Source: Rusavskia elegans
Taxonomy: Eukaryota; Ascomycota; Lecanoromycetes; Teloschistales; Teloschistaceae
Direction: 5' to 3'
Assembly (NCBI GenBank): GCA_011316305.1
Contig: SAUG01000067.1
Location: 434,001 to 498,000, forward strand
DNA: 64,000 bases
A program made the translations under genes and the position numbers. Shown one piece after another: positions 1 through 64,000 of the stretch; the stretch's first letter is position 1; every line of letters starts with the position of its first letter. The notes below the pieces were generated by a model. That model did not search any database. It was not told the DNA's origin and was given only the letters and a program-made list of their open reading frames with translations.

Positions 1-252
1 GAAACGAGGAAAAGCCTGGACTTTCATACCCAATGCGTTATAGGTTGCCTATGTTGCAGCTGAGTGGAATACTGTATTGGTCTAGCCCCATGCACCATTT
101 TGCTTCGAGGAAGGCGACTTCAATGCTGGTCACTAAGCAACGATCAAGCTGGCCCCAAGCACCAGTCATCCTTGGATGAAAGGCAAGATAACAATCCGGA
201 CTCAGGCCATCAAGCCTTTTGGTCATTCCTTTCGAGGCGAGCTCGATTGGTT

Positions 253-1345
253 ATGGACCCACTGACGGTAACAGCGGTAGTTTCGCACGCTTTTGGTGCG
301 GCATTGTTGAGTCTACAATATACAAGGACGATTATCTCCGTCCAACAGCATGTCCTGATTCGAAGATTCGGGGTGCCTCTCGGAATCTTCATTTCTGTGG
401 TTCTCCGTGACGCGGCAAACCGCTATGAAAAGATTGAGAAGGAAGTATTGAACGGTACTGACAAGGAGGCTTTGGCCTTCAAACAAGCTGTAACCAACTA
501 GTGTAACATGACGGCCGTTGCAGTAAGCCCAAGCAATCTCGTCACTAGCAGATTTATTGATTTGAGCACTAAGTCTGTAACAGGGGGCTATTATCGCTCA
601 AATCGCTATCACTGCTCTCAGCCTACCAGATCTGAGTCGCACCCACTGGATCGCACGCGCCCTCTTTCTTCTTGGTGTCACCGCTGGTTGTCTCTCTGTG
701 TACTATGCTTGCGTGCTCCAAAGAACCATCGGTAAATTCTATCGACCGGAGACAATTCGCTTCTGGCTTAGGTCCCCACCTCCAAGGACGGGGAACGGGG
801 AAGACACAGCCAAAGCGTCACTGCCGGCAATACTCAGCCTCTCGGCACCATTCGCAGCAGTAAAGGTATCTATCCTTAGCTTGTTGACCGGGCTTGCTGT
901 GTACCAAGGCTTCCTCTGGACAAGGGACTTGGATTCCTCTGCCGGGCGGCATGACAACCGGGATGTATTCATTACTTCCGTTGTTGGGACGGGAGCCTGC
1001 TTCCTCTTGTTCCTCGTTATATTTACGGTTATAGATATCGAATCCTTGCTTCGTACTGGCTGGATGATATCTGAGCACCCCGAGACTCAGCAGCAGGAAA
1101 AAGCTATCGGGAACGACGTGGAACAGGTGAATCCGACAGTCACGGATCCATCAATGCCATCAATGGCAGGGTCTTCACTACCATCAATTAATCCCCGGAT
1201 CGATCCTCATCAAGATGGTGACAGAATTGTTGCTGCAGATCTAGCAGCTGCTCTGGAGACTGCAGCCCAAGCACATATACATTGCGCCGAAGCGAACCGG
1301 CGAGTAGCGCTCGAGTATACGAGAATGTCCGTAAGTTCCAACTAG
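253..1345 (+). CDS. Multi-pass membrane protein of unknown function, two exons
   Basis: Unrecognised gene, modelled as exon 1 at 253-489 and exon 2 at 584-1345, about 332 aa. The intron 490-583 (GTAACC donor, CAG acceptor) is inferred because the exon 1 frame stops at 499-501, the exon 2 frame has a TAA at 578-580, and both join in phase 0 (...FKQA/GAIIAQ...). Hydrophobic segments lie near residues 37-51, 80-92, 104-122, 165-190 and 206-230. The tail is hydrophilic and Ala/Glu-rich (DLAAALETAAQAH). The start MDPLTV resembles the opening of many fungal hypothetical membrane proteins; the frame is open upstream to an ATG at 64, so a longer N-terminus is possible. A GTAAGT at 1331 could instead splice to 1367 and end at 1465, but that intron would be only 36 nt. 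Function is not inferred. Confidence 0.6.
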
Positions 1346-1465
1346 CTAGTGTTGAAAGGTTTGCAGCAGGTTCTAAGCGTGGGATCGTCCTACTTTCGTA
1401 CTTACTGGCTGAGAAGTTCTGAGGTACCGGGGAAACCAGTTCCGTTACAATTGTGGGCTCGATAA

Positions 1466-2066
1466 TTTGGGAAGGACAACCGAGTATGCGAAGGTCCTGA
1501 AACATCGGCTTTGCTCGAGCCTCGTGGGTTTCACCGTAAAAAATACTTCTGGATTGATAGATAATAATTCGGTATATGAAGTAAAACCAATCGTATAAGG
1601 ATGCTATCGCGGAGAAGACTTTAGAAGAACCAATAAGAAAGAAATCCTCACAAAAGCAACGGATGTGAACGAAAATTATATGAAAAGCTCAAGTCGGGGT
1701 TGTTGAGCCTACTATGCAGAATGGGAAATTTCAATTTACCAAGATCCCTCCAGCATCTGAACGACAGGTTGATATAAACACTTGCTTTTACTAAGATCTC
1801 TCGCCGTTTCCCCACGCCATAACTTACACGTGCCTACCTTAGCAATTCCATTTCCGGCTGGACATCCAAGAGCACACTTCATTTTAGAAAGTGAGTATCC
1901 AGTAGCACAGTCTGTCGAGCACCCAAGCGTCCATGGTCTTACTGTCATCGATCTCTATTGCAGGCACCTGTCTTCACGAATTTCACTCCTTCATTCCTCG
2001 CATGCTTATTTGGTTTCCATAGGTAGCTCACCCTGACCTCAAGCATGAGCAAATAGCCCCTTCACC
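1466..2066. other. Intergenic, no supported gene
   Basis: Lies between the 3' ends of the convergent genes at 253-1345 (+) and 2067-3703 (-). The only open frame of any size (1782-2036 +) has no recognisable features. No promoter or RNA gene is seen; this should hold both 3' UTRs. Confidence 0.5.
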
Positions 2067-3703
2067 TCAAGTACTCTTCCTCTTCTTCTGCTTTTTCTTC
2101 TTGCCCTCACCTTCAACATCCCCGACGTCAGCCACCTCCGCTGGACGCTTCTCCCCTTTTTCCTTCACAGCAATTTCATCCGGGGTGCTCGCAACCTTTG
2201 AAACTTTTGCTTTCTTCTTCTTGGGTGTTGATTCTTCGCCTTCTGCGTGTTCTTCTGGACGTTCTACCAACGGACGCTTTGAGGGAGTCGAGTCCTCATC
2301 TGCGGCATTACTTAATGCTTTTCCTTTCTTTGCCGCCTTCTTGGTGGAACTTTCACCGGCCGATTCATCTTTTGCCGTTGTAAGACTCTCCAGTGAGGCC
2401 TTGACTTTCTTCTTCTTCTTCTTGGGCTTTTCCACAGAAGCTGGGGTTGCGCCGTTTGTTCCTTCAATGGCCTCTTCACCAGCCGCCGTAAAGTCTTCCT
2501 TCGGTGACAAATCTCCCGCAGTTCCAGCATCTTCGGGCGTTTTCGACTTTTTCTTCTTCTTTTTCGGCTTCGCTGGCTCTGTCGTTGCTGCACTTTCAGC
2601 CGCCCCAGCGGTGGATCCTTCCGAGTCGCGCTTGCGCTTCCTTTTTTCCTTCAGCCGGTCTTTGGGTTTTCGTTTCTCTTCTTTTTCCTTCATGCGCTTG
2701 TCCACTTCGGCGGAGATGTCTTCATACTCTATTTGGACATCCTTGGGAACTTGCTCGGATCTGTCATTGATCTGTGCTGTAGTGTTGGGCATGGGTTGTG
2801 TGTCTTCTTTGGCATCGTTCGACTTCGTTGTATGGTCCGCATGGCTCCTTTTGGCTTTCTTCGAGGGCTGAGCTTCCACAGGCTCGGGTGCTGGCTCGGG
2901 ATCTGGTGATGAGCCTTTCCGTTTATGAGATGGGTTGAGGGAGGTTGGGAGATCGACCAGAGTAGGCTGGGAATCCATGAAAAACATCTGTTCTTGGGGC
3001 TTTGAGGTTTCCTTGGATACATCTGAGAAGCGTACTTTTTTGCTTGAGGCATTTGCATCAGCAGAGGTAGTATCAGCTGGTGCAGATTCAGAGCTAGAGC
3101 CATCACCATTCTGAGCTGCCTTCTTAGCCCTGATCTGCTCCAGCTTCAAGCTGGACAGCGCCTTTGATTGTCCTAGCTCGTAGTCGACCCCCTCTGGCTT
3201 GATCTCTTCACCCCTCCTCTTAGCCTCTGCGGCATAGTTTCCGAATCTTTGTGCCGCTTCACCATATTTATGCTCTTTGATGGAGTAGCCTGGGTACATT
3301 GACTCGGAAGACGATCCAAGCGGTACTTGTTCGATATGATTCGGGGGCGGGACGAAGATACAGGACACGGTCTTGGACTCGGACAGGATTCGCTTAGTAT
3401 GGTCGATCATGTCACAAATGGTTCGATAGTTGCCAGATCCCTCAACGGTGTGTTTTCGGACCATGTCGATCATTTTCAGATGGCCTTCGACGAGGGAAAT
3501 GTGATGCTTGAAGATCTGTACTTGTTGTATGAGTGAAAGCTAGTGCCGGGCACACATGGAAGTCATGGGCTCACCTCTGGCCATGGAATATGTCTTGCCG
3601 GCCTGGGACCTTTTCTGGGTGGGTATTTTGGCCGTCCGCCATTGGAGCTCTCAGGGAAGCTCTGGGGTGGGAGAGGTACAGACGATCTTTGTGAAGGTGC
3701 CAT
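2067..3703 (-). CDS. Lysine-rich, low-complexity protein, probably nuclear/nucleolar
   Basis: Modelled as exon 1 at 3575-3703 (43 aa, starting MAPSQRSSVPLPPQ), a 59-nt intron at 3516-3574 (GTGAGC donor, GTACAG acceptor) and exon 2 at 2067-3515, about 525 aa in all. The join is in phase 0 (HIPWPE/IFKHHIS); without it exon 2 has no good start. The first about 130 residues look folded (ISLVEGHLKMIDMVRKHTVE, then a CIFVPPPNHIEQ motif). The rest is disordered, with runs of Lys (KKKKKK several times), Glu/Ser/Thr/Ala-rich spacers and a C-terminal GKKKKQKKRKST, which would act as nuclear or nucleolar targeting signals. I do not recognise the N-terminal domain. A role in nucleolar RNA or ribosome work is only an inference from composition. 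Confidence 0.7.
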
Positions 3704-4555
3704 TGCGCGGACAGCTTGTGTACAACTGGGAGTATCTAAAGAGTACTCGAAAGCTTGGTGTGCTCATCCATTGAATTGTGGATTAAATTATAGCGGTGTA
3801 CAAAAAAGAGTCAAGTGTGGATCAGCTTGCGCAAGCTCATTGGAGGTACTGTAGCTTTCGATACCTAAACTAGCCGAGGTTCAGTACTCAATGCTACCGT
3901 ATGCATGCAAGTATCGTTCTAGGCACAACTAATGACAGTCACAACATATTACGGTACGAATAACATATATTTTTAATTTGCAAGAATCTACTGAGCAGGG
4001 AGCTTGCATCATCTGTGGTCCGTTATTCGACGACAAGCTGTATCAGGTGGCTGTTGACTTCGCAATTGAAACGAGGCCTGTGAATATTGTATGGGAGAAT
4101 CTCCACGTCGTGATTGAAGAACTGAGATATCATCCAAACATATTCAATGTTAGTCATTGCCGCTGAGCTAAGGTACGTGGTTATACATATCCTTAGATGA
4201 ACTGCGGTAGGTCGCCAAGGTCGCAACCGTTGGAGTTCCAGTGCTAAGGGCTACAGCCCTAAATCGCCGTTTTAGGCGTTGGATACGTCAGCGAGGTCAG
4301 GTACGGGAGTACATCAGAGTAGTATGCCAGTCTTTTTATTGTGACTACCCGCGTGTGACTGCGACTCGAGGGCGCATCTGTCACACGAGTACTTTCTTTT
4401 ATAAGTCTCCCTGACTCTCATTTGACTCTGCATGTAACTCTTTGATACCTAATATTGCTGGTTCTACGGAGTACAGCTCCACGCAAAAAAGGTTTGGTGG
4501 CACTTAGTCTGTCTGGCAACAACTTCAAACCGCCACCGCGTCTCCAGTGTACAAC
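3704..4555. other. Intergenic region between divergent genes
   Basis: The 5' ends of the lysine-rich gene (-) and the heme-oxygenase-like gene (+) face each other here, so both promoters must lie in this 852-bp stretch. A 62-codon frame at 3978-4166 (+) has no family signature and is not called. A TATA-like TTTTATAAG occurs at 4397-4405, about 150 bp before the + strand start. Confidence 0.45.
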
Positions 4556-5541
4556 ATGACTATTTCGATTGGGGACGATATTAATGCTGCGACGAGGTAC
4601 CTCGGCTTTGTCTTCTTTCGCCGCGATCTGGCTAATGCTATGACGATCCAAGGTCCCGTCATACCACGCTGAACCAACTTGTTCTCCAATTCCTTCCCTT
4701 CTCATTACCTCCTCACACCTCGAACAAACACCTTTACGCACTGGGTATTTCCCACTTTCTCCCCATTTATTTAGCCTTCGAGTCGTCTCTCCGCGCCCAC
4801 AGAATAATATCCAACACCTCGCCATCACGAATTAAAGACACCTTACGGGCGCTCCATATACCCAGACTTGAACGTGCAGAAGCCTTGGTGAATGATATCA
4901 ATACACTACTGCCACCGCTGCACCGCGATACCAGTCCCATCCACCACCCGCGTCTCGAAGCTTTCAAACGTCATATCCAGTTGTCCCTTGCTTCCAAACC
5001 CCATCTTCTATTCGCCTACACATGGATCTTCTACATGGCCCTCTTCTCTGGCGGCCGCTACATACGCTCGAAACTCCGCACTGGTTTCACAACCCTTAAT
5101 ACCTCTGACTCACAACATCATCTTGACGAGCTGGCGGGCTTGAGCTTCTGGAATTACCCAGGCGACGCTGATGGCGAAGATTTGAAGATCGACTACAAAG
5201 CCCGCGTTGCCTCGTTATCTAGTGAGCTGACGGAGGAGGAGAAAGCCGATATCGTTGCCGAAGGTGTGCATATTATGGATTCGTTGATGGAGGTCGTAAG
5301 AGAAGTCGCAGATACCGTCCCCGAACGAGCAATCGCCCTAGCAGAAGATACGGTCTCGGATACCATAACACAGCTCAAAGGCCCGGCGGTCAGGATACGT
5401 CCGCCGTGGATCTTGCTTCTGCGTTATGTCTTCCCTATGGGGTTTATGGATCTCTTGTCGGCTGCCACTGGAATCGCGGCGTCGACGGGGCCGCGGCATG
5501 GTGCTGGGACGCCTATGTCGATGCAGGTAGCAGCTGAATGA
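4556..5541 (+). CDS. Heme oxygenase-like protein (HMX1-type fold)
   Basis: Exon 1 at 4556-4596 and exon 2 at 4653-5541 give about 309 aa; the 56-nt intron (GTACCT donor, AAG acceptor, GCTAATG branch-like site) restores INAATRSRHTTLNQL, the typical opening of fungal heme-oxygenase-like proteins. His17 sits where the proximal heme ligand falls in the family. The distal-helix equivalent is SGGRYIR at about residues 146-152, replacing the canonical Gly-rich helix (family knowledge). The C-terminus has a hydrophobic stretch at residues about 264-290 (WILLLRYVFPMGFMDLL), compatible with the tail anchor known for Hmx1-type enzymes at the ER. The classic reaction would be heme to biliverdin, iron and CO, but many fungal members are uncharacterised, so activity is inference. 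The acidic linker at residues 180-255 is family-like in length. Confidence 0.82.
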
Positions 5542-6029
5542 GATTCCTTGGGAATGGGGCCATGGCTCACTTGGAGTATGGGACTTTTGGTATATCCGTA
5601 CTGACGACGGGTACGAGCCGTTTCAATTGCAATTCTAGCGTCCACATTTTGCCGCCAGTATATAAGCGGATCCGTACATAAGAGGAACTTGATAGTGATG
5701 GAGTGTACATACATTGGGCCTTTCTTGGAAGTCTCATGGAGGTCGGCTGTGTCGAAGACAGCTCGAGTATGAGCTTGACCGACCATTGCGTGTCAAGGAT
5801 CGCCACTCCATGAAAAATATAGTTGGAGTGGATCACAAATTATCACGATATGTATCAAATACATACCTGATCTTGGAACAGAGCAATAGATAGTTGGATG
5901 ATTGCACATGAGCTTGCTCTCCCCCTCCATTGATGACTGCCGCACAATAATTCTCCAAAGGGTATCTTAGACAGACGATTGTACCTGACTCCATTTCCAT
6001 AGTTGTCGTTACAGATCCGCACGGCAATC
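5542..6029. other. Intergenic, convergent 3' ends
   Basis: Separates the 3' ends of the heme-oxygenase-like gene (+) and POT1 (-). Small open frames here are overlapping shadows without ATG context or domains. Nothing else is recognised. Confidence 0.45.
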
Positions 6030-8225
6030 TCACAATACTGTAGTTCCAAACATTCGAAATCTCCTCTCCCATCCATGGTTCTCCTCCTGCTCACTTTCTT
6101 CTCTGACATCCTCATCACAACTGCGAGGTTTCCGTGAACTACGGATACCGTACTCCTTGATACAACATACGAATGGCATACTCCTCACTCCTTTACCCCC
6201 CTCACCATCTTTCCCCTCAATCGCCGCGTTCATCCTCTCTTCCAGATCACCCCATAGCAAAAACAGTTTCTCCCCCAGCGCAGCTAATCGCAGGGGTTTG
6301 CGGCGAAGGTCGCAAGCGTCAAGTTTGAGGAGGAATTCGGCGTCCGCACCACCAACATAGAGAGTCATCCGTTCATTTGCTCCCTTGGAATTACTTGGAG
6401 CAGCGGCGTCTTCAAGGACGAGTGCGAACCGCCATTCCCATTCTGGTTTCTCGTCGCCACTGTCGTCCGTGTCAGAATGATCGGCGTTTCGGTCATCTTT
6501 GTCACGGTTGTCCTCCTCATCGGTGTCTGGAGGCAGCCGTTCATGATCGTCATCGTCGCTGCTAGAATCGGAATCTGCTTCGTATTCACTCAAGACATCG
6601 AATTCGGAAGCCTGTTTTTTCCTCACGGCGAAATCTGCAAGGACTCGCGGATAGAAATCCACCACGCGGACAGCGGCGCGTGACTTGATGTTACAAAAGG
6701 GGAGAGTGGTCGACAGTCCCTCTGGTATGGTATAAGTTTCGCGGGCGAGGATGGAGGTGAGAGATCGAGTGGGGATGTCTTGGTTGGAAGCGCGGATGTT
6801 TTCGTTCAGAGTAGTGGGTTTATTGGACGGTTTCTTTGGCTGAGGCGAAGTTGCTGGTTTAGAATGATGGTCAAGCTGGTGGTCTTGGCTTTTCACATTT
6901 GGGGTGATGCGAACCCGATAGGGATCGGAATTTTCCTTGTCCTCTTCTTCGTCGTCATCAGAAGCAGCAAGTTGTTGCTTCTTCTTACAAGCCTCCTCTT
7001 CACGTTGCTTTTTTCTTTTCTTCCTGGCTTGGTGTTTAGACAGCTTGGGTTCTTCGGTCTGTTTTCGTTTCTGACCTTGGTTCATGCTGACAAAGGCGTC
7101 CTTTTGTTTGGAGAATTGTCTCGTGTATTCCAACTTCCGACGGAGAAGGTCTTTGACTCGGTCGTCGTTCGTGTCTTTGATAATGGTGATGTCTACCCGA
7201 TCCGGGTTTCTCCTATCGGTGTGTAGGCTGCCCTCCAATTTCGAGTCTTGGCTGTACTTGATGCGAGTATTACGTAGGAAAACATATTGATCTTCCTCCA
7301 CGTTGCCCTGCGCGTAGTACGAGTGCGGAGGAAAGAGACTGACGGTCAGAGTGTGCTTGCCTAAAGGGCCCCGCCACTTTGGCAGGGTGGATGTCTCATC
7401 ATCACCATGTCCCCAGGCATAATTGAACAAGAGACTGTTTGATGTGTAATCGGTGATGTAGAGCTCAACTACACCATTGCCCGGGTAAATTTTCACCACT
7501 TGACCGACGAGATCACAGAACATGCGGTCTTGCACATCCTTCACCAAGGCAAACTTATCTTGTCGACCCGTGATGCTTGAGGGAACGCCTGCCGTTGATT
7601 GGATTGCTACCGGAGTCTGTGTTTGATTTGTCGACGATGGATCAATAGTGGTCGGCGAGGTATCAAATAATGTCCTGTCACGGGTGTTGCACAATTCAAT
7701 CGCGGATCTCATCTGTTCCTCTGTGGGCGCGCTAGATCCTTTCCCTTTGATGCATTTCAGATTGATCCGCCCTGCAGGCACCTTTTCCGGTATGGAAGTC
7801 GCCGGGCAAACGATCCAAAGGGTGTTCCTACTGGAAATGCCGACAATCATACCACTCCATTGACTGATTTTAACTTTCTGAAGAATGACCACGTCGCCAT
7901 TGCCTTCGACTTGAGGTAGCTCTATTTCCATTGGCCGGAAATACCGTATCTTGACCCCATCATCATAAGTAGTCTCGTCCGCCAGTCGAAAGTTACACGT
8001 CCAGTCGGACCCCTTTGATCTTGCTGCGGGAAGGAAGTCGGTCACGACACCGATCACGTTCACCTCTTGGTTAACATGAGACGATAGAGAAGAAATCGGC
8101 ACGAAGCCTTGCGGACTTTTTGAATACATGAGGTAGTACAATATCGTCTTGATGCCGTGAGGACCGTGACAGTTCAGCGGGGGACCCACATGCAACCCAC
8201 CCAGCACACGTTGGGAGCGTTCCAC
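6030..8225 (-). CDS. pot1: Protection of telomeres protein POT1
   Basis: Single-exon frame of 731 codons. POT1 binds the single-stranded 3' overhang of telomeres within shelterin and controls end protection and telomerase access (family knowledge). The first OB-fold is visible at about residues 38-150: FVPISSLSSHVNQEVNVIGV, then the signature DWTCNFRLAD and the IRYFRPMEIELP strand. A second OB-like region follows (FALVKDVQDRMFCDLVGQVV, VELYITDYTSNSLLFNY). Then come a basic linker (KHQARKKRKKQREE), a long acidic Asp/Ser/Glu stretch and a conserved-looking C-terminal part (PFVCCIKEYGIR, RRFRMFGTTVL), so the protein is full length. The first 32 residues are unusual; the internal Met at 8129 (MYSKSPQGFV) is an equally good start and would give 699 aa. 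Its 5' end lies about 250-350 bp from the AT-rich compartment. Confidence 0.88.
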   Translation of the reverse strand: MERSQRVLGGLHVGPPLNCHGPHGIKTILYYLMYSKSPQGFVPISSLSSHVNQEVNVIGVVTDFLPAARSKGSDWTCNFRLADETTYDDGVKIRYFRPMEIELPQVEGNGDVVILQKVKISQWSGMIVGISSRNTLWIVCPATSIPEKVPAGRINLKCIKGKGSSAPTEEQMRSAIELCNTRDRTLFDTSPTTIDPSSTNQTQTPVAIQSTAGVPSSITGRQDKFALVKDVQDRMFCDLVGQVVKIYPGNGVVELYITDYTSNSLLFNYAWGHGDDETSTLPKWRGPLGKHTLTVSLFPPHSYYAQGNVEEDQYVFLRNTRIKYSQDSKLEGSLHTDRRNPDRVDITIIKDTNDDRVKDLLRRKLEYTRQFSKQKDAFVSMNQGQKRKQTEEPKLSKHQARKKRKKQREEEACKKKQQLAASDDDEEEDKENSDPYRVRITPNVKSQDHQLDHHSKPATSPQPKKPSNKPTTLNENIRASNQDIPTRSLTSILARETYTIPEGLSTTLPFCNIKSRAAVRVVDFYPRVLADFAVRKKQASEFDVLSEYEADSDSSSDDDDHERLPPDTDEEDNRDKDDRNADHSDTDDSGDEKPEWEWRFALVLEDAAAPSNSKGANERMTLYVGGADAEFLLKLDACDLRRKPLRLAALGEKLFLLWGDLEERMNAAIEGKDGEGGKGVRSMPFVCCIKEYGIRSSRKPRSCDEDVREESEQEENHGWERRFRMFGTTVL

Positions 8226-8560
8226 CAGTTCGACAATCTTAGCTTAAACGACAGTCGTACTCATGATCACTTTCGACAATCAATTGATCCATTGGCTGTT
8301 GTGGAAGAACAATCTGTTGAAGCCAGACGGTCGTCAAGTCGCGTCCTGCCGCGCGAGTGATCTTCTTGGCGAATTAGGTACTTCACGGTCTTCACCTCGG
8401 ATGCTCGGAGCCTACTAGAGTAAAGCCGCGAGGCTACTCTAATTTAGCCACCTTTGCAATATATCCACCTTTGCAACACGCTAGGCCTAATAAGGCAGAT
8501 CCTGCTTACTAATCTCCGCTACAATCTCTTTCCTTTTTTTAATATTATTTTTCTATCGTT
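8226..8560. other. POT1 upstream region and edge of the AT-rich compartment
   Basis: Base composition changes from balanced to strongly AT-rich within about 100 bp (8,460-8,560). The last normal sequence is around ATCCTGCTTACTAATCTCCG; beyond it CpA and TpG almost vanish. The POT1 promoter must sit in this narrow strip. The open frame at 8157-8360 (+) overlaps POT1 antisense and has no support. Confidence 0.6.
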
Positions 8561-8707
8561 TTTAAACTATAGATTTCAGTATATATCGCTCGTTATCGTT
8601 TTAAATTAAAGTTATCTATGGAGTAAAATTCAGACATCGCTTTTACTATATAAATAGAAGATATAAATCTATTTCAATACTTTTTATAATATTTTTAACT
8701 AATATTT

Positions 8708-11700
8708 TATAACGTTCCTATATATTAGAAGGCGTTACGTTCGAGCCTAGCTACAGCCGTGGACGTAGTCCGAGCTACTAAATAGTAAAGGAATCCTAAT
8801 ATAGATTATTATAACTAATTCTATATAGCCGTAGAGATATAGTTACGATATTATAAAATATCTTTATTATAAAATAATTAAAAAGAGAATAGTAGAAACG
8901 TATTTAAAAATTATATTAATAACTAATAAAAGAAACTATCTATAAAAGTAATAAGTAATATATATAATAAAAGTAGCTGTAAAAACCGATAGATAGCTGT
9001 CTACTAAAAGTTCTATTAAAAAAGGCGGCTATACGCGGCTATACGCGGCTATAGATAATTAGGCTCGTTTATCTAGCTAATTTTTCTAGGAAACCTCTAT
9101 AAAGTTATAGATATAATACGACCCTTTCTATATTACTTTTCTAAATCTTTTTAAATTTTTTTAAATATATTTAAAATATTTCCTTAGTTTCTAAATATTT
9201 TTTTTATTAGGAAACCTTTTCTATTTTATTAGAAATTTGTCTATCTTTTTTTTTTATCTAGAATCTTTTCGACTTCGTATTTTTTTCGCTTCTAATAGTA
9301 TTAGTCTTTTATTAATAGAATACGTTCCGGTATTTTCTTTAGTAAATCTATATAAAATTTAAAGAAGATTTCTATTATCGAAAATTTTAGATATATTATT
9401 ATTCTTTTAATATTTTAAATTTCGAAAGCTCCTATATATAGTTTATCGAACTTTTTATCTATTAAATTTTTAATCGAAAGTAATATTTTATTTTTTTTAT
9501 TAATATTATAATATCTTTTTAATTTATCTAATCTTTATTTAACTTTTTTTTTTACTATCTAGATTCTTATTTTTACTTTATTCTAGTTATTTTTTATTTT
9601 ATTAATAAAGGACTGCGCTATAGGATTTTTTATATTTAAATATATTTCTTTCCGAATAATCTTTCTATAAAATAGTTCGTTAGATATTATTTAGATATCT
9701 TTATTATATAATAAATTAAATACTATTTATATTATTAGAAAAAGTTAAATCTAATTTTCTTCTTCGTCCGAATAATAGACCCTAAAGTAGATCTCTAGTA
9801 TCTAATTTATTCTTTCTATTTATCTATCTATTTATAAATAGAATAATATTAATATAATCTATTCTATTTCTACTATTTATATTAATCCTTTTATAAAATT
9901 TAAAACGAATAATTTATTTCTATCTAAAATAATTTTTTCTACAATCTTATTTTCGTAAAATACTATTTATAATAATAGAAAAGCGAGCTATTCCGCTATT
10001 ATTATCGTTTTATATAATATAAATCTTATATATTTCGTAAGCCTATTAATAATTATTACTATTATATCGTATAATATCTATATATATAGATTAACCGATT
10101 CTAGTAATTTTATAACGAAGTCTAATACGATTTATTAATAAGATATATTTAGTATTTATATTAACTAGAGTTTTTCTATTAGCTTTTAACAACTTTTTTT
10201 TACTATTATATATTTCGGGTAGTTTTTAATAAATTCTTTAATATATTTTTTAAGTACTAGTATATTAGTTTTCTTTTAAATTCTTTTTAATATCTTAGTA
10301 ATTCCTTAATATCTAGCTATCCTAGAGTTATATATCTATCGAATTATTTAGTTTATTTCTTTTAAAGCTTCGGCTCTCTCTAATATATCTTTTATTCTTT
10401 TTAAAAAAAGTCTAGATATTTTTTTAGTAGTTTTATAATCTGTTCTTCTATTTAAAGTATCCGTAACCGTATTATCGGTACCTTTAATATATTTTATTTT
10501 AAAATCGTAGTAGATTATTTTTTCTACCTACTTTATTTATCGTTAGTTAAATTCTTTATTAACTAATAAGGATAAAAGATTTTTATAGTTAATATATACT
10601 ACTACTTTTTAGTTTATTCTATTTATATATATCTTCTAGTATACGAAGTTTATAATAATTATAAATATCTTTCTATCTATTATTATATAATTAACTTCTA
10701 CTAGTATTAACTTCCTAGAATAGTATTTAAATAGTTTTCTTTTCTAGAAAATATACGATTTTATTATCCGATCTAAAATATCTATATAGAAGATAATCTA
10801 TTTACTAGAATTAAATATTACTAGAATCTTTTCGGATATAAAATTTTATTTAAATCTTTTAAATACTTTATTTTAAATTCGTATCTACTAGAAAGATATA
10901 CTATTTCGAAATAGATTTATAAATAGGACTATTTTTTTTTATATATCCTTCCGTTATATTTTAGTAAAATTCTATAAATTTTAAAAAACTTTAAATATTT
11001 TTCTTATTTTTAGATACCGGCTATTCGCGTATTATTTATAATTTATTTACTTTTATAGTAATATTTTCTAGCCTAAATATATATCTAAAAAATATAACCT
11101 CGTATTTATAGAATTCTGATTTTTTTTTTTATTCTAAAATTATATTCTCGGAACCTTTATAATATTTTATAAATATATTATATATTTTTTTTTTTATTTT
11201 AAAGAAAATTAGTACGATATCTATATATACTATAATAAAGATATTAAAATAGTTATATAATACTTTATTAACTAAACGCTATAGAGTCGCCGATATATTT
11301 ATTAATTTAAAAAATATAACTAAATATTTAAATAGTCTGTATTTTATTCTAAACGTAGTTTTTTATATATTTCTAGTTTTAATCCGTAGTAGATTAAATA
11401 TATCTTTTAAATCGAATTTTATAAAAAATTTAGCTTTTCCGATTCTACTTTTTAAATCTACTAGAAATAGGAGTAGATATTTATCTTTTTATATTACTAT
11501 ATTAAATTTTCTAAAATTAATATAAAATCGAAAGTTATTATTTTTTTTAGAAATAAATATAATCAGTTATTTTATTCTTAATATAAAATATCGTATATAT
11601 TTTTTTATAAAATTATAGTTAATATATTCTTTTAATATTTTTAATTAATTATTATTTAATTTGTAAAATAGTCTAGTCTTTAGTTTTTCCGGGTCTATTA

Positions 11701-12675
11701 TAATAATTTCGTAGTCTTTCTAAATATAAACTAGTAAAAATAATTTTCTTTCCGGTTTTTTTAATATATCCTAGAATTTTTTAAAAAGTTATAGAATTTT
11801 ATCGATAATAATTAATTCTTTTTTAGTCTACTATTTCCGAATCAAATTACTATATAATTTCTATATCTCGGTTAACCTTTTAGATATATTAAAAAAATAG
11901 TTTTTAATTTTTATTTATATCGTTTTCTAAATAATCTCTAGATTCTATAATATAAACTATAGAATATCTAAATATATATCTCTTTATATTTTTATAATAT
12001 TAAAAATAATCTTTTTTTTATATCTATTACTTCGTATCTATAGAGATTTAGTCTAATATTCGATTTTAACGAACTTTATTTTATTAATAGTTCCTATAAA
12101 GTAAGGCTCCGTTTTCCTAATTAAAGAGATATTAAACTTTTTTATATATTTTTCTAATATAATATTCCGAATAGTTTTTAAGTCGACTAAAGTTTCTATA
12201 GATTATTTAAATAATATTAACTAGATAAAAATCCGATTTTTATCTATTTTCCGAAATCGTTAAAGTATAATATTTCTATATATTAAAGGGTATTATATTT
12301 AAGCCTAGCTATAGCTATAGACGTAGTCTAAACTATTAAATAGTAAAGGAATTCTAATATAGATTATTATAACTAATTTTATATAGCTATAGTAATATAG
12401 TAACGATATTATAAAGTATCTTTATTATAAAGTAATTAAAAAGAGATTTATAGAAACGTATTTAATAATTATATTAACGACTAATAAGAGAAACTATCTA
12501 TAGAAGTAACGAGCGATATATATAGTAAAAGTAGCTATAAAAACCGATAGATAACTATCTACTAAAAGTTCTATTAGGAAGGGCGGCTATAGCGGCTATA
12601 CGCGGCTATAGATAATTAGGTTCGTTTATCTAGCTAATCTTTCCAAAGAACCTCTGTGAAATCGTAGACGTAATA
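8708..12675 (-). mobile_element. Family A LTR retrotransposon, copy A1 (pol-only, complete, RIP-dead)
   Basis: Complete 3,968-bp element in minus orientation. The 3' LTR is 8708-9118 and the 5' LTR 12266-12675 (about 410 bp each), and the ends derive from TG...CA. The element is flanked by a perfect 5-bp target duplication TATTT (8703-8707 and 12676-12680). A pyrimidine run just inside the 3' LTR (CGACCCTTTC at 9119) is the reverse complement of the polypurine tract. The body holds only pol. The left end is the first transposon after the gene-bearing region. Confidence 0.9.
9119..12265 (-). pseudogene. Ty3/Gypsy pol remnant of copy A1
   Basis: On the minus strand the reading starts with the protease region about 80-100 nt inside the 5' LTR, without Gag. 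Reverse transcriptase is readable on the complement of about 11,215-11,400 as FNLLRIKT, then FRIKYRLFKYLVIFF, corresponding to the family pattern in which a conserved Phe-Arg-Thr-Tyr-Gly block precedes the MPFGLTNAP motif; the catalytic motif is degraded to a YID form near 11,210-11,235. Integrase and a C-terminal domain follow toward 9,119. Numerous stops at former Trp and Gln codons make it nonfunctional. Confidence 0.8.
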
Positions 12676-12794
12676 TATTTTTATTTATTTAAATCTATTT
12701 TTTCTGTAAATATTTATCTAGTTTATATTTAATATCAAATTTCTTTTAAATCTCTAGATTATATCGATATAGATAGACTAATCTAAAAAGAACT

Positions 12795-13050
12795 GGTTAG
12801 ATTGGCCGTCGAATCGGATTTCGAACTAGACTGGTTATTTCGGGTCGGGTTTTCGTCGATATTTCGAAAATCCGATCGATATTCTAATAGTTCGATTCGA
12901 TCCGATCTACTAAACGGTATAGATCGGTTTCTAAAATTAGAATCGAAAGTCAAATTAAATTATAAAATAGAAACTAGCGAAAATTCGATTTAATATATTA
13001 AATTTTCTATATATAGTATATTATTATAATTAATAAATTTATTAATTTTA
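12795..13050. repeat. MITE-family fragments, two abutting ends
   Basis: Contains AGATTGGCCGTCGAATCGGA at 12803, which is the reverse complement of the family's 3' end, followed directly by a normal 5' end AGACTGGTTATTTCGGGTCG. This indicates one MITE copy inserted into or abutting another. The right part runs through the family interior and is cut off where repeat D begins near 13,058. The open frame 12802-12993 lies inside and is only a by-product. Confidence 0.65.
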
Positions 13051-13057
13051 TTTAGTT

Positions 13058-14025
13058 AATTTGATTTTGGTTTTGATATTCGGTAAACTAGTAATTCGAT
13101 AAATAGATTAAACGTTAATATACCAATATCGAATATACGATAATAGAATATATATTCTAGTCTAATTAATATAAATAACTGTTTTTTAGAATTTAAATTT
13201 AAATTTATTTAATAATATTACGTATCTTTCTATCGATAATTTAATTAACGTAGAAATTTTTATAGATAAATATATTTCGCAGTTATCGTTTATTTTTCTT
13301 TTTCTTTTTCTTTTATTAGTAATATAAACTTTTCGAAAATATTATAATTTACTAATAGCTTTTACGTACGTATATACTCGCGTAATAGCTATAGCTATAA
13401 ATTAAACTGGACGGTAGTATTTATATCTTTAATAATTATATCTATCCGCGCGGTTTTCGAATATTTTATTATAGCTAGAATAATCTATTTCGACTTCGAT
13501 CTAGATTTTCTTTTTTCTATTTTTAAAATATATTATCCGATTTTTCTATTTTCTTTTAATCTAATCGACCGAATATAGCTTCTAGCTATAGTAGCTAGCG
13601 TACTATCTAGTAATTCTTTTAAAATTTATTAGATTAAAAAATATTTTAATAAATTAAAAAAATATTTAAATATAGATTATATAATAAATATAGCCGATAT
13701 AATAACTATAGATAATTACTTCGTGGTATAATAGATAGATATAACGGAAATATTAAATATTTACAATTATTTATAATATCGAAAGAAAACTAGATATATA
13801 GTATATAAATATTATAGAAAATTCGTAATCGAATAAAAAAGAAAATAATTAAATAGAAATAATTAACTGCGTTATAAATTTTATCTAACGAATGATAAAT
13901 TTTTAAATAGCTATAAAACTTTCGTTATATATAAATATATTAATTACTACCGTATATAACGTAAATGATATATATATATATATATAAACTCTATATAATC
14001 TCAAATAAAAGTCTTTTAAAAAAGA
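13058..14025 (+). repeat. Repeat D, copy D1
   Basis: Begins with the D-family head (TTTTGGTTTTGATATTCGGT) and ends with the (TA)n run at 13,970-13,985 and the AACTCTATATAATCTCAAAT tail. The central part corresponds to the D reading frame seen best in copy D4. No terminal inverted or long direct repeats are seen, so the class is unknown. Confidence 0.65.
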
Positions 14026-14636
14026 TATTATAATATATAAACGTTTCTAAAAACTAAAAGATACCGATATATAGAAAAGTACAGATCTAGATATTGAAAT
14101 TCTTTTTAAATAAAATAATAAAAACGAGGAAAAGAATTATAAAATTAAAAAAAAAACTCTATAATAAAAAAATAAAACTATATAAATTATATTAGATATT
14201 AGTTTATATATAGTATTATTTTATAAAAGTAAATTTTCTTTAAAAATCTATTAAAAAAAAGCGGAAAAAGTAATATTTATCGACTAGATAAAATTAAAAA
14301 AATTTAGGATTTTATATTAGACAAATATAATAAATATAAATAGATTTATCTAGTTTATAATTAAATATTTCTAATAGTTTTTCTAAGTTACTATAATAAT
14401 CAGAAATAAAAATATAGTCTTTTTAATTAAATATATAATTTTAATAGTTTATTTTATATTATAATAAGTTATCTATTATAGTAATTTAAAAAATTAAAAT
14501 ATTAATACACTAGATTCTCTATAGAAATAGTCGAAAGTTATAAAAAATTTAAATTATAGTAGTAATATAGCTAATATAACTATCGAGTTTCAATATAAAA
14601 AAAAAGATAAAAATATTAATAATATCGTCGAAATTA
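14026..14636 (+). repeat. Repeat F, partial copy F3
   Basis: Similar to 17,500-17,950 of copy F1 (shared TTTATATATAGTATTATTTT and following segments). It starts directly after the end of D1 and stops before the MITE at 14,640. Confidence 0.5.
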
Positions 14637-14639
14637 ATT

Positions 14640-15055
14640 AGACTGGCCGTTTCGAATCGGATTTCCGTCGAATTATCGAATATCCGACCCGATTTTAGTA
14701 ATCCGACCCGGATCCGACCCGAGTTTTAGTAGATCGAATCCGGATCGGATTATTTAGTAATTTGATTTAAACCCGACTTGATTGAATTATATACTTAATA
14801 TATTATTATTTTAATCCTTTAATTTAGATAATACGTTTAGATAATATATTCCTTTAAATTAGAATATTTCTAGCTAACGTAGTTAATTAAATAGAATTCT
14901 TTTAGTAAATTTATATAAAAGTTATACTAGCTTTATACTTTTATACTAGAGCTTAACGGTTTTAACGGGTCGAATCGAATTATAATCTAGAATCTAAAAT
15001 CTGGTCTGATCGAATTAACTAATTCGAGTTCGAAATCCGATCCGATATCCAGTTT
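14640..15055 (+). repeat. MITE copy with target duplication
   Basis: A 416-bp element from AGACTGGCCGTTTCG to GATCCGATATCCAGTTT; the ends are imperfect inverted repeats of one another. Flanks GAAATTAATT (left) and AAAATTAATA (right) agree at 8 of 10 positions, one of the differences being the G-to-A expected from RIP, so a duplication of about 10 bp is likely. There is no coding capacity. Confidence 0.75.
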
Positions 15056-15574
15056 AAAATTAATAATAATTAGACTGGCTATTTCGGTATAGATTCCCGT
15101 CGGTATTTTAAAACCCCGATTCGAATTTTAGCGAGTCGGTTTAATCCGACCCGCTAAACGGTTTAGATCGATTTCTAATATTAAAACCGAAAGTTAAATC
15201 GGATTATAAAATAGAAGCTAATAGAAATCCGATCCGATCTAATTTATAATTATATTAAATAATCGAATATAAAAGTAATTATTGATAATATAAAACGATA
15301 ATATATTCTTTATAATACTAATTTATATATCGGTATTTTATAAAAAATATCATTTTTTTTAAATAATTTTATTAATAAATATTTTTCTTTTAGAATTTTT
15401 AATCGTTTAAAACGTATTATTAACTAGCTATTATTATATCCTCGGCTATATTCCTAGATTCTATATTGATTTTCTAATAAACTAGACGTTTTATTACTAG
15501 ATAGTAATACGTATAGTATAGATTACGGCTTATTAATAATCTATAAAAAATAAATCTCTTTATAAAGTTCCTAT

Positions 15575-16440
15575 CCGGGATTATAATTGAATTATTATAT
15601 ATATACGTTTTATCACCGTAAATTTTATACGGTAACAATAGTTGTTATTTATATAGCAAAGAGTTTTCGCAGTTAAAAGAAGCAGTTAATTAAGATTTAC
15701 AGCGTAGTTAATCGTTTTTATTCTATTATATCTTCTATTTAATTACTATTCCTTCTCTATAATTCCTTTATACTACTTCGAAATACGTACGATTATAAGC
15801 TACTAATATAGCTTCTAGAACTATCTATCAGACGATAATACTATTTTTTATTTTTATTACTTCGTCTTCGTCTATAGTCGTACCTAAATCTAGACGGCCT
15901 ACTAATTTTTCTAGATATTCGACGACTACTAGCTTGACTACCACTTTAACTGCCAGTTTAAATTCCTGCTCGAATTCTAGTAGGATAAAGATTTCTACTA
16001 GAAATTTAATACGGTCGCTAAAGCTATATAGTTCCGGCGGATTCGAAATATAAAGTTTTAGCGTCGTATTTAAAACTACCGGATTCTAGAATTCGAAGTC
16101 TGTTATAGTAGGCGGACTAGTAAAAACTCGGTCGATATAATCGAGTAGCTCGAATTCGGCGGTTTTAAATTCTATTTTTTTAAATTAAAAAGATATAATC
16201 GTAGTTATAATATTAGAAGAGATTCTATATATATTAACCTGCAGCCCGGGTTATTACGGAAGATACGTACGTCAGATACGATAGTAGATACTAGTAAAAA
16301 AAGACGAAGAAAAAGCGATTGTAAAATATATATATATATACGAAAATTCTGCTACTATTTTAAATAAACTATAGAAATTTATATTATAAACGTATTACGA
16401 AATAATTTAAAGTTAATTTTATATAATTTTTTAATTTAAG
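15575..16440 (-). repeat. Repeat D, diverged and less mutated copy D6
   Basis: Reverse-orientation relative of repeat D: the tail (AATTCAATTATAATCCCGGA, complement of about 15,575-15,600), the AACTGC.GTAAATCTT block and the TTACGTACGTAT block lie in the same order as in D4. C+G content is visibly higher than in the surroundings. The complement of about 16,170-15,850 has a long reading with aligned residues to D4: ELYSFSDRIKFLVEIFILL against SPFNLIDRVKLLVVVASIL, and EYLEKLVGRLD against EYFNSLAERLD. Nucleotide similarity is much lower than protein similarity, which suggests an ancient family with a real protein. Function unknown. Confidence 0.6.
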
Positions 16441-16549
16441 TTAATTAGACTGGATTATTAGTTTTTATATCGTATATCCAACGCTAGCGTATTTATATTG
16501 AAATGAATTACTTACGGAACCGACGATTAATCGGATACTAAAAAAATAT

Positions 16550-18385
16550 ATAAAATAATAAAAAATAAATATAGTCGGATATATATAATATTATAGTAAA
16601 ATAATATATTTATTAAATAGAAAAGTTTTTATATATCCTTTAATTATATTTTATAGAATTATTAACGCTATATTTTATTTTATATTGATTTCTCTATTTA
16701 TAAATATAGTAGCGATATCGGTAAAAATTTTATAATATAATCTAGTAAAATGTATTTTAGAAATAAAAGGTTCGAAACTTTTTTAATATCTACGGATTTT
16801 TCGAATAGCGACGATTTTAGATTTCTATTTATATTTTTTTAATAGATTATTAGTCAGATTATTTAGAATATATTATTTTAAAATATAATCGGTATTATAG
16901 TACTATAAAATTTCTTTTTATCTTTTTTTTTATTTTTTCCGATTCTATTTCCTCGATTCTTATTTATATTTCTACGGGACGGAATTAATTTTTTACCTAT
17001 AATAGTTTTAGCGATATTATATAATTAATTATATTATCCTAATATTTTTTTTCCATTTAAATTTATACGTACTATATTCTATACTATAACGGATAAAAGA
17101 AACGAAAGACTAATAATAGAATAAAATATAATATAGTATAGTATATAGTAAATTAATCTTTTATTATAGTAGTTAATTATTAAAAAATAGAAAATTAAAA
17201 GTAAAGTCAAAATATTTAGATAATCGTCGGCTATACTATAGTTAAAAGGTTAAAATTTTAAACGAATCTAAAAATTTCTATAAACTTTTAGCGTATTCTA
17301 TTACTATAATATATAAAGTCTTTATATAATTCTATAGCTATTAGTTATATTATCCTATTATATTATTTAGTATACTATCTATTATATCTAAATTAAAACT
17401 ATTATCTACAAAATCTAAATTAGTTATAAACTATAAATCAGGTAAAAAATAATCTAATACCGAATATAAATTCTATAAAAAAAATAGAATATAGACTATA
17501 TTATAATATATAAATACTTTAAAAATTTTAGAAAATAGATTTCTAGAAAAGCGTAGATATAGAAACGAGGGCCGTATTAAAATAGAACGCTAGAGATTAG
17601 AAAATAGATTATAGAATCGAGAAAAAAATCTATAATAATAAAATAAAATAATATATACTATACTAAAAACTTATTTATATATAGTATTATATTATAAAAA
17701 CGATCTATATATTAAAATTTTGATAAAAGATATAAAAAAAACGATAACTATCTAATAGATAAAATAGAAATAAAGTAAAATAATATATTAGAATAATATA
17801 TCGAATATAAATAGAGTTATCTAGTATAGAAATATCTGTTACTAATATATTTACTAGTTTAATATTATTACTAATAGTCCGAATAGAATGTTTTTAATAA
17901 AGTATATAATTCTAATTATTAATTTTATCTAATAATAAATAATCTATTATATTAGCTTTTAAAAACTGTAATCTATTAGAATTCTAGATCTTTTAAAAAA
18001 ATAGACGGCGATTATTTAAAAATTTAGTTATAGCGGAAATATAACTAATAAATATATTAAATTTCTTTTTAGAAAAGAGAATAAAAATAGCGATTATATT
18101 ATTAAAATTAACGAAAAAAACTAGGTAGTAGAAAAATATTCTTCTATATAAAATAATACTAAATTTTAAAATAATAAAAATATAGCCAAAAGTATTAATT
18201 TTAATAGTTAGAATAAAGATATAGAAAAGAAAACGAAGGCGGATAATAATAAAAATATAGAAAAAAATAAAAATAAAAATATAAAAAAGAATAGTAAACT
18301 ATCTAACTAGTTATATAGATTAAAGAATAATAGTCTAGAAAAAATATATTATCTATATATATTATTATACTAATACTAAATAAAA
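16550..18385 (+). repeat. Repeat F, longest + copy F1
   Basis: About 1.8 kb that matches, in reverse complement, the region 59,165-61,310. Shared landmarks are the TAGCGATATCGGTAAAAATT block (16,710), the GAAACGAGGGCCGTATTAAA block (17,561) and a Lys/Asn-rich end. Frames are shredded by stops, many at former Gln codons; a Gln-rich and finally Lys/Glu-rich product is implied. I cannot assign it to a transposon class. Confidence 0.5.
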
Positions 18386-18649
18386 AATTTAATGGATTAA
18401 TTTATTTTAAAATAAAAGCAAAATTATATTTTAATACTAGAATTATACTTTTTTACTCGAACTTTATAGTTTTAATAGATCGAATTCCGGATCTCGGGTT
18501 CGATCTAGAACCGAGTCGGATCGGTACCTAGAAAAGTTAGAACCGATTCGAATCGATATCTAGAAAAATCGGAATTAATTCGAGTCGGATCGGTTTTTTT
18601 AACCCGAGTTTAAAATCCGACCCGACGGCCGGTCTAATAATAATAACTA

Positions 18650-18905
18650 GATAGTCGAAGGATATAATATAAAATAGAATAATACTAATCAAAAAACAAA
18701 TAAATATTAAATTAAAAGTATTTACTTTATTTAAAACAAAAATAAATACTAAAAATTTATTAAAAAAAAAAGAATATATATATATATATATAAAAAAAAT
18801 AGAAATAGAAATCGAAGAAAATAAAAATACAAAAAAGATTATTAAATTATCTAACAAGTTTTAAATATCTAGATATAGAATATTTAAAGAAATAATTAAT
18901 TTATA
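18650..18905 (+). repeat. Repeat F, terminal fragment F4
   Basis: Resembles the last part of F1 (AAAAATATAAAAAAGA, then ATTATCTAACAAGTT compared with AACTATCTAACTAGTT). It includes a (TA)n run at 18,774-18,791. The antisense frame 18537-18857 across it is an accident of low complexity. Confidence 0.4.
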
Positions 18906-21151
18906 TATATTACTATAGTATCAATATAACTATATAGTAAAAATAGAGATATTTAAATATCGTAATATAATAAAAAAAGATTTTAGCGGTTTTAATAAAT
19001 TAAATCCGGATTTCTAGATTTAATCCGATTCGGATTAGATCGAACTATTTTTTAATTCGATTCGAATTAAATCGAATTCGCTTTTTACGTCTATGACTAT
19101 ACAAAAGTACCAGCGCTAGATTGATCAAACGAGAAACTAATTAGCGTAGGACCGCGTTAGCCGTAAAGGCCGCTTTTATAAACCGATAATTAATATCTAT
19201 AGTTACTTTCGGCTTTAGCGATTATTTTTATATATATATACTATTTTTTATTTCTATTAAATAGTTTTTTTATTAGTTGTTAATATAATTATTAAATATC
19301 GTTCTATTCCTCTTCTATAATTATCTACGTAATAAAGACGTCTCGTAATATTAAAATCTTATCTCTACGGTTAAATAGGACTAGTTTCGATAATCTATAC
19401 TAGGATTCCTTTACTATTTAATAGCTTTAACTACGCCTACGGCTATAGCTAGGCTCGAGCGTAACGTCTTCTGATATATAGAGATATTATATTTTAATAA
19501 CTCCGAAAAATAGATAAAAATCGAATTTTTATCTAACTAACGTTATTCGGATAATCTGTAGAAATATTAGTTAATTTAAAAGCTACTAGAAATATTATAT
19601 TAGAAAAATATATAAAAAAATTCGATATTTCTATAATAAAAAGAACGAGACTTTATTTTATAGATATAAATAATAATATAAAAGCTACTAAAATCTAAAT
19701 ATAAACTAAAATCCTTTAGATACGAAGCGATAGATATAAAGAAAAAATCGTTTTCGATATTATAAAAATGTATAGAGATATCTATCTAAATATTCTATAG
19801 CTAATAAACTAGAATCTAAAAATAAAATAGATATTAATATAAATAAAGATAGCAAGCAATCTAATTACTATACCTAAAAAATTAGCCGAAATAAAAAAAA
19901 TTACGATTTCTTTATTCGGAAATAATTAACTACGGATAAAGTAGCTACTATATACGAAGTTCTATAATTATTTAAAAGCTTCTATAAAATATCAATAAAA
20001 TCGAAAGAAAAATTACCTTTACTAATTTATATTTAGAGAAACTACGAAGTTATTATTATAGAACCAAAAAAGTTAAAAGTTAAACTAATATATAGATTAA
20101 AGAATAAATAATCGAAATTATTAAAGAAATATATCTATTATAATTTTAGACGAAAATATATATACTATTCTAAATTATAAATAGAATAATCTATTATATT
20201 TATTCCGAAAAAAAATTGTAATTTTCGGCTTTACGTTAACTACAGAAAACTGAATATAGTAATATAAAAAGATCAATATTCTTTTTTCTTTTTAGTAGAT
20301 TTAAAAAGTCGAATAGAAAAAGCTAAATATTTTATAAAATTTAATTTAAAAGACGCCTTTAATTTTCTAAAGATAAAAAAAGGAGATAATTAGAAAATAG
20401 TATTTAGAACTAAATATAGACTATTCGAATATCTAGTAATATCTTTTAAATTAATAATTACATTCCTAAAGTTATAATACGCGGTTGATAAAATATTATA
20501 TAACTATTTTATTATCTTCGTAATAGTATTTATAGACGATATACTAATATTTTTGGAATTATAAAAAGAATATAAATAGTATATTATTGAAATACTATAA
20601 AGATTTTAAGAATATTATCTAAAAGTAAAAGAAAAAAAATCAAAATCCTTTAAAAAAGAAACGATATTTTTAGAATTTATAATAAAATCAAGGAATATTA
20701 AAATAAAAGTAAATAAACTTCGAATATTTAAAAAATAGCTGACGTCTAAAAATAAATTAAAATATCGAAAATTTTCTAAAATTTATAGATTTCTACTAAA
20801 ATATAATAGAAAAATATATAAAAAAAAGTTATTCTTTTAATAGATTTACTATAAAAAGATAAAATATTTTAATAGACGAGGATCGAAAATAACGCTTTTA
20901 AAAAACTAAAGTAAAGTTTCGTAAATAAAAACGTTTTAGAAATTTTCGATCTAAATAAATAAAAAATACTATATATAAACGCTTTAAACCGAACGTTGGA
21001 ATCGTATATAATATAAAAAAATAAATCTTTAGACTATTATTTAGAAAAGTTAACTTTTATAGAAATTAATTATATAATAATAAATAAAGAAATATTAGTA
21101 ATCGTAATAAACTTTAAATATTAGAAAATCTATATAAAAGAAACGTTTAGT

Positions 21152-21692
21152 TAAATTGACTATTTCGGGTCGGATTTCTATCGGTTTTCTAAAAACCTGA
21201 TCCGAATTTTAGTAAATCTGTTCGACCCGATATACTAAATAGTATAAATTAGTTTCTAAAATTAAAACCGAAAGTTCGGTCGGATTATAAAATAAAAATT
21301 AATAGAAATTTTATCCGATTTGTTAAACCTTCGATATATAGTATAATATTAAAATTTATATTATATTTTTTAATATATATACTAGTATATTACTATAGTT
21401 AATAAAAAATATAAAATCAAAAAAGATAATATATATAGGTAATCTATTTACTCTAACTAAATTAATTTTAAACTAGTAGATATAATATTTATACTAGTAT
21501 TATATTTTTATACTAGATTTCAGCGATTTTAGCAGGTGGAATCCGGAAATCCGGATTTAATTCGGAACTAAATTAGTTCGGTATTTAGAAAAATCGGAAC
21601 CGACTTGGTTCGGTATCTAAAAAAGTCGGAACCGATTCGAATCGAATCGGTTTTTCTAATTCGGATTCGAAATTCGATCCGACGATCAGTCT
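21152..21692 (+). repeat. MITE copy nested in subfamily B pol
   Basis: About 540 bp from AATTGACTATTTCGGGTCGG to CGATCCGACGATCAGTCT; inverted ends as in the other copies. It lies inside the RNase H coding part and is immediately followed by repeat D2. Confidence 0.7.
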
Positions 21693-21699
21693 ACGTTTA

Positions 21700-22595
21700 A
21701 TTAATTTATTTTGGTTTTAGTATCCGATAAACCAGTGATTCGGTAAGTAAATCAAACGTTGGTATACTAATATTAAATATACGGTAGTAAATTCTTTACT
21801 CTAGTTTAATTAACGTAAATAACGGTTCTATAGAATTTAAATTTAAAAAAGCTTAGTAATATAACGTATTCTTCTACCGATAATTTAATATAGAAACCGT
21901 TACAGATAAATATATCTTGCAGTTATCGCTTCTTTTTATTTTTTTACTGATAATATAAATCTAACAACTTTTACGTATATATATACTTCTATATCAGCTA
22001 TAGCTATAAGCTAAACGAGACGGTAATATATCCGTAATAACTATATCTATCTATATGGTCGTCGACTATTCTATTATAGCTAAAGTAACCTATTTCGACT
22101 TTAATTTAAATCTTTTTTTTATCGTTTTTAAAATACGCTATCCGACTTCTCTACCCTTTTTTAATCTAACCGATCGGGTAAAACTTCTAGCCGTAGTAGC
22201 TAGTATACTATCTAGTAATCTTTTTAAAGTTAAATAGATTAAAAAGAATTTTAATAGTTTAGTAGAACGTTTAGATACGAGTTATATAATAAATACTGTC
22301 GAGGCGATAATTATAGATAATTATTTCGCAGTATAGCAAATAGATATAGCGGAAATATTAGATATTTATAGTTATTACAATATCGAAAAAGGACTAGATA
22401 GTAGAAGATTCGTAATCGCGAATAAAAAGGAAATAGTTAAATAGAAGTGATTAACTGCGCTGTAAATCTTGCCTGACGAACTTTGGCTATAAAAATTTCT
22501 TTATACGTAAATATAATAATCGTTGCCGTATATAACGATGATGAAATATATATATATATATATAAATTCAATATAATTTCTAATAGAAACTTTCC
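21700..22595 (+). repeat. Repeat D, copy D2, nested in subfamily B pol
   Basis: Starts TTAATTTATTTTGGTTTTAG and ends after the (TA)n run at 22,546-22,563. It carries the D reading frame including a short ATG-started stretch at 22,055-22,237 (VVDYSIIAKVTYFDF, LTDRVKLLAVVASIL). The host pol resumes at about 22,605. AAAGAAACGTT on the left and AAAGAGACGTT on the right flank the combined MITE plus D2 insertion. Confidence 0.65.
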
Positions 22596-24579
22596 AAAAA
22601 AAATAAAAGAGACGTTAAAGAAAATAGTAGTTTATACTAGCTATAAAAATCTTCTTTCCCTTTTAATAGATAAAGAATTAAACCAAAGATAATAAAAATA
22701 GATAAAAGAAATAATATATAACGATTTCGAAATAAAATATATTAAAGATATAGATAATACTATTATAGATATTTTAAATAACTGGATAGATTATAAAGCA
22801 GCAAAAAAAAAACGAATAAGTTTTTATTAAAAAGAAACGGAAATATTTTAAAAAAGATAAAAGTTTTTGAAAATATTAATAACATTATTAGATAAATGTA
22901 TAATTCTAGAATAATAGAATATTAGAATATTATAAAAATACTAAAAAGAAGTCAAAATTAGACTAATATACCGATATTTATTAAATATATCGATAAATAT
23001 AAAAAAGAACTATCTAGATTATATAATAGTAAAAAGAATTTATAGAATCCGGTTAGAAAATTATAATCGTTATAGATATTAGATTATCTCTATTAGCAGA
23101 TTATTATAGATTCTATTATAGATTTGCCGGAATTAATAAATCCGTCGATATAAATCTCGTACGATATAAATCTCGTACGATATAATTATAACGATAGTAG
23201 ATAGATTTATAAAATACGTAAAGTTTATTCTATATAAAATAATAATAATGATAGAATAATTAGCGTATTTACTACTAAAGATAGTATTTTATAGAAATAG
23301 TATTTTAGAAAAAATTATATCGGACAGAGATAAACTTTTTATTTCTAAATTTATAAAAGATTTTATTTAAATATTAAAAATAGAATAAATAATATTAACT
23401 TTATTCCATTTTTAAATAGATAGCTAAATTAAAAGAATAAATCAAATATTAGAAATTCATCTAAGAATCTACCATTTTGAAAAAAGAGAAAATTAAATCG
23501 AGTTTTTTTCGATAATATAGATAACAATTAACTCGTTATATAATGAAGATATCCAAACTATTCTATACGAGTGATTATATAGTAAAACGCTAAAGCGAAA
23601 AATCGAAGTAAATATAAAAAACTCAGCTATCTAAACGTTTATAAATAAAAAAAAATAATTAAAAAAAAATAAAAGTAAGAATCTAGAAAGTAAAAAAAAA
23701 GATAAAAGAAAAGATAAACAGATCCAAACGATAATATAATATTAAAAAAGAAAATAAAATACTTTTATCTATAAAAAACCTTATAGAAAGAAAATTAGAT
23801 CAACTATATATAGAAACGTTAGAAATAGAAAATATTAAAAATATAATAGTTCTTTTAAAATATCTAGCTATAGAAATTTTTCTAAAATTTTATATAAAAT
23901 TTTTTAAAAAAGTATATACTCGAATACTATTAGTAGAATATTAGTATAATTGAATCGAGAAAAAATATAAAGTCGAGAAAATAATCGACGAAAAAAAATA
24001 GACTAACAAATTCCTAGTTAAATAGAAAGAATTTCCCGATAAAAAAAATATTTAGAAACCGAAAAAATATCTAAAAAAATATATAGAAAGCTTTAAAGAT
24101 ATTTAGAAAAACGTTATAAAAAAGGCCGTATTACGTCTATAATTAAATAAAAGTACTAGCGCTAGATTAGCTAGACGAGAAACTATTTAACGTAGAGCCG
24201 CGCTTGCCGTAAAAGCCGTTTTTATAAGCCGATACTAAATATCTACGGCTATCTTCGGCTAAAACGGCTACTTTTATCTAATTATATCGCTCTTTAGTTC
24301 TATTAAATGATTTTTTAATTAATCGTTAATATAATTATTAAATATCGCCCTGTTTCTCTTTAATAATTATATATATAACGAAAATTATTTATAATATCGA
24401 AACCTTATCTCTATAGCTATATAGGACTAGTTTCGATAATCTATACTAGAATTCCTTTACTATTTAATAGCTTTGACTACGTCTACGGCTATAGTTAGGC
24501 TCGAACGTAAAGTCTTTTGATATATAGAAACGTTATATAGCTAATTTGGATTCGAAATTCGATTCGACGGCCAGTTTAA

Positions 24580-25117
24580 TTATTAATCTAAAAATTATTT
24601 CTAGAACTAAAACTAAAGTTAAAATAATCGAAAATCGAATAATTTTCGTAGTAACGATAATAGATCTTTTAAAAACTTTATATTTAATATAACGAAAGAT
24701 TATTCTAGTAATACTAACTAGTTTAAAAATCAAAGAAATTGGTTATAGTTTCGATAATAGTCTAGAATAAATAAGTTTAAATATAAATCGATATTTTAAT
24801 AAAAATAGTTATCGAATTACTAATAAAAGAATGTAAGAGAACTAAAGTATTTCTAGATTTAAATTTCTAGATTAATATCGTTTTTTAATTTTCATTATTT
24901 AATACAACTTGAAATCTAGTAATAAAATAAAGAAATTCTATTTTTAATAGTTTTGAAATTAGAATAATATCTATTATTATATATAAAATTTAGATCAAAT
25001 AATAATATATAGTTAAAACCGTCGGGAAATATATATATCGCGATTTTACGTTTTGAATAAAATAGATAAATATAATCTTTTTCCAGATATATTAATTTTA
25101 TAATAAAAGATATCACG
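24580..25117 (+). mobile_element. Gypsy family C fragment, copy C3
   Basis: Matches 42,515-42,960 of copy C1 (shared TCTAGTAATACTAACTA, GAATTACTAATAAAA and AGATATATTA segments), the stretch between Gag and reverse transcriptase. It begins at the end of a MITE and ends where repeat D (minus) starts. Confidence 0.6.
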
Positions 25118-26064
25118 TAATAGTTCTTTTAGAAAATTTCTATTTAAAATAATATTGAATTTATATATATTTATATCTATTATATTAACGAAATCTACGA
25201 TAACGATTTTTGTATTTATCTATATAGAAAAGAATATAGCTAAAAATATATAGTTTGTTAAATAAAGTTTACAATATAGTTAATTACTTTTATTTTAAAT
25301 ATTTCTTTTTATTCGCGATTATTAATCAACTACTATATAAATATAATTTCGCTATTCGCAATTTTCGAATTATCTTTTCTAGACGTTATATATAATTATA
25401 AATATTTAATATTTCAGATTTATTTATATATTTTATTATATTATAATTGTCTATATATATCGCTTCGGCTAAATTTATTATATAATCCGTATCTAAATAA
25501 TCTACTAAGTTATTTCAATACTTTCTAGCTTGCGGAACTCTAAAAAGATTAATAACTATAAAACGGTCGCTAGCTTTTACGTTAATCACTATAGCTAGAA
25601 ACTTTATCCGATTAATTAAATTAAAAAAAAGTAAAACAACTGGATAGTACGTTTTAAAAGTAATAAAAACAAGATTTTTATCGAAGTCGAAATAGATTAT
25701 TTTAACTATAATATAGTAGTCTATATTCGTACGAATAAATATAAATACTATAAATAAATATATTATCGTTTTATTTTATTTACAGCTATAATATTATGGA
25801 GCTATCTAGAGGTCCGGGTATTTTTAAAAATTGGTTGGACTTATTAGTATATCTGTAAACGGAGGTATAACGAGTAATTACTTTAAATTAATATAAAAAC
25901 AAGTCAGTCAAATTACTAAAATAGTATATAGTAATAACTAATAAATTAAATATAAGCTATAAAGGCGTCGAGTTCGGGATCTATATAGATAATAAAATCT
26001 TCTACTATTTAGATTATTTATTAACTAAAATAACTAAAATAGCTTTATTTTAAGATACTTACTT

Positions 26065-26203
26065 ACTAAAACTACTAAATTTAGGGTATTTATAGTATTT
26101 ATTTACTAAAACTACTAGAATTAGAGTATTTATAGTATTTATTTACTAAAACTACTAAAATTAGGGTATTTATAGTATTTATTTACTAAAACTATTAAAA
26201 TAC
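26065..26203. repeat. 40-bp tandem repeats in the 3' LTR of the chromovirus
   Basis: Three 40-bp units (ACTAAAACTACTAAA..TAG followed by GTATTTATAGTATTTATTT) start at 26,065, 26,105 and 26,145, with a partial fourth. The same array is in the 5' LTR at 36,255-36,392, so it belongs to the LTR, possibly as enhancer repeats. Confidence 0.8.
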
Positions 26204-26329
26204 TTTTTAGTATTAATATTAAAGCTATCTTACGTATTCCTATCTATCGAGGCGTAATAGGAAATTCTACGTTATACTAAATACTACCGCGTTTCCGAAG
26301 GTACGCCGCCTATATTTATAATATTAGGT

Positions 26330-26825
26330 CCTTTCTTTAGATTTTTTATTCTAAAAAACTATTATCCCTTTTTTTTTATAGATAAAAGAAAAAAACTATT
26401 AATCGAAAATCGTTATAAAAAAGTTCTATTATTAGATATCGGTATTTTAACTATATATTCCTATCGGAATTATTTCTAATTAGAGAAACTTTATTATATC
26501 GGTAAAGGTTCTAAAATGTATATTAGTTATATAAAATAAATCTATTTCTATAACTTTACTCTATTAGATACTACGCGCTAGCGCCGTTTTAAAAATAAAT
26601 ATAAAAAGTTAAAAAAAGAGTTATATAAGGTATATACGAAGTAATAGCGTCTATTTCGTTAGTTAGATTATATTAAAAAGGAATAGCGTATTATAGTTAA
26701 TAGTAAACTATAAAATATCGAAAAGTTAAAATCTAAAGGTAATATTACGGATCCGTTTTTTTCTATAAATTTAAATTCTTTTATTAATATAGCTTCCGAG
26801 TAGATTCTCTTATCTAATAACTTCG
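26330..26825 (+). pseudogene. Antisense ORF remnant: Cys-rich motif plus coiled coil
   Basis: Lies between the chromovirus 3' LTR and the nested family A element, on the strand opposite to pol. From about 26,465 the reading shows former Cys positions spaced like a fungal Cys-rich/Zn-cluster-type motif (LYYIGKGSKMYISYI, Tyr standing for Cys by RIP). From 26,575 a Lys/Glu/Gln-rich helix follows (KNKYKKLKKELYKVYTK, LDYIKKE, NIEKLKSKGNITDPF) ending at 26,828-26,830. Almost all stops are TAA/TAG at likely Gln or Trp codons. Proteins of this layout are common single-copy or repeated hypotheticals in ascomycetes; function unknown. It could be an element-borne extra gene or a captured host fragment. 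Confidence 0.45.
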
Positions 26826-26830
26826 GCTAG

Positions 26831-29800
26831 TATTACGTCCACGATTCCACAGAGGTTCTCTGAAAGATTAGTTAGACAAGCGAATCCAATTATCTATAGC
26901 CGCCTATAGCCGCTATAGCCGCCTCTTCTAATAGGATTTTTAGTAGACGGCTATCTATCGGCTTTTACAGCTACTTTTACTATATATATCGCTTATTACT
27001 CCTATAAATAGTTTTTTTTATTAGTTATTAATATAATTATAAAATACGTATCTACTATTCTCTTTTTAATTATTTTATAACGAAAATACCTTATAATATT
27101 ATAACCGTACTTCTATAGGTATATAGAATTAATTATAATAATCTATACTAGGATTTCTTTACTATTTAGTAGCTTGGACTATATCTACGACTATAGCTAG
27201 GCTCGAGCGTTATACCCTCTAATATATAGAGACGTTATATTTTAACAACTCCGGAAAATAGATAAAAATCGGATTTTTATTTAACTAATATTATTTAGAC
27301 GACCTATAGAAGCTTTAGTTAATTTAGAAACTGTTCGAAATATTATATTAAAAGAATATATAAAGAGATTTAATATCCTTTTAATAAGGAAAACAGAACC
27401 TTATTTTATAGAAACTATTAATAAAATAGAATTTATTAGAATCGAATATTAGACTAAACCTCTATAGATACGAAGTAATAGATATAAAAAATAGATTATA
27501 TTTAATATTATAAAGATATAAAGGGATATATATTTAGATATTCTATAATTTATATTATAGAATCTAGAGATTATTTAGAAAACGATACGGGTAAAAATAG
27601 AAAACTACCTTTTTAGTATACCTAAAAGGCTAGCCGAGATATAGAAAATATATAATATCTTTATTCGGAAATAGTAAATTAAAAAGGAACTAGCTACTAT
27701 AGACGAAATTCTATAACTTTTTAGAAAATTCTAGGACGTATTAAAGGAACCGGAAGGAAAATTACCCTTATTAACTTATATCTAGAAAAACTACGAGATT
27801 ATTATAACGGACCCGAAAAAGCTAAAAGCTAGACTAATCTATAGATTAAATAATAACTAGTTAAAGATATTAAAATAATATATTAACTATAATTTTAAAA
27901 GAAGATATATATAATATTCTAAATTAAAGATATAATAATCGGTTATATTTATTTCTAAAAAAAAAATAACTTTCGATTCTATATTAATTTTAGAAAACTT
28001 AATATAGTAATATAAAAAGATAAATATCTACTTCCGCTTTTAATAGATTTAAAAAGTAGAATTAGAAGAACCAAGTTTTTTATAAAACTTAACCTAAGAG
28101 ACGTATTTAACCTACTATAAATTAAGTACGGAAATAAGTAGAAAACCGCGTTTAAAACGAAATACGGACTATTTAAATACTTGGTTATATCTTTTAGACT
28201 AATAAATATACCGGCGACCTTATAACGCGCTATTAATAAAATATTATATAAATATCTTAATATCTTTATTATTATATATATAGATAATATATTAATTTCT
28301 ACTAAAATAAAAAAAAAATTTATATAATATATTTATAAAATATTATAAAAATTCCGAAAATATAATTTTAGAATTAAAAAAGAAAAGTCGGAATTTTATA
28401 AATAGAAAGTTATATTTCTTAGATATATAATTAAACCGGGAAGTATTACTATAAAAGTTAATAAATTATAAATAATACGTAAATAGCCGGTACTAAAAAA
28501 TAAAAAGGATATTTAAAATTTTCTAGAATTTATAGAGTTTTATTAAAATATAATAGAAGGATATATAAAAAAAATAGTCTCGTTTATAGATTTATTCCGG
28601 AATAATATAACCTTCTAATAGATATATATCTAGAACGAAGTATTTAAAAAATTTAAATAGAATTTCGCGTCCGAAAAAGCTTTAGCGATCTTCGATTCTA
28701 AAAAATAGATTATTTTTTATATAGATATTTCGGACCGAATAATAGGATTATATATTTTCTAGAAAAAAAAACTACTCGAATACTATTCTAGAAAATTAAT
28801 ACTAGTAAAGGTTAACTATATAATAATAGATAAAGAGATACTAGTAATCGTTATAAACTTTATATACTAGAAGATATATATAAGTAGAACTAACCAGAAA
28901 GTAGTAGTATATACTAACTATAAAAATCTCTTATCTTTATTAGTTAATAAAGAACTTAATTAATAATAAATAAAATAGGCAGAAGAAATAATTTACTATA
29001 ACTTTAAAATAAAATATATTAAAGGTACTAATAATACGGTCGTAGATACTTTAAATAGAAAAGCAGATTACGAAGCTATTAAAAAAATATCCAGATCTCT
29101 TTTAAAAAAAATAGAAGATATCTTTAAAAAAGCTAAAGCTTTAAAAGAAATAAATAAAATAATTCGGCAAGTATACGATTCTAGGATAGCAGGATATTAG
29201 AAAATTATAAAAATACTAAAAAGAATTTAAAAAAAGACTAATATACTAGTTTTTAAAAAATATATTAAAGAATTTATTAAAAACTACCCGGAATATATAA
29301 TAGTAAAGAAAAATTATTAGAAGCTAGTTAAAAAATACCAGCTAATATAAATACCGAATATATTTTATTAATAGATTATATTAGACTTCGTTATAAAATT
29401 ACTAGATTTAATCGATCTATATATTTAGATATTATAAAATATAATAATAATAATTAATAATAGATTTATAAAATATATTAGATTTATATTCTATAAAATA
29501 ATAATAACGGAGAAATAGCTCGTCTTTTTACTATTAAAAACGGTATTTTACGAAAATAGAATTATAGAAAAAATTATTTCTAATAGAAATAAGTTATTTA
29601 TTTTAAACTTTATAAAAGGACTAATAGAAACGGTAGAAACGGAATAAACTATATTAATATCGTTCTATCTATAAACGAATAGATAAATAGAAAGAATAAA
29701 TCAGACTTTAGAAACCTACTTTAGAATCTACTATTCGGACGAAGGAAAGGACTAAATTTAATTTCTTCCGACGGTATAAATAGTAATTAATTTATCTTAT

Positions 29801-30798
29801 AATAAAGACGTAAAAATAACGCCTAACGAGTTATATTATAGTAAGACTATCCGGAAAGAAGTATATTTAGATATAAAAAACCCGGCGGCGCAGTCTTTTA
29901 TTAATAAAATAAAAAATAACTAGAATAAAATAAAGGCAAGAATTTAAATAGTAAAAGAAAAAATTAAATAGAGGTTAGATAAGTTAAGAAATTAATATAA
30001 TATTAATAAAAGAGATAAAGTATTACTTTTAATAAAAATTTTAATAGATAGGAAGCTCGATAAACTATATATAGGAGCTTTCGAAATTTAAAATATTAAA
30101 GAAATAATAGTATATTTTAAGTTCCTATTAATAGATATTTTCCCTAAATTCTATATAGGGTTACTAAAAAAAGTACCGGAATATATTCTACTAGCGAAAG
30201 ATTAATACTATTAAAAGTATAAAGAATATAAAGTTAAAAAGATTCTAGATAGAAGAAAAGAAACGGATAAATTCCTAGTAAAATAGAAAGGGTTTTCTAA
30301 TAAAAAAAATACCTGAAAATTAAAAAAATACTTTAAATACGTTTAAAGAGCTTTAAAAAAATTTAGAAAAACGATATAAAAGGGCCTATATTATATCCAT
30401 AACTCTATAAAGGTTCTCTAGAAAATTAGTTAGATAAACGAGTCTAATTATCTATAGCCGCCTATAGCCGCTATAGCCGCCCCTTCTAATAGAATTTTTA
30501 ATAGATAGCTACCTATCGGTCTTTATAGCTACTCTTACTATATATATCGCTTATTACTCCTATAGATAGTTTCTCTCGTTAGTCGTTAATATAATTATTA
30601 AATACGTATCTACTATTTTCTTCTTAATTATTTTTATAATAAAAATACTTTATAATATCGTAACCGTATCTCTGCGGGTATATAGGATTAGTTATAATAA
30701 TCTATACTAAAACTCCCTTACTATTTAGTAGCTCGAACTACGTCTATAGCTATAGCTAGGCTCGAACGTAACGCCCTCTGATATACAGGGACGTTACA
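26831..30798 (+). mobile_element. Family A LTR retrotransposon, copy A2 (pol-only, complete)
   Basis: 3,968 bp, LTRs 26,831-27,239 and 30,389-30,798. The 5-bp duplication GCTAG is perfect (26,826-26,830 and 30,799-30,803). The polypurine tract AAAAGGGCC (30,379-30,387) precedes the 3' LTR. Same length as copy A1 to the base. It inserted into the 3' region of the chromovirus, separating the antisense ORF from pol. Confidence 0.92.
27240..30388 (+). pseudogene. Ty3/Gypsy pol remnant of copy A2
   Basis: Order along the + strand: protease site at about 27,312-27,350 (ALVNLETVRNIILKEYIKRF; the Asp of the site is Asn by RIP); reverse transcriptase at 28,100-28,220 (VFNLL, TAFKTKYGLFKYLVI) with catalytic YIDN at about 28,277-28,288 replacing a Tyr-x-Asp-Asp; RNase H at 28,840-29,080; integrase core first Asp at about 29,460 (IIIINNRFIKY, Asn for Asp); chromodomain at 30,225-30,350 (KVKKILDRRKETDKFLVK, then KGFSNKKNT, the Trp being TAG). 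Distance from LTR end to protease is about 80 nt, so Gag was never there in this copy. Confidence 0.85.
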
Positions 30799-30803
30799 GC
30801 TAG

Positions 30804-33800
30804 TCGATAATTTTTTTAATTCCTTTTAATAGAACTATTATAGAGCCTTTTAGTAGTTTACTAAATATTTTTTAGATTTCTAAATATTTTCCGAAATAGG
30901 ATAACCTTTCTATTTAATTAAATAGTTCTAATTTTTCTATTATAGGATCTTTTCGACTATAAAAGTATTTTCCTTTTATATTTCGAAATTAAATATCTAT
31001 TATAACGGCGTTCCGGGATCGGTTAATTCTAAAAGAAATATATAAAATATCGGGTATATTTTTATATCTTTAGATAGATTAAATTTAAAATTCTAAAATC
31101 CTTTAATTTTCCTAATTAAAAATTGTCCGATTTTAATATAATTAAGTTTTTTATAAAAAGATATACTTTATTTTCTTTCTTTAACTAAAGTATTATTTTT
31201 TATTTCTTATTCTAATATTTATCCGAATATTTTTATTTTTTTAGAATATTTCTATAGATTTTTTTTTAAATATCGACTTTTTTAATTATTAATTCTGCTA
31301 ATTTATATAGTAGCGGTCGCCTAAATAGATTCGGATTTCTTCTATTATCGGTATAGAACGGTATTTTTTTATTATACTGGATTCGTTTATATTAAGTACT
31401 ATTTATACTATTAGTAAATACGAAATCTAATTATTCTAAATATCGTTAATATAATACCTTAGATATTATTCGAGCGTCTAGTTAGTATATTCTATCTATT
31501 TATCTATTATCGGATAGAAAACTTTTAATATTTTTAGTTTAATACTAAATAGAAGAATAAAGGTTTTTTAATAGTTTAAAGTAAAGAGTTTATTTTTATT
31601 ATTTATTAATATCTCTAGCAGTCTATAGTATCGAAATAATCGATCTAGGATAACGAATCTAAATTATTTTACTATAAAGTTTTCTTTTAATAGAATTACG
31701 TAGATATATTTTATAAGTCTATCTATTATATTAAATATCGAATCGTATTCTATATTTATCGTCGGGTCTTTTAATTTTAAGAGCTTAATAATAAAGTCTA
31801 ATATAATTTCTTTCTATAGTAAATCCGGTAGTTTCTAATACTAGATCTTTCTATAACGAGTATATATACAATATTTATTTTACTAATAACTAAAATATTT
31901 TTTAATATATATCTAGACGTATTACTTTATATTAGGAAACTGGTAATACTATTATAAAAGTTATATTATTTTTATTATATCTAAATACCTTTATAGTATT
32001 CTATCGTAGTATTTCTTAATATATTTATTAATTTTATCGTCTAGTATTTAAAGTTTTTCTTTTCCGATAGGAAATTATTTCTAGTTATCTCGAAGTATAT
32101 ATAGCGTTATATTTATTTTATACTAATTTACTAATAGTAATCTATTTCTATTAACTTTAAAAATACTATTACTAAAAACTTCTTTTATTTTTATATAATT
32201 ACTTTTTCGATTTAAAATATCTACTCTGCTATTTTCTTTATCTAAAATATAGTATATTTTAAATTTATACTAACCGAAGAATTTAGACTATCGTATTTAT
32301 TTTTTATTAAATTAGTTTATTATTACAAAGTATAAAAGATTCTCATAATCTATAAAAATTATTATTTCTAGTAATCTTTCGGCGTATATTCTCTACTATT
32401 CTAGTATAATTACTATAGCTAGTAGTTCTTTATTATAGATATCGTAATTCTATTCCGCTAGCGATAATTTTCTAGATATATATACTACTAGATACTATTT
32501 ACTATTATATTATTATAGAAGGTATATTTCTATAGCTAGATTTAACGAATCCGTTTCTATATATAATAGTTTTCTAGAATTAAATATTTTAAATACTAGG
32601 TCTTTTATATATTTTCTCTTAAAATCTTTAAATCTTTATTATTTTTTCTCTTTCTATTATTATTCGGTAGTATCTTTTATTAAAACTATTAGAACGAGAG
32701 CTCTTTTAAAATAATTTTTTATAAATTTTTAATTATAGTTTATAAATTCGAAGAAACTTTAGATTTTTTTAATATTTATTAGTCTTTTCTACTCTATAAT
32801 AGCTTTTAGTTTACTAGAGTCGATATATAATCTATTTCGCTCTATAATAAATTCTAGAAAATTAACTTTTTTTTTATAGAATTTATAATTTTCTAGTTTA
32901 AGATATAAATCTTTTTTTTTTAGATATTTAAGAATTTTACTAACGTATTACTTATATTCTTCGAATATTTTAGAAAAAACCAAAATATCGTCGAGGTAGG
33001 CGATAATAAATATATCGAGATATTTTCTAAATATATTATTAATTATATTATAATAAATTACCGGGGTATTTATAAATCTAAAAGGTATTATTAAATATTT
33101 ATAATAACTATACCGTATTCGGAAAGCTATTTTTTAATTTTTTTCGATTTTTATTTATATAAAGTTATATATTCTCCGAAGGTCGAGTTTTATAAAATAT
33201 CTCGCTCTAGAAAATCTATTTTAAAGTTCGTTAATATTTAATAGTAGATATCGGTTTTTAATTATAATATCGTTTAGTTTCCGGTAATTAATATATAAAT
33301 AAAATATTCCGTCCTTTTTAGATATAAAACGAATCGGGTATTCTACTAGTAATTAAAATTTTCTAATAAATCTCTTTTTTATATTTTTATCTAGATATTT
33401 ACGGAGTATTTCGAGCTCTATTATAGATAATAGATAGATAAGTCTAAACGTAGATTATTTACCTAGTTTAAATCTGACTTTATAATCCTATATTTAATAT
33501 TTAAATAGTATTTTTATTGTTACTTCTTCCTAAAATAAATTTATCTAATTTTTATATTTATCTAGAATCTTTTCTAATAGATTTTCTTTTAATTTATTAG
33601 ATAGTATAGAGTTTTCGAAAGGTTCGTAATTCTCTTTTTTATTTCTATTTTATTAATCTAGCTAACCTCTACCGGTATCTAATAAATCGGACCTAAATAG
33701 TTTTTAGTTATTCTTTTTCGAAATTATAAGTTTATACTTTATATTCTACTTTTTATCTATCCGAGATTACTATTTCGGCGTAGACTAGATACTTTCTATA

Positions 33801-35981
33801 TAGGAATATTATTTAAAGTTAAATACTTTTTTTTTCTAGTCTACTACTAGATTATAATCCTTTAATTAAAGTATTTTAAATACGATATTATAGCTAGCTA
33901 TCCGAATAATATCGAACTAAAGTTTTTTTTAATACTAGTTAATTATTATTTAGAACGGTATTATTTCTTCTATAATTTTTCTATTTCTATTCGGTATTTT
34001 ATTTCTATTAATAACTATTAGATTATATAGGTCTTCTTTTTTAGTCCGAAGAAACCTTTTTCTTTTAGCTAAATCTTCTAATACGAAATTTCCGGTTATA
34101 TCTAAAATAATAAATATTTTAACTTTCTATAGTCTATTATTAGTTTCGATAATTATTTTAATCTTAAATATATATATATAGCTAGCTAAATTTAGTTATT
34201 ATTTCCGGGTTATAAAGTTATACGCTCGTAGTATATCTATTATTATAAGATTTTAACTTTTTTCGAATCGTTTCTAATATTTTTGTATTTTCTATCTTTA
34301 TAGTTTACCTGCGAAATATATCTATAGAAATTCTAATTAAAAATTCTATTTCTTTTTTATTATTTTTTCTAGTATTCGTATTTACTATAGATAATATATC
34401 TAGGATAGTCGTAAGTATTATAACTTCCGATTTTAATAGATATTATAGAAATACGTCGGTATAGTTTTAATAGATACTATTCGGCTTCTTTCTTTTTTAA
34501 TTTATTAATTCTATAGTCGTTATTATAATAAGCGATCTAATTTAATAGTATATATTAGTTTTCTATTATTACGTATTACTATTATAATATTAGTTTAAAA
34601 ATATCTTTATTTTTAGAAGCGTTACTTCCTAGTTTCTTTTCTAATATATCGACGATATTATTTACTTTCTAATCCTACTAATCGTTCTATAGATATTTAT
34701 TATCGATATATATTTTATAAGTATTTTTAAATCTTTTATAGATTACTATAAATCCTTTCTTTACTAGTTCTTTATTATAAAAAGCTTAAAGGTATACCAG
34801 TTTAACGTTTTCTATTATTATAATCTCCTATCTAGAAACGGCTTTCTTTCTAGTAGATATTATTAATATTTATAGTAAAATATTATTTATTATAGCTTCC
34901 TATAGTATTTTATCGTTTTCTATAAATATAAATTCTTTATTTAATTTGGCTTTCTAGGGTTTAGAACTACTATTATTATCTTCTAAGATTATTTTTTACT
35001 AGTTTTTAGGTTTCTTTAGTATAGCGTTAAACTGTCGTTATTATATTTTATTTAATTAATATTCTTTCGCGAAATAGTTTAGTTTATTATAGTTATAGTA
35101 CGTTTTAGGATTTTTATTCCTTTTATTACTTCTAGGGTTTTTCCTTTTATATCGTAGTTATATAGAGTCTAATTCTATAGATATAGGTCTGTAGTAGCTA
35201 TTTCCGGTCCTTTTATTTAATAGCTCTTTTCTATATAGCTTTCTAGAATAATATCCCGCGTTAACTCGTAGTTTTCTATTATAGAATTTTTTTATATCTC
35301 GTTTATATAGTTTATTATCGAAGTCGATAGATATTTTAATTAGATTATCTAAGGTTTCGTATATTCGACTGTCGTATATAAATTCGTCTTTTATTCGCTT
35401 TTTTAGTCTTTATCTATATATTACGTATAAGGTATCGTTATTCTATTTTATTAGTAGTAACTATTCCTTAAACTATACGGCGTATTTCGATACTATAATT
35501 TTCTACTAAAAGTATTAGATAATATATTTAATAATTAGAATTTTATTCGAAATTCCGAAAATATTATAAATAGCTTTCTTAAATTATATAAACTATATAA
35601 AGTTATATTTATCGTCTTCTTCGTCGTCTATATATTAGCGCAGGAAAGGTTTTATCTAGTACTAGGCTCGTCTTCGAAGATAGAATATAGTAAAAAGGGT
35701 TTTCTTTTTTTTAAATATAGAATAGAATATAAAATATATATCTAATTATACGAGCTAATCTTCTAATTTATTTCGATTCCTATAGTATTTATCGGGCTTA
35801 TTAACTTTAATACTATAGTTACGGTAACTAGTAGTAGGAATACTAACTTTTTTATTACTACTATTATTTTTTATCTAGATTTCTTTACCTTTAGGTTCGG
35901 ACTTTTTTACTATAGAGCTAGAATTACTTAGAATAAGGATTTAATATTAACCTGCGATAGATATTTTAAAGATATTTAAAG
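30804..35981 (-). pseudogene. Chromovirus Gag-pol remnant
   Basis: On the minus strand: the Gag zinc knuckle at about 35,052-35,100 reads YYNYNKLNYFAKEY, i.e. every Cys and the His of a CX2CX4HX4C box turned to Tyr, and the Gly to Asn, all G-to-A or C-to-T changes. Reverse transcriptase at about 32,980-33,110 keeps FIIAYLDDILVFSK with an intact YLDD (32,997-33,008). RNase H and integrase follow downward. A chromodomain at 30,850-30,960 reads KGYPISENI after a Trp-to-stop change. The element therefore had the standard fungal chromovirus layout. Confidence 0.85.
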
Positions 35982-36254
35982 TATTATAGAGCTACCTAGA
36001 GGTCCGGGTATTTTTAAAGGTTAGTTAAACTTATTAGTATATCTATAAACGGAGGTATAATAGGTAATTACTTTAAATTAATATAAAAATAAGTTAATTT
36101 GATTATAAGAATAGTATATAGCGATAACTAATAAATAAAATACGAGCTATAAAGGCGTCGAGTTCGGAATCTATATAGATAATAAAATCTTTTACTATTT
36201 AGGTTATTTATTAACTAAAATAACTAAAATAGCTTTATCTTAGAGTATTTACTT

Positions 36255-36392
36255 ACTAAAACTACTAAATTAGAGTATTTATAGTATTTATTTACTAAAA
36301 TTACTAAAATTAAAGTATTTATAGTATTTATTTACTAAAACTTCTAAAATTAGAATATTTATAGTATTTATTTACTAAAACTACTGAAATAC
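36255..36392. repeat. 40-bp tandem repeats in the 5' LTR of the chromovirus
   Basis: Counterpart of the array at 26,065-26,203: units start at 36,255, 36,294 and 36,334 with a partial fourth. The first unit is 39 bp. Confidence 0.75.
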
Positions 36393-36879
36393 TCTTTAGT
36401 ACTAATATTAAAGCCGTCCTGCGTATTTTTACCTGTCGAAGCGTAATAGGAAATCCTGCGTTATACTGAATACTATCGCGTTTCCGAAGGCACGCCGCCT
36501 ATATTTATAATATATAGCTATTATAAAAAATATATACGTACGTAAAAGATACTGGTAAATTATAATATCTACGAAAAGTTTATATTACTAGTAAAAGAAT
36601 AAGAAAAAAAAACGATAACTACAAAGTAAATTTATCTATAAAAAATTCTACGTCAATTAAAATATAGATAAATGAATCCGCTATTCTATTAAATAAATCT
36701 AAATTAAAATTTTAAAAATTCGTTATTTATTTTATTTAAATTAAAATATAAAATCTATAATTATATATTCGATACTAATATACTAACTATTAATCTACTA
36801 ACCGAACTACTATTTTATCGGATATTAATTTCTAAAAAAAATATTAAAATAAATTAACAAAATAAATAGTAATAGATTT

Positions 36880-37190
36880 AAAATTTAAGTAATCGCGATT
36901 TCTATAAACGTCAAACGCGTTATATAAATCTTGGAGATATAATTAAAACGCTTGAAAACGAAACTCGCCGTCTAGTCGCTACCGCGTTACTAGCGTATCG
37001 GATTTCGATTTTTTTCTACTTTTTCTCTTCTTTTATTACTAGATTATATTCTAGTTTCTTTGGAATATAAATTAGTTCTATAATATATCTTTTATCTAGT
37101 CTATAATCGTATACTATTATAGAAATACTATTATTTTTATAGTTTTACTTTATTATTATTACCGTTATTGGTCTAGTAAATATTATATAT
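36880..37190 (+). repeat. Repeat G, first copy
   Basis: Matches 53,030-53,290 (shared CGTCTAATCGCTACTA-type block and CTAGTCTATAATCGTATACTAT). Both copies precede Gypsy family C sequence in the same orientation, so it may be family C's 5' LTR or leader; no matching 3' copy was found. Confidence 0.5.
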
Positions 37191-37389
37191 AGTATAATTA
37201 TATTAACGTCGACGCGTAGTATTTATAGTAATTAGATCCGTACTAAAGTATTTTAGATAAAACTACTTTAAACTAGCGCTAGAGTAACCGAAGATAATAA
37301 TACGCTTCGAAGCCCGCGGATTATAGATATTATAGACTAATCTCACGAATACGCCTCGCCTATACTATCGATATCTAATTAAAAAAAAC

Positions 37390-38060
37390 CATGGTTTATT
37401 TTTTATAGTTTAGAAAAGTTAATCGGAATTCTATTGGAATTTTATTACTAGTATATTAGAAGATTCTACTGTTTCCGGGGGCTAAATCTATTAATAGTCA
37501 CTATTTAATAGTTAGTTTATCAGCAAAAATACAATCCGCTCATAGTATTTTAAAATGAAAAAAACGTTCAGAGTCGATTGAATCGGTTTAAACCGGTTTG
37601 AATCGGTATATCTTGTTTAGTAAACAGAAAAGTTAAGCTATATTCTAAAAACGTCTGATTTAACTATATTTCGAATTTTAAAATTAAACTTTTTAGAATT
37701 TAGTGCTCGTTAGTTCTCGTTTAATAACGGGAAGCCTCTAGTTTAAAAATTAGTAACGCTAGCGTTTTATAAATAAAATTTTTGAAATCTACGCTAAAAG
37801 TTTACTATTATAGTTATATTATAGACTATTTATAGCTCTATTAGATCGAAAGACTTAGAGTTTTTTAAAGGTTTTATTTTAAAAATTTCAAAACTCGTTT
37901 AAAGCTCTCAGAGCGCTTTAAGCTAAAATCTTGCTTATAAGCAGGCCTTCTGCTCGTGAACGTTTTTATTACGCGCTAGACAGATTATAGAATCAGACCC
38001 GCTTACCAGTTCAAACCTGCTCAATTAACTCTGGACGGGATCGACACTTTTGATGATATT
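37390..38060. other. Low-RIP island without recognised gene
   Basis: CpA and TpG are common again here (for example AAGCAGGCCTTCTGCTCGTGAACG region at 37,940-37,963, split here only as a location) and base composition is clearly more balanced than on either side. It holds two palindromes, AAACCATGGTTT (37,387-37,398) and CGGTTTAAACCG (37,584-37,595). No open frame of note and no second copy in the window. Confidence 0.5.
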
Positions 38061-39582
38061 ATAGTTTAATAGAAGTATCTTTTTAGAAATTTATCTAGAT
38101 TAACTATCTAGTAGTAATAATTCGAAGAATTTAAATAATAGTAGAGATAATAGTAATAATTCCGATAATAATAAAAAGCGTCGAATCTTAAAGGCTTAAA
38201 TAATAGCAAAAAAGAAAATTCTTTTAAAAATATATCGTAAAGTAGAAGCTTTCCGTATAATAGATATAAATTATATTTTAGATAATAATTGACTTTTTTT
38301 AGACTAGCTACTAGATGTTCGCGAGCGCCGTAAACTTTATTAAAGTTTAAAATTAAAAAGTCTAAAAAGTATAGTAATAAAATATCTTTTAAAAAGTATT
38401 ATAAATAGGTCGAGTTTTATAGAAATTAGTTCTATAAATCCGACGCTTTATTTATCTATACGGATTAAATTCGATATACCTAGAATTTTAATAAAAGTTA
38501 GAAATTAAACTATTAATTCGAATAGAAAAAATCCTTTATCGAAAAAAATACTTTTAACGATATATTATAAAATAAATTTATAGATTTTCTTTTAAATATT
38601 ACTACTAATTCTACGTTTTATTTATTAAATATCGCGACGAAATACCTTCGTATAATATAGAATAAAGACTAGAGTATTCTAGAATTCTATAATCTTTTTG
38701 TATTATTAAAAGCCTAATTATTTCTATTATCGAAAAAATAGTATTCGATTTTTTTTTTTAAAAATTTATCTAGAATTATAGTATACTATACGTGTTCAAA
38801 ACGCGAAATTAAAAGATTTCGGCTATAATAAATAGATAGTTTAAACTATCTAATAGAAAAATATAGATAAAACGATACTAGATTAATAGTAGAATTTTTC
38901 TACTAAAAACTCTAATCTATTTCTATATAGTAAAAGAAATTTTTAAAATTTTAAAAACCGGAACCGAGAAAATCGATTATAGAGTAATTAAAATAGCGTT
39001 AGTAGAAAGAATATTTCTAACGTTAATAATAACGATTCGAGAAAATATAAATAGAATAATAAATCTAGTATATATTATTAATATAGTAATATTGATTATT
39101 ATTCTAAAAGTTTTTTCTAGAACTAGAATTTAAATTAAAATAATTAAAAATTAAATAACTTTTATAGTAACGTGTTACGTCCACGACTCTATAGAGGTTC
39201 CTTGGAAGAATTCGCTAGGCAAGCGAGTCTAATTATCTATAGCCGCGTATAGCCGCTATAGCCGCCCTTCCTAATAGGACTTTTAGTAGACGGCTATCTA
39301 TCGACCTTTATAGCTACTTTTACTATATATATTGCTTATTATTTCTATAGATGGATTCTTTTATTAGTCGTTAATATAATTATTAAATACGTTTCTACTA
39401 TTCTTTTCTTAATTATTTTATATTAAAAATACCTTATAATATTTTAACCGTATTTCTATAGCTATATAGAATTAGTTATAATAATCTATACTAGAATTTC
39501 TTTACTATTTAGTAGCTCGGACTACGTCTATAGCTATAGCTAGGCTCGAACGTAATATCCTCTAATATATAGGGACGTTATA

Positions 39583-40600
39583 TTTTAATAATTTACTATA
39601 TTAGTTTTATTATCCCGACCTATAGATCGAAGCGATACTATAAAAGTAGTAATACCTAATATCTATAAAGGAAATAAAAGATCTTTAAAGCTATAAATTA
39701 TTTAGATAAGTATCTACTTTATATTATATATAAACTAGTCTTTAAACGAAGTAGTTAAAATTCTATTTATAATATTATATCTAGGAAAGGCTGCCTTTAA
39801 TTAGGTATAGCCTCGAATAGAAAATTACCTCGATAACTCGGAAGGATAGAAAGAAGATAAAATATTATAGATCTTTTATACTTTCGGTAATCTTATTATA
39901 GCTATAAAAGAAGCCTTTAGAGATACTAATAAAAATAGGGTAATAGGTAGAAAATTAATAGTTCTAAAGTAGTAAAAATTAGTAGCTATCTACGCTATTT
40001 AGTTTAGAAAGTTAGTTTATAAAATAGACTAGGAAGATTTAGCTCTAAAAGTTTACTTCTATAAAAAATTCTAGATAAAAATTAAAGAAACTATAGCGGT
40101 AATTAAAGAACCGGATTTACTAGTAGATTTTATTAAATTTATAATAAAAATCGATATTAGATAGTATAAAATATCTTTAGATAAATAGACGCTTAATAAA
40201 ATAGAACCTATTAAAAAAAAGTCTAGAAAAAATCTAATAGAACTCGATACTACCGAAACTAAAGAATTAAAAACTAAAGCTTATTATTTATATAGAAAGA
40301 TAAAATACCTTAAAAAGAATTATCTAACTAAAGAAGTAATAAAAATAACCGAATATTTTTTTAAAATAATAGAAAAATTATCTAATAAATATATAGTAAA
40401 AAGCTGGTTAGTTTACTATAATAGTATTTATCCTATCTACCTATTAGATAAAGAGAGGATAGGATATTATTCTAAAAAATCTAAAAAAGTATAGAAAATA
40501 AAACTAATAATCGATTTTAAACTATATAAAACCGAAAGATCCTTTATAATAATATTTAACGTTAAAATCGGAGGTTAATAAATAATAGCTTTTATAAATA
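39583..40600 (+). pseudogene. Gag remnant with zinc knuckle
   Basis: On the + strand the reading contains a Gag capsid-like stretch at about 39,740-39,980 (VKILFIILYLGKAAFN, PRIENYLDNSEG, FGNLIIAIKEAFRDTNKN), which matches the usual Ty3/Gypsy Gag region rich in Phe/Asn/Trp followed by a conserved Phe-Gly block. At about 40,280-40,325 YYLYRKIKYLKKNY is a CX2CX4HX4C knuckle whose Cys and His codons were changed to Tyr by RIP. Gag would assemble the particle that packages the RNA; here it is nonfunctional through many stops. Confidence 0.75.
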
Positions 40601-42080
40601 GAGAGGAAGATAATAAAGTTATAAAAGGATTCTATAATAAAATTAAAAGATATTTCTATAAAAAAATAATAAATAATAATAGAATTCTCGATATTAAAAT
40701 TAAAATAAAATATAAATAGATTAGAATATTAAATTTTACTATAATCGAAAGTTAAAAAAGTTATATTATTTTAGGAAACGAATAGAAAGAATCTATATTA
40801 AAAAGATTAATAAAAAAAAGTACCGTCGATAAAAAAATAAAACTATAAATAATATATCTTCTAGCCTATAAAAATCTCTTATAAAAAAAATAGACGTTAT
40901 TTTAATAATAAATTATAAAGAGATTAAAAATTTAGATAAAAAATTTAAAGAAGATAGAAAAATTTAGGAAATAAAAATTTAGTAGAAATACTATTATTTT
41001 CTCTAATAATTTATTAAAAAATATAATAAAAGTAAAAAAATAATCTAGTAGCTTTAAATAAACTATATTAAAAAAATATACTAGAATATAATTAAAACTA
41101 TAGATAAAATCGAATACTATAAACTAAATTAAATAGATTAGAATAAAGAAATACCGGACCTAGTATTTAGTATTAAATTTAGAAATAAAGAATTCGATTA
41201 GTATCCGTCTTTATTATTATAGAACGAAATAGTAGCTAAAGAATAAAATTTAGTAGAACTATTAAAGAAACCGGAAAAAATTTATAATATAGATATATAA
41301 TCCGAAATATATAAAGATAGTAATAAAAAAGCTTTTTACTAGATCTTTTTTAGAATTTTATAATTTCTATAGATTAAAAAAAGTTAAAATCTTTTAAAAT
41401 TTAATCCAGATTACTCGAACTAAATCTAGGTATTAATTTAATAGATATCTCTTATATAGCTAGCGTAAAATTAATAGAAAAGTAAAATATAACCGGATTA
41501 TTAAATTTATTAAATCGAGAAAGTACGCGTTACTTCTAAACGATAAGATTACTTTTATACTTATCTAAAACGCGATAATAAGTAATAAAATATTTTTATT
41601 TACTAAAAAGTCGGCGGAAATCTAATTTCTAGACTAAATATTTATTACGAATTTCTCTTTTAGAATTAGAGAAGGACTTAATATAATAGCGAGCTTCGGA
41701 ATATTTATTAAAAATATCTACGATATTAGAACGAAGTTTATTTTTTTTATTTTTAAGATATTTCCCTGCGGGAATTAATAGAAATAATAAAAATAAAAGA
41801 AATAATATATAGATAGTATTAGATATTAGAAAATTATATAATTTTTAAGCCCGAGTATATTTATTATAAATACTACTACTAATTTCAACTTTATATTCTT
41901 TTAAAGAATTATAGATATATAAAAAATAAGGAAAAAATATTATAATTCCTTTTAACTAGATATAATAAAAAGATTTTAGTCGATATCCTTTTTAAGAATA
42001 TATAATAAAGATATTAACGAAAAGAAAAAAAAAGAGATCTTTTTTATACCCTGTATACGGTTTTTACGCTAGGTAAAAAG
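40601..42080 (+). pseudogene. Second coding block of unknown identity in the Gag-bearing element
   Basis: Downstream of the zinc knuckle the frames still read as coding: REEDNKVIKGFYNKIKRYF near 40,600, then PDLVFSIKFRNKEFD near 41,157, KKPEKIYNIDI near 41,270, and a C-terminal part near 41,935-42,085 (KKYYNSF, LDIIKRF, SISFLRIYNKDINEKKKK, FFIPCIRFLR). Stops sit mainly where Gln or Trp codons are expected. There are no pol motifs. It might be the Gag C-terminus, a second structural protein or captured host sequence. Confidence 0.45.
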
Positions 42081-42507
42081 CGATATAGAGAGGACCGTAT
42101 TATATCTATAATTCTATAGAGGTTCTCTAGAAAAATTAGCTAGGTAAACGAGTCTAATTATCTATAGCCGCGTATAGCCGCTATAGCTACCTTTTCTAAT
42201 AGGACTTTTAGTAGACGGCTATTTATCGGCCTTTATAGTTACTTTTATTATATATATTACTTATTGATCCTATAGATAGATTCTCTCGTTAGTTATTAAT
42301 ATAATTATTAAATACGTCTTTACTATTTTTTTTTTAATTATTTTATAACGAAGATATTTTATAATATTATAACTATACCTCTGCGGCTATATAGAATTAG
42401 TTACGATAATCTATATTAGGATTCTCTTACTATTTAGTAGCTCGGACTACGTCTACGGCTATAGCTAGGCTCGAACGTAACGTCTTTTGATATACAGAAA
42501 CGTTATA

Positions 42508-45500
42508 TAACGGTAATAGGTCTTTTAAGAAATCTATAATTAATACGACGAAAGATAACTCTAGTAATACTAACTAATTAAAAAATCTTAAGAACTAGTT
42601 ATAGCTTTGATAACAATCTAGAATAAATAAATTAAAGTAAAGAATAATTCTCTAATAAAAGCGTTTATCGAATTACTAATAAAAAGATATAGTAGAACTA
42701 AAACGTTGCTAGATCTAAATTTCTAGATTAACGTCGTCTTATAATCTTTTATTATCTAATATAACTTAGAATCTATCTAAAAATTGAAAAATTCTATCTT
42801 TAATAGATCGGAGGTTAACGTACTATTTATTATAGAATATATAATTTAAACCAGATATTAATAGATAGTTAAAGCCGTAGAAGAATATATATATTATAAT
42901 TTTATATTCGAGATAAAATGGATAAATATAATATCTTTCTAGATATATTAGCTTTATATTAAATATATTTAATTTCAGATCCAATATTCGAATAATAACG
43001 ATTTTCTATCTATAACGAAAAGATATCAAATATTAAAACGAGGAAACGGTCTATCCGCTTTAATATTAATTTACCGATAATCTTTATTTATATAATATAG
43101 ACCGAAAAATATATATTAGTATATATAAAATCGATTACCGCTGTATATACGAAATTTGATAACCATATTACTATATAGGCGGAAGCTATCGGTACCGTCG
43201 TATATATAGAAACCAATAATAAAGATAAAAACGATAAAGATAAATAATAGGCCGAATCGTAAGTTCTAGAATTTATATATAAGGAAATCGAAGCTTATAA
43301 TATACGTTTAGTAAATTCTTTACCGCTATTTTAAGATATCGATTATACGATCGAATTAGATAGACGAGATACGCTATATATTTTAATCCGTAATCTATCT
43401 AAATATAAATTTATTAAAATACGTAATTATTTAGATAAAGATTGGTCGTCGGATCGAGTTTCGAATCCGAATTAACTAATCCGATCCGTTCCGCTAGAGC
43501 TAGATTTTAGTACTAAACTCTAGTATAAAAATATAGAGCTAGTATAACTTTTATATAAATTTGCTAAAAAAATTCTAATTAATTAACTATATTAGCTAGA
43601 AAATTTATAGTAAAACTAAATATATTACTTGAATATATTATCTTTATTAAAATATTAAAAAAAAAAATAAATTTAATTTATAATATAATCGGGTTCGGTT
43701 TAGATCGGATTACTAAAATCGAATCGGATATCCGACGGTTCGACGGAAACCCGATTCGAACCGGCCAGTCTATCTAGATAACGCTCTAAAAAAGAGTTAG
43801 ATTTATTATTTAATATCTTTTATAGAAGCTCTAATTTTTTTTTATATTAAAAAAAAATAATAGTTTTTATATATACGTCGAATATAGAGATTTTAATAAA
43901 ATAACGGTTAAAAATCGTTATTTTCTACTTTTTATCTCTAAAATTCTAGATCGGTTATTAAAAGTAAAGTATTTTTCTAAATACGATATTAAAGATATCT
44001 ACTATCGAATCCGAATTAAAAAGAATAACGAATAAAAAACCGTATATCGTATAAAATATAATTATTTCGAATATTCTATTATATTTTTCGAATTTACTAA
44101 TATATCTATAATTTTCTCAACCTATATTAATAGAGCTTTCAAAAAATCCGTTAATATTTACTATATAGTTTATCTAGATTATATTCTAATCTTTTTTAAT
44201 TCGGAAAAAAATATTAGAATTATATCTATTAAATCGTTTAAAAGTTTCGTAATATCTAGTTATATCTTAATTTCAAAAAATATATTTTTAATTTTAAAAG
44301 TATAAAATTTTTATATATTATTATATTTATAAACGGTATATTAATAGATTTAAAACGAATAATAACTATTAAAAAATAGTCGGTTTTAAAAATTTACCGG
44401 AAAGTATAGAATTTTTTTAAAATTCGTAAATTTTTATCGGCGTTTTATTTACTAGTATTTTCGGATTATAGTATTTCTAACGAGTCTATTTATAGAAAAT
44501 ATTAGCGGAAAAAAATCGGGACCGCTTTACTAGACTATTAGAATTTAAAAGTCTTTTAAAAAACTAAAACGTATATTCGATACTATCAGGGTATTATAGT
44601 ATTTTAATATAGAAAAAAAAATCTATATCGAAACTAATACTTTGAAAATCGGATAAATTAAAATTTCATTTTTATTCAATAAAAGTAGTCGCTAGCGTCT
44701 AGTTATAATCTAGTCGAAAAAGATAGTTTCAATCGAATATAATTATAAGATATATAATATCGAATTATTTACTATTATTAATATCTTCAAGTAATAGAAA
44801 TTCTATTTTAAAGACGCGAAATAAATTATAAAAATCTAGATAGATTATATCAACCTCTGGGATTTTATAAAAATTAAAGAATTTAATATTCGATAATATC
44901 GCTAGATTATTAAATTAGCTGCTATAGATTTCGATATCTTTTATTATCTAGGAAAAACGAATCTAGTTAATCTACTATCTAGAATGCTAGATTATAAAAA
45001 TATTAATCTTTAAATTTAAACGATATTATCTATACTTTTGTAGATACTAGATTTCACTAGCTATAATTCTAATAGCGAACCGTTTTCTATATAAATGATT
45101 CGAATTAACTACCTTTTACGCGGGTATATAATAGAAGGATCTAAAAAACCTTTTATAGAATCTAAAAACTCTAAAGATAATAGAATTAATCTCCTACTAT
45201 TAATAATAAAACGTAATATATTTTGTATATTAAAATGACCTTTAGATATAATAGGTCGTCGAGATAGTAATAATAGGTTAGCGACGACTATTTCCGATAA
45301 AAGATATAATACCGGAGTAAATTCTATTACAAGAAACTTATACTATAGCCTAGATATTCTACGTTAAACGTCATAGAAAGCTGCTATTAATAAAACGGTT
45401 TACGGTAAAGTAATTTCTAGTATACCCGATATATTTATCTAATTTTAAAGTCGGAACGTTAATATATAGAAGAGTATATAGACTATCGAACGTAAATTAA

Positions 45501-46960
45501 AGAAAAAAGCCGGGCTATAGAATATAGAGGTAGAGATTGATTTTTTTCTTTATAAAAAGTCTTTATATATATTTGAAAATAAGGTACTTCGTATAGAATT
45601 TCAAGTAAAATACTATAATAATTCTATAGCTGGATATTTTAGATATAAACGAATTCTATCGTTTATTCGACGTAGCTATAGATAGCCGAAGCTGTTTGAA
45701 TATATTAAAGACTATATAGAAACGTATAACGTCTATTAACGAGTTAAAATCTATAGATATAAATTTTTTAGAAAGTTATAGAATCTTCTATATTCTATAT
45801 AACTATAGAAAAAAATAGCGATAAACTTTATTACTAGATTATTATCTATTCGATATAGTCGAAACGTTATAGATTTAGTACTAGTAGCTATCGATTAATT
45901 TACTAAAATAGCGGGATATATTCTATATTATAAAATATTTAACGAGAAAGATTTTATAAAATTTATTATCGATAAATTTTAGTATAAAAGATCCATTTCT
46001 AATAGAAATATTAGCGATAGAAACTCGCTATTTATAAATAAATTCCAGTCGGAAATCTACTATTATCTAAAAATAAAACGTCGTTTAAATACTACGTTCT
46101 ATCTTTAAATATATAGATAAATTAACGATTGAATATTTCGTTAAAATAGTACTTTAAAGTATATATAAATAAAAAATAAAATAATTAGATTATATTGTCC
46201 TTTATAACTAAATATATTTATAATATTAGCGAATATAATATAAAAATATTTCCTTTTAATCTATTTATAGATTACAATCTAGATATAATATTTAAAGATA
46301 TTAAAAATAACGCCGCGGAAAAGAAAATAGTAAATACGAAAATATTAGTAGTAAAGAAAAACATCGTATAATTACGGAAAATATACGAATCGATATATAT
46401 AAACTAAAATAAACTTTAGAAAATCTAGATTAAATATTAAATATTATAATAAAAAATATTAACCGATAGAATATACTATTAGTAACTTAGTACTACTCTT
46501 TATAAAAAATATAAAATTTAAATAATTAAAGAAAATTATTTCTAAATCTATAAATCTATATCGAATTTCGAAATATATAGATTTTTAGATTTATCGAATA
46601 GTTTTACCAATTAGATTAAAAATCTATAATATCTTTTATATATTTTTATTAAAAAAGTTCTATTACTATTAAAATAGCGATTTACTATAATATCTATTAC
46701 TAAAATTTATCGATATTAAAAAGGAATAGAAGGTAGAAGAGATTTTAAATAAAAGGTTTATAAAACCTAAAAAGAGCGAGGAATTAAAGACAGAATATCT
46801 AATTAAATAGACGAATTAATTAAAGAAATATAATTTCTAATATCTATAAAAAAACTTTAAATATATTTAAAAGTATATCGAAATATATAATTAGGATATC
46901 TTTCTAATAAAAAAACGTAAAAAAAGTAGACTTTAACGAAAATAAACTATAATTATAAAC
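42508..46960 (+). pseudogene. Family C pol remnant
   Basis: Reverse transcriptase at about 43,845-44,200: YVEYRDFNKITVKNRYF, KYFSKYDIKDIYYRIRI, FEYSIIFFEFTN, with VYLDYILIF at 44,168-44,194 (second catalytic Asp is Tyr). Integrase at about 45,680-46,170: LVLVAID, FTKIAGY, then SDRNSLFINKF and a Glu further on (D,D,E core still visible). Chromodomain at about 46,785-46,860: ELKTEYLIK, Trp-to-stop, TN. Interrupted by a MITE upstream of reverse transcriptase. Confidence 0.75.
43439..43771 (-). repeat. MITE copy, reverse orientation, with target duplication
   Basis: 333 bp from AGATTGGTCGTCGGATCGAG to GAACCGGCCAGTCT. Flanks ATTTAGATAA and ATCTAGATAA match at 9 of 10, the difference being C/T as expected from RIP. 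This is the clearest case for the family's about 10-bp duplication. Confidence 0.8.
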
Positions 46961-46963
46961 GTT

Positions 46964-47506
46964 AGATTGAATTAGCTACTTCGGGTCGGGTTTCCGTCGG
47001 TTTTTCGAAAATCCGATCCGAATTTTAGTAAATCGATTTAACTCGACCCGTTAAATAGTATAGATCGATTTCTAAAATTAGAACCGAGAATTAGATTAGA
47101 TTATAAAATAGATATCGATAAAAATCCGATTCGATCTACTAAATCTTTTATATATAATATAATAATATTTATAATTATTTTATTAAATTATAAAATATTT
47201 ATTAAAGTAATATATTTAGATAATATATTTAATTTAACTAGAAATCTTCTAGCTAGTATAATCAATTAACTATTGTTTTTTTAGATAGATAGATATAACT
47301 TTTATACTAGAGTTATATTTTTATATTTAGATTTAGTAGTTTTAGCGAGTTAAATCCGAAAATCCGGATTCGACCCGGAACTAAATTAGTTCGATATCTA
47401 AAAAAATCAGAATCGACTTGATTTAATATCTAGAAAAATCGGAATCGATTCGGTTCGAATCCGGAATACGAATCCGGATTCGAAATCCGATCCGACGATC
47501 AATTTA
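46964..47506 (+). repeat. MITE copy near the 3' end of family C copy C1
   Basis: 543 bp from AGATTGAATTAGCTACTTCG to GATCCGACGATCAATTT. Interior matches the 21,152-21,692 copy. No convincing target duplication. Confidence 0.7.
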
Positions 47507-47656
47507 TATCTAAAAAAACTCTTTTATAGTATTATAAACAATATTAGAAAAGTAAAAACGAATATTATACCGTTTTATAATTTAAGATACTATAATACGA
47601 AAAGCGTTATCTAATTTTATAAAGATATCTTAATAATAGATTATCTCGCGTGAAAA

Positions 47657-50600
47657 TGTAACGTTCCTATATATCAGAAAGCGTTACGCTCGAGCCTAGC
47701 TATAGCCGTAGACGTAGTCCGAGCTATTAAATAGTAAGGAAGTTCTAGTATAGATTATTATAACTAATTCTATATATCTATAGAAATATATTTACGATAT
47801 TATAAAGTATTTTTATTATAAAGTAATTAAAAAGAGAATAGTAGAAACGTATTTAATAATTATATTAATAATTAACGGGATAATCTATTTATAGAAGTAA
47901 TAAGTAATATATATAGTAAGAATAGCTATAAAGGCCGATAGATAGCCGTCTACTAAAAGTTCCGTTAAAAAGGGCGGCTATAGCGGCTATAGGCGGCTAT
48001 AGATAATTAGATTCGCTTATTTAACTAATCTTTCTAGGAAACTTCTATAGAGTTATAAATATAATATAGTCCTTTCTATATCGCTTTTCTAAACCTTTTT
48101 AGGGCTTTTTAAATATATTTAAAGTATTTTCTTAGTTTCTAAATCTTTTTTTTATCGGGAAACTCTTTCTATTTTACTAGGAATTCGTCTATCTCTTTTC
48201 TTTTATCTAGAATCTTTTCGACTTCGTATTTTTCTTACTTTTAATAGTACTAGTCCTTTACTAATAGAATATATTCCGGTACTTTCTTTAGTAAATCTAT
48301 ATAGAATTTAGAGAAGATTTCTATTATTAAAAGTTTTAAGTATATTATTATTCCTTTAATATTTTAAATTTCGAAAGCTTTTACGTATAGTTTATCGAGC
48401 TTTTTATCTATTAAAGTTTTTATTAAAAGTAGTATTTTATCTCTTTTATAAATATTATAATCTTTTTTTAATTTATCTAATTTCTATTTAACTCTTTCTT
48501 TTATTATCTAGATTTTTATTTTTACTTTATTTTAGTTAACCTTTATTTTATTAATAAAAGACTACGCCGTAGGGTTTTTTATATTTAAATATATTTTTCT
48601 CCGAATAGTCTTTTTATAAAATAGTTCGTTAAACGTTATTTAGATATCCTTATTATATAATAAATTAATTACTATCTATACTACCGGGAGAAGTTAAATC
48701 TAGTCTTTTCCTTCGTCTAAATAATAGATTTTAAGGTAAGTTTCTAGTATCTAATTTATTCTTTCTATTTATTTATCTATCTATAGATAGAACGATATTA
48801 ATATAGCCTATTCCGTTCCTACTACTTATATTAATTCTTTTATAAAATTTAAAATAAATAATTTATTTCTATCCGAAATAATCTTTTTTATAATATTATT
48901 TTCGTAAAATACCGTTTATAGTAATAGAAAGGCGAGCTATTCTACTATTATCGTTATTTTATATAGTATAAACCTTATATATTTTATAAATCTATTAATA
49001 ATTATTATTATTATATCGTATAATACTTATATACAAGGGTTAACCGATTCTAATAATCTTATAACGAAGTCTAATATAATTTATTAATAAAATATATTTA
49101 GTATTTATATTAGCTAGAGTTTTTCTACTAGTTTCTAATAACTTTTTTTTACTATTATATACTCCGGGTAGTTTTTAATAAATTTTTTAATATATTTTTT
49201 AAGTACTAGTAGATTAGTTTTCTTTTAAATTCTTTTTAATATTTTAGTAATTTTTTAATATCTAGCTATTTTAGGATCGTATATTTATTAGATAATATTA
49301 TTTATTTTTTCCGAGGCCTCGGCCCTTTTAAAGATATTTTCTATTCTTTTTAAAAGAGGTCTGGTCGTTTTTTCGGTAGCTTCGTAGTCTACTTTTCTAT
49401 TTAAAGTATCCGCTATAATATTATCGGTACCTTTAATATATTTTATTTTGAAATTATAATAGATTATTTTTTCCGTTTACTTTATTATTTAGTAAAGATA
49501 GAAGATTTTTATAGTTAGTATATACTACTACTTTTTTATTAGTTCCGCTTATATATATTTTCTAATATATAAAATTTATAATAATTATTAATATTTTTTT
49601 ATCTATTATTATATAGTTAACTTCCGTTAATATTAACTTTCTAGAATAGTATCCAAGTAGTTTTCTTTTTTAGAAAATATATAATTCTATCGTTCGGTCT
49701 AAAATATTTATATAAAAGATAATCTATTTTTCGAAATCGAAAATTACTAAGATTTTTTTAGACGCGAAACTCTATTTAAGTCTTTTAAATATTTCATTTT
49801 AAATTTTTATCTACTAGAAAGATATATTATTCCGAAATAAATCTATAAATAGAACTATCTTTTTTATAGATCCTCCTATTATATTTTAGTAGAACCCGGT
49901 AAAATCTAAAAAACTTTAAATATCTTTTTAATTTTTTAGTACCGGCTATTTTCGTATTATTTATATTTTATTTATCTCTATAGTAATACTTCCAGGCTTA
50001 ATTATATATCCTAGAAACGTAACCTTTTATTTATAGAATTCTGATTTCTTTTTTTTAATTCTAAAGTTATATTTTCGGAATTTTTATAATATTTTAAAAA
50101 TATATTATATATATTCTTTTTTTATTTTAGAAAAAATTAGTATATCGTCTATATATATTATTATAAAGATATCGAAATAGTTATATAATATTTTATTAAC
50201 TATATATTATAGAATCGCCGGTATATTTATTAATCTAAAAGATATAACTAAATATTCGAATAGTCTATATTTTATTTTAAACGTAATTTTCTATTCGTTT
50301 TCGGCTTTAATCTATAGTAGATTAAATATATTTTTTAAATTAAATTTTATAAAAAACTTGGTTTTTCCGATTCTGTTTTTTAAATCTACTAGAAGCGGAA
50401 GTAGATATTTATCTTTTTATATTACTATATTAAATTTTTTGAAATCGATATAAAATCGAAAGTTACTATTTTTTTTCGGAATAAATATAACCGGTTATTC
50501 TATTATTAATTTAGAATACTATATATATCTTATTTTAAAATTATAGTCGATATATTATCTTAATACTTTTAACTAATTATTATTTAATCTATAAAATAAT

Positions 50601-51603
50601 CTAATTTATAGTTTTTCCGGGTCTATTATAATAATTTTATAGTCTTTTTAGATATAAGCCGGTAAAAGTAGCTTCCTTTCCGGTTCTTTTAATATATTCT
50701 AGAATTTTTTAAAAAATTATAGAATTTTATCTATAATAGCTAGTTTCTTTTTAGTCTATTATTTTCGAATAAAAATATTATATATCTTTTATATCTCGGC
50801 TAGCCTTTTAGATATACTAAAAAGATAGTTTCCTATTTTTATCTATATTATTTTCTAAATAATTTCTAGATTCTATAATATAAATTATAGGATATCTAAA
50901 TATATATCCCTTTATACCTTTATAATATTAAAGATAATCTTTTTTTTTTATCTATTACTTCGTATCTATAGAGGTTTAATCTAATATTTAACTTTAATAA
51001 ACTCTATTTTATTAATAGTTCCTATAAAATAAGGTTCCGTTTTTCTAGTTAAAGGGATATTAAATTTCTTTATATATTCTTCTAATATAATATTCTAAAT
51101 AGTTTCTAAATTAACTAAAACTTCTATAGGTCGTTTAAATAATATTAACTAGATAAAAATCCGATTTTTATCTATCTTTCGGAGTTATTAAAATATAATA
51201 TTCCTATATATTAAAAGGCGTTACGTTTAAATCTAGCTATAGCTATAGATATAGTCCGAGCTACTAAATAGTAAAGGAGTTCTAGTATAGATTATCGTAA
51301 CTAATTCTATATACCCGTAGAGGTACAGTTATAATATTACGAGGTATTTTTATTATAAAGTAATTAAAAAGAGAATAGTAGAAACGTATTTAATAATTAT
51401 ATTAACGACTAACGAGAGAATTTATTTATAGAAATAATAAGTAATATATATAGTAAAAATAGCCGTAAAAGCCGATAGATAGCTGTCTATTAAAAGTCCT
51501 ATTAGAAAGGGCGGCTATCGCGACTATAGGCGGCTATAGATAATTAGATTCGCTTGTTTAACTAATTCTTCCAGGGAACTTCTATAGAGTCGTGGACGTA
51601 ACA
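47657..51603 (-). mobile_element. Family A LTR retrotransposon, copy A3 (pol-only, complete)
   Basis: 3,947 bp in minus orientation. LTRs 47,657-48,066 and 51,194-51,603 (410 bp each). The outer ends still read TGTAACG and GGACGTAACA, so the TG...CA termini are preserved here. Target duplication GAAAA (47,652-47,656) and GAAAG (51,604-51,608), one RIP-type mismatch. Confidence 0.9.
48067..51193 (-). pseudogene. Ty3/Gypsy pol remnant of copy A3
   Basis: Colinear with the body of copy A1 over its length and in the same orientation; the leader next to the 5' LTR (GATAAAAATCGGATTTTTAT-like block near 51,160) is the same as in copies A1 and A2, so protease again follows the LTR without Gag. Stops throughout. 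Confidence 0.8.
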
Positions 51604-51608
51604 GAAAG

Positions 51609-53029
51609 ATTATAGATTAAAGTCTAGAAGTATAGATTTATAGTAATAGAGTAAACTACTATAATAGTAATCGAAACTGCTATTTAAATACTAATAGTAT
51701 CTATTCCGAAAAGTAAAGGTCTAGATACCGCTAGCAGGATAAAATTTTCGCGACGAAAACGGAATATAAATAGAAATAGTAAAAGCGAATAGAAATTATA
51801 TAATAAGTCGAAGTTATATATCGGAAAATCTAGAATAAAAAAAGGCAACTAAATTTTAAATTTCTAGATTTTACTTTCTAACGTAGTCTATTTAGCCTAT
51901 TTAGCCTATTAAGCCGTATTTTCTCGAATTAAACTTTTATTTAAATATTTATAAACTTCTATACGTTTTATAATAGAATATAAAATTATTATAAAATATT
52001 CGAAAATAATAAACTATTTTATAAAGTTATATAATACTATATCGGAATGCGGTATATATTTTAAAATATTAATAACATTTTAAATAAATCTTTTTATAAA
52101 TTTATAATTATCTATAAAGAGTTTCTTGTTATTTTATATTATAAATCGATAGACGTTAATTAAATATTTAACGATCGAATTGAAAATATAGAAGATCTAT
52201 TATAATTAACTTTAAATTAATATAATATAAAAAATTATATTATTTTATAATTGAATGGTTTTTTATTTCTGCGATATTTAGAATAAATATTAGTAAAATA
52301 ATCTTTTAAATATTTAAAGATTGGATTTAAACGAATAGTATTATTTTTACTACTAGTCGTATAATAAATATATCTAATATAAAGTAGACGAGATATATTT
52401 ATATATATAAAAATAAAAAAACTCGTATAAACGAAAGAAAAATATTCGAATAAATAAAATACAAAATATTAGAATTTCTACTAAATAAAATAATACTATA
52501 TTATCGCTAATATATCGAAACTTTATTATTCCGAACGTTTATTTACTATTTATAATCTTTTAATATATATATTAGATTGGAATTTAATTACGTTAATTTA
52601 AATTTCTATCTGGTATTATTTATAATCTCTATATATATATAAAGACTCGAGTCTAATAGATATCTATAGATATAGTATATCTCTTCTAATATATATATTA
52701 AAGCAAAACTATAGCGCTAATCTAGTCGAAATTATAATATAATAGTTAATACGTCCGTATTTATATATAAATTCCGAAAAATCTAAATTCGATTTATAAT
52801 AGTATTTTTACTTTCTAATTTTATTCTAGTATATATCTATATAGCTACAGTATATTTATATAAAAAAGAAAGCTAATTATAATAATAGCTAAAAAAAAAT
52901 ACTTTTTTTATCTTTTTTAATTTATATAGATAACTATATAGTTAGTAGATTTATTTAATAAATACATCAAAAGTATAGATAGATACAATATAATATCGGA
53001 GATAATATTACAATAAAATAAATAATTAT
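51609..53029. other. AT-rich sequence, no assignment
   Basis: RIP-like composition. One short direct repeat TATTTAGCC occurs three times at about 51,888-51,914. No coding domain or repeat match was recognised; it may include flank of the sequence that copy A3 interrupted (47,507-47,656 on the other side). Confidence 0.4.
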
Positions 53030-53290
53030 AAATATTAAACGCGTTAAAATAGATTATAGAAATATAAATAGGACGTTTAGAAATTATATTCGTCGTCTAA
53101 TCGCTACTATATTACTAGTATATCGAATTTCGATTCTTTTCCGCTTTTTCTCTTTCTTTATTATTAGGCTATACTCTAGTCCTATTATAATATAAATTAG
53201 TTCTATAATATTTCTTTTGTCTAGTCTATAATCGTATACTATTCTAGAATCACCATCGCTTTTATAATTTTCTATCTATAATCAAATGAA
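53030..53290 (+). repeat. Repeat G, second copy
   Basis: Counterpart of 36,880-37,190; followed directly by family C sequence lacking the Gag region. Confidence 0.5.
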
Positions 53291-54454
53291 ATATAATATT
53301 ATATCGAGTATAAAAAAACTTATACGTTTTATTGTAAATTTACCATTGGTTTTTATAAATATATTATAGACCGAAAATAATTAAATAGTATATATAATAT
53401 CGAATAACGACGTATATATAAAATTTGATAAATATATCACCGTATAAATAAAATTTAACAGCGATAAAAATAAAAATAATAAAAATATAATAGATCGAAC
53501 TAATTCTAAAATTTATATAAAATAACGGAGTTTATAATATATAATTAATAGATTTTATATCGTCGTTTAAAGATATAAATTATACGATCGAATAAAATAG
53601 ACGAAATCCGTTAAATAATCTAATTAGATTGGCTATCGGATCGAGTTTCGAATTCGGGTTAACTAATCCGATCCGATTCGAATCGGATTAAACTAAAATA
53701 TAATCCGATCCGATCGGATTTTAGATTCTAAATTATAATCCGATCCGATCCGCTAAAATGAAATTTTAGCGCTAAATTCTAGTATAAAAGTATTAAACTA
53801 ATATAGTTTTTATATAAATTTACTAACAAGATTCTAAATATTTAACTATATTAGCTAGAAAATTTATAATAAAACTAAATATATTATCTAAATATATTAT
53901 CTTTATTAAAATTTTAATATAATAATAGAGAATATATATAATCTAATCGGGTCGGATTTAAATTAGATTACTAAATAATCTAATCTGGATTCGATCCGGT
54001 AAAACCCGGGTCGAGTCCGGATCGAGTTACTAAAATCGGGTCGGATATCTAACGGTTTAACGGAAATCCGACCCGAATCGATCAGTTTAAATCTACTCTA
54101 TAATTTATTTAAATCTCTATTCGATAAAATATATAACTATTGAAATAACGTATAAAAAAAACTAGATCCGTTATTTAATATTTTCTATAAAAATTCTAAT
54201 TTTTTTTATATCGAAAAAAGATAGTAGTTTTCGTATATACGTCGACTGTAGAGGTTTTAATAAATTAATAATTAAAAACCGTCATTTTTTATCTTTTATT
54301 TCTCAAAATCTAGATCGATTATCTAAAAAAAAAATATTTTTCTAGAAATAATATTATAAATATATATTATTAAATTCGAATTTCAAAGATTAACGAATAA
54401 AAGATAAATTTTTATATTGAATATAGATATTTTAAATAATTTTTTATATTTTTT
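53291..54454 (+). mobile_element. Gypsy family C fragment, copy C2
   Basis: Matches 43,080-43,430 of C1, then, after a MITE (53,626-54,088), the start of reverse transcriptase at about 54,190-54,450 (FYIEKR-like, VDC-like and VKNRH positions aligned to C1). It is cut by another MITE at 54,455. Compared with C1 the Gag region is missing. Confidence 0.6.
53626..54088 (-). repeat. MITE copy in C2
   Basis: 463 bp from AGATTGGCTATCGGATCGAG to ACCCGAATCGATCAGTTT. Flanks TAATCTAATT and AAATCTACTC agree at 7 of 10 positions. Confidence 0.7.
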
Positions 54455-54853
54455 ATTTGGCCGTCGGATCGACGTTCGAATCCGGATTAGCTAATCCGAT
54501 TTCATTTGAATCAAATTTTAAAATCCGACTCGATTAATTAAAATACTGAACTTTAGTACAAATATAATTCTATTATAAATATTATAGTTATTTATTTTAA
54601 ATAGATTGAATTAATTAACTATATTAGCTAAAAAGACTTTAGTTAAATCAAATATAATATTTAAATAAATTTTTTTAATATATAATCTAAAAATTAATAA
54701 ATTATAATATATTACTATATATCGAAGTTTTAGCGAATCGAAATAGATTAAAATTAAATATTCGGATTTGCCCCGGATCCAACCGTTTAGTAAATCGGAT
54801 CGAATTATAAAATTCGATAAAAATTCGATTCGAAATAGTCAATCTATATATCG
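54455..54853 (-). repeat. MITE copy ending C2
   Basis: About 398 bp from TTGGCCGTCGGATCGACG to CGAAATAGTCAATCT. Contains the intact GGATTAGCTAATCCG motif used to place the break in the 18,965-24,578 copy. Confidence 0.65.
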
Positions 54854-55204
54854 TTCGATTCATATATTATATCTATAATTATCCAAATCTATAATAATTT
54901 AATTTGAAAAAATCAATAATCTTTTACTATATAATATTTCTAGACAATATATTTAACTTTTCTAATTTAAAAGATAAATATTATAAATATATTCGATGGA
55001 TCGTTTGAAAACTATATAATAAAAAATTATATTTTAATTTACAATAGCGGTGAATGAAATAGAAAGAAAAGAAAAAAAAAAGAAGAAAAAAAGACGGATA
55101 TAATATAATCTAGAAGAAATATCGGAAATAGTAATAAAAAATTCGTTACGGGATTGAAAATATTTACTTTTTCAAAGTAAGTATTTTAAATACTATATTT
55201 TAAA

Positions 55205-55290
55205 TAGATTGGCCGTCGGATCGGGTTTTTTTACGGTTCGACTCGATTCGAACCCGAGTCGGGATCGGGTATCTAGATTTAATCCGTTAA
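55205..55290 (-). repeat. MITE terminal fragment
   Basis: AGATTGGCCGTCGGATCGGG followed by family interior (GACTCGATTCGAACCCGAGT); no partner end found nearby. Confidence 0.55.
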
Positions 55291-57600
55291 AACGTAAAAA
55301 CCTTATATAAAAATAAAATTCTAATATTAAAATATAACTTTTCTTCTACGTTATATTATTAACAAATCTCAATTATTTTTTAACAATATACTAAAGATTT
55401 CAGATATATCTAATATTAACGTATCCTAATATTAACGTATCCTAATATCAACGTATACTATTTAATATTATCTATCAAGCAGTCAATACTATTTATATTA
55501 CTATATAATATCTATATATCTATATTATCTTTCGATATTACGATTATGGAAATATAATATTAACTATCTAATATAAATATCGATTCTCGCCTCTTTATAT
55601 CTTAGATCGATATATCTAGCGAAGGCTTCTCTATTAGATTTCTATTAAGTAATATCTATTCTAGATAATCTATAAACTAGCTTTTAAACCAATTTATAAC
55701 CGGGAATCTAGTTAAATTTAATTGTTTATATAGAAAGTAATAATAAATTATTAAAAATATAGTAGATAAAATTTAAATCGATTATTTAAAACTAGTATTT
55801 TGAAATAATAATAAATTTATTTAATAGAATATAGACTACTATTAAAATTTCTAATATATATAGTCTATTATTTCTATTGCTATAGATATTAAAACCAGGA
55901 TTTATAAAAAAATAACCGATTTTCTATAAACGAAAAAGGCTTTAGCGTAAAAATAGTCGTTCTAGTAGAATAATTTCTACTAGATAACTTTAAAAATAGA
56001 TTGTTTATCTAAAATTATATATAAACACTATTTCAAAATTTTTAACTATTTTATAATTTCTAGTTCTTTAAATATATCTACTATAAAAAAATATCATTCG
56101 ACTAATAATTACTATAGATCTAAATATTATAATTTATAGTCTATTATTAAAATAATATTTAACCTTGTAAATAGTAAATAGTAATATAAATAGATAATAT
56201 AATATTTATTTATTTAATAATAGGAGAAAGATTATATTTAATTAAATTCTATTTTTAACTAAAACGTTGTAAATAAATATCTATATAAGATTTTTTTAAA
56301 TCTAAATCTATTAGTCCGAACTATCGAAAATACGAATTTTAGAAAACTATTATAAATACTTCGTCTATATATATAGCTATTTGAATATATATAGTCTATT
56401 ATAATAATTTTTGGTAAATTTAAAACTATCCGCGATAGAATTAATTTTAAATTAAAAACCGTAGAATATATTTTATTTATATAAAATATCTAGTTAAATT
56501 TGTAAACGTCGTATATTTAGAAATATTCGTATATTAGATTAATATATAGTTTTTATTTTAGAAACGTCTATTTAGATTTATATTTCTATTTATAAATATT
56601 TTACTCCGTTTATAATATTAAAAGCTATTATTACTTTTAGAATTTCTCTAGTTTATATAGTAGCTTTTAGATATTATTACCGATAATACTAGCTCTAATT
56701 CTATATTAATAAAAATATTTAAAAATTCTTTTAATCGATTTAATAGTCGATAGAATCGATAATAAAACTCGCTATTTAATCTAGTAATTTAATAATTTAA
56801 TAATACTATTAGATTAAAAATATTAGACGATAGCTTTATCTATTAGCTAAATAATAAATAGATTACAGCTATTAATATCGGTCTATTATAAATTTTGAAT
56901 AAAATGTTATACGTAGATAATATAGACTAAATAATTTTTATATTAATAGTATTTTTAGGCTCGCGCTATTATAGTCTATTCTGGTATTTTCTATTAATAT
57001 AAATTTCGTTTTAAAAAATTTTAGAATAGAATCGATTTTAATTTCTACGCTAGGAGTTTTATTTAAAATATTTATATTCGATAGAATTCGATTTATTTTA
57101 TAATTTATAGATTATATCTACTTCGTTAAATTTTTAATTAATTTCTCGGAAAGTATTCGCGCGATCTATAGATATAAAAAATTACTTTAAATATAAATAA
57201 ATAGTAATTTCATTTTTTTATAGATAGTATACTACGGCCGTTTTTTAAAATTATTTTAATAATTTCGCGAATTATAGATATTAGAATTTATCTAGTAAAT
57301 CCACTTTATAGTACGTTTTATTTATTTTACTAAAATATAGAAAATTATAGAAACTTTAAATTATTTTTAAAAAGCAATAGTACTAATAGTATATAAAAGA
57401 ATTTTTACTAAATTTACTAAACATTATTTTTATATTAAAAATAAAGGAAGACTAATATATAATCTTACGAATCTTTTTAATTCTATAGCAAAATTTAACT
57501 TTTAACGAAACTATAATACTATTAAATAAAAGAAAAATATAAAAAATTATTCGGGGTATATAGATAAATCTCGAAATAAATTTAAAGAGTACTTTAATAA
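55291..57600. other. AT-rich sequence, no assignment
   Basis: A 2.3-kb stretch of RIP-like sequence with occasional CpG-rich spots (GGCTCGCGCTATTATAG at 56,962, TTCGCGCGATCTA region near 57,150). No domain or repeat match was recognised. It could hold the upstream part of the putative hAT element that follows. Confidence 0.4.
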
Positions 57601-58120
57601 AGATTATAGAATCTCTATTAATCTATTCAAATAAAAAGCCTGCTATAGAAATAAAATAAAGTAATATATAATAGTAATATATTGTAACTATTCTAACTAG
57701 TTGATCGTCAGCTATAATTATTTTAAATAGTTTTCTTCTATTGTTTTAACGTTTTCGAAATATCTATTTTCGAAGCTAATCGATATCTTTATATAAATAT
57801 TACTAAAGATAATCTAATCTTGATATTTTAGAAAAATAATATTTCGAATTTTCTAAAATTAGCGTAGATAGCTTACGATATCTTTTTCTATCTAATATTT
57901 TCGGTCGGAATTAAACGGACTTTTAATTTCGCTAGAAGAATTTATAGATAGGACCGAATCTAGATATTTCTATAATATATAAAATAGACGATAATAATTA
58001 AATTATATAACTATATTATTGATTTAGATATCGACGAAATATTAAAAAAGCTATAGTATATATTCTATTAGATAGAAGTAGAAAATAATACTATATTTCT
58101 ACAAAGAAATCTATATAAAA
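57601..58120 (+). pseudogene. Possible hAT transposase C-terminus remnant
   Basis: With one frame change the + strand reads DILEK-stop-YFEFSKISVDSLRYL near 57,818-57,875 and then SVGIKRTFNFARRIYR near 57,907-57,950. This resembles the hAT dimerisation region, where a W...FP.L...A.DYLSIP block is followed by a Val-Glu-Arg-x-Phe motif. Spacing and order fit, identity is low. Could be chance in low-complexity sequence. Confidence 0.35.
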
Positions 58121-58189
58121 AGAATTTTAAAACTATATTAAATAAATTAATCTTTTATATTTTATATTTAGTATTAGTATAATAATTTA

Positions 58190-59162
58190 GTTAATTTGTT
58201 TTGGTTTTGGTACCCGGTAAACCAGTGGTTCGGTAAGTAAATCAAACGTTAGTATATCAATATTAAATATACGGTAGCAGAACTTATATTCTAATTTAAT
58301 TAACGTAAATAACAATTCTTTCTATAGAATTTTAATTTAAATTTACTTAGTAATATAACGTATCCTTCTACCGATAATTTAATATAGAAATTTTTATAGA
58401 TAAATATACCTCGCAGTTATCGCTTCTTTTTCTTTTACCAGTAATATAAGTCCTGTAATACCCCTCGTAAATACTACGATTTACTAAAATCCTTTACGTA
58501 CGTATATATTCCCGTAATAGTTATACCGTAGCTAAACCAGATAATAGTACTTTTATCCGTAATAACTATATCTATTTTCGAAGACGTCGACTACCTCGTT
58601 ATAGCTAGAATAACCTATTTTAACTTCGATAAAAATCTCTTTTTTACCGCCTTTAAAACGTACTATCTGATCTCCCTATCGCCCTTTAACCTAATCGACC
58701 GGGTAAAGCTTCTAGTTGTAGTAGCAAGTATACTAGCTAGTAACCCTATAGCTAGTAACCGTCTTAAAGCTACGCGGGCTAAAGAGTACTTTAATAGTTT
58801 AGCGGAACGTTTAGATACAGATTATATAATATATATAGACGAGGCGACGACTATCTGTAATTACTTCGATATAACAGGTAGATATAGCAGAAATATTGAA
58901 AGCTGATAATTATATATAACGTCAAGGAAGGAATATATAGTATTTAAATATAGTAGAAAATTCGTAATCGCGAATAAAAAAGGAAATAGTTAAATAAAAG
59001 TAATTAACTGCGCTATAAATCTTGCCTGATAAATATATTTTTGGCTGTGAAAATTTTTTTGCACGTAAAATATAACAATCGTTACCGTATATAATATTGA
59101 TAAAATATATATATATATATATAAAAATTCAATATAATTCCAGATAGAAGCTTTTCAGAAAG
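58190..59162 (+). repeat. Repeat D, best-preserved copy D4
   Basis: Full copy from TTTGTTTTGGTTTTGGTACC to the tail AATTCAATATAATTCCAGAT, with a (TA)n run at 59,106-59,122. From 58,562 an uninterrupted reading of about 115 codons (FEDVDYLVIARITYFNF ... SPFNLIDRVKLLVVVASIL ... EYFNSLAERLDTDYI ... EATTICNYFDI) ends at a TGA near 58,905. No ATG start survives. This frame is shared with D1, D2, the minus copy and, at protein level, D6. Confidence 0.7.
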
Positions 59163-59164
59163 GT

Positions 59165-61310
59165 TAATATAATAATATATATAGATAAATTTCTCTTTTT
59201 AAACTTTTTTTTAAACTAGTACTTTTCGATTTATATAACTATTTAAAAAGTTTAATACTTTCCTCTATATCTTTATTTTTATCTTTTTCTTTATTTTTAA
59301 TATTAATTATTCCCGTCTTCTCTTCTATATCTTCATTTTAACTATTGAAATTAATATTTCTAGTAAAAGTTTTATTACTTTTAAATTTAGTATTATTATA
59401 TATAGAAAAGTGTTTTTCTACTATCTAATTCTTTTCGTTAATTTTAATAATAATATCTCTATTTTTATTTTCTTTTCTATAAAAAAATTTAATATATTTA
59501 TTAATCGTATTTCCGCTATAATTAAATTCTTTAGTAAACGTCGTCTATTTCTTTAAAAAGCTTAGAATTCTAGCGGATTAAAGTTTTTAGAAACCGGTAA
59601 AATAGATTATTTATTAATAAATAAAAATACCGATTAGATCTATATATTTCGTTAAAATTATTTTATTCAGACTATTAATAATAATATTAGATTAGGAAAA
59701 ATATTAGAAATAAATATTTCTATATTAAATAATTTTATTTATACTCGATATATTATTTTAATATATTATTTCGCTCTATTTTTATTTTATTTATTCGGTA
59801 GTTATTATTTTTTTCGTAATTTCTATAAGAATTTTAATATATAGATTATTTTTATAATATTATATTATATTTTATTTAGTATATAATATAGTATATATTA
59901 CTCTATTATATTATTATTAATCCTTTTCTCGATTCTATAATCTATTTTCTAATTTTTAATTTTTTATTCTAATACAGCCTTTATTTCTATATCTATATTT
60001 TTCTAGAAATCTATTATTTTAAATTTTTTATAATATTTTTATATCGTTATATAATATATATTCTATTTTTTATAGAATTTATATTTAATATTAGACTATT
60101 TTCAACTCTATTTATTATTTATAATTAATTTAGATTTTATAGATAGTAGTTTTGATTTAGATATAATAGATAGAAAATTTTATAATATAGTAAAATAATA
60201 TAAGTAATAGCTATAGAATTGTCTAAAAGATCTATATATTATAATAATAAAATATACTAGAAATTTATAGAAATATATAGATTTATTTAAAATTTTAACC
60301 TTCTATTTATAGTATAGCCGACGGTTATTAAAATTATTTTATTTTATTTTTAATCTTTTATTTTTTAATAATTATTTACTATAATAAATTATTAATATAC
60401 TATATATCGTAGTATATTATATTTTAGTTTATTATTAATTTTTTATTTTTTTAATTTATTATAGTATAAGATATAGTATATACGAATCGAAATAGAAGTA
60501 ATATAATAATAAAATATAATTAATAATATAAGATTTTTTAAAACTATTTTAGATAAGAAATTAACTTCGTTTTATAGAAATATAAATAAAATTCGAAGAA
60601 ATAAAATCGGAAAAGATAAATAAAAAATAAAAGAAAAATTTATAATATTATAGTATCGAGAATATTCTAAAATAATATAATCTATTTAGTTTAATTAAAT
60701 ATCTATTAAATAAAATAGAACTAGAAATCTAAAATCGTCGTTTTTTAAGAAATCTATAGATATTAAAAAGATTTCGAATATTTTATTTCTAATATACCGT
60801 TCGCTAGACTATATTATAAAAATTTTACCGACGTCGCTACTATATATATAAATAAAAGTATCGATAGAATATAAAATATAGTATTAATAATTTTATAAAA
60901 TACGATAGAAAGATATATAATTACTTTTCTAATAAATAAATATATTTTTTTACTATATTATAATATATATCTATTTTTATTCATTTTTTATAGATTATTA
61001 ACTAACTTTTATTAATATTTAATTTTATACTATTTAGTAAAAAAATATCTAGTTTATTAAAAAATCAATATAAAATCTAGAAATATAGCCGGAAATATAA
61101 TAATAGCTAGTTAATAATAAATTTTAAAAAATTAATAGTTCTAGAAAAACGAAATATATTTATAAAAATATTTAAGAAAAAGATAATATTATTTATATAA
61201 TATCGATATATAAATTAATAATTTTAGATAACTATTATATAAACTCGTATTAAATAGAATATACTACTATTTTATAATATCTACAAATACTTTTATATTT
61301 CATTATCTAA
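59165..61310 (-). repeat. Repeat F, longest copy F2
   Basis: Reverse complement of F1 (16,550-18,385) over about 2 kb. The minus-strand end near 59,350-59,200 reads TRNINFNS, then DIEEKTGIINIKNKEKDKNK, a Lys/Glu-rich C-terminus. Upstream frames are broken by stops at likely Gln codons. Confidence 0.5.
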
Positions 61311-61355
61311 TATAATTATAAATCGGGTCGGACGGGTTTTTAAATCGATATTTAA

Positions 61356-61725
61356 TTATTTGTTTTGGTTTTGGTATCCGGTAAACTAGTGATTCGGTAA
61401 ACAAATCAAGCGTTGGTATACCAGTAATAAATATACGATAGTAAAACATATATCCAATTTAGATAACGTAAATAACGGTTCTATAGAGTTTTAATTTAAA
61501 TTTACTTAATAATATAACGTATCTTTCTATCGATAATTTAACGTAGAAATCTTTACAAATAAGTATACCTCGTAGTTATCGCTTTTTCTTCTTTTACTAG
61601 CAATATAAACTCTATAATACTATACCCTCGCAAGTACTATAATTTACTAAAATCTTTTACGTACGTATATATTCCCGTAATAGCTATACCGTAGCTAAAC
61701 TAGACGGTAGTATCTATATTATAAG
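61356..61725 (+). repeat. Repeat D, 5' fragment D5
   Basis: TTTGTTTTGGTTTTGGTATC to the TTTACGTACGTATATATTCC block, then stops at the left end of the retroelement at about 61,731, which probably interrupts it. Confidence 0.65.
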
Positions 61726-61730
61726 CCATT

Positions 61731-64000
61731 TGAACTGTCTGGAACTTATATAGAATTCAGTGGAGATAGAGGCACTAGCCGATGGTATCGGCTGACTAAT
61801 ACGCTGACTAAACCCCGTTAACCGCGGTTTATTAGCTCTACGGGATTCGTTATCTAATTAGGTCTAATATTCAGCCTTATTCGCTTATTTATAGAGGAAC
61901 TTTCTACCTATATAGAAATATCAAGCTATTATTATTATCTTAAATCGATCTATAATAATTAATAGTAATAAAAGGTTTATTTATACGTACTATATAATAT
62001 ATATATAGTATTTATATATACTAATTCCCGTTTATAAATATTAATAATACTAGCAACGTTATCCGTATTTTCGGAGATATTAATTATTTTAATTAAAGAT
62101 ATTTTATTAGTAGTATTTACTAATTAACTATCGTTTTTTACTAATTATATCTTATATATTTAGGTACGATAGGAATAACCCGGTTTATTAATTAGATCCT
62201 AATTAATTATAATAGCGACAGATAAGTTATCTCTATCTTTCGACGATAGTACTATCCTTTTCGGGTACTAGCTCGTCGAATTTATAGATAGAACCGGCCC
62301 GAGATATACTACTAATTAGTACTAGAATATACTAGATTTATTAAACTTCGTGTATAATAATTATAGCGACTTTAGACTTCCTAAAACCGAAGTAGATAAC
62401 GCCGTAGGCGTTAAAATAAGATTATTTTCCCGGCTACCCCGATCGCCTAGATAGCCCGACGAATAGTTAGATAGCGGGACTATAGCGCGAGCTACTATTA
62501 AACGTTTTAAAAAGAGTACTACGGAGCTCCGGAACGACCCTATATATATATAAACTATCGTAAATTATCGAACCTCAACTAAAAGTAAAGAAAAGAAAAA
62601 TATAGTCGATAAAGTCCTAGTAGATTTCTCTATTTTATCTAAATCGGGTATAATCCGGAAACCAAATATAACGTAAAGCCGCAGCTCTAATTCTATAATA
62701 ATATAATTCCTCGAAAAGTTAAAGGAATAGAATATTATAATCTAGGTAGAGCTTATAGAACCTCGCTAATAAAGCTAATAGAGGAAGAAAACGCTTTCGC
62801 TATCGTTTAAATTTCCTATATTCTTTATTAGAGCCGATAAATATAAGAAATTTATTATAGACGATATTAACTACTTCTATCCTTTTTATAATAATAAATC
62901 CGCCGAGACCGGGTCTTATATCGAATATATAGGTAAGGATATCTACTTCCGTAACGTCTATATCTTTACCGAACGAGTTAAAGATATCGTTAGGTTAAAT
63001 AGTAAAGTTAAGGAAAATCTATAATAGTATTCTAATAAACTTTTAGATATAGAAAAAAAATATCTAATAAAAGACCTTAATATATAGATTAATACCTTAA
63101 TTACTCGTTTTAAACTACTAATAGAAGAAGGAATACGTATTTTAAATAAAGAAAAGTATACTATCGAGGATATAAGCCGCTATCGCGAACCTCGCGAATA
63201 TAGCTAGGCTAAACTTCGAGCTATAAAAATCGCCGAAATAACTAATATTCGGTAAATTATTATATAGATATAGATAGATCTCGCTATTCCTTTTTATACT
63301 ACTTTTATCTCTAAACTAATAGATAAGATTACTATTAATACGTTCTTTCGATTAATAGATAATTATAAGCTCGAAATCTAGACTCTAGAAAAAGACTACT
63401 TCTAATAATTCCGGGAAATACCCTCTAATAACTCTAGCTATTAATAAATAAGGAATCCGTTTCTATTCCGACTCTAACTAGTACTAGAAAATCTAGTATA
63501 TTAATCGATATTTAGTTTCGGTCTTTCCGGATACGAATATTAGCGTTCTATAGTTTAATAAATTCTTTAGTCTTTCTAGAAATATTAACCTCCTTTTATT
63601 AAAAGAAATCTACTAAAAGCGCCTCTTATTTAAAACAGCGCGAATTCCCTTCGTTCTATATTTATAAATAGATTAGGAAATCTATAAAGGAATTCCTTTC
63701 TAATATAGTAGAACTTTGCGCTAGTATATAGTAATAGACTTTAGGGACCTTATAATAACTAGTCCTAAAAAAAATCTTACTTCGGCCTAAATTTCTAATA
63801 TTTAACGCTACTAGCTTCGCTTTAATAAACCTACTAAATAGGAGTTTATAAAGATATTTATAGCGAGAATTATTCTATTATAGAGGAAATTTACGCCTAA
63901 TATACCGAATAGGATCCCGTTTATAGATATTATAATAATAGGTCCGCCGAACCTTATAACGAAGAAATCGAATACTATAATAAAGTTTATAAAGAGTTAG
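61731..64000 (+). mobile_element. LTR retrotransposon with Gag, cut by the window end
   Basis: Starts TGAACTGTCTGGAACTTATA at about 61,731, right where repeat D5 breaks off; the first about 170 bp are more C+G-rich than the surroundings and look like an LTR. The 3' LTR is outside the window. The Gag reading follows from about 62,650. Confidence 0.6.
62650..64000 (+). pseudogene. Retroelement Gag remnant, 3' truncated by the window
   Basis: From 62,830 about 55 codons read without a stop (RADKYKKFIIDDINYFYPFY, SAETGSYIEYIGKDIYFRNV, YIFTERVKDIV). This follows the pattern of a widespread fungal Gag in which a FFDPFYD.KS block is followed by KDTYFRDVHLF and ERIKDIA. Later blocks fit too: KYTIEDISRYREPREYS near 63,150, and an acidic Tyr-rich tail DPVYRYYNNRSAEPYNEE near 63,916-63,970. 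Scattered stops are at former Gln/Trp codons. Pol should lie beyond 64,000. Confidence 0.65.

What the first reader, a model, noticed from the sequence alone, without database searches (positions are those of the whole stretch)
26831..42507. Candidate two-component LTR retrotransposon: pol-only and gag-only elements sharing one LTR family
Copies at 8,708-12,675, 26,831-30,798 and 47,657-51,603 have 410-bp LTRs and a body that holds only protease to chromodomain. The copy at 39,173-42,507 has LTRs of the same family and length, its own perfect TAACG duplication, a polypurine tract, and a body with Gag (capsid-like block, zinc knuckle) but no pol. Each type has intact-looking boundaries and each transposed as a unit. 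Partial precedents exist (non-autonomous elements using an autonomous partner, for example Gag-defective BARE2 in barley), but a complementary split of gag and pol over two elements with common LTRs would be unusual. In this reading each needs the other, and both need common packaging and priming signals in the LTR and leader.
Basis: partly seen in the sequence, partly recalled or inferred. Interest (0 to 1): 0.88.

Follow-up and report, generated by a model that had tools for sequence, protein, structure and literature searches.

The report
Retrotransposon split into two elements
In this fungus one family of virus-like jumping genes exists as two separate elements with the same ends, one carrying the shell protein and the other the copying enzymes; no copy with both was found, so each probably needed the other to move.

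Summary
The window's three pol-type copies and one gag-type copy belong to two high-copy classes: 33 complete interiors of each kind appear among the 40 candidates scored per search. Around the 40 best LTR places lie 28 gag-type bodies, 11 pol-type bodies and one solo LTR. No copy with both was seen: of 127 pol places, 4 have a same-strand gag within 7 kb upstream, each with an LTR between.

Besides LTRs, the types share only about 10 nt after the 5' LTR and about 22 nt before the 3' LTR. Their LTRs form one pool with shared polymorphisms. Transversions show codon phase in both bodies, strong in pol, patchy in gag. Stop-free pol-only proteins of 1040 and 1059 aa exist elsewhere. Gag is confirmed by profile. 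The gag-type also has a conserved frame on the other strand.

Best reading: a bipartite, mutually dependent Ty3/gypsy retrotransposon, heavily RIP-mutated in every copy read. Dependence is inferred. Searches were capped, so an unscored autonomous copy is not excluded.

The parts
39173..42507 (+). gag-type element G1; TSD TAACG at 39168-39172 and 42508-42512
39173..39582 (+). 5' LTR of G1 (410 bp)
42098..42507 (+). 3' LTR of G1
39366..39374 (+). LTR stretch complementary to the primer-site stretch (putative RNA start, self-priming)
   Evidence: position; counts
39583..39594 (+). primer-site-like stretch shared by both types
42076..42097 (+). purine-rich stretch before the 3' LTR, shared by both types
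39595..40653 (+). Gag: capsid-like part and decayed CCHC knuckle (about 40285-40326, read by eye)
40520..40790 (+). protease-like stretch without D-S/T-G (approximate limits, judged by place and pattern)
   Evidence: inference
41386..41955 (-). conserved frame on the strand opposite to gag, about 190 codons or more
26831..30798 (+). pol-type element P2; TSD GCTAG at 26826-26830 and 30799-30803
27282..27842 (+). protease region of P2 (approximate)
27959..28421 (+). reverse transcriptase of P2
   Evidence: RVT_1, E 2.5e-12
28694..28985 (+). RNase H of P2
   Evidence: RT_RNaseH, E 6e-9
29147..29309 (+). integrase zinc-finger region of P2 (below Pfam's cut-off)
   Evidence: E 0.0057
30221..30340 (+). 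chromodomain-like region of P2 (placed by alignment to L056)
8708..12675 (-). pol-type element P1; TSD AAATA
47657..51603 (-). pol-type element P3; duplication imperfect by one letter
19206..24538 (+). older pol-type copy with partial LTRs, interrupted by about 1.5 kb at 21138-22618

Best explanation
A two-component (bipartite) Ty3/gypsy chromovirus. The gag-type RNA encodes Gag, a protease-like stretch without the catalytic motif, and, from the other strand, an accessory protein. The pol-type RNA encodes protease, reverse transcriptase, RNase H and integrase with a chromodomain as one frame that begins right after the primer site. Both are transcribed from the same LTR promoter. Gag from one element and enzymes from the other assemble into common particles; both RNAs prime through the same site, probably by self-priming as in Tf1; the same integrase inserts both. 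Mixed packaging lets LTRs recombine, which keeps one LTR pool. Shown: the two architectures, copy numbers as lower bounds, shared termini, intermingled LTRs, codon phase, and nesting of each type in the other. Inferred: co-packaging, trans-complementation, self-priming, mutual dependence.
For: 33 complete bodies of each type among 40 candidates scored. 0 fused copies in 127 pol and 195 gag places; the 4 close same-strand pairs have an LTR between. 40 best LTR places: 28 gag-type, 11 pol-type, 1 solo. All 24 pol copies whose 5' end is held start right after an LTR. Shared sequence is confined to LTR, about 10 nt and about 22 nt. LTR transversion distance 0.017 gag-gag, 0.023 pol-pol, 0.020 between; nearest neighbour of same type 0.480 against 0.508 shuffled; 6 columns polymorphic in both types. 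LTRs less diverged than bodies. Codon phase in pol (10 of 11 windows p<0.01) and in parts of gag. Diverged older copies of both types. Natural pol-only proteins P0003, P0004. PEG10 capsid and Retrotrans_gag matches.
Against: Searches score only the best 40 or 150 of hundreds of candidates, and the LTR sample was chosen by similarity to one pol-type LTR. Gag phase is not significant at 300-900, and in the gag region amino-acid conservation does not exceed that of the opposite strand. Between-type share of LTR variance is slightly above shuffles (0.039 against 0.023; 115 of 1000 reach it), and 8 columns vary only in gag-type, 2 only in pol-type. LTR similarity may owe something to constraint. 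Another gypsy family is present. P0003 and P0004 have an altered RT active-site motif, so they may be decayed too, and their contigs were not seen.
Confidence: 0.65

Rival explanations
1. Both types are deletion derivatives of one autonomous gag-pol element with the same LTRs that is extinct, unassembled or unscored here; both were passengers that it mobilised.
For: Same LTRs, primer-site and 3' stretches. Both bodies hold a protease or protease-like part, as overlapping deletions of one ancestor might leave.
Against: No fused body in 127 pol and 195 gag places or 40 LTR places. Pol kept codon-phase constraint across subfamilies. Older copies of both types exist. Pol-only proteins exist in other sources. 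A common gag-pol ancestor of the pair is likely in any case; the question is whether it was still the driver.
Confidence: 0.2
2. The pol-type used Gag from another, complete gypsy family, and the gag-type was only a passenger or an amplifier of Gag.
For: Another gypsy family is in the genome (23 of 150 RT places; window about 31385-33304), with a weak match of the gag-type Gag at about 35046-35823 (E about 5e-4).
Against: The LTR pool, primer site and 3' stretch are shared between gag-type and pol-type. RT of the other family is only 41-47% identical. Whether that family carries a complete gag-pol was not established here.
Confidence: 0.1
3. The working unit is a tandem LTR-gag-LTR-pol-LTR, and single elements are products of LTR recombination.
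For: One such tandem sharing the middle LTR is on contig C198.
Against: 1 of 127 pol places. 11 of 12 complete single copies have their own perfect 5-bp duplication, so they inserted as single units.
Confidence: 0.03

Closest known systems
RLG_Cereba / RLG_Quinta of einkorn wheat (PMC11302176; passages and section 5 read)
   Same: Two elements sharing LTR parts, primer site and 3' signals; one encodes Gag plus a domain of unknown function and no RT or integrase.
   Different: There the partner Cereba is complete, Gag included. Here the enzyme-bearing element has no gag, and the LTRs are intermingled over their full length.
RLG_Sabrina / RLG_WHAM with RLG_Wilma of wheat (PMC9744471; passages read)
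   Same: Gag-protease elements without RT and integrase, mobilised in trans, called semi-autonomous.
   Different: The partner Wilma is complete, and homology is reduced to a few motifs.
TR-GAG elements of plants (PMC8704663; passages read)
   Same: LTR elements with Gag only; transposition of one shown in Arabidopsis.
   Different: A related potentially autonomous element with a full protein set exists.
BARE2 of barley (seen only in passages of PMC9744471 and in reference lists)
   Same: Pol-bearing element that presumably takes Gag from another element.
   Different: Its gag is disrupted, not absent, and the partner BARE1 is described as supplying Gag as a separate element; no gag-only partner is named in the passages.
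Athila of Arabidopsis (PMC2410132; abstract and passages read)
   Same: Most copies lack pol; some keep Gag frames under purifying selection; recombination between lineages.
   Different: Pol-containing families exist; no reciprocal pol-only class in the passages seen.
Retand elements (PMC11963269; passages read)
   Same: Conserved frames antisense to gag and pol near the 3' LTR.
   Different: Those elements mostly carry gag and pol and a TRP28 domain; no Pfam domain was found here.
Tf1 self-priming elements (recalled; search listing only)
   Same: Primer-site stretch right after the LTR, complementary to an internal LTR stretch where the RNA could begin.
   Different: Tf1 carries gag and pol in one frame (recalled).

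Membership tests
Ty3/gypsy chromovirus | RT, RNase H and integrase of gypsy type in the pol element | tested here: met
   integrase zinc finger weak in the window's own copy, strong in P0002-P0004
Ty3/gypsy chromovirus | C-terminal chromodomain | tested here: met
   L056 E 0.0033, below cut-off; P0003 E 6.3e-9
Ty3/gypsy chromovirus | gag and pol in one element | tested here: not met
Semi-autonomous gag elements (TR-GAG, Quinta, Sabrina) | LTR element encoding Gag but no RT or integrase, in many copies | tested here: met
Semi-autonomous gag elements (TR-GAG, Quinta, Sabrina) | complete autonomous partner with shared ends | tested here: not met
   the only partner found with the same LTRs lacks gag
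Self-priming (Tf1-like) elements | primer site complementary to the RNA start inside the LTR | tested here: inconclusive
   pattern in 29 of 34 gag-type and 24 of 28 pol-type LTRs; 26 of 2000 shuffled LTRs; RNA start not known
Retand-like antisense accessory frame | conserved frame on the opposite strand near the 3' LTR | tested here: met
   no TRP28 or other domain
Bipartite retrotransposon | each RNA moves only with the other's proteins | not testable with these tools
   needs experiment

The most novel reading that the evidence does not exclude
An obligately bipartite LTR retrotransposon: a mobile element whose genome is divided over two separately inserting elements, like a segmented virus, held together by one recombining LTR pool, with catalysis in one partner and capsid plus an opposite-strand accessory protein in the other, stable over several subfamily splits and present in more than one source.
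Probability: 0.55. Interest if true: 0.92.

Novelty: new variant of a known kind. Interest (0 to 1): 0.82.

Why it matters
The semi-autonomous LTR elements that I read about lean on a complete partner. A reciprocal split without one would be a segmented genome in a mobile element. It bears on how cooperation between selfish elements lasts, on whether splitting helps against repeat-targeted silencing such as RIP, and on how segmented viral genomes arise. The shared LTR pool makes co-packaging testable from sequence. My nine literature searches listed no report of such a reciprocal pair; the library lacks most subscription journals.

Tried and rejected
A single odd copy: rejected. Fused copies: the four close same-strand neighbours are a tandem (C198), a nested insertion (C14) and two pairs with separate LTRs (C20, C163). 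Pol remnants in the gag-type 3' half: none among the 60 of 85 matches shown, which were all to the gag-type itself. A sense continuation of gag over the 3' half: codon phase alone allowed it; amino-acid conservation favours the other strand (0.63 +/- 0.21 against -0.11 +/- 0.20; pol controls 0.40 to 1.22 against -0.13 to 0.21; pol rows there held four duplicates). In the gag region the same test does not discriminate (0.02 against 0.04, -0.10 against -0.18). Stop-codon pattern as a strand test: inconclusive. Relatives in viral contigs: none confirmed. Homology of the gag-type protease-like stretch to the pol-type protease by BLASTP: not detected. Identity of the opposite-strand protein: none. 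Host species: not identified.

Counts and dropped rows. One search was given 150 of 150 places, 45 of 57, 15 of 40 and 150 of 150; its 195 gag places may include pieces of one element. The division into 127 family A and 23 other RT places is mine; the identity ranges touch (46-100% and 41-47%). The LTR census took the 40 full-length places and left out 5 weaker partial ones. Searches counted the LTR shared on C198 under both types; one search drops it and replaces their figures. One search's pol set had 28 rows for 24 copies; one search repeats it with 24. One search's 24 gag rows are 22 copies and its 12 pol rows 11. LTRs under 370 nt were dropped, and five older elements were left out of the polymorphism counts. 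Only the first 50 of 150 opposite-strand places were compared with gag places (36 of 50 beside one). P-values are uncorrected.
Full report
Setting. The window lies in a 44.2-Mb assembly of 217 contigs; its RIP pattern points to a filamentous ascomycete (inference). The first 8 kb are genic (about 49% GC); most of the rest is near 20% GC. RIP is heavy: (CpA+TpG)/(ApC+GpT) is 0.07-0.11 in the four elements against 1.21 in the genic part. The comparisons below therefore rest on end-to-end alignment, on transversions (RIP makes transitions), or on natural relatives.

Observation. LTRs are 410 bp and of one family, and ends and duplications agree. Of 12 complete copies (4 gag-type, 8 pol-type), 11 have a perfect 5-bp duplication; the twelfth differs by one letter. 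A fourth, older pol-type copy lies at about 19206-24538.

Genome-wide. With whole interiors as queries, 33 complete gag-type bodies (at least 2505 of 2515 bases; 40 of 616 candidates scored) and 33 complete pol-type bodies (at least 3138 of 3148; 40 of 397 scored) were found, counting the window's own one and two. With natural relative P0001, 150 of 150 scored places matched at 50% identity or more (729 candidates). An RT fragment gave 150 scored places (755 candidates), of which I assign 127 to this family and 23 to another. Merging lists gave 195 gag places; 4 of 127 RT places have a same-strand gag place within 7 kb upstream. On C198 the two elements share the middle LTR; on C14 a gag-type element sits inside a pol-type body; on C20 and C163 each element has its own LTRs. 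Conversely, L057 is a pol-type flanked by gag-type pieces with a perfect duplication. All 24 pol copies whose 5' end I hold start directly after an LTR. Of 36 gag-type entries, 17 have a same-strand 3' LTR right after the body; most others are cut by the locus end, and a few are broken or truncated (L019, L020, the second of L024). From the LTR side, the 40 best full-length LTR places (1403 candidates) border 28 gag-type bodies and 11 pol-type bodies, and 1 is solo; none borders a body with both or a third kind. These LTRs were ranked by similarity to one pol-type LTR.

What the bodies encode. Pol-type: RT, RNase H and a weak integrase zinc-finger match in the window copy; in L056 the whole interior is stop-poor in one frame and weak Chromo and SH3_Tf2-1 matches appear. 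At the protease motif D is present in 7 of 12 rows (11 copies), and the rest of the motif fits D-S-G after RIP-type change (inference). Natural relatives: P0002 (689 aa) has a protease match below Pfam's cut-off (E 1.5e-5); P0003 (1040 aa, 45% identity over 99% of the query) and P0004 (1059 aa, 45% over 98%) are stop-free pol-only proteins with Met near the corresponding start. They carry an altered RT active-site motif, and their contigs could not be read. Gag-type: a profile of P0001 and five copies matches the PEG10 capsid structure 7lga (E 2.7e-4), and 4 of 6 members match Retrotrans_gag (best 1.7e-5). A decayed CCHC knuckle is read by eye. A protease-like stretch follows, judged by place and pattern; D-S/T-G is absent in 24 of 24 rows (22 copies) and in P0001.

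Constraint. Transversion-variable columns by codon position: over 24 pol-type copies, 10 of 11 windows give p<0.01 (for example 48/13/11 at 1500-1800, p=1.5e-8), the exception being 300-600 (p=0.099). Over 32 gag-type copies phase is seen at 0-300 (p=0.035), 900-1200 (0.0018) and 1800-2100 (6.9e-5), but not at 300-600 (0.16), 600-900 (0.65) or 1500-1800 (0.33; 0.0059 with the stricter column rule). Both bodies were kept as protein-coding while subfamilies diverged, much more clearly for pol. In the gag region amino-acid conservation was not above that of the opposite strand, so constraint on Gag is weakly shown.

Frame on the other strand. In the 3' part of the gag-type the phase shifts, and amino-acid conservation at transversion columns favours the minus strand (0.63 +/- 0.21 against -0.11 +/- 0.20). 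A search with this frame gave 150 of 150 scored places (843 candidates); of the first 50, 36 lie beside a listed gag place on the opposite strand and none within 1.5 kb of a family RT place. It resembles in place the antisense frames of Retand (PMC11963269, passages), without a matching domain.

Cis signals and the LTR pool. The types share the LTR, about 10 nt after it and about 22 nt before the 3' LTR; otherwise the DNA of the bodies does not align. The 10-nt stretch is complementary to an LTR stretch near position 192, downstream of a TATA-like run; the pattern is in 29 of 34 gag-type and 24 of 28 pol-type LTRs and in 26 of 2000 shuffled LTRs. This suggests self-priming. Transversion distances are 0.017 within gag-type, 0.023 within pol-type and 0.020 between; the nearest neighbour is of the same type in 0.480 of cases against 0.508 after shuffling (332 of 500 shuffles reach it); no column differs by more than 0.16 in frequency; 6 columns are polymorphic in both types, 8 only in gag-type, 2 only in pol-type, and two gap positions are polymorphic in both. 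Bodies are more diverged than LTRs: between clusters, gag 0.070 and 0.096 with LTR 0.034, pol 0.059 and 0.095 with LTR 0.030. Constraint on LTRs may add to this, but polymorphisms crossing types are best explained by repeated LTR exchange, as expected if both RNAs were copied in the same particles.

Comparison. Gag-only or gag-protease elements with a complete partner are known (PMC11302176, PMC9744471, PMC8704663), and so are selection and recombination in pol-less Athila (PMC2410132). BARE2 has a disrupted gag and presumably uses BARE1's (passage in PMC9744471). Here the enzyme-bearing element has no gag at all. The passages shown of a fungal survey (PMC3248453) mention non-autonomous elements and no such split.

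Verdict. The reciprocal split is real and high-copy within the searched sample. Mutual dependence is the best reading (0.65); an unseen autonomous parent is the main rival (0.2).

Noticed in passing
window 41386-41955 (-): Conserved frame on the strand opposite to gag in the gag-type, without domain or homolog found.
   Followed up: partly
window 19206-24538 (+), insert 21138-22618: Fourth, older pol-type copy with partial LTRs, interrupted by about 1.5 kb of other sequence.
   Followed up: partly
window about 31385-35823 (-): Another gypsy family: INT, RNase H and RT matches at 35-41% identity and a weak gag match at about 35046-35823. Neighbouring LTR places elsewhere also border it.
   Followed up: partly
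window 43853-46105 (+): Further weak RT and integrase matches (34% and 26%), another element family.
   Followed up: no
L022 and L032 (contig C198): Tandem gag-type and pol-type sharing the middle LTR.
   Followed up: yes
L053; L057: Nested insertions: gag-type in a pol-type body and pol-type in a gag-type body, each with a 5-bp duplication.
   Followed up: yes
window 36196-36391: Short tandem repeat, copies 78-84% alike.
   Followed up: no
window 1-8225: GC-rich genic flank with long open frames (for example 731 aa at 6030-8225, minus strand), next to the AT-rich RIP block.
   Followed up: no
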